Source: Phytophthora colocasiae | Lineage: Eukaryota; Oomycota; Peronosporomycetes; Peronosporales; Peronosporaceae | Direction of reading: 5' to 3' | NCBI GenBank assembly: GCA_018806915.1 | Contig: JAGKQI010000098.1 | Coordinates: 3,782,001 to 3,846,000, forward strand | DNA: 64,000 nt | The notes under the pieces: generated by a model | What the model saw: only the letters and a program-made list of their open reading frames with translations | Told to the model about the DNA's origin: nothing | The model's database searches: none | Made by a program: the position numbers and the translations under genes | Shown: piece after piece, positions 1-64,000 of the stretch | How the letters are laid out: each line of letters begins with the position of its first letter | Position numbering within the stretch: the stretch's first letter is position 1

Positions 1-656
1 AGGCTCTCCAAAGACTCTCGCGAGTTATTGGAGAGGCAGCGGTAGCGACGATGCTTCGTACGCTATCGCTGACAGAGCAACATGGTGTTGCTCTGGGGTA
101 CATTGTTAAGGAGCAACGAGATGTTGCTGCCTCGGTGGCTTCCCCTAAGCCACGCGTGGAGTCGTTGAAACTCCACGTGAGTACCTACACGGGGAAGGAG
201 GACGAGACCCTCCTTCGGTGGCTTGTCGAACTCGACACAGCCGTTGCGCCTCGACGTATTTCGGTCCGATGTCGAAGGTCGCGTTCGCCATGTCATGTCT
301 TGGCGGACGTGCGAGGAGTTGGGCCTATGGGCGCCGACTCTCGGATCCTACGTGCTTCGGCACGTACGAGGTGTTCAAAGAGGAGCTCAAGCTTGCGTTT
401 GAGCCCCCCGAAGAACGAGTTCAGATCGAGAGCGGAGTTTCTCGATCTGCAGCAGGGCAAGGATGATGTTCACACCTTTGCCCAGCGTGCTCGATACTTG
501 GTATCGATCATAGTGGCGAACCCGGTCGACGAGACGAGCCAGGTCGTCACGTTCATGAAGGGACTAAGAGATGGTCCCGTCAAGACGTACCTCTTCCGAG
601 AGTATCCGAATACTCTCAAGGAGGGATCAGCCTTGCAATGCAAGAGGAGTTGGCAC
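1..656 (+). pseudogene. gag: Gypsy-A gag (copy 1, partial)
   Basis: This matches the gag of copy 2 (55097-56083) from about residue 45 onward, including the stretch containing YTGKEDETLLRWL and the region around RSRAEFLDLQQGKDD, which corresponds to the retrotransposon gag/capsid-like domain. The reading frame changes near 258, where bases present in copy 2 (cgatcg region) are altered, and again near 412 and 620. The C-terminal nucleic-acid-binding part is not readable on this strand because the segment that follows is inverted. The start codon is outside the window. Gag would package element RNA; this copy is not functional. Confidence 0.85.
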
Positions 657-826
657 TCGCGTGCATAGTGACCGATGTTACTACACTTGTAACATCGAAC
701 CTTGCTGTTCCTACGCTGCTGTTGACCAGCAGTCGTAGCACTCGAGAGGTCCATAGGTTCCGGACCTCCCGTCTTCGCAACAGGACGCGCCGGCTTCGGC
801 GCATTCGCATGGAGTTTAGCTTGACG
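657..826 (-). other. In-place inversion of the gag zinc-knuckle segment
   Basis: Reading the minus strand here gives the gag C-terminus (PMDLSSATTAGQQQ, then a CCHC knuckle beginning CYKCSNIGHYARE), which in copy 2 is on the plus strand at about 55862-56044. The bases before and after the segment are in normal plus orientation, so about 170 bp have been flipped in place, and about 35 bp between the knuckle and the protease region were lost. In copy 2 the proximal breakpoint lies in a 10-bp-arm palindrome (GGAGTTTAGC and its complement, 55858-55886), which may have promoted the event. Confidence 0.85.
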
Positions 827-1269
827 CCGGTAGGCGCGAGGTGTCCTACTGGTGATGCAGTCCCGCGTGTCGAGCTTGGACACGCGACGATGAGGACTGC
901 TGCCCCCAGCGAGAAGGTTTCTCGCTGTAAGCTGCAAGATGACAAGCCAAATCTTGTCATCCTGAACGTGATGTCGAAGAGAGTCCACTCTCTTCGTGCC
1001 CTAGTGGACTCGGGCGCGTCGAACAACTTTGTTCGACAGGGAAGTCTTCGAAGACTTGACTTCGAAGAGGCCGACACGCCTCGCAGCGTGTTGGAGGTCC
1101 GGTTGGCAACAGGTGCCACCGTGAGGACTGAGAAGCGCGTAGTCCGTGTGCGCTTCTCTTACAAACGAAGGACGTTTGTGGAAGACCTTATCGTCTTGGA
1201 TCTAGACGATAAGTTCGACTTGGTATTAGGCATGCCGTGGCTTGCACGGCATGACCCGGTGATCAACTG
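827..1269 (+). pseudogene. Gypsy-A aspartic protease region (copy 1)
   Basis: A retropepsin-like domain: the active-site motif LVDSGASNNFV is near 1003-1032 and the downstream hydrophobic-glycine motif LVLGMPWL near 1219-1245. This is the usual first domain of Gypsy pol, cleaving the Gag-Pol polyprotein. It ends at TGA (1267-1269), where copy 2 has TGG, so it is truncated by a nonsense change just after the domain. The frameshift signal that should precede it is absent because of the neighbouring inversion and deletion. Confidence 0.85.
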
Positions 1270-2240
1270 AAAGAAGCGTACGCTTCAACAACGCATGCGC
1301 GACAGAGAGCGATGACCCTGTCAGTGCTGCACATGCACCAGGCCGTGCATGTGATACCCCAGTTGAGGCAGCAGCGTCCGCCGCTGCCTCCGATCGCCGC
1401 CGGCGACCATCAACGACTCCGAGAGTCGTTGTGAGAAAATGTGTGTCGACTCAGAAATCTGAGCCGAAGGGTCGCGGTCACATGAGTGATGGTCAGGTGA
1501 ATGTGAATCACCTGACGCATAAACATCTGAATGATGTTTGTCACATGAGTGATGGTCAGGTGAATGCAATTCACCTGAGAGAAGGTAAAATACCGGTATT
1601 ACCGGTATCCTTGGAGGTACTTCAAGCCCCCAAGGGTCGGTGCCGACGACGTCGCGTCAACTCTGGGAGTTGACGAAGCAAATAAAATTCGGGGAACCGA
1701 AATGCGTGCGTCAGCTCTGGGAGCTGACGATACGTGTATAAGCGAACACTCGCTAGCTGCTGAAAGCTAGCGAGAGCACGTCGACTCCGGGAGTCGACGA
1801 TGCGGTTGCTTCATCCGCTCCGGGAGCGGATGGAGGCGCAGCGGTTGCAAACGTCCAGCACCCGAACAACCTGCGTAGCGGCGCTGCACGCGATGAGCGG
1901 TTCTCAAGCCAGGCTTGATATTGCGAGTCAGCAGAAGGAATCCGCTGACGATTGCGATAACGTCCCGTCCAAGGTGAGATGCCTTGGACGTGGAGCACCT
2001 GGAGCCGGGCTCCATGGTAGACCTTCGCGGCGCAAGCTCAGGGAGCTGCGCGAGTCCCAGTCCGTGACTGAGACGGGTGTATCTGCAGTGCAGACACCGA
2101 GTGTCAAGGCGTTGGACGTCTTGACACGTACATACTGCGGTACAGTATCAGAGAATGCGGTTGGAGATTCCGCCGACGAGTGCGTCGGCGTTGACCGCAC
2201 TTCCAACGATGAGTTGGAAGCGCTTCGCGCGAGACTTGTA
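1270..2240 (+). other. Gypsy-A protease-RT linker with repeated hairpin units (copy 1)
   Basis: A low-complexity pol linker without a recognised domain. It contains repeats of the form arm, CTGGG or CCGGG centre, complementary arm, for example GTCAACTC/GAGTTGAC near 1656-1675, GTCAGCTC/GAGCTGAC near 1710 and GTCGACTC/GAGTCGAC near 1780. Read in the pol frame these give S-x-[LP]-G-x-D peptides. The copy 2 equivalent (56560-57830) has more units. Indels have broken the frame in several places. Confidence 0.7.
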
Positions 2241-3400
2241 CGATGGACGCATCGAACAAATTTGCATTCTCTCGGATGTCAAGAGAGTGGATCGCGAGGC
2301 CGAGGAGCTGAAGCAGCTCGTCGTCGATGGGATCACTGATGGTGATGACTCCCTCAGTGCGAAGATCCTCATGCGTGAGAGGGATATCCCTCTCACACTG
2401 GTAAGCTCTTCACGCGGTATGCTTTGGGAGTGGCTCGTAATGCCACAGGGGCTTAAGAATGCCCCTGCAACGTTCAATAGATGCGTGACGCATCTATTGC
2501 GCTCGGTGCGCGACTTCGCACCGAGCTACTTCGACGACGTGTTCGTCCACAGCCGGGCTGTGAACGGGAAGACGGACATTGAGATGCACAAGGCATCTCC
2601 GAAAGCTGCTAGAGCTTATGAGGAAACATAAGCTCTATGTGAACCTGAAGAAGTGTATCTTCGGGGCGAGCGAGATACCCGTGCTGGGGTGTCTCGTGGG
2701 GAAAGACGGCGTGCGCCCTGACCCAGAGAAGGTCAGAGTGATCAATGAATGGCCCACGCCATCCAATGTGAAGGAACTGAGGCAGTTCCTTGGGCTTGCC
2801 ACGTACTTGTGCAAGTACGTGGACAACTATACGGGCAAGATTCGCCCGTTGTCACAGCTTCTTAAGAAAGAAGCTGAGTGGATATGGACGAGCGAGTGCG
2901 AGGATGCATTCGGTGCAGTCAAGCAGGGCTTGACTGAAGCGCCGATCTTGGCCGTGGCGGACCAAGATCGTCCATTCCACGTAGTGTGCGATGCATCCGA
3001 CTTTGCAATCGGATGTGCATTGATGCAACACGATCACGAAGGGCGTGGTCGTGTAGTCTACTATCAATCGCGTTAGCTGAAGCCAGCTGAGCGTAACTAT
3101 CCCGTACATGACAAGGAACTCCTTGCCATGAAGTATGCACTCGCAAAGTTCCGAGTGTATCTACTTGGGAGTAGACCGTTCGTGGTCTATACAGACCACG
3201 CATCTTAAGTCGCCACAGACCACGCATCTTAAGTCGCCGCACATCTCGCAACGTATGGCGAGATGGTTGTCCTTCTTCGCCGAGTTCAACTTCCGGGTGG
3301 AGTACAAACCCGGAAGACTCAAAGTAGTGGCCGACGCGTTATCGCGTCGACCTGACTATGCGGAGACGGTCGACGCCAACGCAGTTGGCGTCGTGAGGAC
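2241..3400 (+). pseudogene. Gypsy-A reverse transcriptase-RNase H (copy 1, internally deleted)
   Basis: The N-terminal half of RT is missing: sequence equivalent to about 57961 is joined to sequence equivalent to about 58421 near base 2366. What remains includes MPQGLKNAPATFNR, the catalytic box read as SYFDDVFVHS (YFDD), the thumb with ELRQFLGLATYL, and an RNase H start (VCDASDFAIGCALM). RNase H is stopped by TAG at 3074-3076 (CAG in copy 2). Near 3199-3240 a 22-bp piece (ccacgcatcttaagtcgcc) is duplicated and replaces the segment seen in copy 2. Confidence 0.88.
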
Positions 3401-3480
3401 AAGTGTGCAGTCGTCAACGTTGATTGACGACGTGAAGGACGCGTATGCAAGGGATGCAGACGCGAAGTGGCTGCTGGAGT

Positions 3481-4712
3481 TCCTCGCAGCCCCTTCCGGC
3501 GTGGCACGTCGGAAGCTAACCCCTCATCTTCGAGCTCGTGCACACCGCTATCGTGTACACGAAGGCCTACTGTTGTACAGTGCAGTAGACGACAATGCGG
3601 ATCGCATTGTCGTTCCGAATGATCATGACCTCCGGTTGAGGATCATGTTCGAGTATCACGATGCCCCCACGGCAGGGCATCCGGGTCGTGAGAAGACATA
3701 CACTCTTCTCACGCGTGACTTCTACTGGCACCACCAGTACAAGTGGGTGCGCAAGTACGTACGTGCTTGCGAAGTTTGTCGACGCATAAAGCCTGCGCGG
3801 TTCTCGCAGGCTCCTCTTCAATCACTACCGACTCCGTCGGAGTGTTGGCAGTCCATGTCCATGGACTTTGTCTTCGCAGCAAGCGGAGGACGGGCATCGT
3901 TGTCTTTGTGGACCGATTCAGCAAGATGGTTCATCTTGCTGCCGTCCCGGCTACTGTTACAGCCGCGCAGACTGCGCGACTGTTTGTTGACATGGTGTTC
4001 AAACACCATGGCGACATTGTGTCGGACCGTGATCCACGCTTCACAGCGCGGTTCTGGCAAGAAGGGTTTACACTTCTTGGTTCACAATTATCAATGTCGA
4101 CTGCGGATCATCCGCAGACGGACGGACAAACCGAACGTGTCAACCGCGTACTGGGTAACACGCTGAAGAGCTACGCTCACTCGTTCCCGCACTGGAGCGA
4201 GTGCTTGCCGATGGCAGAGTTTGCCATCAACAACTCGGTGCATGCCTCGACAGGGCATACACCGTTCTACGTGAATGCCATGAGGCATCCACGGTTGCCG
4301 AGCATGCTCGGTGGGGTAGCTTCCTCCTTAAGTGGGGGAGGATCTACGGTTGCGTCCGAACAACCGCAGGATACAGCTGATTGCAGCACACTATCAGCTG
4401 CGGTGACGCGTGCGACGTCTCGTTCGAGCAGGAACGAGCGCGCGATGTCTGTGCCGGGCACAGACATGAGAGATGATAGCAAGCAGGCAGGGCCTTGCTG
4501 CTGACAAAGGCGACAAGCTGATAGGAGTCAGCTCGAGTGCGCTAGACTTTGTCCAGCGAAGACAAGCCGTCATACGGTTTGTCCAGGATGCTATCGCAGC
4601 TTCTGTCGATCGACAGAAGCTGAACGTTGATAATGTTGGTAGGGGCAACATAAATGAATTTAAAAAGGGTTCATTAGTTTTGTTGGCTATATAAAACCTA
4701 CCTAGACATGCA
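3481..4712 (+). pseudogene. Gypsy-A integrase (copy 1)
   Basis: The HHCC zinc-binding domain is readable (EYHDAPTAGHPGRE to RACEVCRRIKP). The core shows MDFVF with the first Asp and, in another frame, SDRDPRFTARFW with the second Asp and TDGQTERVNRV with the Glu, so the DDE residues are present but not in one frame. A deletion near 3877 removes about 13 bp relative to copy 2, and near 4010 the bases coding MPL are lost. The C-terminal part (SDFGASKLAPRFIGPF) runs into the chromodomain frame at 4713. Confidence 0.85.
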
Positions 4713-5327
4713 GTGTCTGACTTTGGAGCAAGCAAGCTTGCTCCAAGATTCATTGGGCCGTTCAAGGTACTTGAACGGCACAGCAACTTGTACCAGCTGG
4801 ACATACCGTCCAGCATGAGGCTCCACCCGACCTTCTACGTCGGGCGGTTGAAGCCGTACGTGCAGCACGGACTACCTAGGGTTGGTAGTCCGACTGAGGA
4901 GTGCGAGAGGCCTGGAAGGCCTTCTCGAGACCGTCAACGCGATCGGTCAACCAGTTCACTCTCGTCCCGAGACCGGACGAGAGGTTCGAGGCAGTCTGAG
5001 CTGCCTCGCAGACCTCAGCACGGAGAACACGAACCTCCTACTTCAGAGCCGCTATCTCAGCGCTCTGTGTCTGCTCCAGCGCAGCAACTCGATCGTGCAG
5101 GGCACGATCGTCATGGTCATAGCGTTGACCATACGGAGGGAGTATTCCGCAGGATTGTGGAGCGGATCGTGGCTCATAAGAGAACGAACTCTCAAGGGGT
5201 TCGTTTTCGTATTCGTTGGAAAGGATTTCCTCCCCATCGAGATACATGGGAGCCCCGGAACGTCCTGATGGAGGACGTTCCGGAAATGGTGAGGGCGTAC
5301 GAAGCCCACCATAACTTGCAAGAGTAA
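4713..5327 (+). CDS. Gypsy-A integrase C-terminus with chromodomain (copy 1)
   Basis: An open segment of 204 codons that belongs to the 3' end of pol, not an independent gene. It starts in the integrase C-terminal module (RFIGPFKVLERH, HPTFYVGRLKPY), passes through a Ser/Arg/Pro-rich tail and ends with an intact chromodomain (VERIVAHKRT to RIRWKGFPPHRDTWEP). Chromodomains of this class steer integration through histone-tail binding. The last 290 bp are also coding on the opposite strand (antisense ORF, 5038-6382). In copy 2 the chromodomain is cut by CAA to TAA. Confidence 0.85.
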   Translation: MSDFGASKLAPRFIGPFKVLERHSNLYQLDIPSSMRLHPTFYVGRLKPYVQHGLPRVGSPTEECERPGRPSRDRQRDRSTSSLSSRDRTRGSRQSELPRRPQHGEHEPPTSEPLSQRSVSAPAQQLDRAGHDRHGHSVDHTEGVFRRIVERIVAHKRTNSQGVRFRIRWKGFPPHRDTWEPRNVLMEDVPEMVRAYEAHHNLQE

Positions 5328-6382
5328 GCCCTGCACGAGGAGCGCTGCGGTCAGCCACAGTACTCGGAGCTTCGCGTGGCACAATACGACCACGGATCTC
5401 CTTGATGTGATCGGGTACACGGACGACCGTGTACCCCAGGAGATCATTTTCGGAGAGACGTGTTGCCAACCCTTGGCAACACGGGCAGAATGTGCCAAAC
5501 GGAACGGCACATGGGATCCCCGCTTCCATGGACTGATCATGGAGGCGTTCACAGTTACCACGTGTAGTGTAAGTGTAGTAGCGATCGCGAGCCGCAGCAA
5601 CGCGCTCGCGATACGCCTTCGGGTCTTTGTTGAAGTTATCAACAAAGGCGTTCCACGACTGACAAAGTGCCTGCCACTCTGGCACTTTGCTCTTGCGCGA
5701 AGTCTTCTTCGCTGCATAGTATTGGAGCTCATGGAAGAGCCCGATATAGTAGTCGCGTCTTTGAGTCTCGGACTCAAAGACAACCTCGGCGGCGACGTCG
5801 TCGTCATTGATACTGTTGCATGCGTACAACAGTATCGGGTTCGGTGGTGAACTAGCACCGAACCGGTCATGGATTTCTGCCTCAGTAGGCATCCATGGTG
5901 TGCGCACTGGCGGATCAGTGCGCGGGGCACTGAGCGCCCTCGACATGGGGAACGCTTTTGTAATCGCTGCGCGGACGCTTCGAGCTTGAACCGTCCGAGG
6001 CCTCATCACGAGGTCGTCGAGACCTCACGGGTGGGTCTGGTGTGTCTTCGGACGAAGACACGGGAGCGGGAGCCTTGACATCAACCTCCCCCTCTTTGAC
6101 ATCCTCGTCGTAGTCGAGGATGTCTTCGTAGTCCTCTCCAAAGAGTTCTTTGAGAGGAACAGCAGGATTCTTAATCTCTACTAGGAAAGAAGACTTCTTC
6201 TTCTTCCCGTGCTTCTCCTAGTGGAGAGCATGGTATTTGGTGACAGAGAGCTTCTCTGTCGAACCGCTGGAAACAGCAGTGCTAGTGGGCACTGCTGAGG
6301 TTGTTGTTCCTGCTGCAGAGGCAGCAGGGGAGGCTTACGCGTTCGCAGAAGCGGACGGAGACGTGGGCGTTGGCGAGTCCAT
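5038..6382 (-). pseudogene. Gypsy-A antisense ORF (copy 1, broken)
   Basis: This is the same ORF as 60994-62496. The ATG is at 6382-6380 (MDSPTPTS). A TAG near 6222, a 1-bp insertion near 5955 and CAG to TAG at 5038 break it, but the frame from about 5950 down to 5038 is open for more than 300 codons and crosses antisense to the chromodomain. Visible parts: a conserved central block (EIHDRFGASSPPNPILLY to YYTYTTRGNCERLHD, then CAVPFGTFCPCCQ) and a C-terminal coiled-coil stretch (ALHDRVAALEQTQ). I do not recognise its function. Confidence 0.8.
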
Positions 6383-6465
6383 TGCGAAAGGAACTCGGAT
6401 TTCTCTTGGGAACTTGACGGTCTTGTCAAGTTCTGTTGATTGACGTATCGAGACCGATACGTCGA

Positions 6466-6483
6466 ATCTTAACGGGGGGATGG
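6466..6483 (+). other. Polypurine tract of Gypsy-A copy 1
   Basis: AACGGGGGGATGG directly precedes the LTR start TGTAACGG. The identical tract sits before the 3' LTR of copy 2 (62585-62597). This is the expected primer for plus-strand DNA synthesis. Confidence 0.8.
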
Positions 6484-6793
6484 TGTAACGGGGTTACACG
6501 TACAAGTGGTTGTACCACTTGTAACCCTAACAGTTAGGATAACTGTTAGAGGTTGGAAACAGACCTCAGACCTTGGTGTGCTGTACACACCAATGGCTAC
6601 ATGGGCGAATCACATTATTGGGTGGTTCGTGTGCATTTGTGCATATTATTGGTAGAAAGTAACGAATTTCTACCAATCACTGAGCAGAGCCTCTGCTAAC
6701 CACAAGTTGGTAGATCCTTTAGAAATAGATCAAAACAGTTTTAGGAGGTTCATAATTGGCTTATGCCAAATTCAATAACAGTTCTCATTTTAC
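6484..6793 (+). repeat. 3' LTR of Gypsy-A copy 1, first part
   Basis: The first 310 bp of the 460-bp LTR. It is interrupted after CATTTTAC, where Gypsy-B begins TGTCGCG. The last four bases, TTAC (6790-6793), are repeated at 24260-24263 as the target-site duplication. Confidence 0.95.
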
Positions 6794-8657
6794 TGTCGCG
6801 AAGTCGGTGCAACTTTTACCGCGGTGCAGGGGCGTACAGTGAACCTGGAAGTGTGACTACCGGTAATTATACCAGAGTCGCACAGCAAGGTGGGCGTGTG
6901 TTACCTTGTGCTGTCCTCGTAGGTTCGTTGTCTTGGTAATGAGACCCTCGCCGGGGTCGTGAGAGTGTTGATGAGAGTGAGGGTTCCTTGCGTAGACCGT
7001 CGGATGTCCTTCTGGTCCTCACAGGAGCGCTTGAGAGTCGAACGTTTTCCGGTGAACACTTGTGTACACCAGAGATTTCTGAAAGCAAAAGAGAAATTAA
7101 TACAATGGGAAGTCCAGTAATTAGACTTCCGAGATAACCGCAATATAGAGTTCCGATATACAAATATGTAGCTGCTCTTATTCTTTCCTGGCCCTTGAGC
7201 AGTGGGCTAGTTCTCCAGGTCAACTAGGGAAATGTTCACCAGACACCTGGTCTGTCTGGTATTCCCGTAACTTTCGCGCACCACCCTCTAATATATAGAG
7301 GGAAAATAAACCAATACACTATCAGTTATATAACAGTCTACCGAGCGTCTTGAGAGCGACTGTCTAGCTCCCAAAACCTGTCCAAACGTACAATATGAAA
7401 TGGGCTACCGCTAGAGACAAGACAAACGACCCAACTAGTAAATGGAATAGGTGGGTCCTCTCAGGTCTCTACGTTACGCTGATCTCCACCTAACGGGGCT
7501 TGATAGGTGAGAGATCACACGACTCAAAGCTTTGTCGTGGCCTTACACTTTCCAATGAACCGACGAATCGACTTTGGGGTTATAACGCAAATTGAACTCT
7601 GGTTATCTATCTCGTATCTCTCTGTCTTCTGTCTTCCATATTCTCATATACACTTGGTCTCAGTATAACTCAGGAACTTTTACTTGGGCTCACTATGGTA
7701 GTCGGTGCAGCGGATCTTGTTGAGTCGACACTTAATGATGTCATTACAGGGATGAGCAGGTTGCGTTTCACTTGATTGCGTGAGGTCGTGTTGGGTACAC
7801 TTGGTTTCAGTATGGGGTGGACTTCAGAGTGTCAGAGTCTGGTATCCTGTTCATCAGGGTCTGGAATCATGTGCATCGGAGACATGTTCATCGGAACCAT
7901 GTACTCCGGAATCATGTACATCAGAGTTGTAATACCAGAGTCGTGACACTTGGGTCTGATCATCGGAGTCTTGTACGTCGGAGTCTGTTCATCGGAAACT
8001 GGTAAATGTCTGGAATATTGCTTGTGTAAGCCGGACACATCAGACTTGTTCGCCAGAATCATGTTCATCAGACTCATGTACATCGGACTCATGTACGTCG
8101 GACTTCATGTACGTCGGACTCATGTACGTCAGACTTCATGGTGTGATATCAGAGTTTCCATGCGTGATACCAGAAATCCATGAGTGTTTTCAGGGTGCGG
8201 AGCACGTATGCTACAACGCACGAAGTCCAATTGGGATATGCGCGGGGTGCGCTACGTCCGGTGCGCGATACTTGGCATCTTGTGGGTATAATTATATTCC
8301 TTGAACCATCATCGTCACACAGGACGGCAACGGGATGAGGTCTCTCAGAGATACATTCTTCTGAGAGACTTTCTGCCAACCTTTAGGCACTCATCGTCGG
8401 GGAAAGTCCGGTGATCAGACTGAGTGTTATTATCTCTCGGAGTTTGTGCACTTTTCCGAGGAACACTTCTGATCTCTTGGGCCCCTTTGCAGTACAGGTG
8501 AAGGTTAATATACATATTTCTTCCACAGATTCATCATTGTCGCACGGGACATAACCTCGTCCCACATCTCCCTTTCTCCCACAATCCAGTATATGTCCAA
8601 TCACATCACAGCGTAACGTCCATATCCACTCGGAAAATCGTAATTAGCAACGTGTCA
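6794..8657 (-). repeat. Gypsy-B 3' LTR
   Basis: This 1,864-bp terminal repeat is matched at 22396-24259. It contains a region (7845-8143) rich in a degenerate unit close to CATGTACRTCRGACT, ending in near-tandem 16-17-bp copies at 8059-8143. A 118-codon open frame at 6867-7223 is present in both LTRs only because they are near-identical. Confidence 0.97.
8058..8143. repeat. 16-17-bp near-tandem repeats in the Gypsy-B LTR
   Basis: About five consecutive copies of a unit close to CATGTACGTCGGACTT. Looser copies occur upstream from 7845. The same array is at 23660-23745 in the other LTR. The core matches the dispersed TCYGRTGWACA motif found through the element's coding regions. Confidence 0.8.
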
Positions 8658-8672
8658 ACCGCCCCTCCTGGT
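8658..8672 (-). other. Polypurine tract of Gypsy-B
   Basis: On the minus strand the bases directly before the 3' LTR read ACCAGGAGGGGCGGT. The purine-rich core adjoining an LTR boundary fits the plus-strand primer and agrees with the coding orientation of gag and pol. Confidence 0.7.
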
Positions 8673-8876
8673 CATAATTCGTCAGTGCGGAACTTTCTCC
8701 AAACTGAGCATCATGGCCAGGACAGTACGTCAGAGGTCCCGTGAACATAGTGTAGCTGTGACGCTCTCAAAACCCCTGATTCCATCAGACTCAGAAATAG
8801 CCAACTGTCGTATCCCACAAACGGCCACATCCCGATTTCCTTTCTGACACACAAGTCAGAAGAAGATCCTGCAACC
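8658..8876 (+). promoter_or_regulatory. Leader of the Gypsy-B antisense ORF
   Basis: These 219 bp separate the LTR inner edge from the antisense ATG. No promoter motif was identified. If the ORF is transcribed, its promoter is either here or in the LTR read on the plus strand. The ATG context (CAACCATGG) is a strong eukaryotic initiation context. Confidence 0.35.
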
Positions 8877-11800
8877 ATGGGTTCTCCATTGGCTCCCACT
8901 AGTGGCAACGCCTCGGGCACTGGGCCCGCTTCGGCATCCACGGCATCGCGAGGTGATGATGGCGGTAATGCCGCGTCATCTGGAGGCAGCTCTAGCGCCC
9001 CAGCCTCACAGTCGAGCGCGTCCGCCGCTCCGAAGCAGGGCGTTGACGCTGCTGACAGCGATGAGCACGTGCACATGCCGGACACATCTACAGCTTCCGC
9101 TACTGCGGGTTCGACTCCTGGCGTCCTGCCTTCGCTTCACAGAGGCCCCCACATTCTCTCCACCACCGGGGTGGACGATCTGTTTGGGCCTGGGCAACAA
9201 CCGTTGGTCGAAGAGAAGTCTGACGTCCCTCCCAACTGGGTGGATCCCGAGCCAATGCCTGAAGGACAGCCGTTCTTGGTTGGTGTCCCGGCGTATGCCG
9301 AGGATTTCCGTGTGGGTAACCACATAGCAAACATTTATGGTGGTCCAAGCGTTCTGGTGGGCCTTGAAGGTTTCACGGCAGCAGACGTCTCGGAGCTTGA
9401 GCGTGTGATTCCCGATTTCACCGAGAGTCAGATGCTCGTTCCTCACGTGGACAGTCGCAACCGCATGAGTCTTGAGGCACACATGGGATCCGTTGACGTC
9501 CTCCGGGAATTGGCGGCAATCCTCCTGCACCTCCCTCATCAGCGTCTCGCTGAGCGGGTGTACAAGACGTCGGGTTATCTGAAGCAGATGGCTGGCGCGC
9601 ACCGTCGGCTTCGACTCCAAGTGGAGTCCCAGGGCGGTGCATCTCTGGTGGACACGGCCGCTATCCAGAACGAGTCCGAAGATCTCAAGCGTCAGTGGGT
9701 CTTCAACTGCCAATATTGGCGTCATGAAGTGTTGGACGCCCGGCGTACTGCCAGTGAGGTCGAAGATCGTGTGAATGCGGAGTCCAAGAGTCTCGCGTCG
9801 CACTATCAGGACCAGATTGACGCCCTGGAATCCGAGAAGTCGGCCTTGGAAGAACGCCTGGAGGACTCTCAAGCGGAGGTTCGGTTGCTGAAGGCTCGCC
9901 CCACTACCACAGCCACTGACTCCTGGGGTTTTCTGGAGTACCTGTTTGAACACGGGGAGTTGAATGGCAGTTGGGTGCGTCTTCGGGAGCTTCTGGTGAA
10001 CTTCCAAGAGGGCAAGGCGCCGCCTGGAGACTGGGACACCATCATCAACGTGACTGCGATGGATCAGCGCAAGGCGGAAATCCCTGACTTCTCCAAGCGT
10101 CTGGCTAAACATCGGTCCGACCAAGCAGCAGCGGCCAAGAAATCGACCAAAGTGCTGGATCTGACGGGTGCGGGCAGTGGTGTGACGGTCTCCGGTGAGC
10201 ATGCCGGCAGCTCTAAGAAGTCAGGCACTCGCCCGGTGAACAAGTCTGGGTCACCCACCAGGTCGACCAAATCTTCCGGTTCTCCGCCACCCAAGCCTAC
10301 CAGACTTTCTGGAAAACATCGGGCTCGTGTTCCTCAGGACCGCCCCAAGAACTACACGCCTGGTATCGATTCAGTGCGTCCGGCGAACGCTAAGTCTCCG
10401 GTATCCAAGGACGCGGTTCATACCACGTTACCGGCTGGAGTCGTCTGGAAAGAAGTTCGTCCGGACTTGCGCTTGGCTCTGCTCGCGGGCATTGCTTACG
10501 AGACTGCAATGAAGTGGCTTCGCACGGACAAGCCCGCCCACAGCCTGTTCACGGGGCGCCCCTTGGTACAAATGCTGGTAAGCATGATGTACTGGCGCAA
10601 GTTGAATCAGACCCCGTGGACTTCGTACGTCCCAGAGACGTACTACAAGATGGCTGAGGAGGAACTGCGCCGTCTTCAGAAGAATGACGTGGAACCACCG
10701 GTCTGGGAGGCACTGGATGCTCACGTCCCATATCCCATCAGTGAGCCTGAGTCCACAGAGGATGACCCTCAGAAGGACCCGGACTTCAAGGAGTCTGGTG
10801 AACAAGAATCTGTATCCAGCGACAGCGCGTCTGACGACGAAAAGTCGAGCGGCAACAGTGATGATTCTGACGACGATGAGTCTGATGATCATTCGCACGC
10901 CGGTAACAAGCGTCCACGGGACTACGAGTCCAGCGATTCAGATGACTCGGGTCCGATAATCCCCACCAAGAAATCCAAGCGGGGTAGTGTACACGAGGCA
11001 TCTCGATCCAAGTCAGGCAGTCAAAAGTCCGGTGGCACCTCCACGTCAAGTCCCAAGAGCAAGAAGTCCGGTGGTTCGCCCAAGTCAAGTTCCAAGGACA
11101 AGAAGCCCCAAGACTCCAAGTCGCCTAAGAGTTCTTCGGGCAAGCGACCTTCTGGTAAACTCCGGAAGTCAAGTCTGGTGTCCAAGTCGTACAAGTCGCT
11201 GACACCGAAGGAGCTGCTGACAATCGAGGCCCCGGACACACATTGTTCTTCGTGGCTGTATTACGGCGTTCCGGTCCAGCCGACAAGTGACACTAAGACG
11301 TCCATCGGGCAGACTCCAGGGTTCCCAGACTTCGAGCCCCACAGACACAGTCTGGCACGCCTCAAGAAACGTTGGAACTCCAAGAAGTACCAAGCTTTGC
11401 TGGACGAAGTGCCAGCTCCCTGGGAGGTCATGTACCAGAACCGCCGGACCGAGCTATATTTTCACCGGCGTGAAGATCTCTGCCCCTTGGTTCAGGCGGA
11501 CATCGAAGAACTCGCGTCTCTCATGCGCAAGCACGCCCAAGCACTGTGGGAACGCACTCACTGGGTGATAATGGATCCCGATGAGGACCTGCTGTCCGGT
11601 GAACAGCACAAGGAACGTGGGCTCCGACGTGCATCTCTACTGCGTCAATATCGAGGGACAGTATCCAAGATTCTGAAGCACAAGGATTTCCCGGAGACAC
11701 TCATGTTCGAGCCCGGTATCTGGAAGGTCCCGGACAAATATTGCCCATGGATCTGGCAGGACCCACGTGCACGTGACATCGGAGGTCCCAAGTGCCTGAG

Positions 11801-11963
11801 CTTGCGCAAGCAGCTTGAGGCTATCGACGCAGCTGAACCAGCGCGCACGCAGTGGGCCACAGCGTCTTCCGACAAGGACTGGATGGAATTCGTGCCATCC
11901 GATCTCCGGAAACAAGCTCTGACGCCCGCTGAACGCGCCGAAAATCCTGTCTCTCTGAAGTAA
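8877..11963 (+). CDS. Gypsy-B antisense ORF, 1,028 aa, unknown function
   Basis: An uninterrupted frame opposite to gag-pol, between pol and the 3' LTR. Order: Ser/Ala-rich N-terminus (about 1-85); a globular block (about 130-290, from VGVPAYAEDFRVG to LKRQWVFNCQYW); a coiled coil (about 295-350, with DQIDALESEKSALEER); a Lys/Ser/Pro-rich linker; a second block (about 520-610, VVWKEVRPDLRLALLAGIAY to YYKMAEEELRR); a long acidic Ser/Asp then Lys/Ser region (about 620-770) with likely nuclear-localisation clusters such as KKSKRG; and a C-terminal globular domain (about 780-1000, with FHRREDLCPLV and WERTHWVIMDPDEDL). I recognise no family. Its intactness beside a damaged pol is notable. It could be an accessory nuclear protein or a captured host gene. 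Confidence 0.8.
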   Translation: MGSPLAPTSGNASGTGPASASTASRGDDGGNAASSGGSSSAPASQSSASAAPKQGVDAADSDEHVHMPDTSTASATAGSTPGVLPSLHRGPHILSTTGVDDLFGPGQQPLVEEKSDVPPNWVDPEPMPEGQPFLVGVPAYAEDFRVGNHIANIYGGPSVLVGLEGFTAADVSELERVIPDFTESQMLVPHVDSRNRMSLEAHMGSVDVLRELAAILLHLPHQRLAERVYKTSGYLKQMAGAHRRLRLQVESQGGASLVDTAAIQNESEDLKRQWVFNCQYWRHEVLDARRTASEVEDRVNAESKSLASHYQDQIDALESEKSALEERLEDSQAEVRLLKARPTTTATDSWGFLEYLFEHGELNGSWVRLRELLVNFQEGKAPPGDWDTIINVTAMDQRKAEIPDFSKRLAKHRSDQAAAAKKSTKVLDLTGAGSGVTVSGEHAGSSKKSGTRPVNKSGSPTRSTKSSGSPPPKPTRLSGKHRARVPQDRPKNYTPGIDSVRPANAKSPVSKDAVHTTLPAGVVWKEVRPDLRLALLAGIAYETAMKWLRTDKPAHSLFTGRPLVQMLVSMMYWRKLNQTPWTSYVPETYYKMAEEELRRLQKNDVEPPVWEALDAHVPYPISEPESTEDDPQKDPDFKESGEQESVSSDSASDDEKSSGNSDDSDDDESDDHSHAGNKRPRDYESSDSDDSGPIIPTKKSKRGSVHEASRSKSGSQKSGGTSTSSPKSKKSGGSPKSSSKDKKPQDSKSPKSSSGKRPSGKLRKSSLVSKSYKSLTPKELLTIEAPDTHCSSWLYYGVPVQPTSDTKTSIGQTPGFPDFEPHRHSLARLKKRWNSKKYQALLDEVPAPWEVMYQNRRTELYFHRREDLCPLVQADIEELASLMRKHAQALWERTHWVIMDPDEDLLSGEQHKERGLRRASLLRQYRGTVSKILKHKDFPETLMFEPGIWKVPDKYCPWIWQDPRARDIGGPKCLSLRKQLEAIDAAEPARTQWATASSDKDWMEFVPSDLRKQALTPAERAENPVSLK

Positions 11964-12348
11964 GTACGCCAGAAGCCTGGTGTACTCTTCACGACATCTC
12001 CGGGGAACTACACTTCTTCTTCCAGAACAACTTAGTCGTCTGCATATCGTAGCGTAGTAACAATTCCAAATATAGTTCCCCGACGACCTTATCCTTTAAT
12101 ATCCTCATATGTCATTCAGTAATCTTCTTCTCATAGCATCATCATAATCCACTTCGTAAAATTCCATCGTACACACACAACCACAAAATCATCTCCATAC
12201 AAATTCACATAACAATCACCATCTCTGGGAGTCACGCATCCCCGAAATCGCATTTCCGAAAGACATGTCTCTCAGACACCCCATCTCTGAAATACATCGC
12301 CCGGTGAACATCACTGTTCACCAGAGTTTTCAGAATAGGTTTTAGAGT
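11964..12348. other. Convergent spacer between antisense ORF and pol
   Basis: This 385-bp non-coding, CA/TC-rich stretch lies between two stop codons facing each other. Near 12302-12320 it has a short inverted repeat (GGTGAACA and TGTTCACC around a 3-4-nt loop) that is also a copy of the dispersed motif. It may serve 3'-end formation for both transcripts, but no polyadenylation signal was proven. Confidence 0.5.
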
Positions 12349-15300
12349 TTAAACTCTAGGGTGATCGTCTCCAGCTTGCATTGCCTGGAAACGAGCTCGC
12401 GCTCGTGCGCTCTGATTGAACTCATATAGCAAAGCGCCACAATTCAGCTTTGACAAGGGTAGCCACTCTGTCTCGTCGTACCCCTTCCACTTGACCAGGT
12501 ATTCGCGAAGTCTCTTGGAGGTCCTGGTACGTTTGTTCCACCGAGTGTCTAGTATCCTTTCCACTTCGTATTCATCATTCTCGGTGTCAGGCTCCCAACT
12601 GTCTTCTGGTAACAGCGCTGCATCAAAGTCATCATCCTCATGGACATCGAGTTCCACAGTCGGTCTTCTGGGAAACAAGGCTCTCGGCTTCAGGCGACTT
12701 ATATGAACCCAAGGGTTCACCCGATACCCGGTGTCCTCGACCTTCAGTTTCACACGAAAATCATCCAACATCTCTTCAATCCGGAAAGGACCATGCCACA
12801 TGTGTGCGAGTTTCCGACTCAACCCCGTTTGTACCTTGGGGATGTATAGCCACACGGCATCACCGACAGCAAATCTGGACTTCAGACGTTCCGACAACTC
12901 CTTCCACTTTCGGGTCTGTTCTTCAGAACGCTCCCGCTTGGCCTTCTTCTGAAGCTCTTCAGCACAGGCTTGAGCGTAGCTGTAATCTCGCTGCATCTTC
13001 CGACGCCACTCATAAGCAGTGCGCTCTTGTACACCAGAAGGTTTTGGACCAAGCATCGCGGACACAGTCCCGTGAGCATCCCATCCGTGTACCAGAAAAA
13101 ATGGTGTTTCCAGACGGGTCGCATCAAAGGAAGTGTTCAACGCGAACATCAGACGTTCGGCGTGGTCATCCCAGTCACTCTGGTCAGCTTCGGCGATGTA
13201 GGCCTTGATGGCGCGCACGACCGTCTGAACAGACCGTTCTTGTTGGCCGTTCGCCTGGGGACGGTACGCCGGGTCGCTCGTTGTCTACTTCCCAGGAGGT
13301 CCCGGAAGCACCTGAACACCTCACTCATGAACCTAGGGTCTTGATCATGGCGTATCAGGGAACTAGCTCCGAAATTCCGGAAGACACGTTCCTCGTAGGC
13401 CTCAGCGACATCTTGAGCCGTAGTAATACTCATAGGCTTGCACATCACATAGCCTGAGAACATGTCTTGGAACAACAACAGGAACGTGTTGCCTCTGGCA
13501 GACTTTGGCATGTGCGTCACGAAATCCATGGACACCACTTCAAAAGGTCGACTGGGCTCGATGTTACCGGGCGACGGTCCAGGATTCGGGGGACGCCCCT
13601 TGCCACTAGCACAGTCCATACACTCCTTGACGAACCTTTCCACATCCGCGTACATACCAATCCAGTAGAACTCGGAGCTCAGCTTCTCGAACGTACGTTT
13701 GATTCCCTGGTGAGCACCTTGGTAATCCCCATGAGCATAGTGCAGCATATCAGCATGCAAGTCTCTGGGAACTACAAGTCTGAGTTCATTGACCATGTCT
13801 CTCGGACGTTCTCTGGTAGCCCGGCTGAGGCGGTACAAAACATCTCTGGAATCCAAGATAAAATCATCGGCAATCCTGGCAAGCTTCCTCACCCGGGGTC
13901 GTGGTAGATCTCCCACGTCACCCTTAAGGAACTTGATAAGTTCTGCCAGATGAACATCGTGAGTCTGGTGAGCTTTGATCCGCCGCCAGCGTTCTTCCTG
14001 GAACTCCAATGAGCCCATAGGTTCACGAGCCTCCCCGTCATCTGGTAGGTTTGCTTCCTCCTGATGGCGTGCACGAGTGATGGCAACAAGCACCTTAGCA
14101 GCATGAGGCAGGGGCGCAGACGCTGGCCCTGGGTCATCCATCTCCGGTGTACAATCATGTTCACCAGAGGTCTGGTGAACATCGTCCGGGGCTTCAGAAA
14201 ACACCCCTTCGGGAGGCTTCATCAACTTCTCTGGGATCTTGGACACCAGTTTCAGATGAGTCAGTTCGTCAGGGTCTTGGACCTGCCAGGACTCGCCCAG
14301 GACAAGAGTCTTGGACGTCAGATAGTCCGCTGCTTGATTGAACTCACGCTTCACGTGCACTAGCTTCAGAGACTGGAACTTGATCTTCAGAGACTCAAAC
14401 TCGGACAATTTCCGCTGCAGATTCGGCTGATTGCAATTGATCAGACCTTGAGCTTGCTGGATAGCGATACGGGAGTCTCCGACAACTACCAAGTCTCGGA
14501 TACCACGTTCCAAAGCTAACTTCAATCCATTGATCAGACCACAGTACTCTGAGTCATTCACAGTGACGTCTTTCAGAGCGAACCCTTGGGCTTCCAGGAT
14601 GTTCCACCCCGGGAGCTCCCAGAGCACACATCCGCAGCTTCCCAGGCGAGTGGATGTCTTGGCGGCACCATCAAAACTCAGAACACAACCTCGGTAATCA
14701 GCCTCTAGCATCTCCACGCTAATGGGTGCTGGAGGTTTGACTCGCCCCTTGACGGGGATGAGGTTTTCAGAGACCTCATCGAGGTGTTCACGGGGTGTGA
14801 TGCCTGCTCCAAGGATAGCCGGGAGACCATCTTCATCTCGCTGGATCCTGCGAATCTCCAAGTTCCAATGTGACAACTTCAATCCCCACTTCACGTTCCG
14901 ACCATCAGCCGAACTGGATGACAGGAGCCATTTCAATACTGAATGTCTGGTGTACACCGTGATCACGGGACTCGTGTTTACCAGAGCCCGAAAGTTCTCC
15001 AGAACCCTGAGAATCGCGATGACCTCCTTCTCTGCGATGTGATACCGGAGTTCTGCCTCATTCAGCACACGTCCAGTGAACCGTACGGGGTGTATCACTC
15101 CGTCGTACTCTTGTCCCAAGACGGCTGAAGCAGCCCACGGGTTCGCATGGGGTATAATAACGAAGGGTCTGGCGCGATCTGGATGTCTGAGGAGCGGTGT
15201 CGAGACAATCTTACGCTTCAGGATCTCAAAGGCTTCCTTAGCCCGGGCAAAATCTCGACCAGCACGAATCTGTTCATCGGACAACTCGTAGAGTACAGCA

Positions 15301-18076
15301 GCGATCACCGGTAAGTCTTCGATAAACTTGTTGTAGTAATTCAGACTTCCCATGAAACTCTGTACTCCCTTGAGTGTCGACGGAAACGGCAATTCTTCCA
15401 CTCCCTTGACGATCTTCGGCGTGGCTCTCAATCCTTCAGCACTGATCTCATGCGACAGATAAGGAATCGTCAACTTCCCAAACTCGCTCTTGGGCAGGCT
15501 CACTGAAATATTCCAATATCTGAGTCTGAAAAGCAAGGCGTTCAGGTCTTCACAAAGTTGATCCCAGGTGGGTGCCCCATGAGCAATGTCGTCAATGTAG
15601 GAACTTCGACCTAGTACCGGTCCCAAGAAGGACGGGACTGGGATGTTCCTCTGAAAGACAGTCATTTGGTCGGTGAGCACCGGAACCTCTGGCATGTGTT
15701 CATCAGAGTTCTGAAGTTGTTCACCAGACATCAGACCATGTACATCAGAGTTCTGGGGCTCTAACTTCAGGAATTCTAACACATCAGGATCAACGTCGGC
15801 TTCCTCTTCAGGTGACAATCGCACGAACCCCCACAGGCAGTTATCCAGCATAGCCTGGTATACCAGGGGCGCGTTCTTCAGACCGAAAGGCATTCTTACC
15901 CACTGGAAGTGTCCAAATGGGCAGATGAACGCTGAGATCAGCCTTGCACGCTCCGTCATTCGAATAGCCCAAAAACCACTCGCCATATCCAGACTCATAA
16001 ACCACAGTGCTGCCTCAAAACCAATCAACAGATCGTCTATCAGGGGTAACGGATAACGCGACAACTGGATAAAACCATTCACCACGCGATAATCAATGCA
16101 CATGCGTATATCCACACCATTCTTCTTGAGAACAATCACTATTGGTGATGCCCAAGGCGAAGTCGAGTACTCAATGAGTCCGGTCTCCAGGAGCTTCTTC
16201 AGCAGTTCGTACACTTTGATCATCAGGTGAGGGGCAACGGACCTCGGACGCTGGGCAACAGGTTTAGCGTCTCCCACGTCCAAGTCACAGACCACGCCCC
16301 TTGCCGGTGCAGGTGCGGCATTGCCGTCTCCCAGAAAGATTTTCCGATGATACTTCAGGATGTCCCTGAGTTTCTGCTCCACCTCCGGCGTCGTTTTCCC
16401 GGGTACTCCGACGTCAGCCTTGTCGATGTCGCATTCGGGGGTCAAATCTTCCAATTCAGGCAGCATAAGCAGTTGGTCACGTAATTGAGAGAGTAGGTCT
16501 GTTCCTTCCCGTATGTAGACACCGGGTTCCAGATCCAATTCCTCATTCGTGACTCGCATGCACCGCTCGTACTCGGCTCGGAGCGTTTCCACAGGGGTGC
16601 CTGGCATACTCTGGATTGGGATGTCCCATGAACAGTCTGTCGGATCCTCATCTCCCATGGACAGTTCACCAGAAACACTCAGGGTGACCTCATCCTCGAC
16701 CATGTTACCTGAAATTCCAGATGTGTTTCCGGAGTCTTTCGGAGTCGCTTTCTCTGACACCGATTCCAGATCTCCGGTGTCCACAGCGGTATCTCGGGTC
16801 TCCTCTTTTCCGGCATCCACCCAGTCATCTGTCTGCGTAGCCACATCCAAGGCGAAACGAACTCGTTTTGTTCGTGGGACCGAAGTAGGCCTCACAAACT
16901 GTACTCGAGCATTATCTAGCCTTGGGCGCTGTAAGATCTTAGTGGGCCACGGGTATACCGGATGATCCACACATGGAGGCTGAGGTATCAAATCCTCCAA
17001 GTCAGCTTCGGCCTTCAGACGTCTCTTCGTTTCTGGTGACGGAGTGTTCTCCAGAATCAAAACTTCCCAGTCACGATAGGCTGCAGAGCCTGGCCGTACA
17101 AAGCGACCATGTCGTGGGAAAAATCCATACTCCACAATCCTTGCAACGTCAGAAAATTCATTCACCCAAGTATTCTTGTCAGAAATGTTCACCACGCGCA
17201 CCGCCACAGGCCATGACCGGGCTGCATAAATCAGCTGAGTCACCCAACGGTCTCCACGTCCCGCCCACACGACTTCTCGTTGCGGGTTCGTCGGACCATA
17301 ATCAATGCGAACAACAAATTCTTCACCAGGTCTCAGAAGTACAGCTTCACTTGGTCTGATGGACCTGTTCCTGCCGATATGATCACCGGGCTCCCAGCTG
17401 CACATCATCACCACGACTTCGTCTGGCATAGATACCAGTCCCTCACGAACGCTGATCCTCAGACCAGCAGCGAACATGAATCCCATTCCCAATAGCACGT
17501 TTATACCTTCGCCGATATTCGCAACCCAGACATCAACAATGTAAACCACCCTCGGTCCGAGAGTCAGCTTGATCTCAGCACTGGCACCAATGTACGTCGG
17601 AACTCCTCCCATCCCAGACACTCTTGTTTGTTTGTGTGACTTGAGCCTGAGTCCGAGCTTACGCGCAAAGTCGTAACTCAGGATGTTGATAGTCGCACCG
17701 GTGTCCAGGAGAATCTTGGTCCGATGATCATTGACAGCGCCATGTACCATAACCACATCACGCTTTGCGGGATCAAGGTAGTGATCCTCCCACCAGCCAT
17801 AACATTCCCCGTCTTTCAGACGAAACTGGATTGTGTCGTCCGGAGGCGGTTCATTGTCTCTCGGAAAGTCCGGTGAACAGTCTCTCGGAAAGTCCGATGA
17901 ACTGTCTCTCAGACGCGGAATTTCTGAAGACATGGCTGATTCTTGAGCTAAAGCGGTCATGCAATGTTGATTTTTAGGTTGGGTTGTTTTCAGCTCCGGT
18001 CCTACGTACACTAGAACACATAACTCTGGGGGTGTGCCTTGCCCGGCGCGTTTCGGATCCCCATCCGACGGGCTTG
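12349..18076 (-). pseudogene. pol: Gypsy-B pol: PR-RT-RH-aRH-INT-chromodomain, one frameshift
   Basis: Protease has LLDTGATINIL (DTG at 17698-17706). RT has CIDYRVVNGF, MPFGLKNAP and YIDD (15588-15599). The first RNase H is degenerate (see 14310-15200) and is followed by a second archaeal-type RNase H. Integrase has an HHCC finger (HADMLHYAHGDYQG to CMDCASGK) and catalytic codons D 13524-13526, D 13344-13346 and E 13237-13239. Between the last two, near 13255-13275, one base appears missing, moving the Glu and all later sequence to another frame. The C-terminal part (12349-13218) contains a GPFRIEEM module and a chromodomain (YEVERILDTRW to YLVKWKGYDETEW). The frame is open upstream of 18011 into the end of gag, so pol is probably made by frameshifting rather than from its own start. 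Confidence 0.93.
14310..15200 (-). other. Dual RNase H region of Gypsy-B pol
   Basis: The upstream Gypsy-type RNase H has lost key acids: the usual D-A-S is H-A-N (15141-15149), T-D-H is T-R-H (14943-14951), and the terminal D-x-L-S motif is not seen, while EKEV remains. The downstream domain keeps the full archaeal-type set: FDG (D at 14670-14672), NDSEY (E at 14547-14549), GDS (D at 14475-14477) and N-x-A-A-D (D at 14325-14327). Dual RNase H pols are known in plant Tat elements and, to my recollection, in oomycete Gypsy elements. The second domain is the likely active enzyme. Confidence 0.85.
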
Positions 18077-18086
18077 CTAGTTTAAC
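18041..18086 (-). promoter_or_regulatory. Predicted -1 ribosomal frameshift signal, Gypsy-B gag-pol
   Basis: In the gag frame the last codons are CAG TTA AAC TAG, giving the heptamer G TTA AAC (18080-18086), aligned X XXY YYZ and abutting the stop (18077-18079). GUUAAAC is an established slippery sequence. After a 6-nt spacer the minus strand can form an outer stem GCCCG/CGGGC (18069-18073 with 18041-18045) enclosing an inner hairpin CGGAT-GGGG-ATCCG (18054-18067). The -1 frame is open from here into pol. Confidence 0.75.
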
Positions 18087-19234
18087 TGTTTCCCAGAGTC
18101 AGCCTCGTCACCCAGGAGTCTCTCCAGTAGGTGATCCGGCAGGTCCTTCAGTGTACCTTGACGGGCTAGTTTCTTGAGGGATTCCAGAGTCTTGATATCT
18201 TCGCATGGTCTCCCAGAGTGCACCTTTCCGCAAACCTCACACGGCGGTACTCGGCACATCCTGCTCGGGTGACCTTTCTCCTGACACCGATCACAGACGA
18301 TGTCTCTCCAGCAACTCTCCTCCGAATGACCCGAGCGGCGACACTTCTCGCAGAACTTGTTCCAGTAGTCCGGGTTATCACGACGTGTATGCTGGAAATC
18401 TTGACCTGATGACCCTCGGGGAGACTGGGGCGGCGGTCGCCATCCCATGTTGTCCATGACCCGATAAACTTCGTTTGTCAGAGCCTGAGTCCAATCAGCA
18501 CCGCCAGGCGCCTGAGAGGCAGATTGTACACCAGACGAAGATTGTACACCAGACATCTCGCGATCGTGTTCTGACGACGAAGCTCTGGTATCCTTCTCTT
18601 GAGTTCTGGTGTCCGCATCGACATCGTCAGAGGCATCCGGGTCTGCTTCTCGGGCGACGTAAGTCTTCCCCATACGCTTCGGCTTAAACTGTCCGCGTGG
18701 GAGATTGTCCGCTCGGAAATCCCGATGTCTGGTGGTCGTAGTGTCTTGATCAGCAGTCCGCCAGACATCTTCGTCCTGTTGCAGAGCATATTCCAAGTCC
18801 GAGATACTCCTGAACTTCCGGCCTTGTAGCGCGATCTTCAGACGCCCGTCCTTCAGCTTGGTGATGTACCTCAGAACATGTTTCTCCAGGCGTCTGGAGG
18901 ATTTTCTGAAGTCCACCTCGGCTTTTCCGGCGGCCGAGTTCAGGCGGTAAAAGAAGTCCAACGGAGTCTCGGAACTCTTCATTTCCATCGTGAAGTATCT
19001 CTCGGAGTATGATGACCGGGCCTTGCAATAACGCCTGCGGAACTCCGATGATAACTCCTTCCAGTCACGGGAAACACTCTTCGGGAGCTGGTTAAACCAA
19101 TCTCTGGCAGACACTGGGAGCTTCAGCTTGAGCTCTTGAATGCGGGTCTTGTTCGTCCACGCTCCCTGAGATGCCATGTTCACGAAGCGCTCCCACCAGT
19201 GAACACGCTCCCGTAATGTCGCTCGGGGATCAAA
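18077..19234 (-). CDS. gag: Gypsy-B gag, C-terminal part (capsid-like domain and zinc knuckles)
   Basis: In frame with the large ORF upstream but separated from it by TAA at 19235-19237. It begins inside the retrotransposon gag domain: after the stop the frame reads FDPRATLRERVHWWERF, then ARDWFNQLP, SSEFRRRYC and TPLDFFYRLN, the usual fold core. A Ser/Asp-rich linker follows, then Cys/His knuckles (FCEKCRRSGHSEESC; VCDRCQEKGHPSRMC; PPCEVCGKVHSGRPC). If translated alone from the first ATG (19183) it would lack the start of the domain. The gag stop TAG is at 18077-18079. Confidence 0.85.
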   Translation of the reverse strand, partial: FDPRATLRERVHWWERFVNMASQGAWTNKTRIQELKLKLPVSARDWFNQLPKSVSRDWKELSSEFRRRYCKARSSYSERYFTMEMKSSETPLDFFYRLNSAAGKAEVDFRKSSRRLEKHVLRYITKLKDGRLKIALQGRKFRSISDLEYALQQDEDVWRTADQDTTTTRHRDFRADNLPRGQFKPKRMGKTYVAREADPDASDDVDADTRTQEKDTRASSSEHDREMSGVQSSSGVQSASQAPGGADWTQALTNEVYRVMDNMGWRPPPQSPRGSSGQDFQHTRRDNPDYWNKFCEKCRRSGHSEESCWRDIVCDRCQEKGHPSRMCRVPPCEVCGKVHSGRPCEDIKTLESLKKLARQGTLKDLPDHLLERLLGDEADSGKQLN

Positions 19235-22200
19235 TTATCCGATGATACTTGAGTTTATGAAGGGCCTCATAGTCAACAAGGTCGCTCCAGCTTGTCCCTG
19301 GGACGCAGAAGTCAGGTTTACAACCTCCGGAGGATCCAAGTCATCAGAAGACGAATCACTTGAGTCCGAGCTTGAGTCACTTGAGCTTCCACCCGGGTCT
19401 GGGTCATTCCTGCGTCTTCCAGGCCTTCGAGGAGCGTCCCGGCCATCTTCAGAGCGTCTTTCACTCGGTTTCCGGTGTCCATCGCGCCTGGGAGTCGCTG
19501 GGCGCCTTCCTTCAGTCTTGACCTCGGTCAGGGGAGCCGCTTGAGCCGTCTGGGTCGTCGTAGCGGCCGCGGTGGCCGCGCCATGCCTTCCAGCCTTCGC
19601 GCGCTTGGTTTCGGTCGATCTCCGTAGGGGAAGAGGCGCATGGAAGGCCTCCGTCGTTTTAATGGGTGTAACCCTACCCCTGCTGGCGACTCCTTCTGAT
19701 CCCCTAACCCCCGGTGTGCAATCTCCCGTATCCCGACTGTTCACCAGAAGTCCGGTTGCCGGTTTAGGGTCATGTTCACCGGAGATCCGACTTGAAGTTG
19801 CTACTTCAGGGTGGGCGACCCCTTGAACTTGGGACAATGTTGCACGAAGGTTCCTCAATTCTGCGGCCTGGAAACACTGCATGTTCTGGGAACTTTCCCG
19901 CTCCCTGTCGCGCTCCGACTCCACGTCGTGCACCCGCTGTCGTAAGGTCTCCATTTGCGAAATCCAGTCACGTTTCAGCTCGTCTGCCCAACGCGCACGT
20001 TCGGCTTCGGCCTCGGCTTCCCGTTGTTTCCAGCGATCTGCAAACTCGGTCTCCAGACGCTGTACGTCGGAAAACTGTTCACCAGAAACTTGTTCGTCGG
20101 ACACCTGTCTCTCAGACGATTTCGAATGATACTTGAGCTTAGACTCTGACGCTTGACTCCGACGTTCTTCCAAGTCATCCGCGCGTCTCTGGGCTTCCAG
20201 TCTGGCGCTCTCAGACTCAAGTAGTCGGTCGGTAAGTGTCTGGATCTGCTGGCGCGTATCAAGTTCCCGTTGTTCACGTCGACGTTCACGCTCCATGGAT
20301 TCCAGACGTTCTCTGGCCAGAAATTCCTTCTGCTCCTGTTCCATCCGACGCTGCCATTCCTGTTGCTGCCGCATAGCGTTCAGTTCGATCTGCGCTGGGC
20401 CTGATCTCTGAGAACTTCGTGTGTGGCTTGACGCAACGGAACTCAGGCGTCTGGAAGACATTTTCTGGTGATCCTCGCTCTTCAGACTCTGATGACTGCT
20501 CTGGTGGCTTCTCCCACGACTCGAGACGGACGATGATGGAGCTTCTGGCGTCCGGTGAACAGAATCTCGTACAGAATTTCTGGTAGACAACTGTCTCTCG
20601 GACTTCACTTCTGGAAACTCCGCCTTCTCTTCCAACATCTCGAAGTCTTCAGGCTCCGACTTCACCGGCATCAGCGTTCGTGTCACGTGGATCCCCATAG
20701 ACTCTCCGGCGAGCATTCCTCCGGCTTCAGCACCTTGGGCGATCATCGCCAGACCTCCGACGGACAACGGCATATGTGCAGACGCCCCTCGACTCATGGA
20801 CATCAGCGACGAGTCTGTGGAACTTCCACGAGAGGTCTGGAGTCCCGACGAGTGGTCATCCGACGTACGTGAGGTCCCGATGACACTTGGCACAGGCGCA
20901 TCAGTCGTCAGAGAGCTACCTCGATCTTCCGACATTGGTACACCAGACTCCAAGCGAGTGCTATCAGAGTGACTCTCGTATACCGGCAGCGAGCTCAGCG
21001 ACGGTGTCGACAGTGCAGATGGTGTCGACGAGACTTGTGGGCGTGGCGGACCATGTTGCAGGCGCTTGGACTGCGGCGGTTCTCCACTGCTGGACCCGTC
21101 GGAACTATGTGTGACTCTGAGTCCGGTCACCCGGAGTCTCATAATCAGCTGTCGTCCTTGTAGGTCGGCCTTCCCATCGCGTAATATACCATCACCTTCG
21201 CCTTGACGTGCTTCGTTGCCTACCTTTGTGTCTTCTGGGAGTCGATTGACCTGTGACCTGGCGGTCACAGTGGCCCACTCAACCAGTTCTTCAGCAAGTC
21301 GACTCTGAAGCTCCGTCGCCACACTGCGCACTTGAGGTTCGAAGATAGCAGACGCTTGGGTCTGAGACCACCTCGGTAGCAGGTTCTGGAACGCAAATCC
21401 TGCTTCATACAGCATCGTCTGAAGGACAGCGACGCATTCAGGTGCCGTCAGGGTATTCATCGAGATCTCGATGTACGACAAGTCTTGGATTCGGCCAAAA
21501 CTATGGCGCCTCAAGCAGAACTCCGATATCCACATGTCTTCTGGAAATACTGAAGAACACCGCCACTTGATGTAGTCGCCCGTTGCTGCCGCAGCCTTCT
21601 GAAAGACATTCGCGTCAGGCTTCGCTGTTCGCCAGGCGTATTCGACGTTCGGCGGAACAATTCTTCCAGCGTCCATGTCCCTCCAGCGGCGGAACTCACG
21701 GCGTACGTACTTCAGGGCACGTTCTCCATCCAGCGAATCGGCCCTCCCAGACTCATCAGACGGTGTCTTCAGAGAATCTTCGGACTTCATCGGCATGTCG
21801 TCAGACATCGGAGTGTCTTCGGACTTTGGAGTCTTCGAGACACGTTCATCAACCAGTCCGGGTTCCGTCTTCACTTCCCCCACGGACTTCCCAGAAGTCG
21901 TCGACTCAGAACACAAGTCAATGACCTCCGGGGACTCAACCACGTCGGCGCCTCCCTCAGACGCCTCATCACCACCCTCACGGGCAGTGGCCACCTCGTC
22001 ACCAGAAGCTTCAGCTTCGGACGGGCCTTCCTCAGAACCTTGTTCACCAGACACATTGGGTGTCTCTTGGGCTTCAGGCTCCGCAGCAGGCTGGTCCTCG
22101 ACCGCCGGTTCCGGGACGTTCACCTCATCGGCTGCTTCCTTTTCACGTGCAGCCTTCCTCTTCTCGCGTGCCGCCTTCTGAACAGCATCCAAGTCGGGTT

Positions 22201-22303
22201 GTTCGTCAGGCGGAAGACCTTGAAGACGCTTCGACTGACGTGTCGCCACACTGCGACCACCGCGTCCCCGACGTCCTCCTCTTGTAGTTCCATGTGAAGC
22301 CAT
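19235..22303 (-). CDS. gag: Gypsy-B gag, long N-terminal extension (about 1,022 aa)
   Basis: The start is taken at ATG 22303-22301 (MASHGTTRGGRRGRGG), downstream of the LTR and primer-binding site; an upstream frame through the LTR is unlikely to be used. Composition: an RG-rich N-terminus; acidic Glu/Ala/Ser region with a SUMO-interaction-like motif (EVIDLCSES); a globular block (about 230-400, LKYVRREFRRWRDMDAG to LAEELVEWATV); Ser-rich linker; a charged coiled coil (about 680-770, EWQRRMEQEQKEF); and a basic tail with EVVNLTS. It ends IIG then TAA, after which the gag core continues in the same frame. Far longer than typical Gypsy gag N-termini; its role is unknown. Confidence 0.8.
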   Translation of the reverse strand: MASHGTTRGGRRGRGGRSVATRQSKRLQGLPPDEQPDLDAVQKAAREKRKAAREKEAADEVNVPEPAVEDQPAAEPEAQETPNVSGEQGSEEGPSEAEASGDEVATAREGGDEASEGGADVVESPEVIDLCSESTTSGKSVGEVKTEPGLVDERVSKTPKSEDTPMSDDMPMKSEDSLKTPSDESGRADSLDGERALKYVRREFRRWRDMDAGRIVPPNVEYAWRTAKPDANVFQKAAAATGDYIKWRCSSVFPEDMWISEFCLRRHSFGRIQDLSYIEISMNTLTAPECVAVLQTMLYEAGFAFQNLLPRWSQTQASAIFEPQVRSVATELQSRLAEELVEWATVTARSQVNRLPEDTKVGNEARQGEGDGILRDGKADLQGRQLIMRLRVTGLRVTHSSDGSSSGEPPQSKRLQHGPPRPQVSSTPSALSTPSLSSLPVYESHSDSTRLESGVPMSEDRGSSLTTDAPVPSVIGTSRTSDDHSSGLQTSRGSSTDSSLMSMSRGASAHMPLSVGGLAMIAQGAEAGGMLAGESMGIHVTRTLMPVKSEPEDFEMLEEKAEFPEVKSERQLSTRNSVRDSVHRTPEAPSSSVSSRGRSHQSSHQSLKSEDHQKMSSRRLSSVASSHTRSSQRSGPAQIELNAMRQQQEWQRRMEQEQKEFLARERLESMERERRREQRELDTRQQIQTLTDRLLESESARLEAQRRADDLEERRSQASESKLKYHSKSSERQVSDEQVSGEQFSDVQRLETEFADRWKQREAEAEAERARWADELKRDWISQMETLRQRVHDVESERDRERESSQNMQCFQAAELRNLRATLSQVQGVAHPEVATSSRISGEHDPKPATGLLVNSRDTGDCTPGVRGSEGVASRGRVTPIKTTEAFHAPLPLRRSTETKRAKAGRHGAATAAATTTQTAQAAPLTEVKTEGRRPATPRRDGHRKPSERRSEDGRDAPRRPGRRRNDPDPGGSSSDSSSDSSDSSSDDLDPPEVVNLTSASQGQAGATLLTMRPFINSSIIG

Positions 22304-22375
22304 CTTGAATATAGACGCTTGACAGGAAACCCTCTTCTCAAACTCTCTTAGATCCGGTGATATCACGATACCAAG

Positions 22376-22393
22376 ATCCGGGCACGCGCACCA
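22376..22393 (-). other. Gypsy-B primer-binding site
   Basis: Two bases after the 5' LTR (minus strand) the sequence reads TGGTGCGCGTGCCCGG, complementary to a tRNA 3' end terminating in CCA. The cognate tRNA was not identified. Confidence 0.7.
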
Positions 22394-22395
22394 GT

Positions 22396-24259
22396 TGTCG
22401 CGAAGTCGGTGCAACTTTTACCGCGGTGCAGGGGCGTACAGTGAACCTGGAAGTGTGACTACCGGTAATTATACCAGAGTCGCACAGCAAGGTGGGCGTG
22501 TGTTACCTTGTGCTGTCCTCGTAGGTTCGTTGTCTTGGTAATGAGACCCTCGCCGGGGTCGTGAGAGTGTTGATGAGAGTGAGGGTTCCTTGCGTAGACC
22601 GTCGGATGTCCTTCTGGTCCTCACAGGAGCGCTTGAGAGTCGAACGTTTTCCGGTGAACACTTGTGTACACCAGAGATTTCTGAAAGCAAAAGAGAAATT
22701 AATACAATGGGAAGTCCAGTAATTAGACTTCCGAGATAACCGCAATATAGAGTTCCGATATACAAATATGTAGCTGCTCTTATTCTTTCCTGGCCCTTGA
22801 GCAGTGGGCTAGTTCTCCAGGTCAACTAGGGAAATGTTCACCAGACACCTGGTCTGTCTGGTATTCCCGTAACTTTCGCGCACCACCCTCTAATATATAG
22901 AGGGAAAATAAACCAATACACTATCAGTTATATAACAGTCTACCGAGCGTCTTGAGAGCGACTGTCTAGCTCCCAAAACCTGTCCAAACGTACAATATGA
23001 AATGGGCTACCGCTAGAGACAAGACAAACGACCCAACTAGTAAATGGAATAGGTGGGTCCTCTCAGGTCTCTACGTTACGCTGATCTCCACCTAACGGGG
23101 CTTGATAGGTGAGAGATCACACGACTCAAAGCTTTGTCGTGGCCTTACACTTTCCAATGAACCGACGAATCGACTTTGGGGTTATAACGCAAATTGAACT
23201 CTGGTTATCTATCTCGTATCTCTCTGTCTTCTGTCTTCCATATTCTCATATACACTTGGTCTCAGTATAACTCAGGAACTTTCACTTGGGCTCACTATGG
23301 TAGTCGGTGCAGCGGATCTTGTTGAGTCGACACTTAATGATGTCATTACAGGGATGAGCAGGTTGCGTTTCACTTGATTGCGTGAGGTCGTGTTGGGTAC
23401 ACTTGGTTTCAGTATGGGGTGGACTTCAGAGTGTCAGAGTCTGGTATCCTGTTCATCAGGGTCTGGAATCATGTGCATCGGAGACATGTTCATCGGAACC
23501 ATGTACTCCGGAATCATGTACATCAGAGTTGTAATACCAGAGTCGTGACACTTGGGTCTGATCATCGGAGTCTTGTACGTCGGAGTCTGTTCATCGGAAA
23601 CTGGTAAATGTCTGGAATATTGCTTGTATAAGCCGGACACATCAGACTTGTTCGCCAGAATCATGTTCATCAGACTCATGTACATCGGACTCATGTACGT
23701 CGGACTTCATGTACGTCGGACTCATGTACGTCAGACTTCATGGTGTGATATCAGAGTTTCCATGCGTGATACCAGAAATCCATGAGTGTTTTCAGGGTGC
23801 GGAGCACGTATGCTACAACGCACGAAGTCCAATTGGGATATGCGCGGGGTGCGCTACGTCCGGTGCGCGATACTTGGCATCTTGTGGGTATAATTATATT
23901 CCTTGAACCATCATCGTCACACAGGACGGCAACGGGATGAGGTCTCTCAGAGATACATTCTTCTGAGAGACTTTCTGCCAACCTTTAGGCACTCATCGTC
24001 GGGGAAAGTCCGGTGATCAGACTGAGTGTTATTATCTCTCGGAGTTTGTGCACTTTTCCGAGGAACACTTCTGATCTCTTGGGCCCCTTTGCAGTACAGG
24101 TGAAGGTTAATATACATATTTCTTCCACAGATTCATCATTGTCGCACGGGACATAACCTCGTCCCACATCTCCCTTTCTCCCACAATCCAGTATATGTCC
24201 AATCACATCACAGCGTAACGTCCATATCCACTCGAAAAATCGTAATTAGCAACGTGTCA
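22396..24259 (-). repeat. Gypsy-B 5' LTR
   Basis: The 1,864-bp partner of 6794-8657, followed by the second copy of the TTAC duplication (24260-24263). It should contain the element promoter on the minus strand, but no core-promoter motif was assigned. Confidence 0.97.
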
Positions 24260-24412
24260 TTACGGTACTTCGCAGTTTTAATTGTTTATATTTGATTTAA
24301 CTATACTTATTTAAATATGTATACTTAAATTAAGTCTATTCTAATTGCACGCTTCCTCATACACGTAAGCGCACGTGTACGCCACCTAGTGGGTCTAAGT
24401 AGACCCATTACA
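24260..24412 (+). repeat. 3' LTR of Gypsy-A copy 1, second part
   Basis: The sequence continues exactly where 6793 stopped (TTACGGTACTTCGCAG compared with TTACGGTATTTTGCAG in copy 2) and ends CCCATTACA at 24412. The two parts rebuild a 459-bp LTR once the duplication is counted once. Confidence 0.93.
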
Positions 24413-25023
24413 GTAGGTATCAACTGCTCACTACGTCAAACAAGCACGTACATCTTAAAGTTGCCACGTCGATACCATGAAAAAATTTGGGAGATTTATC
24501 ACACGTGTTCGGTCGACTGCTACGTTTTGCAAGGACAGAGAACTAAACGAAGCTGTCTTTATTGGTGATCGTGGTCCAAGCCGACCGAACAGTGACAATA
24601 TCTACAAGTAAAAAGAAAACAGTGAGTAGACCGATATCCCCATTTCGTTTTAAGGAAGAAAACGTACTTTTGGCTTCGGTCTGTGGTGACACACGATCCA
24701 CAAAGACTGTTGACCTTCACCATCGACTTCGTGCTTTTGAACACAATTCTTTCGGGTGCAGTTCTATCTCCTTGAGGAAATACTTCTTGAGATTCGCTGC
24801 CTGGATCAAATAAGCGGTTTAACAAGAATACAAAACTTTGTTTTGTTCAATTTTAGATTGTATTAGCTACGATGACTTAGTAGATAAACAGCTGGCAGTG
24901 ACCACCTGAGATTGCTTTTTCTTCCGCTTCACCATCTTCGGCTTCATTAATTTAAAAGATGTTTCAGTTTTTGTAAACATGTATTCAAATTAATAAAACA
25001 ATTAATAAAAAATAAAAAAATAT
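24413..25023. other. Unassigned AT-rich spacer
   Basis: Sequence between the Gypsy-A LTR end and a Gypsy-B-like LTR fragment. Frames of 83-88 codons exist on both strands (about 24559-24825), but neither shows a recognisable domain. It may be an old transposon remnant. Confidence 0.4.
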
Positions 25024-25512
25024 TCATGTATGATACCAGAAATCCATGGGTGTCATCAGGGTGCGGAGCACGTATGCTACGACGCACAAAGTCCAATTGG
25101 GGGTATGCCCCCGGTGCGCAATACTTGGTATTTGTGGGTATAATTACAATCCTTGAACCACCATCGTCACACAGGACGGCAACGGGATGAGGTCTCTCAG
25201 AGATACATTCATCTGACAGACTTTATGCCAACCTTTAGGCACTCATCGTCGGGGAAAGTCCCGTGATCAGACTGAGTGTATACGTCTCTCAGAGTTGTGC
25301 ACTTTCTGAGGAACACTTCTGATCTCTTGGGTCCCTTTGCAGTACAGGTGAAGGTTAATAAACAGCGGTTTTCTTCCACAGATCCATCATATTGTCGCAC
25401 GGGACATAACCTCGTCCCACATCTCCCTTTCTCCCAGAATTCCACGTATATCAAATCACATCACAGCGTGACGGCCACATTCCACTCGAAAATCGTAATT
25501 AACAGCATGTCA
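25024..25512 (-). repeat. Diverged Gypsy-B-family LTR fragment
   Basis: The last roughly 490 bp align with 8155-8657 (shared blocks such as GATACCAGAAATCCATG, GGTGCGGAGCACGTATGC and CACACAGGACGGCAACGGG) and end ATGTCA. Identity is about 90% by eye, so it is older than the LTRs of the complete element. The rest of the LTR is absent. Confidence 0.88.
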
Positions 25513-26171
25513 TATGCTTCAAAATATGTATCTGCCACGGTCTATTCCTGCCAGCCCCACAAGAAATGTCCACACAAGATCAAAATTTGCACTCGGTCTG
25601 GTGGATCTGTAACGACTTCAAGATTTGAACTCATGCAGCAAGGAAGACATCGAGGTGCTCGTGTTGCAAAAAAACCGCGTGGTATCTCTTCGGTCTTAAA
25701 GCCCGAAATTGACGCTCTCTTACTGCTAGGAACAGGCGCTGGAAGAGTACGCAACATGCTTCTCTTCAAGTACCGAAACGATATTTCAATGCTCGACCTT
25801 GTCCCACAATCGAAACAACTCGAGAACCGCAAGATGTACCTTAAAAAGCTGCGTCTGAAAGAAGCCGGAGGCTGGGAAATCGATAATTTCAATGTCCTTC
25901 GCAACTGGGCTAGTTCAAGATTGTGTAGCTCACACGAGGACTTTGACCGCGTTGAACTTTCAAATAGTGTTGCTATGCAAGAACTAATTGTTTTGGATAC
26001 TTTCGAGCACACAAGTATGGAGTCTGGAGTGCCTGCTCAGTCAATTGATTTAATTATGACATCTTGTGCTCTTTTTTGTGGTGTTGCCTCTGCGGTTGAA
26101 GGGCAACAGGACTCTCTTGTGATGACTATAGACGGCACCTACCGACTACATTAGGTGGGTGGTCGTTAGTA

Positions 26172-27307
26172 CAGCGGGTAGATTAAATGAGCGCCCACCC
26201 CAAACTGAAGCACATTTTCAATCATAGCGACTTCAATATTGCTTCGATTGAAACGAAACAAACGACACTGGATGCGCAAACAACACGGGATCGTTTTCCC
26301 CAACGGATTCGCTTTAATTTGATTGGTGGACTGCGCTACGGTTCCGCCAATAATCTCAGCAGCTAATCGTGAGGCAATGGCTATAATGCAGTTAGGTTTT
26401 ATACTTAGCTTTTGTATCAAATCCCGAATGTTACACGAATGTTACCCGAAAAACTAACTTTTTGAGTGTCATGCCTCTCACTTCTCAATTTGCCTGCAAT
26501 GGCGCCAATTCGAAGGCGGCAGTACTCTGAAGACCTCCGCAGACGGGTTATTATCAAGTGGAAGCAAGGATGCAGTACAAGAAAGATTAGTTCGCATCTT
26601 GTAATGCCAAGGCGGAGTGTTCGCACCATCATCGCCTACACGAAGAAGCATGGTCGCTCAAAGCTGATTCCACGCCCAGGCAGACCTCGCCTTACCGACT
26701 CTCGTCAAGACCGACGTATCATTAGAGAAGTTGAGAAGAACCGCTTCGTCAGTGCTGCAGTGATTGCTGCCCAAGTGTCCGAGTACATTGGTCAACCGGT
26801 GTCTACCGATCTCGTCCGAGATCGAATTCGCGAAGTTGGGCTTCATGGACGCTCTACCCGAAAAAAACCGTACCTGAGTCCTATGCATCGCCGCCAGCGG
26901 CTGGCCTACGCAAAGAGGTTCGGCACGATGTCGCCGCTCTTCTGGAGGAGGGTTTTGTTCAGCGATGAGGCTTGTGTTGAGTTGCACGGCACGTCAGGTC
27001 GGGTTTCGGTTTGGATATTTATGAAGCGGGAACTGAACAAATCCCCTGCGACCTCGATCGAGGATCTCAAAGTGAAACTGCGCAGCATTTGGGCCAACAT
27101 TGACGACGGCGTAGTGGCTAATGCAGTTTTGTCTATGCCTAAGCGTCTTCAAGCTGTGCGTGACAGCATTGGGGGCCACACCAAGTATTGAAAAGGTGCT
27201 TCAAGATGAACTTCAACATTTAGTTTGACTGCATTTTTGTATGGAACATAAAATCAATACAGAATCAAATGAATTTTCGGGTGGGCGCTCATTTAATCTA
27301 CCCGCTG
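26172..27307 (+). mobile_element. Tc1/mariner-like element, 1,136 bp
   Basis: Perfect 29-bp terminal inverted repeats beginning CAGCGGGTAGATTAAATG (26172-26200 and 27279-27307), flanked by TA (26170-26171 and 27308-27309). It contains one shortened transposase frame and lies within the MULE pseudogene. Confidence 0.96.
26499..27191 (+). pseudogene. Tc1-like transposase, internally deleted
   Basis: The start is ATG 26499 (MAPIRRRQYSED). Helix-turn-helix modules cover about residues 10-110 (RRRVIIKWKQGCSTRKIS; GRPRLTD, the GRPR-like hook; a second HTH with VSTDLVRDRIREVG). The catalytic core starts with LFSDEACVEL (first Asp) and then jumps from VSVWIFMKREL to the C-terminal region SIEDLKVKLRSIWANID, losing about 100 residues that should hold the second Asp and the third acidic residue. 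The expected length is near 340 aa; here it is 230. The frame is open, but the enzyme must be inactive, so the copy could move only in trans. Confidence 0.88.
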
Positions 27308-28084
27308 TAGACTGTGGTGGAATATCCGTCCAACGATCTCGAGCTGCATACGTGCAAACGTTTCAACCATGATTGTATATGTTTGTACGAGCCGAGTGTA
27401 CATACGCATGCGAGAAAATGTTTCTCACTTTAATTAGATGTGTTCGTGATTTTCTAGATGTGGAGGTTCTCGTCGCCAGTTGCAGTATTGACCACACGAT
27501 GCTATTGCGTCTGCACTGGAGGCGGTTTGGCCGACTATAGAGATTCTTACTTGTTGGGAGCATCTTCTTCGCTCAGCCAAGAAGTCGAAGAACGTCCAAC
27601 GTCTTTCGGACAAGTTCTACTTGGAGAATATCGTTGCACCTTTCTCGGTCCTTGTATCAGCTCAGAGCTCTTTCTAAACGATTCATTCGAGCGTGGAAAG
27701 TTGCTGGCGCAGAAGCGTATGCAGATTGGTTCCAGGATACATATTTAACTCCTAGATGGGAGAGGTAGTTTGTGAATAAATCTTCAATTCCAGGTTTTCT
27801 CCCTGCACAACAAACCAATCGAGTCTCACCACCGAGTGATAAAGGTTATTGTTTCTGATTTCAAAAGAGCTCCTACTGAGACGGTGTTAAACAGCGTCCT
27901 ACCGCGCTTTTTGTGTACAACACTGACGGTGGACCACAACCTCTGTATCGCGATTACTGCGAAGGTAAGCGCTCCAAATATGGAGTTTTCAATCAAAATA
28001 TTCAACGATGTTGTTTTGTATTGTATTTATTGTAGGACCGCTACCTACTGAAAGCGTCGTAAAGGCACAGTAACTAGAGCAGCT

Positions 28085-29051
28085 TGAAGACTCCTTGGTT
28101 TTTTTTGAACGCCCGCCCGCTGTGCACTCACGTGCATAGTGACCGATGTTACTACACTTGTAACATCGAACCTTGCTGTTCCTACGCTGCTGTTGACCAG
28201 CAGTCGTAGCACTCGAGAGGTCCATAGGTTCCGGACCTCCCGTCTTCACAACAGGACGCGCCGGCTTCGGCGCGTTCGCATGGAGTTTAGATTGACGCCG
28301 GCTAAACTCCTCTTGCATCGCAAGGCTGATCGCCTCCTCGAGAGTATTCGGATACTCTCGGAAGAGATACGTCTTGACGGGACCATCTCTTAGTCCCTTC
28401 ATGAACGTGACGACTGGCTCGTCTCGTCGACCGGGTTCGCCACTATGATCGATACCAAGTATCGAGCACGCTGGGCAAAGGTGTGAACATCATCCTTGCC
28501 CTGCTGCAGATCGAGAAACTCCGCTCTCGATCTGAACTCGTTCTTCGGGGGGCTCAAACGCAAGCTTGAGCTCCTCTTTGAACACCTCGTACGTGCCGAA
28601 GCACGTAGGATCCGAGAGTCGGCGCCCATAGGCCCAACTCCTCGCACGTCCGCCAAGACATGACATGGCGAACGCGACCTTCGACATCGGACCGACGATA
28701 CGTCGAGGCGCAACGGCTGTGTCGAGTTCGACAAGCCACCGAAGGAGGGTCTCGTCCTCCTTCCCCGTGTAGGTACTCACGTGGAGTTTCAACGACTCCA
28801 CGCGTGGCTTAGGGGAAGCCACCGAGGCAGCAACATCTCGTTGCTCCTTAACAATGTTGCTCTGTCAGCGATAGCGTACGAAGCATCGTCGCTACCGCCG
28901 CCTCTCCAATGACTTGCGAAAGTCTTTGGAGAGCCTCCCACTCTGGATCAGACAGGTGGGCGCAGTCCGTGCGCGTCACGGACATTTGAGGGGTCCCAGC
29001 AGATCCCTCATCCATTGGGGAGTTCTCTACCCCGCGTTCGTATGACTCCAT
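28085..29051 (-). pseudogene. gag: Gypsy-A gag (copy 3)
   Basis: It starts at ATG 29051 (MESYERGVENSPMDE). A deletion near 28860 removes about 16 bp after TEQH and shifts the frame. Later frames show the capsid-like region and, at the end, the CCHC knuckle CYKCSNIGHYAREC. A frame change occurs again near 28400. Truncated before protease. Confidence 0.88.
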
Positions 29052-29100
29052 ACGAACGAACAGCAGTCGGTCGTGGGACGGACTACAAAGTGCTACCAGG

Positions 29101-29560
29101 TGTAATAGGTCTACTTAGACCTATTAGGTGGCGTACACGTGCGCTTACGTGTATGAGGAAGCGTGCAATTAGAATAGACTTAATTTAAGTATACTTATTT
29201 AAATAAGTATAATTAAATCAAATATAACTAAATTAAACTGCAAAATACCGTAAAATGAGAACTGTTATTGAATTTGGCATAAACCAATTATGGACCTCCT
29301 AAAAATGTTTGTTATCTATTTCTAAAGGGTCTGCCAACGTGTGGTTGGCAGAAACTCTGCTCAGTGATTGGTAGAAATCCGTTACTTTCTACCAATAATA
29401 TGCACAAATGCAGACGAACCACCCAATAATGTGGTTCGCCCATGTAGCCATTGGTGTGTACAGCACACCAAGGTCTGAGGTCCGTTTCCAACCTCTAACA
29501 GTTATCCTAACTGTTAGAGTTACAAGTGGTACAACCACTTGTACGTGTAACCCCGTTACA
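29101..29560 (-). repeat. Gypsy-A copy 3 LTR (460 bp)
   Basis: On the plus strand it runs from TGTAATAGG to CCCCGTTACA, the same length as the LTRs of copy 2. The base just inside starts the primer-binding site (TGGTAGCAC on the minus strand). Confidence 0.93.
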
Positions 29561-29594
29561 GTAACGGGGATGTTACACGAATGTTTCTCGTTGG

Positions 29595-29695
29595 TGTGTG
29601 ACACACGTGGATACATTTATGTGGGTACATAATGGTGTGTGACACTCACGGATACATTTATGTGAGTACATGATGGTGTGGCACACACGAGTAGA
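29595..29695. repeat. Short 41-bp tandem repeat
   Basis: About 2.4 copies of a unit close to GTGTGTGACACACGTGGATA followed by CATTTATGTGGGTACATAATG. Located between the Gypsy-A LTR and the Copia fragment; significance unknown. Confidence 0.65.
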
Positions 29696-29859
29696 TACGT
29701 AGATGGCCTCAGAGCCTCACGTTGAATTTTGATTAGGATTAGGGCAATAAAGTCAATAAAAATCAGTTTGCATTTTACATAATTAGTGTTAGTTCCTTTA
29801 TTATAGGGATACTGATTGTGTGAGTCCCGTATTTAGTGGACTACTTGGTTCTTGTATAG

Positions 29860-31860
29860 AACCGAAGGCTAGTGCCTTGCAAGCAGGACTCTACGAGTCA
29901 ACTAAACTTCCTCTGTGCCGTGCACACCTACGCAGCCCCGCTGCAGAGCTGATTCTTGGTCTTCACGTACTGCAGAGCGACTTCACCACTAACCACCTTC
30001 TCACGAATGAAGTGGTAGCGAATGTCGATGTGCCTGGTGCGAGCTTGGTAGCCGACGTTCTTGGCAAGTGCCATCGCACCTTGGTTGTCTTCGTAGATCA
30101 CCGTGGATTCATCATGCTCAATACTGTCCTTGAGCAGAAGTCGCATCCACACGCACTCCTTCACACAGTCACTGAGGGCCATGTACTCGGCCTCAGTCGA
30201 ACACAAGGCGACAGTCTTCTGAAAAGTAGAACGCCGCACCACACAGCAACAGCATCGTCCTGCTTACGGAACGACGGTCGTCACTATCGCCAGCCCAATC
30301 GGCATCTGAATAGGCGACGAGTTCCGTTCCAAGTTGTCCATCATACACTATGCCAACATCCTTGGTCTTCATCAGGTAGCGCACCACCTTGATACCAGCA
30401 TACCAGTGCTTCTCACCGGGGTTCTCCAAGAAACGACTCAACTTAGCCACCGCGACAGCAATGTCGGGTCTCGTTCCACAAGCCAGGTACATTAGGCTTC
30501 CCACAAGTGAACGGTACGGCTTCGACTTCATCTTCATCTTGTCTTCTTCAGTCTGCGGTTCGTCAGCCTTTGACAAGTGGACACTCGGATCGATGGGGAT
30601 CAGGCTTGGCCTGGCGTTCGCTTGTCCGAACTTCTTGATAACTGCCTCCGTATAGGCCTGCTGACTGATGCTCAGCGTCCTCTGCTCCATGTCGTAGTCA
30701 ATCTCGATCCCGAGAATGAAGCGCGCACGTCCGAGGTCCTTGATCTTGAACTTCGAAGCAATTTCCGCCTTGACCGAGGCAATCATAGCCTGATCTTGAG
30801 ACGCAAGTAGCATGTCATCGACGTACAGACATACGGTACGAAGCCATCACCACGAGTGTATACACACGGATCAGCATCCCCAGCCTCGAACTTCATGCTC
30901 TTGAGGTGCTTGTCGATGGTCTCATTCCACACACGAGACGTCTGCTTGCGTCCGTACAAGCTCTTCGCTAACAAGCACACCAGTTCATCGTCAACTTCAA
31001 CACCGTCCAGTTCTCATAGCATCTCCGCAAGTCCTTCAGGCTCCATATTAATTTCTTCCTCCAAATCACCGTAAAGAAAAGCGGTATCCACGTCACACTG
31101 CTCGATGATGGCTCCTTCAGCACACAGCTTGGCAAGGACGGCCCGAATCGAGTTGAGAGATGCCACCGGCGAGTAGGTCTCCTCGTAGTCAACACCATGG
31201 CGTTGCGAGTATCCCTTGGCGACCAGACGAGCCTTGTAGCGAACCACCTCTCCTTTTTCGTTGTGCTTCAGCGCGAACGCCCAACGGCAACCAATTGGCC
31301 GTTGGTGCTCCGCTTTCGGCACGAGCTTCCAGGTTTCGTTCCTGATCAGCGATCTCAGCTCGCTCACGATGGCCTTCAACCACTGTCTTCTGTCCTTGCT
31401 TGAAGTAGCCTCTTCGTATGTTTTCGGAACTTCTTCACTTGCGATCATCAACTGTTCTCCTTGGATAGTGAGTTGACCCCCACTTCCTTTGATGTGATCT
31501 TGAATCATCTTTTGACGCTTGGTTCCGCTTGATGAGGGAGCGTCCACGAATTGCTTCTTGCGAGCACCACCCTCCTCGTGTTCGTCGGTCTCTTCAATGC
31601 GGGAACGCGTAATCATCGTGTGGGTCGGACCATACGGAACAACTGCACCATCCCTGGTTTGCTCATCATCTGGTTCGATCACCTCTCTCACTTCAACTTG
31701 ACGCCTAACGGCCTGGATCGGTACAATTCTTCTTTCACCAACGGGCTCTGGTTCCGTCTTGATGTCGTCTTCATCATCCAAGTCCAAGCTCTATCAGGTA
31801 CTCCGGCCTGGTGGTCTCCATGAACTTCACGGTGCGCACGATTTGCACCTTTCATGTCGT
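29860..31860 (-). pseudogene. Ty1/Copia fragment: RT and RNase H
   Basis: Minus strand. An acidic linker (DLDDEDDIKTEPEPVGERR) precedes the Copia RT (QWLKAIVSELRSLIRNETWKLV, GCRWAFALKHNEKGEVVRYKARLVAKG, EQCDVDTAFLYGDL). The catalytic YVDD is disrupted by a one-base loss near 30830. RT then continues (KFKIKDLGRARFILGIEI), followed by RNase H (YSDADWAGDSDDRRS; SSTEAEYMALSD-like TVALCSTEAEYM; GAMALAKN), with frame changes near 30235 and 31000. Gag, protease and integrase are missing. Ends near the expected ADMLTK-type terminus, which is not seen. Confidence 0.88.
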
Positions 31861-32289
31861 CATGTTAACCCCTCATTCACCAATGTGTGATCCTCCGCCA
31901 TTCGATAACGGCACATGTCGGATCTAGTCTATTAGTACATATATAGTACGAGTGCAGTACCAGTACCCCGTACACAATATTGACAGTGGACCATCATCTC
32001 TGCCTCAACAAGCTCCTAACACGCCTGAGTTCGGGAGTGAAGATGAAGGAGACGACGACATTGCGCAGGAGCTGCGTGAATTTCGAGGACACGTGGGACT
32101 GTTCTCAGCTGCGGAAGAATCTCGAGAACGCTGAACGAGCTCGAGAAGCTGTGCAAGGTGCACGACGACAGGTTCGACCTAGTGAAGTCTAGAGGTTCTT
32201 CGAGTAACAACTGCTTCTGTAAAGGCAGAGCGAGAACGGTTATAAGAACAAGATCAACTGTACTACTGAGATTACGAGCAGTGTCTTTA
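31861..32289. other. Unassigned region
   Basis: A 60-codon plus-strand frame (31952-32134) encodes an acidic stretch (EFGSEDEGDDDIAQELREF) and seems to continue in another frame to about 32195. No family was recognised. It may be the edge of another retroelement. Confidence 0.35.
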
Positions 32290-33011
32290 ACGACAATTCC
32301 CTTTAAAATGGCCAAGCCGTGCCCAATTTCGCTACAAAGTGGCCGTCGTTCATCGGTACATTCGCCTTCCCAAAGTCCGACGTGTTGAGTGCATAGCGAG
32401 CTGCTTCCGAGAGTTGATCCCCATAATGAGATCTTGAGTGTCTCCACCCTTGTACGTGATGTCTAGTGCGTGGTTGATGGGCTAGTTGCTCTCGTAGTTG
32501 ACCTTGACGCTCGTGCCATCGACCGAGTCGGAGCTAGGAGGAACGTAGAACGAGTAGCCGCTGTGAGCCGAAGGAGACGGCGCCAAGATCGTGGGATTTG
32601 CAACCTCCGGGTTGTCGATCCACACTACGACGTGTTCCCAATCGTGACAGTGTCCAAGACCCGTGGAAGGTGAATCCTTGGGGAAATATCACGAGTACAT
32701 GTGGCCCATTTGCCACTGTATCAAGTGGAACGTCCGTAGACTTGCCATCCACAGCCTGAGCCTTTACACTTGCTGCTTGGGGCTCCACTGGGCATCAGTC
32801 CGCCGCTGGTTTCTCCGGCTTCGTTCACTGCAGGGTACGGGTGGCATCCGTTGGTGATGTGGATCTGGGGTTTAAACTTGACTGCAGCCTTCTGGGAGAT
32901 CGCCGTGGCTTCCGGTTGAGCGAAGGGAACGACTTGGTCGTGGGAGATAGTGCCAGCTTGAACGGAAGCTGCCGAGAGAGCGACAGCGGCGAGGAAACCC
33001 AGGAGGTTCAT
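32290..33011 (-). pseudogene. Nep1-like protein (NLP/NPP1 family) pseudogene
   Basis: The ATG at 33011 opens a signal peptide ([19 protein letters not shown]) followed by an NLP-type N-terminus beginning [12 protein letters not shown]. NLPs are secreted proteins of oomycetes, fungi and bacteria; cytolytic members act at plant plasma membranes. The frame ends at TGA 32721-32723. The rest of the domain is detectable in another frame, where the family heptapeptide appears as GHCHDWE (32643-32661 area), with Cys at a normally Arg position. A TAG at 32482-32484 stops that frame as well. With at least one frameshift, one nonsense change and an altered hallmark residue, this is a dead gene. Downstream homology fades near 32290. 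Confidence 0.85.
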
Positions 33012-33675
33012 GGTTAGAAGCTGGAGGTGAGAACTGGACGAAGTGAATTGGAAAATGAGGTACTGAGCTCTGCCATCGTTGTGAGGGACCTGGAAACTGC
33101 TGGCAATCCGTAGCGGGCTTGTATCTGCGTCGATTTGAACTGTGGTCTCACCTTGGGTGAGCACGTACAGAGAGCTCACTAGTCGCACATAGCTCACATC
33201 CTGGTGTTCTGTGCTCGTCCGCAGACAAAAGCCATCGCTGGGGAGATATACCCTGACTACACGTGTTGGCAATTACTTTAGCTAGACTTGTGGACTTAGT
33301 TACTATTGCCATTTCACTGTTTGGGCGAATACATGAATTCTACTCAGACAGACGACTAACCAAAGTAACATGAGATCGAGATAAAAAAGGATCCGTGCAA
33401 ACACGGTGGTACGTGAACTGGTATCGTAGAGAGAATCTTGTTGAATCATGACTCATACACCTGGTTTTCACGCTGCGTTGGTTGTTGAAGGTTATATCGG
33501 ATGTCGTTCTGTCGAGTCTCGCGGTAAAGCTGGCACCGAATTGCAGCGGTAAATGACATTCACTGAATGTGCAGAACCTCGTTTTGCTCGGATACTTTCA
33601 GTTGGCGTAAGTCACTTTTGATAGAACGAGTAGAACTTCGCAAAACTGAATTATACGCGTGGGTTACTGTTTAGT
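33012..33675. other. Spacer between NLP and HAD pseudogenes
   Basis: No ORF or repeat recognised. It holds the former upstream region of the NLP gene and the downstream region of the HAD gene. Confidence 0.5.
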
Positions 33676-34998
33676 CTACAAGTCAAGGTACTGGTACTGG
33701 GCGCATCCGTTGTACGAGTCCACAGCCGACTCGTACGTGACACCGTCTTCGGTACTGAAGCCAGATGTGATCCAAGATCCGATGACCTGGTCCTGAGTCA
33801 GGACTCCTGACTCTGCAGTAAGTAAGCGTTGTTGGTGCTGGGCTCCGTCGTGCCAAAGTACTCGCAAGCCTTGACGTAGAAACCATTGATGCACTGGAGT
33901 TGCCCTTGAGACGGTTGTTAGTATCAACGACACCATCCCAAACCGTGTCCATCATTTCGCAGTCACCGTCCGAGTCACCCGAAGAGTAAATGGGAGGAGC
34001 TCCCTGGTGGATCGGTTCGAGAATGCTAGTGACGATCTTGGCCTTACCAGGACCCCACGTGATCAGGTAGTCCTCCACCAAATCGGCGATGAACCGACCT
34101 TCGTCGTCGGTTTTGAATCGGACGTCGTACACGTTGTCATTTGGTACGGTATTGCCCAGTCCAAAGAGGTTGCCAGCTTCCGCGACGTAGAGCTGAGGGG
34201 AAGCACTGATGATGTAGACGTCCACACCGGCAGCACGAAGCGCAGACTCCTGACCGTTAAAGTATCGCAGTCCCTTAGTGTACGAGCCCTCGACTTGGAG
34301 AGCACCGGTCGACGTGTAGGTGGGAGCTTCCAGCGCCTGACCCAAGTTCCAACGGATGCTGGATCGGATCAGAGTTTTGATCTCGTCGATCTTCATCCCG
34401 ACGAGCAGGTGGGGGAACACCGTCATGGCGATGGTTTGAGAGCAGTCCGAGTGGTCGTCACCCCCGTCCATGGCCTCGAGACCGTAGAGCAGGAAGCCCA
34501 TCTTGGCTCGGAAGTTCTGGTACTCAGTGGTCTCCTTGATCTCGTCGAGGGTGACGTTTGAGGCTGTGCCGTTGCTGGTCAAATTGTACGTCGGGCGACG
34601 TAGGCGTCGTACAGCACCTTGTAATCCTTGGCAGTATCTTCCAGTGCAGTCGCCAGCGTCACGTCTGTCCCGTTCACAAGCCAGATATCGCTCCTGCTGG
34701 CGTTGTAACCCAGAGAGAAGACGGACTCGAAGTTGTCTGGGGTGAAGCGGAAGTTGAGGTTGTCCACCTGGTAGAACACCGACGTGTACGAGATGTCGCC
34801 GAACATGCACGTGTTGTCCCAGTCGAAGACGGCGTAGGCCTCTCCGTCGCCGCGGACGGCGCTCACAGTGGCGAGCAGGTTGCCCACCACTTCGTTGTTG
34901 TAGTCCGGAGCCTCTGCAGTGAGGAAGAAGTTGTTGGCAGCGGCACTGGCAGCCAGAAGAGCCGTAGAGATCATCGAAGCAGCGACGACGCGGACCAT
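33676..34998 (-). pseudogene. Secreted HAD-superfamily phosphatase, frameshifted
   Basis: The ATG at 34998 gives a signal peptide (MVRVVAASMISTALLAASAAA). HAD motif I is AVFDWDNTCMF (DxDNT, both Asp present), motif II is near VYIISAS, the Lys of motif III is likely in the GKAKIV stretch, and the acidic motif IV is near SSGDSDGDCEM. The FDWDNT form resembles secreted phosphorylcholine-phosphatase-like HAD enzymes. One base is missing near 34592 (after DAYVAR), and further shifts occur near 33880 and 33815 before the natural C-terminus (SYNGCAQYQYLDL). All catalytic motifs are intact, so decay is recent, or the frameshifts are assembly errors. Confidence 0.8.
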
Positions 34999-35363
34999 GG
35001 CTGACAGTTGTCGGATTCCGAAGCAAATTCAGGAATGACAGGCCGTGAGAGCTTCGAGACTCGAGCTGAAGCCGACGTTTCCCATGTGGGATCGACAGAG
35101 AGGATGTGGGAGAAGGCCACGCTCTGCAAGTTTGGCAGTGGTTAGCCCTTTAACTACCAGAGATTTTGGCCAGGCTTATAGGTCCGCACCGGTCCTGTAA
35201 TTTGGCTGATGAACGTCTTTGGTTGGTCAAAAATCCAGCGCCGTGGGCTTGGTGTAGGGATCACCAAGATGAATAGGTCCGCTGCAGACCTATAAATACG
35301 ACAGTACCGTAAATCCCACAATAGTTCGAGTTGCAGTCGTTTTTGAGATCTTCCGTATCGAAG

Positions 35364-35732
35364 ATGGACATACATGACCTCCTGAGCGAGGCTGGCGATA
35401 AGGAATGGGAGTTTGAGTCCGACGTGGACGAGGAGGAGGAAGAGGATACGAACGAGAGTGCAGACTGTGAGGAGGGGACTGAAACGGATACGGATACAGC
35501 GTCTGAAGCTGCAGCGGCGCGTCCAGCGGCTCAACGCAAGCTGACCGGTAACAGCTATGTGGATAAAATAATTGGTGAAAGTGGTCTACATATCGTTCGA
35601 CCAGCAGAGGTAGATCGAGCCCGAGCTTGGATTCTTCTCGCTATTCTTTATCCGCGAGTTTCGAGACTCTTTACAGAGCTGGACCAACCTACTGCTCCAA
35701 GAGAAGGGCAAGTCGGAGGCTACGGTGTTTGA
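35364..35732 (+). CDS. Acidic ORF in the 1.26-kb element
   Basis: Starts at ATG 35364 (MDIHDLLSEAGDKEW); 122 aa. An acidic run (DVDEEEEEDTNESADCEE) is followed by a short folded-looking part (YVDKIIGESGLHIVRPAEVDRARAW). Acidic N-termini before a transposase domain are common in piggyBac-like proteins, but here the reading stops after 122 codons. Possibly the remnant first exon of a transposase. Confidence 0.5.
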   Translation: MDIHDLLSEAGDKEWEFESDVDEEEEEDTNESADCEEGTETDTDTASEAAAARPAAQRKLTGNSYVDKIIGESGLHIVRPAEVDRARAWILLAILYPRVSRLFTELDQPTAPREGQVGGYGV

Positions 35733-35800
35733 AATTGACGCATATATAGGCCTAGAAATGTGATGAGTATCATTCCACTAACCTGCTTCACGGCGTTTCA

Positions 35801-36235
35801 TTACCGGGACATGCTTACGTCCATATCACTCAGTGTTCGGTCAGCACTCGATGCTGTCTGCGCAGCGGCGTCTAGAGACGCAGATGTGCGGACACGCCTG
35901 AAGAAGAACAGAATTATATACCTCGATAAGCTAGAGCTCCCATAGGTAAACACAACAACGAACACACAGTACCTTATAGGCTCGTTCATATTGTCGACCT
36001 GCTTCTCGACGCAGACCGGAATGGTGACCGCCGTAGCCTTAGAGAGCGAGCCGTGCTTTAGATAGAAATACAGATGCGAGAGTGTGCGCTTGACGTTCTG
36101 TGGAGTGCGCCTCTTACGCGTGGGTGCCAGCATTCGGAGCCTGCTGCCGATAATGTCCTTGTTGTATTTCTGCCACTCGCAAGGAGCCTCACCGCAGTAG
36201 CTACACACTGCTGTGGGAAGTTCGCTACGCGCCAT
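35801..36235 (-). CDS. Cys-rich ORF in the 1.26-kb element
   Basis: Starts at ATG 36235. The N-terminus has CSYCGEAPCEWQKY, a zinc-finger-like Cys cluster, then basic residues (TRKRRTPQNVKRTLSHLYFYLKHG). The latter half (from about residue 90) looks non-conserved. It faces the acidic ORF. I do not recognise it. It could be a DNA-binding accessory protein of the element or a captured fragment. Confidence 0.5.
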   Translation of the reverse strand: MARSELPTAVCSYCGEAPCEWQKYNKDIIGSRLRMLAPTRKRRTPQNVKRTLSHLYFYLKHGSLSKATAVTIPVCVEKQVDNMNEPIRYCVFVVVFTYGSSSLSRYIILFFFRRVRTSASLDAAAQTASSADRTLSDMDVSMSR

Positions 36236-36494
36236 GCGCTTTGTTTTGGATATTCAAACTGAAAGTAGTACCGTGGTGTACACCTTCACCTCCACGTGGC
36301 TGTATAAGTACTTGTGGTTGGCTGAATAATTCGATTATCACTTCTCTCATTGGCTAAATTAATAGGTCCGTAGTGGACCTCTAAGAAATCTCTGGTAGTT
36401 AAAGGGTTAGTAACCACTGGTTACAGACGTGCGTTTTGTTCAGCAATTCCATGCGTGGAGGCTTTGAATCGCCACTGACGTTGACGTTTCGGCG

Positions 36495-36982
36495 ATGGAG
36501 CCGAGAGCTTCGAGGCAAAAGGATCGACAAACCCTCTTTAAAAGACACAGGAAGAGCTGGAGAGAGCGCGAACAAGACGAGGATCATGAGATTGAGGTGA
36601 AACCTGTGAATGGAGAGGACACGGAAGACGAAGATGAATCAGCGTTTCCTCACGTCCAGAGCTCAATTCACGAGGCGGACCAGCTGGAAGGTAAAGAAAA
36701 GAAGTTGAGGAGGTTGAGGAGACTACGCCCCCTGCCAGTGAGAAGAACGAGATGCAGTCGGATTTTGAAAACGAGAATGAGATTGCAGTGAGAGCTGCTG
36801 CTGTGGTGATTGCGAGAAACTACCGCCGTCACGCCGCCATTGTCCAGAGGAAGCAGTCGCTCGAACAGAAAGCCAAACAGCACAGAGAGGTCGCAGCCGT
36901 TTGTATCCAGCGCTGGGCCGCACACGCACAGCCCAGACAGCGCCGACGTCGGCAGCTCGAGCAGAACACAGCAGGAAAATGA
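36495..36982 (+). pseudogene. Small IQ-motif protein gene, frameshifted
   Basis: The ATG at 36495 (MEPRASRQKDRQ) opens a charged N-terminus. Near 36695 the frame shifts by one base (the alternate frame reads EVEEVEETTPPASEKNEM), after which two IQ-like helices follow: VIARNYRRHAAIVQRKQ and AVCIQRWAAHAQPRQRRR, the pattern that binds calmodulin in other proteins. Stop at 36980-36982. No convincing GT-AG intron restores the frame, so it is a pseudogene or contains a sequence error. Confidence 0.6.
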
Positions 36983-39529
36983 CGCGGCAAACGCCATTTA
37001 GAAGTGGATCCATTTGTGGTGGACCTGCTTCTGGCGCACACGTGTGCAAACCGATTGAGAGCAGCGAGCCGTTCGAGAAGCTCAGCAGGTCCTCTGTCCA
37101 CCATGGGCTACGCTGTTCCACCTGTAGCCGTCAGGGAGGCGATTAAAGACCGTGAATAACAGGAAGATAGCGTTGATCAACACAAATATTTGCTGCCACT
37201 TGCACACTCGGCATGGCGTAAATGAAGAGCTGGCCCAGATACGTCTGCATGAGCACGAAGAGAGACACGTTGAAAAATGACCGTGAAGCCACTGCCGAAG
37301 ACGCATCTCGGCCACTGTCGCACCGACGAAATACAAAAGCGCGTTGTAAATTTGCGAGTCCCGCTCCCGGTAGAACGATACCCGTTCGCGTAAGGTGAAA
37401 GGTGGACAGCCCACTTACGCGATGTAACCTTGGTAGAGCGCTGTTATGAAGACCACACCAACCGCAGAGTTGAGACCTTGGCACGTCGTGTAGTGACCAT
37501 TCACTAGGATCAACCAAATATGATGGCGAGATCGAACGCTGTCAGGAACCGGGTCAGGTTGTACGGTGGTGTTCGCCAGTAGATGGTCATGAACCGCCCC
37601 ACGAACATGCGGAATTGTGTCCTGGGACTCGCCGCACGCTTGCTTTTGAACATAAGCTCTGGTATATGGTATGGTGCTGAGGTCACGCCCAGTTGCTCCA
37701 GTCCTGTAAGCAACGCCTGATGCTCAGTGTTCTCACAGACAACATCAATGTTTGTGGTGGCGTTTGTCAGTGGCTTCTCACTTGCAGCCGCCACTCCAGC
37801 ACCGATACACTCCTACATCCACGTCGCCGGGTTCTGTCCCTCGTGTAAACGAGCGATCTCCGGGATGGTTTCAAAGTAATCGATCAGGTGGCCACACTCG
37901 TGGTCGTCCGGCTGCGTTGTCAAGTTCACCGAAGAAGACCATCTCGCCACCACGTGTCAGTAGCAGGAGACTGTCGAAGAGGAAGAAAACGTCCGAAGAA
38001 GGCTGGTGGATCGTACACACAACTGTCCGTCCGCACTCAGCTACCTTGCGAACACCGTCCATGATAACCTTGGCAGAATGAGCGTTCAAGCCACTGGTAG
38101 GTTCGTCCAGGAACAGCACGCTAGGTTGTGCTGCAAGTTCCACACCAATGATCAGACGCTTCATTTGACCTCGGCTGATCTGATGGCGTGCATATCCAAC
38201 AAGTCGAGGCATTCTTCAACTGATGCGAGCTTGGCTCGTTCCGATACACTGTTGTCTTGACAGAGAAAAGCACTGAAGGTGAGCGCTTCTCGGATCGTGG
38301 CTCCTTCGGAGTGGACGTCTTGCTGCCCGCAGTATCCCGTACACCGTCAGGCCGCCAGTTCCGTGGCAGGGTATCCGTTGAGCAGAATCTTTCCCTTGAT
38401 GGTGCCTCCCGTCTTCGACCGACGATCACGCCCATGAGTGTCGTTTTACCTGCACCCAAGGACCCATCAGCGCCGTCATGGTACCTGGAAAACGATCCCC
38501 TTGAGCAGATCGATGGAGTCGTGTCTTTGGTGGGGCAAAGGCACGGAGTACCAGAGGTCCTTGAACGCTAATGCCACCGGTTCGAATCTGGCCTGATCTT
38601 CGTGAAACAACAGCCACCGTCGCCGCTGGAATATCATAACACTTGTGTTCAAGGATGTAGCGAAGAACGCGACGGAGAACAGCAGGAACATCACACCGGC
38701 CCATACCCATTCTTTACCGGACGGCATATCATACAGCGACAGCGACAACGAGTACTCGCCCATGGTTATGTTGTACTGGGAGCAGTAGCGTACACATAGA
38801 CATCAAACGTTGGAGAACGGTGCTGATTTACGGCCACTGCACGCAGACACCATGCGAACGGGTTGGCCCAGTAAATGCAAACGAAAGCATCTGGGATTCG
38901 GCTCCGCGGGACAATGAAACCAGCGAAGACGACGTAGAACGTGATGGAGAACGTGGACAGAGGTTTGGCAATGTTGAAATTGGGAGCCATGGTCGTGAGC
39001 GTGAAGAAACAGCCACACAGTGTGAGGTTCGTCAGGACCATACAAAGAAGGAAGTACAGGAAGTAGCCCACTCCAGACACGAAGCTACTAAAGACCAGAC
39101 ACTTCACCACTGCAGAAGGCTCAAAGACCGTCAGACACGCGATCGCGAAGGATGAAGTCCGGTAGAAATTCGCTCGGCGTGCTTGTAGTAGATCTTACGA
39201 GCTACGACAAACACTGGAGTCTGAGACGCCTGACCCATGACCAAGAACATCGTTCTCTGGTACAAAACGCCAAGGGAAACCTGTGCGTTGGTGGGGTCGA
39301 AGTCGGAGAAGGTGCTGCCGTAAATCAGCCCCATGACCACCACCAATGCACGGACGCACATGAACGCCGTGTTACGGAGAGCTAAAAGCATCTGCCGACG
39401 CATGACAGTCAGCGTTCCGGCCCAGAAGGACTGTCGAAATTCAGGCGTCTTCACTAAGTGCTGTTGAGCATCCTGCAGACTGTCACTGTTCCAAGGTCCA
39501 CCCAAAGCTTGCACGATGCTCGCGTGAAT

Positions 39530-40215
39530 TGAGTGGAATGCAGCAGTAATACGAACGGCAGAAGCGTTGTACCAGTACTACCCGGACGTGATCGTAGAAC
39601 AACTCGGTCTGCAAACATGTGACACTGTAATTGGAAACGCTATGAAGCATGGCATGTCTGGAGGTGCGTGACAACTGGAGAAATGGAGTTCGGTATGAAG
39701 TACGCGACGTCATGGACGAGATCAACACGGGTCAGCCACGTACGACATCGTGTGTACACAACATGATATCGCCAAGAAGCTGCACAAGTCGGTGGTGATG
39801 GCGTTGCTGCAACCGGCACCCGAAGTATTCGAGTTGTTCAATAACATCCTGTTGCTGAATGACAGCGAGGTGATGTACCATGGACCTCGCGAGCAAGCTG
39901 TGCCATACTTCGAGAGTCTGGTCTTCGTGTGTCCTCCCGGGCGCGACGCGACTGACTATTTGCTGGATCTGGGCACAGACCGGCAGTACGAGTACGAGGC
40001 CTCGAAGGAGACCTCGCGAGCAAGCTGTGCCATACTTCGAGAGTCTGGGCTTCGTGTGTCCTCCCGGGCGCGACGCGACTGACTATTTGCTGGATCTGGG
40101 CACAGACAGGCAGTACGAGTACGAGGCCTCGAAGGATACCCACACGCCATTTTCCGTTCAACCTCCACGACTGGCAAGTGAGTTTGCGGATTTATTCCGT
40201 CCGTCGGCGGGTGTG
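39530..40215 (+). other. In-place inversion within the ABC transporter
   Basis: Here the transporter reads on the plus strand: AVIRTAEALYQYYPDVIVEQLGL, GNAMKHGMSGG (ABC signature), KLHKSVVMALLQPAPEVFELF and YHGPREQAVPYFESL. Flanking parts of the same domain (40220-40690) and the following TMD1 (39514 downward) read minus, so about 0.69 kb flipped without moving. Confidence 0.85.
39884..40137 (+). repeat. 127-bp tandem duplication
   Basis: 39884-40010 and 40011-40137 both start ACCTCGCGAGCAAGCTGTG and end in CTCGAAGGA. As 127 is not a multiple of three, it shifts the frame. It lies inside the inverted segment. Confidence 0.9.
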
Positions 40216-40690
40216 CCACGCTACGAAGCCACCTCAGGACAACAAGCATGAGCGAACTCCAGCGTCTCTTGAACTGCCAACGCCTGGAAGTGTTTGTCTG
40301 TCTGAGGCACGTACGACGCCAGATGAAGTAACTTCGGGAGCAATTCATTCCACGTCCGATTGTTGTACGAGATGTCACCCCCCACAGAGATGTTCTTCTC
40401 CATCGGGAATGGGCCACTCCGAATCTTCATCAGTGACGTCTTGCCAGAACCAGGCTGACCAAGCACCAGCGTGATAGTTCCAGGTTCGAAGGGCGTGTCC
40501 AAGTGCCGGTTCTAGTTGCTGCGAGACGAAATGTAAAAAGCAGCTTCGCCCTGCTCCATCGTGGCGTGACCAGACTCGAGACTCTGTGCTCCCGGCGGCA
40601 CGTTCTCAATACCGCAACAAATTTGGGCTTCAACTTGCTCGCTTTGCTGTCGTGGAACACGCGAATGTCTGAGCGACCACGTCTGGATGC

Positions 40691-40868
40691 GACGGTGCAC
40701 GCTGAAGTCGCGATGGGTTCTACGTGGCTCCTCTTCTTGCAGAAGGCTTCTAACTTAGTTGCGTTGTACTACAGTACATGTATCGATGCAAATTTTTTAG
40801 ACTCTTTTAGTGGATTCGACTGATCCGCTTTTGCACTGCAGTTCCTTATTCGTAAAAGGGCACCAGCC
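40691..40868 (+). other. Upstream region of the repeat-expanded gene
   Basis: A short spacer between the ABC pseudogene's 5' end and ATG 40869. No promoter motif was assigned. Confidence 0.3.
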
Positions 40869-41735
40869 ATGGCGAGCAAGAAAACTTTACACCGCGAATT
40901 GATGCGGCTGTATGCAGAACAGCGCCGGCAAAACCAGGCGCTGTACCCTGCAGGGGGTCGGGGCCACGGACAACAACGGCTACGCGAGGAGCAGCCACGT
41001 GCAGAGCAGCGCCGGCAAAACCACGAGCGGTACCCTGCAGGGAATCGAGGCCACAGACAACAACGGCTACGCGAGGAGACGCCGCGTGCGGAACTGCGCC
41101 GGCAAAACCACGAGCGGTACCCTGCAGGGGATCGAGGCCACAGACAACAACGGCTACGAGAGGAGCGAGAAGTTGGGTTCTTTGACGTGCAACATGGACC
41201 CAGTGGGTTAGCTGCTGAACTACATTATCAGCGGCCGCACGTCCAGGTTGTTCAGCACCGATGGCAGTGTGAATCTTACTATGAACGCGGAAATCGAGAT
41301 GTCACGACGTGTGGGGGAGTCCTAAACGTGCGGCACAGTTCTGCAATTGGGTCGCAGACACCTAGTGACCAACGTCGAGTATCAGACCTCCACAGTAGTG
41401 AGGGCGGATCGCAGCCGCACAGCAGCCACCCACAAGTACCAAACGTGCAGCGTAGAGCTGCGAGTGTGGCGCGGCCGCATGGAGTTCCACCTCGAGTATC
41501 AGACGTGCAGTGCAGTGGGTCGCAGCCGCATGGAGTTCCACCTCGAGTATCAGACGTGCAGGGTATTGAGGGCGGATTGCAGCCGCACAGCAGCCACCCA
41601 CAAGTACCAAACGTGCAGCGTAGAGCTGCGAGTGGGTCGTACCCGCCTGGAAGTCAACCACCAGTATCAGACGTGCAGTGCAGTGGGTCGCGGCCGCATG
41701 GAGTTCCACCTCGAGTATCAGACGCAGGGTATTGA
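40869..41735 (+). CDS. Repeat-expanded gene, N-terminal exon or segment
   Basis: The ATG at 40869 is preceded by an A-rich context (CACCAGCCATGG, with 40869 the first ATG of this frame). It opens MASKKTLHRELMRLY, then three copies of an 87-bp/29-aa unit (core AEQRRQNHERYPAG, from 40912), a unique part (EVGFFDVQHGPSGLAAELHY) and the first 56-aa units (VSDVQGIEGGLQPHSS). The frame ends at 41735 because unit 41715 lacks two bases. In the other frames repeats stay open to 42741 and then 43132. The unique C-terminus resumes at 50147 in a frame continuous with a repeat. No known function. Confidence 0.6.
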   Translation: MASKKTLHRELMRLYAEQRRQNQALYPAGGRGHGQQRLREEQPRAEQRRQNHERYPAGNRGHRQQRLREETPRAELRRQNHERYPAGDRGHRQQRLREEREVGFFDVQHGPSGLAAELHYQRPHVQVVQHRWQCESYYERGNRDVTTCGGVLNVRHSSAIGSQTPSDQRRVSDLHSSEGGSQPHSSHPQVPNVQRRAASVARPHGVPPRVSDVQCSGSQPHGVPPRVSDVQGIEGGLQPHSSHPQVPNVQRRAASGSYPPGSQPPVSDVQCSGSRPHGVPPRVSDAGY

Positions 41736-43112
41736 GGGCGGATTGCAGCCGCACAGCAGCCACCCACAAGTACCAAACGTGCAGCGTAGAGCTGCGAGTG
41801 GGTCGTACCCGCCTGGAAGTCAACCACCAGTATCAGACGTGCGGTGCAGTGGGTCGCAGCCGCATGGAGTTCCACCTCGAGTATCAGACGTGCAGGGTAT
41901 TGAGGGCGGATTGCAGCCGCACAGCAGCCACCCACAAGTACCAAACGTGCAGCGTAGAGCTGCGAGTGGGTCGTACCCGCCTGGAAGTCAACCACCAGTA
42001 TCAGACGTGCAGTGCAGTGGGTCGCGGCCGCATGGAGTTCCACCTCGAGTATCAGACGTGCAGGGTATTGAGGGCGGATTGCAGCCGCACAGCAGCCACC
42101 CACAAGTACCAAACGTGCAGCGTAGAGTTGCGAGTGGGTCGTACCCGCCTGGAAGTCAACCACCAGTATCAGACGTGCAGTGCAGTGGGTCGCGGCCGCA
42201 TGGAGTTCCACCTCGAGTATCAGACGTGCAGGGTATTGAGGGCGGATTGCAGCCGCACAGCAGCCACCCACAAGTACCAAACGTGCAGCGTAGAGTTGCG
42301 AGTGGGTCGTACCCGCCTGGAAGTCAACCACCAGTATCAGACGTGCGGTGCAGTGGGTCGCAGCCGCATGGAGTTCCACCTCGAGTATCAGACGTGCAGG
42401 GTATTGAGGGCGGATTGCAGCCGCACAGCAGCCACCCACAAGTACCAAACGTGCAGCGTAGAGCTGCGAGTGGGTCGTACCCGCCTGGAAGTCAACCACC
42501 AGTATCAGACGTGCAGTGCAGTGGGTCGCGGCCGCATGGAGTTCCACCTCGAGTATCAGACGTGCAGGGTATTGAGGGCGGATTGCAGCCGCACAGCAGC
42601 CACCCACAAGTACCAAACGTGCAGCGTAGAGCTGCGAGTGGGTCGTACCCGCCTGGAAGTCAACCACCAGTATCAGACGTGCGGTGCAGTGGGTCGCAGC
42701 CGCATGGAGTTCCACCGAGTATCAGAAGTGCAGGGTATTGAGGGCGGATTGCAGCCGCACAGCAGCCACCCACAAGTACCAAACGTGCAGCGTAGAGCTG
42801 CGAGTGGGTCGTACCCGCCTGGAAGTCAACCACCAGTATCAGACGTGCAGTGCAGTGGGTCGCGGCCGCATGGAGTTCCACCTCGAGTATCAGACGTGCA
42901 GGGTATTGAGGGCGGATTGCAGCCGCACAGCAGCCACCCACAAGTACCAAACGTGAAGCGTAGAGCTGCAAGTTGGTCGTCCCCGCCTGGAAGTCAACCA
43001 CCAGTATCAGACGTGCAGTGCAGTGGGTCGCAGCCGCATGGAGTTCCACCTCGAGTATCAGACGTGCAGGGTATTGAGGGCGGATTGCAGCCGCACAGCA
43101 GCCACCCACAAG
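41380..43112 (+). repeat. 168-bp tandem array 1 (about 10 units)
   Basis: Period 168 bp (starts such as 41547, 41715, 41881, 42049), 56 codons in frame. Each unit carries a NotI-like GCGGCCGC or GCAGCCGC variant. Units are 95-100% alike by eye. Two-base deletions at about 41724 and 42716 switch the open frame. Several frames are open on both strands. Confidence 0.95.
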
Positions 43113-44259
43113 CAGGGGTTCCGAAAATGTAATTGTTATTGCTAGCCAAAAGGTGCAATAAAATAATTCTGCATGTTGCACTGCAGGTGTGCCAGAAAAT
43201 TATTGGGGTTATTGCACCGCAATATATAGACGAACGTACCGAAGGTGTATATTGGTAGATTATTGGGGAGATCCTCTAACGATCTTGCGAACTGTACTCG
43301 CATTCCACAGCTTGCGATTTACCTTTAGGAACAAAATGTGTTCCAGATGCAAAGGCGTCATTCCCTGGCGGTACGACCCGAGCACTGCTTTCGCTTGACT
43401 AAAGAATTGCTCCACTATGTTCGAGGTAGGAGCGATGCAGGAGACGTGACCGCGATGTCGTGGCGCATTCTCGCGCTGGCGGCGTGCTTCCTCAAGAGCC
43501 CCGGATGCAAAACTTTATCAACAGCAGCAAGAGCTGCTGGCGCAATTCCTGGCTTTGATCTCCCGCCACAAGAGGTTCTAGCATTGCCGCTTGTTCCTGA
43601 AAGATATGCCTCCCGGCCTAGCAGTACGTCAACGCAACCATCTTCGAAGTCCCTGCTCTTGACGATTGACGCTGTTGGAGCAAGGGAGCTACCACAGGAA
43701 CTTGACGGATTAACGCGTCAAAGAGATCACGCACATCAAGCAGAGTCAGGTTTTCGCCGGGCTGCAACTGCTTCGACGTCAACTCAAACATCTCGAGGTC
43801 GTCCAGCGCATTCATGAGCAGTTTTTCTTTGCGTGGTGACGGCATCAAGGCCATCACGTCTGCGTCGTTCATTCCAACCAAGAATTCGCGCAGTTCAAAG
43901 TAACGACGTACCATTGCAAACGTCGACGACCACCGCGTTGATTAGCGCAATACTGGACTGAGAAGGGTTACTCGTCTAAAGCAATAAAAATAGTAAAACA
44001 GATTTCATACGGTTGTTTTGGCTTGAGGGTTTTTGAACGCTTGGGCAGAGCCTTGGACGACTTTGAGCGTGACGAATTCTTGGATGGAGCCATGGTAGAG
44101 GTGCAATTAACTGGTTGGTTGGTTGGAAGGCACTAGGGTTATTGGTCAGTAAACTTGAAAGTAAATAATTGGAAGCTTCGAAATGTGAACCTGGAAATAA
44201 ATTATTTTTTCGCTGAAAACGAAAAAAAAAAATAATCAATGACATTTTCGGAACCCCTG
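43113..44259 (-). mobile_element. hAT element copy 1, in the repeat array
   Basis: Ends are CAGGGGTTCCGAAAATGT and its complement (18 bp perfect), with an 8-bp duplication CCCACAAG (43105-43112 and 44260-44267), diagnostic of the hAT superfamily. It carries transposase remnants on the minus strand. 1,147 bp. Confidence 0.95.
43330..43914 (-). pseudogene. hAT transposase remnant (copy 1)
   Basis: Minus-strand fragments: MVRRYFELREFLVGMNDADV to LTLLDVRDLFDALI (43618-43914), then a second frame ending in the C-terminal dimerisation region (clearest in copies 2 and 3: APTSNIVEQFFSQAK, HLEHILFLKVNRKLWN). The catalytic domain upstream is missing. Non-autonomous. Confidence 0.8.
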
Positions 44260-45948
44260 CCCACAAGTACCAAACGTGCAGCGTAGAGCTGCGAGTGGGT
44301 CGTACCCGCCTGGAAGTCAACCACCAGTATCAGACGTGCAGTGCAGTGGGTCGCGGCCGCATGGAGTTCCACCTCGAGTATCAGACGTGCAGGGTATTGA
44401 GGGCGGATTGCAGCCGCACAGCAGCCACCCACAAGTACCAAACGTGCAGCGTAGAGCTGCGAGTGGGTCGTACCCGCCCGGAAGTCAATCACCAGTATCA
44501 GACGTGCAGTGCAGTGGGTCGCAGCCGCATGGAGTTCCACCTCGAGTATCAGACGTGCAGGGTATTGAGGGCGGATTGCAGCCGCACAGCAGCCACCCAC
44601 AAGTACCAAACGTGCAGCGTAGAGCTGCGAGTGGGTCGTACCCGCCTGGAAGTCAACCACCAGTATCAGACGTGCAGTGCAGTGGGTCGCGGCCGCATGG
44701 AGTTCCACCTCGAGTATCAGACGTGCAGGGTATTGAGGGCGGATTGCAGCCGCACAGCAGCCACCCACAAGTACTCTCAACCGTGCAGCGTAGAGCTGCG
44801 AGTGGGTCGTACCCGCCTGGAAGTCAACCACCAGTATCAGACGTGCAGTGCAGTGGGTCGCGGCCGCATGGAGTTCCACCTCGAGTATCAGACGTGCAGG
44901 GTATTGAGGGCGGATTGCAGCCGCACAGCAGCCACCCACAAGTACCAAACGTGCAGCGTAGAGCTGCGAGTGGGTCGTACCCGCCTGGAAGTCAACCACC
45001 AGTATCAGACGTGCAGTGCAGTGGGTCGCGGCCGCATGGAGTTCCACCTCGAGTATCAGACGTGCAGGGTATTGAGGGCGGATTGCAGCCGCACAGCAGC
45101 CACCCACAAGTACCAAACGTGCAGCGTAGAGTTGCGAGTGGGTCGTACCCGCCTGGAAGTCAACCACCAGTATCAGACGTGCGGTGCAGTGGGTCGCAGC
45201 CGCATGGAGTTCCACCTCGAGTATCAGACGTGCAGGGTATTGAGGGCGGATTGCAGCCGCACAGCAGCCACCCACAAGTACCAAACGTGCAGCGTAGAGC
45301 TGCGAGTGGGTCGTACCCGCCTGGAAGTCAACCACCAGTATCAGACGTGCAGTGCAGTGGGTCGCGGCCGCATGGAGTTCCACCTCGAGTATCAGACGTG
45401 CAGGGTATTGAGGGCGGATTGCAGCCGCACAGCAGCCACCCACAAGTACCAAACGTGCAGCGTAGAGCTGCGAGTGGGTCGTACCCGCCTGGAAGTCAAC
45501 CACCAGTATCAGACGTGCGGTGCAGTGGGTCGCAGCCGCATGGAGTTCCACCGAGTATCAGACGTGCAGGGTAGTGAGGGCGGATTGCAGCCGCACAGCA
45601 GCCACCCACAAGTACCAAACGTGCGGCGTAGAGCTGCGAGTGGGTCGTACCCGCCTGGAAGTCAACCACCAGTATCAGACGTGCAGTGCAGTGGGTCGCG
45701 GCCGCATGGAGTTCCACCTCGAGTATCAGACGTGCAGGGTATTGAGGGCGGATTGCAGCCGCACAGCAGCCACCCACAAGTACCAAACGTGAAGCGTAGA
45801 GCTGCAAGTTGGTCGTCCCCGCCTGGAAGTCAACCACCAGTATCAGACGTGCAGTGCAGTGGGTCGCAGCCGCATGGAGTTCCACCTCGAGTATCAGACG
45901 TGCAGGGTATTGAGGGCGGATTGCAGCCGCACAGCAGCCACCCACAAG
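44260..45948 (+). repeat. 168-bp tandem array 2 (about 10 units)
   Basis: The same unit as array 1. Unit variants occur in a similar order as in array 1, including a terminal unit with the AAGCGTAGAGCTGCAAGTTGG variant just before the next hAT copy, which shows that array plus hAT were duplicated together. It contains a 3-bp change (ACTCTCAACC) near 44775. Confidence 0.95.
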
Positions 45949-47100
45949 CAGGGGTTCCGAAAATGTAATTGTTATTGCTAGCCAAAAAGGTGCAATAAAA
46001 ATAATTCTGCATGTTGCACTGCAGGTGTGCCAGAAAATTATTGGGGTTATTGCACCGCAATATATAGACGAACGTACCGAAGGTGTATATTGGTAGATTA
46101 TTGGGGAGATCCTCTAACGATCTTGCGAACTGTACTCGCATTCCACAGCTTGCGATTTACCTTTAGGAACAAAATGTGTTCCAGATGCAAAGGCGTCATT
46201 CCCTGGCGGTACGACCCGAGCACTGCTTTCGCTTGACTAAAGAATTGCTCCACTATGTTCGAGGTAGGAGCGATGCAGGAGACGTGACCGCGATGTCGTG
46301 GCGCATTCTCGCGCTGGCGGCGTGCTTCCTCAAGAGCCACGGATGCAAAACTCTTATCAACAGCAGCAAGAGCTGCTGGCGCAATTCCTGGCTTTGATCT
46401 CCCCGCCACAAGAGGTTCTAGCATTGCCGCTTGTTCCCTGAAAGATATGCCTCCCGGCCTAGCAGTACGTCAACGCAACCATCTTCGAAGTCCCTGCTCT
46501 TGACGATTGACGCTGTTGGAGCAAGGAGCTACCACAGGAACTTGACGGATTAACGCGTCAAAGAGATCACGCACATCAAGCAGAGTCAGGTTTTCGCCGG
46601 GCTGCAACTGCTTCGACGTCAACTCAAACATCTCGAGGTCGTCCAGCGCATTCATGAGCAGTTTTTCTTTGCGTGGTGACGGCATCAAGGCCATCACGTC
46701 TGCGTCGTTCATTCCAACCAAGAATTCGCGCAGTTCAAAGTAACGACGTACCATTGCAAAACGTCGACGACCACCGCGTTGATTAGCGCAATACTGGACT
46801 GAGAAGGGTTACTCGTCTAAAGCAATAAAAATAGTAAAACAGATTTCATACGGTTGTTTTGGCTTGAGGGTTTTTGAACGCTTGGGCAGAGCCTTGGACG
46901 ACTTTGAGCGTGACGAATTCTTGGATGGAGCCATGGTAGAGGTGCAATTAACCGGTTGGTTGGTTGGAAGGCACTAGGGTTATTGGTCAGTAAACTTGAA
47001 AGTAAATAATTGGAAGCTTCGAAATGTGAACCTGGAAATAAATTATTTTTTCGCTGAAAACGAAAAAAAAAAATAATCAATGACATTTTCGGAACCCCTG
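45949..47100 (-). mobile_element. hAT element copy 2
   Basis: The same termini and the same CCCACAAG duplication (45941-45948, 47101-47108) at the same phase of the 168-bp unit as copy 1. 1,152 bp. Differs from copy 1 by a few single-base indels. Confidence 0.95.
46098..46754 (-). pseudogene. hAT transposase remnant (copy 2)
   Basis: 46754-46470 encodes the REFLVGMNDADVMALMPS segment and the LLDVRDLFDAL motif. 46424-46098 encodes the C-terminal dimerisation domain (CIAPTSNIVEQFFSQAK to VNRKLWNASTV). A frameshift separates them. The N-terminal BED finger and DDE core are absent. Confidence 0.85.
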
Positions 47101-47612
47101 CCCACAAGTACCAAACGTGCAGCGTAGAGCTGCGAGTGGGTCGTACCCGCCTGGAAGTCAACCACCAGTATCAGACGTGCAGTGCAGTGGGTCGCGGCCG
47201 CATGGAGTTCCACCTCGAGTATCAGACGTGCAGGGTATTGAGGGCGGATTGCAGCCGCACAGCAGCCACCCACAAGTACCAAACGTGCAGCGTAGAGCTG
47301 CGAGTGGGTCGTACCCGCCTGGAAGTCAACCACCAGTATCAGACGTGCAGTGCAGTGGGTCGCGGCCGCATGGAGTTCCACCTCGAGTATCAGACGTGCA
47401 GGGTATTGAGGGCGGATTGCAGCCGCACAGCAGCCACCCACAAGTACCAAACGTGAAGCGTAGAGCTGCAAGTTGGTCGTCCCCGCCTGGAAGTCAACCA
47501 CCAGTATCAGACGTGCAGTGCAGTGGGTCGCAGCCGCATGGAGTTCCACCTCGAGTATCAGACGTGCAGGGTATTGAGGGCGGATTGCAGCCGCACAGCA
47601 GCCACCCACAAG
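47101..47612 (+). repeat. 168-bp tandem array 3 (3 units)
   Basis: Three units between hAT copies 2 and 3. Its last two units match the ends of arrays 1 and 2, including the CAAGTTGG variant. Confidence 0.95.
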
Positions 47613-48765
47613 CAGGGGTTCCGAAAATGTAATTGTTATTGCTAGCCAAAAAGGTGCAATAAAAATAATTCTGCATGTTGCACTGCAGGTGTGCCAGAAA
47701 ATTATTGGGGTTATTGCACCGCAATATATAGACGAACGTACCGAAGGTGTATATTGGTAGATTATTGGGGAGATCCTCTAACGATCTTGCGAACTGTACT
47801 CGCATTCCACAGCTTGCGATTTACCTTTAGGAACAAAATGTGTTCCAGATGCAAAGGCGTCATTCCCTGGCGGTACGACCCGAGCACTGCTTTCGCTTGA
47901 CTAAAGAATTGCTCCACTATGTTCGAGGTAGGAGCGATGCAGGAGACGTGACCGCGATGTCGTGGCGCATTCTCGCGCTGGCGGCGTGCTTCCTCAAGAG
48001 CCACGGATGCAAAACTCTTATCAACAGCAGCAAGAGCTGCTGGCGCAATTCCTGGCTTTGATCTCCCCGCCACAAGAGGTTCTAGCATTGCCGCTTGTTC
48101 CCCTGAAAGATATGCCTCCCGGCCTAGCAGTACGTCAACGCAACCATCTTCGAAGTCCCTGCTCTTGACGATTGACGCTGTTGGAGCAAGGGAGCTACCA
48201 CAGGAACTTGACGGATTAACGCGTCAAAGAGATCACGCACATCAAGCAGAGTCAGGTTTTCGCCGGGCTGCAACTGCTTCGACGTCAACTCAAACATCTC
48301 GAGGTCGTCCAGCGCATTCATGAGCAGTTTTTCTTTGCGTGGTGACGGCATCAAGGCCATCACGTCTGCGTCGTTCATTCCAACCAAGAATTCGCGCAGT
48401 TCAAAGTAACGACGTACCATTGCAAACGTCGACGACCACCGCGTTGATTAGCGCAATACTGGACTGAGAAGGGTTACTCGTCTAAAGCAATAAAAATAGT
48501 AAAACAGATTTCATACGGTTGTTTTGGCTTGAGGGTTTTTGAACGCTTGGGCAGAGCCTTGGACGACTTTGAGCGTGACGAATTCTTGGATGGAGCCATG
48601 GTAGAGGTGCAATTAACCGGTTGGTTGGTTGGAAGGCACTAGGGTTATTGGTCAGTAAACTTGAAAGTAAATAATTGGAAGCTTCGAAATGTGAACCTGG
48701 AAATAAATTATTTTTTCGCTGAAAACGAAAAAAAAAAATAATCAATGACATTTTCGGAACCCCTG
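47613..48765 (-). mobile_element. hAT element copy 3
   Basis: 1,153 bp with CCCACAAG at 47605-47612 and 48766-48773. Nearly identical to copy 2. Confidence 0.95.
47762..48420 (-). pseudogene. hAT transposase remnant (copy 3)
   Basis: Same content as copy 2: the REFLVGMNDADV part at 48420-48124 and the dimerisation part at 48088-47762, in different frames. Confidence 0.85.
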
Positions 48766-50147
48766 CCCACAAGTACCAAACGTGCAGCGTAGAGCTGCGA
48801 GTGGGTCATGCCGCCTGGAAGTCAACCACCAGTATCAGACGTGCAGTGCAGTGGGTCGCGGCCGCATGAGTTCCACCTCGAGTATCAGACGTGCAGGGTA
48901 TTGAGGGCGGATTGCAGCCGCACAGCAGCCACCCACAAGTACCAAACGTGCAGCGTAGAGCTGCGAGTGGGTCGTACCCGCCCGGAAGTCAATCACCAGT
49001 ATCAGACGTGCAGTGCAGTGGGTCGCAGCCGCATGGAGTTCCACCTCGAGTATCAGACGTGCAGGGTATTGAGGGCGGATTGCAGCCGCACAGCAGCCAC
49101 CCACAAGTACCAAACGTGCAGCGTAGAGCTGCGAGTGGGTCGTACCCGCCTGGAAGTCAACCACCAGTATCAGACGTGCAGTGCAGTGGGTCGCGGCCGC
49201 ATGGAGTTCCACCTCGAGTATCAGACGTGCAGGGTATTGAGGGCGGATTGCAGCCGCACAGCAGCCACCCACAAGTACCAAACGTGAAGCGTAGAGCTGC
49301 AAGTTGGTCGTCCCCGCCTGGAAGTCAACCACCAGTATCAGACGTGCAGTGCAGTGGGTCGCAGCCGCATGGAGTTCCACCTCGAGTATCAGACGTGCAG
49401 GGTATTGAGGGGTACGACCCACTCGCAGCTCTACGCTGCACGTTTGGTACTTGTGGGTGGCTGCTGTGCGGCTGCAATCCGCCCTCAATACCCTGCACGT
49501 CTGATACTCGAGGTGGAACTCCATGCGGCTGCGACCCACTGCACTGCACGTCTGATACTGGTGGTTGACTTCCAGGCGGGTACGACCCACTCGCAACTCT
49601 ACGCTGCACGTTTGGTACTTGTGGGTGGCTGCTGTGCGGCTGCAATCCGCCCTCAATACCCTGCACGTCTGATACTCGAGGTGGAACTCCATGCGGCCGC
49701 GACCCACTGCACTGCACGTCTGATACTGGTGGTTAACTTCCAGGCGGGTACGACCCACTCGCAACTCTACGCTGCACGTTTGGTACTTGTGGGTGGCTGC
49801 TGTGCGGCTGCAATCCGCCCTCAATACCCTGCACGTCTGATACTCGAGGTGGAACTCCATGCGGCTGCGACCCACTGCACTGCACGTCTGATACTGGTGA
49901 TTGACTTCCGGGCGGGTACGACCCACTCGCAGCTCTACGCTGCACGTTTGGTACTTGTGGGTGGCTGCTGTGCGGCTGCAATCCGCCGCCTGGAAGTTAA
50001 CCACCAGTATCAGACGTGCAGTGCAGTGGGTCGCGGCCGCATGGAGTTCCACCTCGAGTATCAGACGTGCAGGGTATTGAGGGCGGATTGCAGCCGCACA
50101 GCAGCCACCCACAAGTACCAAACGTGCAGCGTAGAGCTGCGAGTGGG
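48766..50147 (+). repeat. 168-bp tandem array 4 (about 8 units, part inverted)
   Basis: Continues the array to the unique 3' end of the gene. 49412-49986 is in opposite orientation. Single-base losses near 48808 and 48868 (GGTCATGCC; CATGAGTTCC) distinguish its first unit. Confidence 0.93.
49412..49986 (-). other. Inverted block inside satellite array 4
   Basis: The orientation flips after GGTATTGAGG (49410) and flips back at AATCCGCC/GCCTGGAAG (49986/49987). About 575 bp (3.4 units) are reversed. Confidence 0.92.
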
Positions 50148-51056
50148 CCGCAGCGTGATGATGGTCAACACCGTGTACTCTACGTGAACCAGTGCTTATC
50201 GGAGTATGATTATGGAGACGGAGGTAACTCGAACGAGAACGAGGGAGAAGAGGCAGAGGAGCAGCGGAGCTGGGAATATGCATTGGAGAATTGGAGCAAC
50301 AGGACGAATTACGATGGAATATCTGTGTCTACACAGCGCCGAATGCGCAAGCGACCCCATGTTTCTCGTCTGGCCTGCCAAGGCCGCCAACCGGTGAACA
50401 CAGAAGAAGTTCTTGAGCCGCCTACACAAACCGTCTTCCGCAGAAAGGAACGACGGCGGAAGCAGCACCACCCGACACGTCACGTAGTACTTTGGCCTGA
50501 TGATGAAGAGCAAGAACAAGCTGTACAAGAAGAAGATAGCGCTGACTCGGATTCAGGTGGATGCATTGGCCTCAACCACGCACAACGTGAAATGACCATA
50601 AAGTGTATAAGACTGCAAGAAGGTCTTCGACCAGAGCGTATCTACTTATACTGTGCCATCGTCGGGGCACAGTACGCCGAATTTGGTGAGCTACAAGCTT
50701 GGGTGAGCTGGGAAACGTCATACGAGCCTCTCACGGCATTGACACGGACCGAAGCGTGGGCATACATCCCACTACTTCGCCGACCACAGCCGTTTCCCGA
50801 CGATGGCCCCCGTTATCCGAAGGTACGGATAGGGGGGACGCTTTACACACCCGAGGGCGAACTTCGCGTTTTAATTGAGTGGGAGGAAACCTTGGAGCCT
50901 CTACACAACCTTATATCTACAGATGTGAACCGAGTGGTGAAGTACATGGCCAGATACGAGTTTACAGCACATGCAAATGAGCGCTATAATTTTCAAATAA
51001 ATATAAAAACGTTCTTATTTCTTTACATCTTCGTCTTATTCCGTTATATGTATTGA
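50016..51056 (+). CDS. Repeat-expanded gene, C-terminal segment with two chromo-like motifs
   Basis: The frame leaves the last 168-bp unit at about 50147 (RRAASGPQRDDGQH) and runs through an acidic region (NENEGEEAEEQRS), a basic stretch (RRKERRRKQHH), a second acidic part (DDEEQEQAVQEEDS) and a C-terminal region with two similar motifs: AIVGAQYAEFGELQAWVSWETSYEPLTAL and VRIGGTLYTPEGELRVLIEWEETLEPLHNLI, written here in part as YAEFGELQAWVSWETSYEPL and YTPEGELRVLIEWEETLEPL. Both resemble the beta-strand core of chromodomains. The stop is TGA at 51054-51056. It may derive from a retroelement or be a host repeat protein. Confidence 0.6.
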   Translation: MQCSGSRPHGVPPRVSDVQGIEGGLQPHSSHPQVPNVQRRAASGPQRDDGQHRVLYVNQCLSEYDYGDGGNSNENEGEEAEEQRSWEYALENWSNRTNYDGISVSTQRRMRKRPHVSRLACQGRQPVNTEEVLEPPTQTVFRRKERRRKQHHPTRHVVLWPDDEEQEQAVQEEDSADSDSGGCIGLNHAQREMTIKCIRLQEGLRPERIYLYCAIVGAQYAEFGELQAWVSWETSYEPLTALTRTEAWAYIPLLRRPQPFPDDGPRYPKVRIGGTLYTPEGELRVLIEWEETLEPLHNLISTDVNRVVKYMARYEFTAHANERYNFQINIKTFLFLYIFVLFRYMY

Positions 51057-51470
51057 ATGTACCACACAAATCAAAGACAGAAGAGTAAAAACCAAACACA
51101 AATCCAACCAGCAGAGGTAGTATTCGCCCTTCATCGCGCGTCCAAGTCCGCAGAGGTGTGTGTGGCTAATAGCCGCCCCTCATCGCCGTCATGTTCTACC
51201 GGACAGGGATCCCAATCATGCATCCAAGAACTGTAGAGATGTGTGCGTGGCCAGTAGCCACTGGCATATTGTATTGAGCGAGCGTCAAGGACAGCAGAGG
51301 TGTGTGTGGCTAGTAGCCGCCCCTCATATTGAGCGTGTAATATCGAACGGACAAGAATCATGAAGGCGTGTGTAGGTAGTATCTAGCTTGCATTCAAGAA
51401 TCATGGAGGCGTGTGTGGTAAATAGTCGCCGCTCTTCTCGAAAGTGTTGTATCTCGCGGGCGTCTAGAAG
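51057..51470. repeat. Degenerate minisatellite upstream of piggyBac-like copy 1
   Basis: Irregular units of about 45-70 bp with cores GCGTGTGTGGCTAGTAGCCG and GCGTCCAAG. The same family lies at 54309-54587. The junction GGCGTGTGTGGTAAATAGTC near 51410-51426 is the unoccupied counterpart of the Gypsy-A insertion site. Confidence 0.8.
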
Positions 51471-51676
51471 CCGAATAGCAATATCCCCATAAAAGGGTAC
51501 TTATGAGAACCTCCAATACTTGAATTGTTCTTCGGTATAGTTGTAGAGGAGTTGTTGTGGTATATCAATAAGGAAATTAGTGGCTGGAAACAACAGCGCT
51601 GGATTATCCACATAAGTACAGAAGCCAGTTGAGGAGCTAGCCAAAGAGCCATACCGCTGCACCTCAAAACGCGGCG

Positions 51677-54309
51677 ATGACCGAAGCTAGGGGAAGCGAT
51701 CCTCCAACGATGCGAACGAGATCAACAGCGAAGTCACGGAAGGCTTCAGGTAGAGAGAAAAGAATGAGCAAACCTCCGCCGACTACCGATTCGACATTGG
51801 GGGTATTGCAGCCCACAAGCAATGTTGTCGTTACAACCGCGAGAGCAGCAACACGCAAAACGAAGAAACGGACGACAAGAACGATGAAGGCTTCTAGTGT
51901 GAAGAATTCTGTTGATTTTACAATCCCAAAACCGCGCGAGAATCACCAGGTCTTGCAGTCCAAATAAAGTTCGTTGCCGTCAAGCACGATATCTAAGTCA
52001 GCAGACGTTAGCGCGGCACAACGGTACCCGGTCAGTGGGGTTGATGTGCTTCGAAGTTCGGCGAAGAAACCGGTAACGACAGCGGAGCCATTTCCAGCAA
52101 CCGCAAATATAACTCGAGAAATTAGACCTGCAGCTCAATTTGAAGAGGGACTTCAACAACATCAAGCCAGAAGCCTCATTCAGACAGCTAGCAAAGCCAC
52201 ACCAGAAGTGAATCCGGATGTTGCTATGCCGCTAACAAGTATGACAACTAGCTTGGCGCTAACAACTCAAAATTGGGGCGTTGATTTCCAGCGAGACGAC
52301 TTTGAAGGAGAACGACATTGCAACGGGCGAGAGGCCTTAGAGCGTATTTGGGAATCAATGGGGAACAGAGACTCTGGTGCTAGTTACGCTCGAGAGAGAT
52401 CTTTAGTTCTAGCAGACGTGAATCGGGGGTCCGGGGTAGACTTAGCATCTCATGAAGCTTTGACTTCAGACTGCCCACCAGACAGTGATGAAGGGTCAGA
52501 TTCTGAAAATGCTGGGTTGACATGTGAAGATGTAGATATAATTTGGCACGACACAGTTCATGATTCAGACCTGGATACAATGGGTGGTGATATCAATGAC
52601 GATGACGCATTGCTCAGACTATCCAAGAACAAAAACGAAATCAAGTCATGGGAACAGACGGGATGGGAACAAGGTAACAACTTTGAATCTTTCCTTGGGA
52701 CAGAGTATACTCAATTTGGTTTGTGGTTTGATAAAGGGCCAGGTAGACTGGAGACAGAGTCGGAATATCCAGGACTTTATAAAGGCCAGTGGGGTCCAAC
52801 ACAAGGTGTACTGAAGTTCTCTGATTCCCCGATTGATCTTTTCTGGGTTTTCTTTCCTAAAGATTTACTAGAAACTATTGCTTTCGAAAGCAATAGATAT
52901 GCTTCGCAAACGGTGGATGATCGCGCACGCAAAATCAGAGATAAGCAAATTGCATCCTCTCGCCGTGGCTCAAGATTGAAGGATGTCGAGTCATTTCGCC
53001 AGATCCGCCAGCGCTTGCGCCAAATGGAAGAGTTCAGGCCCCACGAGTATGCAGTTCTTTTTGGTCTGCTAATTGCGAGAATGCTGTGCCCGCAGAAACG
53101 CCGGCTCGCATCGCATTGGAGTACGTCAAGCGTAGGGGCTGTTCCTGGGGGAACGTTTGGTGCTTGGATGGCTCGAAATCGGTGAGTACATATTGGTTAT
53201 ACTGGGTCGGGCTATTCTAAAGGTTTTATGATGCTGCTGATACATACAGATTCGACGAGCTTATGAGCTACCTTCACTTCTCTGATAATAGCGATCCAAG
53301 AGCGAGATGCGACAGAGCTTGGAAGATTCGACCTGTCATCGAATCGCTGCAGAGCACGTTTCTTCGAGGCTATACACCAGGACCTGTGCTATCGTTTGAT
53401 GAAGGAATGATCCCTTCGCATTCCAAATTCAACCGAACACGAGTGTACATGCGGGATAAACCTCACAAGTGGGGAACAAAGTTGTTCCTCACGTGCTGTC
53501 CTAAAACCTCCTACTGTATACGGTACGTTAAACATCATGTTCGGAAGCTAACAGTAACTAATCGTTAGGATACGTGCAAATAGATTGGAGGTGTACTGCG
53601 GTATGAAAGCTCATCTGGCCGGACCACAGACTATTGACAACAAATCCGGCCCTGCAGCGGTTCTTCGCAATATGGAAATGGTTTTACCACAAAATCGGCA
53701 TAGCTATCATGTTGTCGTGATTGATCGTTTTTACACTTCCGTAGCACTAGCTCTGGAGCTTCTTGCGCACAAGATCTACATGGTCGGGACCATTCAACCA
53801 CGGCGAATTGGATTCCCTTCAAGTTTGAAAGAAACCCGAAAAAAAGAGACCAGCAGACATCCCTCGAGGATCATACCAACTTGCCCGTTCGAAGACAACA
53901 CCTGAGATGGTTGCGTGCTGCTGGTGGGACTCAAAACCGGTTCACTTGTTGGCGACAGGGGCCAGTACTCAAGAGTTGGCCATTGGTACGTCTACGTATT
54001 ATTTGCATGTATTTTGCCAAATCTAATAGCTGGTTTGCAGGGAGAAAGACGTGGGTAGAAGGTGAGGCATCTGAAGTACCACGTGAAAGATTATCACGAG
54101 GGTATGGGTGGAGTCGATGTTCATGACCAACTTCGACTTCAGAGATACTCTGTACAGATGGCCTTCACGTTCAAGAAATACTACAAAACGTGAGTGCGGC
54201 TTGGTGGTATATGATCCTAAAGGTCTGGTCTAACCTATCTGTAGATTGTTTCTTGGACTTCTGGACATGGCTTTAGTGAATGCTTACGTCGTGCATCGTA
54301 GTTGCCGAC
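51677..54309 (+). pseudogene. piggyBac-like transposase gene, copy 1 (4 introns, damaged)
   Basis: A long N-terminal region from 51677, in one frame to 53181 apart from TAA at 51965-51967 (also present in copy 2). The DDE_Tnp_1_7-type core follows: RFDELMSYLHFSD, LSFDEGMIPSHSKFN (Asp), VVIDRFYTSVALALELL (Asp), GGVDVHDQLRLQRYS (Asp) and LFLGLLDMALVNAYVVHR. GT-AG introns that keep the phase are 53182-53249, 53523-53568, 53986-54040 and 54190-54244. One extra A in a seven-A run near 53836 shifts the frame, and another break is near 54065. The Cys-rich C-terminal finger expected of the family is missing; minisatellite follows directly. Confidence 0.85.
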
Positions 54310-54587
54310 CCTCATACTGTACCCTACTGATGTCCAAGCGCTGCTGAGGCGTGTGTGGCTAGTGGCCGCCCCTCATACTGTATCCAGCTGACGTCCAAGC
54401 GCCGCTGTGGTGTGTGTGGCTAGTGGCCGCCCCTCATATTAAATCTTGCAGACGTCCAAGCGCTGCTGAGGCGTGTGTGGCTAGTGGCCGCCCCTCATAT
54501 TGAGCGTGTAATATCGAACGGACAAGAATCATGTAGGCGTGTGTAGGTAGTATCTAGCTTGCATTCAAGAATCATGTAGGCGTGTGT
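54309..54587. repeat. Minisatellite between piggyBac copies, up to the Gypsy-A insertion
   Basis: Three units of about 60 bp with core GCGTGTGTGGCTAGTGGCCG and the spacer GACGTCCAAGCG, then sequence matching 51328-51418 base for base apart from two changes. It ends TGTGT (54583-54587), the left target duplication. Confidence 0.85.
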
Positions 54588-55047
54588 TGTAACGGGGTTA
54601 CACGTACAAGTGGTAGTACCACTTGTAACTCTAACAGTTAGGATAACTGCTAGAGGTTGGAAATGGGCCTCAGACCTTGGTGTGCTGTACACACCAATGG
54701 CTACATGGGCGAACCACATTATTGGGTGGTTCGTGTGCATTTGTGCATATTATTGGTAGAAAGTAACGGATTTCTACCAATCACTGAGCAGAGTTTCTGC
54801 CAACCACACGTTGGCAGACCCTTTAGAAAAAGATAACAAACAGTTTTAGGAGGTCCATAATTGGCTTATGCCAAATTCAATAACAGTTCTCATTTTACGG
54901 TATTTTGCAGTTTAAATTAGTTATATTTGATTTAATTATACTTATTTAAATAAATATACTTAAATTAAGTCTATTCTAATTGTACGCTTCCTCATACACG
55001 TAAGCGCATGTGTACGCCACCTAATAGGTCTAGGTAGACCCATTACA
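54588..55047 (+). repeat. Gypsy-A copy 2 5' LTR
   Basis: TGTAACGG to CCCATTACA. Rich in perfect hairpins, for example TACAAGTGGT/ACCACTTGTA (54605-54627), TTGGTGTG/CACACCAA (54677-54697), ATTGGTAGAAA/TTTCTACCAAT (54752-54781) and TCTGCCAAC/GTTGGCAGA (54796-54818). Confidence 0.95.
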
Positions 55048-55049
55048 CC

Positions 55050-55067
55050 TGGTAGCACTTTGTAGTC
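55050..55067 (+). other. Gypsy-A primer-binding site
   Basis: TGGTAGCACTTTG begins two bases after the LTR; it is also present in copy 3. A tRNA ending in CCA, possibly initiator-Met-like, is implied but not verified. Confidence 0.65.
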
Positions 55068-55096
55068 CGTCCCACGACCGACTGCAGTTCGTTCGT

Positions 55097-56083
55097 ATGG
55101 AGTCATACGAACGCGGGGTCGAGAACTCCCCAATGGATCAGGGATCCACTGGGACCCCACACATGTCCGTGACGCGCACGGACTGTGCCCACCTGTCGGA
55201 CCCAGAGTGGGAGGCTCTCCAAAGACTTTCACAAGTCATTGGAGAGGCGGCGGTAGCGACGATGCTTCGTACGCTATCGCCAACAGAGCAACATGGTGTT
55301 GCTCTGGGGTACATTGTGAAGGAGCAACGAGATGTTGCTGCCTCGGTGGCTTCTCCGAAGCCACGCGTGGAGTCGATGAAACTCCACGTGAGTACCTACA
55401 CGGGGAAGGAGGACGAGACCCTCCTTCGTTGGCTTGTCGAACTTGACACAGCCGTTGCGGCTCGACGTATCGTCGATCCGATGTCGAAGGTCGCGTTCGC
55501 CATGTCATGTCTTGGCGGACGTGCGAGGAGTTGGGCCTATGGGCGCCGACTCTCGGATCCTACGTGCTTCAGCACGAACGAGGAGTTCAAGGAAGAACTC
55601 AAGCTTGCGTTTGAGCCTCCGAAGAACGAGTTCAGATCGAGAGCGGAGTTTCTCGATCTGCAGCAGGGCAAGGATGATGTTCACACCTTTGCCCAGCGTG
55701 CTCGATACTTGGTATCGAACATAGTGGCCAACCCGATCGACGAGGCGACCAAGGTCGTCACGTTCATGAAGGGACTAAGAGACGGTCCCGTCAAAACATA
55801 TCTCTTCCGAGAGTATCCGAATACTCTCGAGGAGGCGATCAGCCTTGCGATGCAAGAGGAGTTTAGCCGACGTCAAGCTAAACTCCATGCGAACGCGCCG
55901 AAGCCGGCGCGTCCTGTTGCGAAGACGGGAGGTCCGGAACCTATGGACCTCTCGAGTGCTACGACTGCTGGTCAACAGCAGCGTAAGAACGTCAAGGTTC
56001 GATGTTACCTGTGTGGTCACATCGGTCACTATGCACGCAAGTGCACAGCGGGCGGGCGTTCAAAAAACGCCAAGGACCAGTAG
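55097..56083 (+). CDS. gag: Gypsy-A gag, intact (328 aa)
   Basis: ATG 55097 (MESYERGVENS) to TAG 56081-56083. A leader (about 1-85), a capsid-like gag domain (about 85-240: YTGKEDETLLRWL, AMSCLGGRARSWAYG, FKEELKLAFEPP, VVTFMKGLRDGP) and a C-terminal CCHC knuckle CYLCGHIGHYARKC (C-x2-C-x4-H-x4-C), followed by a Ser/Lys tail. It binds and packages element RNA. The last codons contain the A AAA AAC slip site, so Gag-Pol is expected by -1 frameshifting. This is the only intact structural gene of the Gypsy-A copies here. Confidence 0.93.
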   Translation: MESYERGVENSPMDQGSTGTPHMSVTRTDCAHLSDPEWEALQRLSQVIGEAAVATMLRTLSPTEQHGVALGYIVKEQRDVAASVASPKPRVESMKLHVSTYTGKEDETLLRWLVELDTAVAARRIVDPMSKVAFAMSCLGGRARSWAYGRRLSDPTCFSTNEEFKEELKLAFEPPKNEFRSRAEFLDLQQGKDDVHTFAQRARYLVSNIVANPIDEATKVVTFMKGLRDGPVKTYLFREYPNTLEEAISLAMQEEFSRRQAKLHANAPKPARPVAKTGGPEPMDLSSATTAGQQQRKNVKVRCYLCGHIGHYARKCTAGGRSKNAKDQ

Positions 56084-56103
56084 GCGCGGGGCGTCCTACT
56101 GGT
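56062..56103 (+). promoter_or_regulatory. Predicted -1 ribosomal frameshift signal, Gypsy-A gag-pol
   Basis: The heptamer A AAA AAC (56062-56068) is aligned X XXY YYZ in the gag frame (TCA AAA AAC). A 7-nt spacer precedes a perfect 9-bp stem, ACCAGTAGG (56076-56084) with CCTACTGGT (56095-56103) and a 10-nt loop. The gag stop lies in the stem. The -1 frame is open into protease. Confidence 0.85.
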
Positions 56104-59100
56104 GATGCAGTCTCGCGTGTCGAACTCGGACACGCGACGTTGAAGGCTGCTGCCCCCAGCGAGAAGATTTCTCGCTGCGAGATGCAAGATGACAAGCCAG
56201 GCCTTGTCATCCTGAACGTGATGTCGAAGAGAGTGAACTCTCTTCGTGCCCTAGTGGACTCGGGCGCGTCGAACAACTTTGTTCGACAGGGAAGTCTTCG
56301 AAGGCTTGACTTCGAAGAGACCGACACGCCTCGCGGCGTGTTGGAGGTGCAGCCGCAACAGGTGCCACCGTAAGGAGTGAGAAGCGCGTGGTCCGTGTGC
56401 GCTTCTCTTACAAACGAAGGACGTTTGTAGAGGATCTTATCGTCTTGGATCTAGACGATACGTTCGACTTGGTATTAGGCATGCCGTGGCTTGCACGGCA
56501 TGACCCGGTGATCAACTGGGAGAAGCGTACACTCGTACGCTTCAACAACACATGCACGACAGAGAGCGATGGCCCTGTCAGTGCTGCACATGCACCGGCC
56601 GGTGCATGTGGATCCCCAGTTGAGGCAGCAGCGGCCGCCGCTGCCTCCGATCGCCGCCGGCGACCATCAACGACTCAGGGAGTCGTTGTGAGAAAATGTG
56701 TGTCGACTCAGAAATCTGAGCCGAAGGGTCGCGGTCACACATGAGTGATGGTCAGGTGAATATGAATCACCTGACGCATAAACATCTGAATGATTTTTGT
56801 CACATGAGTGATGGTCAGGTGAATGAGATCCACCTGAGAGAAGGTAACATACCGGTATTACCGGTATCCTTGGAGGTACTTCAAGCCTCCAAGGGTCGCG
56901 CCGACGACGTCGCGTCGACTCTGGGAGTTGACGAAGTAAATAATATTCGGGGAACCGAAAGGCGTGCGTCAGCTCTGGGAGCTGACGCCACTGGCGCGTC
57001 GCTGCTAGTTCTGGGAACTAGCGATCGTGCATCAGCTCCGGGAGCTGATGATGCGTGTACAGGCGAACATTCGCTGCTAGTTCCGGGAACTAGCGATCGT
57101 GCGTCAGCTCTGGGAGCTGACAATACGTGTACAAGCGAACACTCGCTAGCGCAGGAAGCTAGCGAGAGCACGTCGACTCCGGGAGTCGACGATGCGGTTG
57201 CTTCATCCGTAGTAGCGGGTGAAGTTGCTCCATCCGTAGGAGCGGATGGAGGCGCAGCGGTTCAGGGAACCGACTGCGCGGCAGGAGGTGCTGGCGGTTG
57301 CAAACGCCCAGCACCAGAAAAACCTGCGTGCTCACGTGCAGCGGTGCTGCACGCGATGAGCGGCACAAGCCGTGCTTGAATGTGCGAGTCAGCGGAAGGA
57401 ATCCGCTGACGATGGCGATAAAGTCCTGTCCAAGGTGGGATGCCTTGGACGTGGAGCGCCTGGAGCTGAGCTCCATGGCAGACCTTCGCGGCGCAAGCTC
57501 AGGGAGCTTTGCGAGTCCCAGTCCATGACTGTGGAGGGTGTGTCCGCGGTGCAGACACCGAGTGTCAAGGCGTTGAACGTCTTGACACGAACTGATACTG
57601 CGTTACAGTATCAGAGCGCGCGGCACCAGCTCAGTGAGCTGTGTGAGTCTCAGTCCGTGACTGAGGAGGGTGTATCTGCAGGGCAGACACCGAGTGTCGA
57701 GACGTTGAACGTCTTGACACGTACTGGTACTGGGTTACAGTACCAGAGGATTCGGTTGGAGAATCCGCCGACGAGTGCGTCGGCGTTGACCGCACTTTCA
57801 ACGATGAGTTGGAAGCGCTTCGCACGAGACTTGTACGATGAACGCATCGAACAAATTTGCATTCTCTCGGATATCGAGAGAGTGGATCGCGAAGCCGAGG
57901 AGCTGAAGCAGCTCGTCGTCGATGGCATCACTGAGGGCGATGACCCCCTCAGTGCAAAGACCAAGAAGCAACGCTTCGAGGAGCAGAGTTGGGACTCGTT
58001 GAAGTCGAGCCCCTATTACGAGATTCTGCGGGAGTACAAGGATGTACTCCCGGACGAGATTCCTTCGGAGCTTCCGAAGGACAAGGGCGTACAGCACGAG
58101 ATTGATCTCGTGCCGGGCACGAAGTACTGTGTTACACGGCAGTGGCCACTGCCGCGTGAACAAGTTCAAGCGATCGACGACATCTTTGAAAGTCGTCGCC
58201 TTGCAGGTCAAGTGCGGGAATCAAAGTCCCCGCACAGTGCCCCAACGTTCTGTGTTAAGAAACCACAGGGCGGCTGGCGCATCGTTCATGCGTACAACAA
58301 GTTGAACGATGCGACGATACCGGCGCAGACGCCGATACCGCGAAAAGATGTTATCATCGATTCGATGGCCTTGAGCACTATCTTCAGTGCTCTAGATCTG
58401 CGTGATGGATTCTATCAGATCCTCATGCGTGAGAGGGACATCCCTCTCACAGCGGTATGCACTCCAAGCGGTATGCTTTGGGAGTGGCTCGTAATGCCAC
58501 AGGGGCTTAAGAATGCCCCTGCAACGTTCAATAGATGCGTCACGCATCTATTTGCACTCGGTGCGCGACTTCGCACCGAGTTACTTCGACGACGTGTTCG
58601 TCCACAGCCGGGCTGTGAACGGGAAGACGGACATTGAGATGCACAAGGTGCATCTCCGGAAGCTGCTAGAGCTTATGAGGAAACATAAGCTCTATGCGAA
58701 CCTGAAGAAGTGTATCTTCGGGGCGAGCGAGATACCCGTGCTGGGGTGTCTCGTGGGGAAAGACGGCGTGCGCCCTGACCCAGAGAAGGTCAGAGTGATC
58801 AATGAATGGCCCACGCCATCCAATGTGAAGGAACTGAGGCAGTTCCTTGGGCTTGCCACGTACTTGTGCAAGTACGTGGAGAACTATGCGGGCAAGATTC
58901 GCCCGTTGTCACAGCTTCTTAAGAAAGAAGCTGAGTGGATTTGGACGACCGAGTGCGAGAAGGCATTCGGTGCAGTCAAGCAGGGCTTGACTGAAGCGCC
59001 GATCTTGGCCGTGGCGGACCAAGATCGTCCATTCCACGTAGTGTGCGATGCATCCGACTTTGCAATCGGATGTGCATTGATGCAACACGATCACGAAGAG

Positions 59101-61310
59101 CGTGATCGTGTAGTTTATTATCAATCGCGTCAGCTGAAGCCAGCTGAGCGTAACTATCCCGTACATGACACGGAGCTCCTTGCCATGAAGTATGCACTCG
59201 CAAAGTTCCGAGTGTATCTACTTGGGAGTAGACCGTTCGTGGTCTATACAGACCACGCATCATTGCGTACGGCGATTAAGTCGCCGCACATCTCGCAACG
59301 TATGGCGAGATGGTTGTCCTTCTTCGCGGAGTACAACTTCCGGGTGGAGTACAAACCCGGAAGACTCAATGTAGTGGCCGACGCGTTATCGCGTCGACCT
59401 GACTATGCGGAGACGGTCGACGCCAACGCTGTTGGCGTCGTGAGGACAAGTGTGCCGTCGTCAACGTTGACTGACGACGTGAAGAACGCCCGCGTAATGC
59501 AAGGGATGCAGACGCGAAGGGGCTGCTGGAGTTCCTCGCAGCACCTTCCGACGTGGCACGTCGGAAGCTAACCCCTCATCTTCGAGCTCGTGTACACCGC
59601 TATCGTGTACACGAAGGCCTACTGTTGTACAGTGCAGTAGACGACAATGCGGATCGCATTGTCGTTCCGAATGATCATGACCTCCGGTTGAGGATCATGT
59701 TCGAGTATCACGATGCCCCCACGGCAGGGCATCCGGGTCGTGAGAAGACATACACTCTTCTCACGCGTGACTTCTACTGGCACCACCAGTACAAGTGGGT
59801 GCGCAAGTACGTACGTGCTTGCGAGGTTTGTCAACGCGTGAAGCCTGCGCAGTTCTCGCAGGCTCCTCTTCAATCACTACCGACTCCGTCGGAGTGTTGG
59901 CAGTCCATGTCCATGGACTTTGTCTTCGGTCTTCCGCCTGACAGCAAGCGGAGGACGGGCATCGTTGTCTTTGTGGACCGATTCAGCAAGATGGTTCATC
60001 TTGCTGCCGTCCCGGCTACGGTTACAGCCGCGCAGACTGCGCGACTGTTTGTTGACATGGTGTTCAAACATCATGGCATGCCGCTCGACATTGTGTCGGA
60101 CCGTGATCTACGCTTCACAGCGCGGTTCTGGCAAGAAGTGTTTACACTTCTTGGTTCACAATTATCAATGTCGACTGCGGATCATCCGCAGACGGACGGA
60201 CAGACCGAACGTGTCAACCGTGTACTGGGTGACACGTTGAAGAGCTACGCTCACTCGTTCCCGCATTGGAGCGAGTGCTTGCCGATAACAGAGTTTGCCA
60301 TCAACAACTCGGTGCATGCCTCGACAGGGCATACACCGTTCTACGTGAACGCCATGAGGCATCCACGATTGCCGAGCATGCTCGGCGGGGTAGCTTCCTC
60401 CTTAAGTGGGGGAGGATCTACGGTTGCGTCCGAACAACCGCAGAATGCAACTGATAGCAGCACACTATCAGCTGCGGTGACGCGTACGACGTCTCGTTCG
60501 AGCAGGAACGAGCGCGCGATGTCTGTGCCGGGCACAGACATGAGAGATGATAGCGAGCAGGCAGGGCCTGCTGCTGACAAGGGCGACAAGCTGAAAGGAT
60601 TCAGCTCGGGTGCGCTAGACTTTGTCCAGCGAAGACAAGCCGTCATACGGTTTGTCCAGGATGCTATCGCAGCTTCTGTCGATCGACAGAAGCTGAACGC
60701 TGATACTGTTGGTAGAGGCAACACAAATGAATTCGAAAAGGGTTCATTAGTTTTGTTAGCTACACAAAACCTACCTAGACATGCAGTGTCTGACTTTGGA
60801 GCAAGCAAACTTGCTCCAAGATTCATTGGGCCGTTCAAAGTACTTGAACGGCACGGCAACGCGTACCGGCTGGACATACCGTCCAGCATGAGGCTCCACC
60901 CGACCTTCTACGTCGGGCGGTTGAAGCCGTACGTGCAGCACGGACTACCTAGGGTTGGTAGTCCGACTGAGGAGTGCGAGAGGCCTGGAAGGCCTACTCA
61001 AGACCGTCGACACGGTCGACCAACCGGTTCACTCTCGTCCCGAGACCGGACGAGAGGTTCGAGGCAGTCTGAGCTGCCTCACAGACCTCAGCACGGAGGA
61101 CACGAACCTCCTGCTTCAGAGCCGCTATCTCAGCGCTCTGTGACTGCTCCAGCGCAGCAACTCGATCATGCAGGGCACGATCGTCATGGTCATAGCGGTG
61201 ACCATGCGGAGGGAGTGTTCCCACCCCCTCCGCCGCCGTTGCGCGACGCGCGTGGAGCGATCCGCTGGATTGTTGAGCGGATCGTGGCTCATAAGAGAAC
61301 GAACTTTTAA
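56069..61310 (+). pseudogene. pol: Gypsy-A pol (copy 2): PR, RT, RH, INT, broken chromodomain
   Basis: Protease LVDSGASNNFV (about 56254-56280) and LVLGMPWL. RT from about 57950 with VKKPQGGWRIVHAYN, SALDLRDGFYQI, MPQGLKNAPATFNR and YFDD in SYFDDVFVHS. RNase H has VCDASDFAIGCALM, TELLAMKYAL and TDHASLRTAI. Integrase has an HHCC finger, MDFVFGLP, IVSDRDLRFT and TDGQTERVNRV, so D, D and E are present. Frame breaks near 56355 (1-bp loss), 56736 (2-bp gain), 57375, 58552 (1-bp gain) and 59490. The chromodomain ends after HKRTNF at TAA (61308-61310; CAA in copy 1). Not functional, though most breaks are single. Confidence 0.92.
56900..57260 (+). repeat. Hairpin-unit array in the Gypsy-A pol linker
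   Basis: At least eight units with different stems but the same CTGGG/CCGGG-type centre, for example GTCAGCTC/GAGCTGAC, GCTAGTTC/GAACTAGC (twice), CATCAGCTC/GAGCTGATG and GTCGACTC/GAGTCGAC. The peptides read SALGAD, LVLGTSD, SAPGADD, LVPGTSD and STPGVDD. No known domain. Confidence 0.8.
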
Positions 61311-62496
61311 GGGGTTCGTTTTCGTATTCGTTGGAGAGGATTTCCTCCCCATCGAGATACATGGGAGCCGCGGAACGTCCTGATGGAGGACGTTACGGAA
61401 ATGGTGAGGGCGTACGAAGCCCACCATAACTTGCAGGGGTAAACCCTGCACGAGGATTGCTGCGGTCAGCCACAGCACTCGGAGCTCCACGTGGCTCGAG
61501 ACGACCACGAAGCCCCTTGATGTGATCGGGTACACGGACAACCGTGTACCCCAGAAGATCACTTTCTGAGAGGCGTGTTGCCAAGGGTTGGCAACACGGG
61601 CAGGGTGTGCCAAAGGGAACGGCACATGGGATCCCCGCTTCCATGGACTGATCATGGAGGCGTTCACACTTACCACGTGTAGTGTAAGTGTAGTAGCGAT
61701 CGCGAGCCGCAGCAACGCGATCGCGATATGCCTTCGGGTCTTTGTTGAAGTTTTCAACAATGGCGTTCCACGACTGACAAAGTGCCTGCCACTCTGGCAC
61801 TTTGCTCTTGCGCGAAGTATTCTTCGCTGCATAGTATCGGAGCTCGTGGAAGAGCCCGATATAGTAGTCGCGTCTTTGAGTCTCAGACTCAAAGACAAGC
61901 TTAGCGGCGACATCGTCGTCGTTGATACTGTTGCATGAGTACAACAGTATCGGGTTCGGTGGTGAACTAGCACCGAACCGGTCATGGATTTCTGCCTCAG
62001 TAGGCATCCATGGTGTGCGCACTGGCGGATCAGTGCGCGGGGCAGTGAGCGCCCTCGACATGGGGGACGCTTCATCATCACTGCGCGGACGCTTCGAGCT
62101 TGAAGCATCCGAGGCCTCATCACGAGGTCGTCGAGATCCCACGGGTGGGTCTGACGTGTCTTCAGACGAAGACACGGGAGCGGGAGCCTTGACATCAACC
62201 TCCCCCTCCTCGACATCCTCCTCGTAGTCGAGGATGTCTTCGTAGTCCTCTCCAAAGAGTTCTTTGAGAGGGACAGCAGGATTCTTAATCTCTGCTAGAG
62301 AAGAAGACTTCTTCTTCTTCTCATGCTTCTCCTTATGGAGAGCATGGTACTTGGTGACAGAGAGCTTCTCTGTCGGACCGCTGGAAGCAGCAGTGCTAGT
62401 GAGTACTGCTGAGGTCGTTGTTCCTGCTGCAGAGGCAGCAGGTGAGGCTTGCGCGTCCGCAGTAGCGGACGGAGACGTGGGCGTTGGCGAGTCCAT
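60994..62496 (-). pseudogene. Gypsy-A antisense ORF (copy 2; one nonsense codon)
   Basis: ATG 62496 (MDSPTPTSPSATAD), about 102 bp inside the 3' LTR and opposite to gag-pol. 367 codons run to TAA at 61393-61395 (GAA in copy 1); the frame then continues to 60994, giving about 500 codons in an undamaged version. N-terminal Ala/Ser/Thr-rich part, Lys-rich KHEKKKKSS, acidic LFGEDYEDILDYEEDVEEGE, basic SRRPRDEASDASSSKRPR (likely nuclear signal), a conserved block (EIHDRFGASSPPNPILLY, ETQRRDYYIGLFHEL, PEWQALCQSWNA, CAVPFGTPCPCCQ) and a C-terminal coiled coil (ALKQEVRVLRAEVCEAAQ). The last roughly 320 bp are antisense to the pol C-terminus. Function unknown. Confidence 0.85.
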
Positions 62497-62584
62497 TGCG
62501 AAATGAACTCGGATTTCTCTTGGGAACTTGACGGTCTTGTCAAGTTCTGTTGATTGACGTATCGAGACCGATACGTCGAATCTT

Positions 62585-62597
62585 AACGGGGGGATGG
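62585..62597 (+). other. Polypurine tract of Gypsy-A copy 2
   Basis: AACGGGGGGATGG abuts the 3' LTR start at 62598, as in copy 1. Confidence 0.8.
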
Positions 62598-63057
62598 TGT
62601 AACGGGGTTACACGTACAAGTGGTAGTACCACTTGTAACTCTAACAGTTAGGATAACTGTTAGAGGTTGGAAATGGGCCTCAGACCTTGGTGTGCTGTAC
62701 ACACCAAAGGATACATGGGCGAACCACATTATTGGGTGGTTCGTGTGCATTTGTGCATATTATTGGTAGAAAGTAACTGATTTCTACCAATCACTGAGCA
62801 GAGTTTCTGCCAACCACACGTTGGCAGACCCTTTAGAAAAAGATAACAAACAGTTTTAGGAGGTCCATAATTGGCTTATGCCAAATTCAATAACAGTTCT
62901 CATTTTACGGTATTTAGCAGTTTAAATTAGTTATATTTGATTTAATTATACTTATTTAAATAAGTATACTTAAATTAAGTCTATTCTAATTGCACGCTTC
63001 CTCATACACGTAAGCGCACGTGTACGCCACCTAATAGGTCTAGGTAGACCCATTAAA
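62598..63057 (+). repeat. Gypsy-A copy 2 3' LTR
   Basis: 460 bp, nearly identical to 54588-55047. The terminal CA has become AA (CCCATTAAA). Followed by TGTGT (63058-63062). Confidence 0.95.
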
Positions 63058-64000
63058 TGTGTGGTAAATAGTTGCCGCTCTTCTCGAAAGTGTTGTATCT
63101 CGCGGGCGTCTAGAAGCCGAATAGCAATATCCCCATAATAGGGTACTTATGAGAACCTCCAATACTTGAATTGTTCTTCGGTATAGTTGTAGAGGAGTTG
63201 TTGTGGTATATCAATAAGGAAATTAGTGGCTGGAAACAACAGCGCTGGATTATCCACATAAGTACAGAAGCCAGTTGAGGAGCTAGCCAAAGAGCCATAC
63301 CGCTGCACCTCAAAACGCGGCGATGACCGAAGCTAGGGGAAGCGATCCTCCAACGATGCGAACGAGATCAACAGCGAAGTCACGGAAGGCTTCAGGTAGA
63401 GAGTAAAGAATGAGCAAACCTCCGCCGACTACCGATTCGACATTGGGGGTATTGCAGCCCACAAGCAATGTTGTCGTTACAACCGCGAGAGCAGCAACAC
63501 GCAAAACGAAGAAACGGACGACAAGAACGATGAAGGCTTCTAGTGTGAAGAATTCTGTTGATTTTACAATCCCAAAACCGCGCGAGAATCACCAGGTCTT
63601 GCAGTCCAAATAAAGTTCGTTGCCGTCAAGCACGATATCTAAGTCAGCAGACGTTAGCGCGGCACAACGGTACCCGGTCAGTGGGGTTGATGTGCTTCGA
63701 AGTTCGGCGAAGAAACCGGTAACGACAGCGGAGCCATTTCCAGCAACCGCAAATATAACTCGAGAAATTAGACCTGCAGCTCAATTTGAAGAGGGACTTC
63801 AACAACATCAAGCCAGAAGCCTCATTCAGACAGCTAGCAAAGCCACACCAGAAGTGAATCCGGATGTTGCTATGCCGCTAACAAGTATGACAACTAGCTT
63901 GGCGCTAACAACTCAAAATTGGGGCGTTGATTTCCAGCGAGACGACTTTGAAGGAGGACGACATTGCAACGGGCGAGGGGCCTTAGAGCGTATTTGGGAA
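63058..64000 (+). pseudogene. piggyBac-like locus, copy 2 (runs off the window)
   Basis: Matches 51412-52350 at a constant offset of 11,646, with a handful of substitutions. It shares the TAA of copy 1 (here 63611-63613) and has an extra TAA near 63406 (AAA in copy 1). The start of the transposase N-terminal region is visible; the core lies beyond base 64000. Confidence 0.9.

Follow-up and report, generated by a model that had tools for sequence, protein, structure and literature searches.

Short perfect hairpins tile a Ty3/gypsy retrotransposon clade of Phytophthora colocasiae: constrained stems and putative footprints of template switching

How does a retrotransposon encoding an ordinary polyprotein come to be filled with perfect hairpins, and why are they kept? 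The question is raised by Gypsy-A, an abundant Ty3/gypsy LTR retrotransposon of Phytophthora colocasiae, of which a full copy lies in the window analysed here, a stretch of 64,000 nucleotides of contig JAGKQI010000098.1. This copy (54585..63055, forward strand, as are all its parts below) harbors 111 perfect hairpins, with arms of at least 8 bp and loops of at most 10 nt, which run from end to end and cover 29.6% of its bases. The stems are ~9 bp long and reach at most 13 bp, the loops measure mostly 0-10 nt, and the mean spacing is ~76 nt. Stems start in all three codon phases.

The element is bounded by a 5' LTR (54585..55045; 461 bp, 5 hairpins) and a 3' LTR (62595..63055; 7 hairpins) that differ at 9 of 461 positions (98% identity). 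Read by eye, a candidate primer-binding site (TGGTAGCA-like) follows the 5' LTR, its tRNA assignment being presumed, and a candidate polypurine tract (AACGGGGGGA) precedes the 3' LTR; an ARAGORN search of 54000-64000 found no tRNA. The gag ORF (55097..56083; 9 hairpins) matches Retrotrans_gag and Ty3_capsid in Pfam, with a zinc knuckle scoring slightly below the cut-off. It is followed by a gag-pol linker (56084..57371), the densest part with 26 hairpins in 1288 bp, which includes tandem repeat units at 56999-57142, each with a hairpin; the linker ORF at 56741-57379 gave no match in a Pfam scan. Pfam further identifies a reverse transcriptase (RT) part (57372..58575; 13 hairpins), the remaining RT with RNase H (58576..59552; 14 hairpins), and the integrase (H2C2, rve) with an SH3_Tf2-1 domain (59553..61310; 17 hairpins). 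The 3' part, from the integrase ORF to the LTR (61311..62594), holds 19 hairpins, and the two minus-strand ORFs tested within it have no Pfam match. The order gag - RT - RNase H - integrase is found along 55097-61310 over several frames. This copy is frameshifted: pol lies in different-frame ORFs starting at 57372, 58513 and 59553, and the RT match switches frame near 58557-58576. No chromodomain was detected in the Gypsy-A frames scanned with Pfam, although one (PF00385) is present in some relatives. Hairpin density reaches 19-21/kb in the linker, 9-11/kb in gag, RT and integrase, and 14/kb in RNase H; weaker coding constraint goes with higher density, though RNase H is an exception.

The hairpin count lies far beyond chance. 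An initial annotation, made from the letters alone, had named 15 arms; all 15 are found where it placed them, each followed by its exact reverse complement, with loops that agree wherever they were given. The excess it reported for 58429..59111 (forward strand) also holds, since 11 perfect hairpins with arms of at least 9 bp stand against ~0.04 expected in 683 bp from a scaled Markov null. Over 55097-61310, 79 perfect inverted repeats (arms of at least 8 bp, loops of 0-10 nt) are counted versus 1.43 in 30 first-order (dinucleotide) Markov shuffles of that stretch, and 58 versus 0.37 for arms of at least 9 bp. In 200 codon shuffles of five ORF pieces, preserving the protein and the codon counts, the mean is 2.1 and the maximum 6, versus 62 observed (for arms of at least 9 bp, 0.8 and 4 versus 45). 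Chance, composition and codon bias are thus rejected by the two controls that the annotation had proposed, and its view that an ordinary Ty3/gypsy protein is encoded with codon choice bent toward stems is borne out by the Pfam domains and the codon shuffles. Its picture of a tiled coding sequence proved right but too narrow, as both LTRs and the 3' region are tiled as well. An artefact of base composition, low complexity, repeated palindromic insertions or assembly error is wholly improbable: besides the shuffles, identical hairpins are found in Gypsy-A copies on many contigs, the arms differ from one another in sequence, and, among the matches listed, hairpins of the RNase H stretch align without gaps to untiled homologous codons of sister families, by which palindromic insertion elements are rejected.

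Tiling is a family trait, nearly restricted to one clade. In the window, a second Gypsy-A copy cut by the window edge (1..6793, forward strand) is tiled to an equal degree; it is mostly 93-95% identical, with pieces at 86-91%, and contains an internal inversion of 178 bp at 653-830. A 5' fragment on the minus strand (about 28092..29560; 94% identical) is also tiled. As the annotation had stated, the other families of the window lack the pattern, with 0-2 hairpins, near chance, in the pol ORF of another Gypsy element (13149-18008) and in three other ORFs. An RVT_3 domain is present in that element. Elsewhere in the genome, which has roughly 800 candidate copies, all 29 further Gypsy-A-family pol loci retrieved are tiled. 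The comparison with other retroelement families, likewise suggested by the annotation, gives 0-5 hairpins per 2.85-3.75 kb at 44 loci, many of them from one family, at or slightly above chance. The highest counts belong to L045 and L061, and that one family is slightly above chance, also for 6-bp stems. A host-wide process is therefore not supported. Sister families of Gypsy-A show weaker tiling with stems at other positions, and the abundant sister L086 is tiled with 5-6 bp stems. An origin from decayed 9-bp stems is not supported, since only 2 near-perfect stems (at least 9 pairs) are found versus 1.1 expected. Each sister family thus has its own stem positions and stem lengths, a point absent from the annotation. 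RT-RNase H proteins of other Phytophthora are up to 89-91% identical to those of Gypsy-A, the comparison with other species resting on proteins; no relatives were confirmed in viral contigs and genome contigs.

The stems are constrained, synonymous sites included. Of the 32 hairpin loci in a piece of pol, 26 are kept perfect in 27-31 of the 31 copies compared. Third-codon-position variation among Gypsy-A copies is 0.0071 in stems, 0.0215 elsewhere and 0.0270 in loops, and shared third-position variants occupy 1.4% of stem sites versus 8.5% elsewhere; none of 1021 circular mask shifts matches either stem value. In one sister family (C1), 21/86 third positions vary in stems versus 294/690 elsewhere, with 0/783 shifts as low, a contrast somewhat biased because its hairpins were picked as present in at least 2 of 5 copies. 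In another (C2), stems are not less variable (345/790 shifts equally low), and in the family with 5-bp stems the reduction is borderline (63/1142 shifts). Codons in stems show higher conservation than other codons in 89/107 RT-RNase H and 51/59 integrase proteins of relatives with at least 75% identity, the majority from other Phytophthora, but only in 1/13 and 1/21, respectively, of the most distant relatives. This indicates that stem-making cost amino acids, which were afterwards held; stems differ in amino acids too, beyond the codon choice noted in the annotation. Compensatory changes between copies, the check it had called for, do occur as three shared pairs, versus 28 shared single changes, yet all three sit in tandem repeats and are thus likely due to unit exchange. 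Four apparent compensations in one copy (L035) are a deletion artefact, and this copy is left out of the comparisons of loop flips, repair at fixed transversion-type mismatches, third-position variation, shared variants and multi-base clusters.

Some loops are inverted between copies. In the hairpin CGACGCCAAC-loop (59418..59440, forward strand), the loop GCT is AGC in L025 and TGC in L032 and L036, the latter being the reverse complement of a minor allele, GCA. In the hairpin ACGACAATGCG-loop (59641..59665, forward strand), GAT is ATC in L016. Overall, four 3-nt loop alleles at the hairpin loci examined differ from the commonest allele at every base, and each of them is the exact reverse complement of an allele present, in one case a minor one; among loops of at least 4 nt at these loci, no flips were seen. 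Spacer inversion is presented as a template-switching footprint in the parts of PMC8604942 and PMC8794818 consulted, and by analogy the flipped loops are probably such footprints. Among 46 distinct multi-base clusters, 11 lengthen the local stem, 23 shorten it and 12 leave it unchanged. The six that lengthen a stem to an arm of at least 7 bp all lie in the gag-pol linker, where tandem-unit exchange can explain them because the linker is repeat-rich; in pol, none of the 46 does so. The annotation's suggestion of template switching is consequently backed by the flipped loops, but not its corollary that quasi-palindromes are currently being perfected.

Could the hairpins be functionless products of such switching? 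A pure mutational ratchet, by which the reverse transcription of this clade often switches between arms, perfects quasi-palindromes and homogenises the arms, is unlikely, though not negligible. It would account for the flipped loops, for Watson-Crick perfection that is strand-symmetric and lacks a consistent wobble preference (see below), for lineage-specific positions and for stems in all codon phases; the amino-acid cost of stem codons relative to distant relatives, the 178-bp inversion of the window's second copy and the stem-lengthening linker clusters also fit. However, homogenisation predicts compensatory changes about as frequent as reverted ones, at odds with the 28 single versus 3 compensatory shared changes, and by our estimate compensatory changes are so few that they cannot explain the threefold drop in third-position variation. 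Fixed transversion-type mismatches are left unrepaired, with a pair in 2 copies and another mismatch in 18. (The A.C and G.U mismatches, with a pair in 28 and none in 2, are uninformative because any transition gives a pair.) Stem-shortening clusters also outnumber stem-lengthening ones, and decay from longer stems is not supported for the 5-6 bp tiling of L086.

Classical selection for sense-RNA structure through ordinary point mutations, as in RNA viruses with genome-scale ordered RNA structure (GORS), is a poorer candidate still, and quite improbable. In its favor are the constrained synonymous stem sites and a large folding excess relative to shuffled sequence (z -19.8), which amounts to -14 kcal/mol per 120 nt. 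On the antisense strand, however, the excess is equally large (-15, z -25.7). Under selection for structured RNA, G.U pairs should be tolerated, and the data sets disagree on this: shared stem variants of Gypsy-A lean to G.U (14, versus 6 A.C), and so do the mismatches fixed in C1 and C2 (11 versus 3), and one GC-GT-AT series is seen among copies at hairpin 58556, but fixed internal mismatches of Gypsy-A stems lean to A.C (16, versus 8 G.U and 13 others), and C1 stem variants are even (G.U 9, A.C 10). With an equal excess on both strands and no consistent preference for G.U over A.C, ordinary sense-RNA selection fits poorly. Furthermore, loops of 0-2 nt are found in 25 of the 110 hairpins, some of them expected by chance; the innermost pairs of such hairpins are impossible in RNA, and loop flipping requires copying across strands. 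Of the annotation's proposal of a folded genomic RNA under selection, the synonymous stem constraint is therefore upheld, but not a sense-specific effect. DNA might instead be the selected form, as minus-strand cDNA hairpins or cruciforms acting in replication or chromatin. Strand symmetry and the surplus of fixed A.C mismatches, which are G.T on the minus strand, would agree with this, but 16 versus 8 is a small sample and the sister families lean the opposite way. This explanation is very improbable.

The reading that we favor, with roughly even credence, combines supply and retention. Template switching between arms, most likely during the element's own reverse transcription, would supply stems and flip loops; purifying selection on Watson-Crick pairing would then keep the stems in the replicating lineage. 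The putative benefit would come from local folding: genomic RNA, antisense RNA or minus-strand cDNA, each of them single-stranded, may collapse into local hairpins and become poor targets for small-RNA silencing by the host or for other attack on single strands, and the stems would still be too short for Dicer. This last step is a guess which, taken by itself, is more probably wrong than right, and the part of PMC3804510 consulted speaks against it, reporting that small RNA per Mbp in P. infestans is highest for inverted and tandem repeats. That the hairpins are retained even at synonymous sites points to a layer of information in the Gypsy-A nucleic acid that had gone unrecognised. In a broader form, advanced here only tentatively and with some doubt, the clade would carry a second, non-protein code from end to end. 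This code would be an array of short Watson-Crick hairpins under selection, with stems whose length is particular to each family (~9 bp in Gypsy-A versus 5-6 bp in L086); it would be fed by the clade's own template-switching reverse transcription and active on both strands, and RNA and cDNA would fold locally and thereby escape host recognition or replicate better.

If this array reading is true, LTR retroelements have a genome architecture of a new kind. If the stems are selected, a whole-genome structural code lies over an ordinary polyprotein, holding synonymous sites and having altered amino acids, and dating or dN/dS estimates that assume neutral synonymous transposon sites would be skewed in families of this kind. 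The clade, which has many copies as well as sister families differing in stem length, offers a natural system for the origin of hairpins, by template switching or stepwise pairing; it could also tell which single-stranded form matters and test whether retroelements multiply under small-RNA silencing by means of local structure.

GORS is known from some RNA viruses, and Gypsy-A resembles it in a folding excess that extends over the coding genome and bends synonymous choice; it differs in its perfect short Watson-Crick stems, its small loops, the equality of both strands and its nature as a DNA-integrating retroelement. Gypsy-A shares gag, RT, RNase H, integrase, SH3_Tf2-1 and LTRs with oomycete Ty3/gypsy elements bearing SH3_Tf2-1. 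A literature search at the level of titles and abstract openings found no published description of a hairpin-tiled LTR element, and Gypsy-A differs from other such elements in being tiled throughout, the 44 loci of other retroelements having 0-5 hairpins each. Chronos and Archon, according to the part of PMC5348765 consulted, are oomycete Ty3/gypsy groups whose defining feature is a plant-related RNase H that they acquired, Chronos also having a chromodomain. Gypsy-A is also an oomycete Ty3/gypsy element, but the Pfam scan of its frames detects only RT_RNaseH and RT_RNaseH_2 and no additional plant-related RNase H. Finally, the template-switch mutations described in the consulted parts of PMC8604942 and PMC8794818 are similar in their perfect arms of at least 7 bp, short spacers, spacer inversion and amino-acid changes; those are scattered single events, whereas in Gypsy-A about a hundred hairpins tile the members of one family.

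Judged by its proteins, Gypsy-A, the hairpin-tiled LTR retrotransposon at 54585-63055 (+), is an ordinary Ty3/gypsy element. Its LTRs are 461 bp each, with 9 differences between them, and its domains are, in order, gag (Retrotrans_gag, Ty3_capsid), RT, RNase H, integrase, and SH3_Tf2-1. The pol of this copy is split over ORFs in different frames, and the copy is therefore broken. Directly upstream of the 5' LTR, a 61-bp unit is present in three tandem copies (54299-54502). Among the 120 RT-RNase H protein relatives listed of 3508 found, the best are 89-91% identical, and those named to organism are from Phytophthora, plus one from Peronospora, which places the host among Phytophthora-like oomycetes. 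An integrase filed as Aeromonas veronii (P0156), 76% identical to that of Gypsy-A and located on a 1.2-kb bacterial contig, is probably oomycete contamination. A DNA search of the genome (105 contigs, 92.5 Mb) with a 1 kb pol probe yields 819 candidate Gypsy-A loci, and the 40 that were scored display 98-100% identity.

The coding part harbors 79 perfect inverted repeats ("hairpins"; arm of at least 8, loop of 0-10) vs 1.43 in Markov shuffles, in line with the excess over chance claimed in the initial annotation, whose listed hairpins are all exact (15/15). Its proposal that codon choice is bent to form stems also stands: five ORF pieces hold 62 hairpins vs 2.1 under synonymous codon permutation, with a maximum of 6 in 200 runs. 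Over the whole element, 111 hairpins occupy 29.6% of the bases, spaced by 76 nt on average (CV 0.74), and strict periodicity is absent. The arm-length excess peaks at 9 bp (44 observed vs 0.1 expected) and stops at 13, and loops are almost all 0-15 nt. The gag-pol linker is the most densely tiled part, at 19-21 hairpins per kb; RNase H follows with 14, and gag, RT, and integrase have 9-11. No precedent for a hairpin-tiled LTR element was found in the literature searched, mainly outside subscription journals.

The tiling recurs at 27-58 hairpins per 4 kb in 30 pol-probe loci (L009-L038, 29 besides the window copy), which are the 30 best of the 40 scored and therefore close copies; an additional copy, L067, has 43 in 3.2 kb. 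The 44 loci of other retroelements that were compared (L001-L008; L039-L055, L057-L066, L068; L069-L076) lack such tiling, as first noticed in the window, with 0-5 hairpins per 2.85-3.75 kb. The majority of L039-L068 resemble a single family, slightly above chance in hairpins; this L045 family has a weak excess of 6-bp (z up to 5.1) and 8-bp hairpins, and L045 itself a folding z of about -5. Ten further loci were fetched in a search for Gypsy-A-related families. The sister families C1 (L077-L081, plus L056) and C2 (L082-L085), with RNase H proteins roughly 66-70% identical to that of Gypsy-A, carry 6-10 hairpins in each 2.4 kb, exceeding chance about tenfold or more. Among the hairpins listed in the RNase H stretch, their positions differ from those of Gypsy-A and are mostly recurrent inside their own family. 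A third sister, L086, possesses a single perfect hairpin with an arm of at least 8, along with 58 arm-5 (19.8 expected, z 10.8) and 21 arm-6 hairpins (5.5 expected), with loops mainly of 1-6 nt; none of 23 other loci checked against it has a 5-bp z above 2.4. With 884 candidates and 39 further scored copies 99% identical, L086 represents a second abundant and very young family in the clade, to which L087-L091 also belong; its tiling is of 5-6 bp hairpins, and 38 of its 44 hairpin centres are found again in at least 5 of the 6 copies. That its short stems are remnants of longer ones is not supported. The clade thus tends toward local hairpins, each family with its own typical stem length.

The stems are conserved. 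A Gypsy-A pol piece contains 32 hairpin loci; 26 of them are perfect in 27-31 of the 31 copies compared. With hairpins defined on the window copy, and copy 1 (the second, edge-cut copy at 1..6793 (+)) and L035 left out, stems show a third-codon-position variation of 0.0071, against 0.0215 elsewhere and 0.0270 for loops; this puts stem third positions on a par with non-stem first and second positions (0.0083). No circular shift of the stem mask reaches as low a value (0/1021). The same holds for C1 (0/783), with some ascertainment bias; stems are not less variable in C2 (345/790, four very similar copies), and the reduction is borderline in the 5-bp family (63/1142). Among 238 listed, mutually non-independent protein relatives, stem codons are more conserved than others in 89/107 RT-RNase H and 51/59 integrase relatives at least 75% identical, with a mixed result for integrases at 65-75% (23/38) and in just 1/13 and 1/21 of the most distant groups. 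The simplest reading of these sequences is that amino-acid changes on the branch to the Gypsy-A family paid for the stems, which would have been kept since across Phytophthora species.

Of the two causes initially offered, a folded sense genomic RNA as sole target is disfavored. Per 120 nt, the sense strand has a folding excess of -14.1 kcal/mol and the antisense strand one of -15.0 kcal/mol, and no consistent wobble preference exists over the data sets: fixed internal mismatches of Gypsy-A are A.C 16, G.U 8, other 13; its shared stem variants G.U 14, A.C 6, other 8, compensatory 3; its singletons G.U 35, A.C 34, other 38, compensatory 1. Variants are G.U 9 and A.C 10 in C1, G.U 3 and A.C 2 in C2, and fixed mismatches of both G.U 11 and A.C 3. 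Strand and wobble data thus argue against selection on sense RNA alone, which leaves DNA-level selection, both-strand selection, or a DNA-level mutational process.

Template switching, the other cause, is partly borne out. Two studies, one of yeast coding genes (PMC8604942) and one of RNA genes (PMC8794818), describe inverted spacers and homogenised arms as products of switching between inverted-repeat arms. Four loop flips with intact arms are found: GAT to ATC in L016, GCT to AGC in L025, TGC in L032 and L036 as reverse complement of the minor allele GCA, and GCG/CGC, both common. At the hairpin loci compared, these are every 3-nt allele differing from the commonest at 3/3 bases; none is seen among copies in loops of 4 nt or more, and 1-nt flips are indistinguishable from transversions. 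Inside copy 1, moreover, a 178-bp stretch of gag is inverted (653-830 vs 55867-56044), one of its ends lying at a hairpin. L032 displays a seven-difference cluster within one hairpin near 59456, possibly a further switch. Perfecting of quasi-palindromes by arm homogenisation receives no clear support: among the 46 distinct multi-base clusters seen in copies, the local stem becomes longer in 11 and shorter in 23, and it stays as it was in 12. All 6 clusters whose lengthening yields an arm of at least 7 lie within 56645-57616, among tandem hairpin-bearing repeats, so unit exchange can explain them. The 3 shared compensatory pairs are in these same repeats. Tandem repeats inside the element are of 72 bp (56999-57142) and 132 bp (57487-57748); the 72-bp units carry hairpins, whose arms vary coordinately between units and copies, as if units exchanged. 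Where a fixed mismatch would need a transversion to pair, 2 copies have a pair and 18 a different mismatch; fixed A.C and G.U mismatches, for which any transition gives a pair, are paired in 28 copies and unpaired in 2.

Template switching would thus supply perfect stems and flip loops, as suggested by the flips and the strand symmetry, and purifying selection for Watson-Crick pairing would retain them, as suggested by the synonymous constraint with 28 single vs 3 compensatory shared stem changes. By our estimate, this ratio represents too little homogenisation to have lowered variation threefold; reduced mutation of paired bases may also account for the stillness of stems. A candidate benefit is small-RNA escape, which would favor foldable stems too short for dicing. 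It is attractive because, in P. infestans, most small-RNA loci lie in retrotransposons, chiefly with 24-30-nt small RNAs (PMC3804510); the same study gives inverted and tandem repeats the highest small-RNA yield per Mbp, which could cut against it.

Elsewhere in the window, long ORFs overlap on both strands at 41000-51000, their Pfam matches (Reo_sigmaC, bL31_N) look spurious, and the hairpin TTTTTTCG is repeated at 44205, 47046, and 48711; this region is probably repetitive sequence. Two hairpins at 7238 and 8340 recur 15.6 kb apart at 22840 and 23942 (regions about 7238-8369 and 22840-23971), which suggests that a second, large LTR element lies here. An RVT_3 RNase H is encoded in its pol (13149-18008, minus), as is said of the Chronos and Archon groups (PMC5348765).
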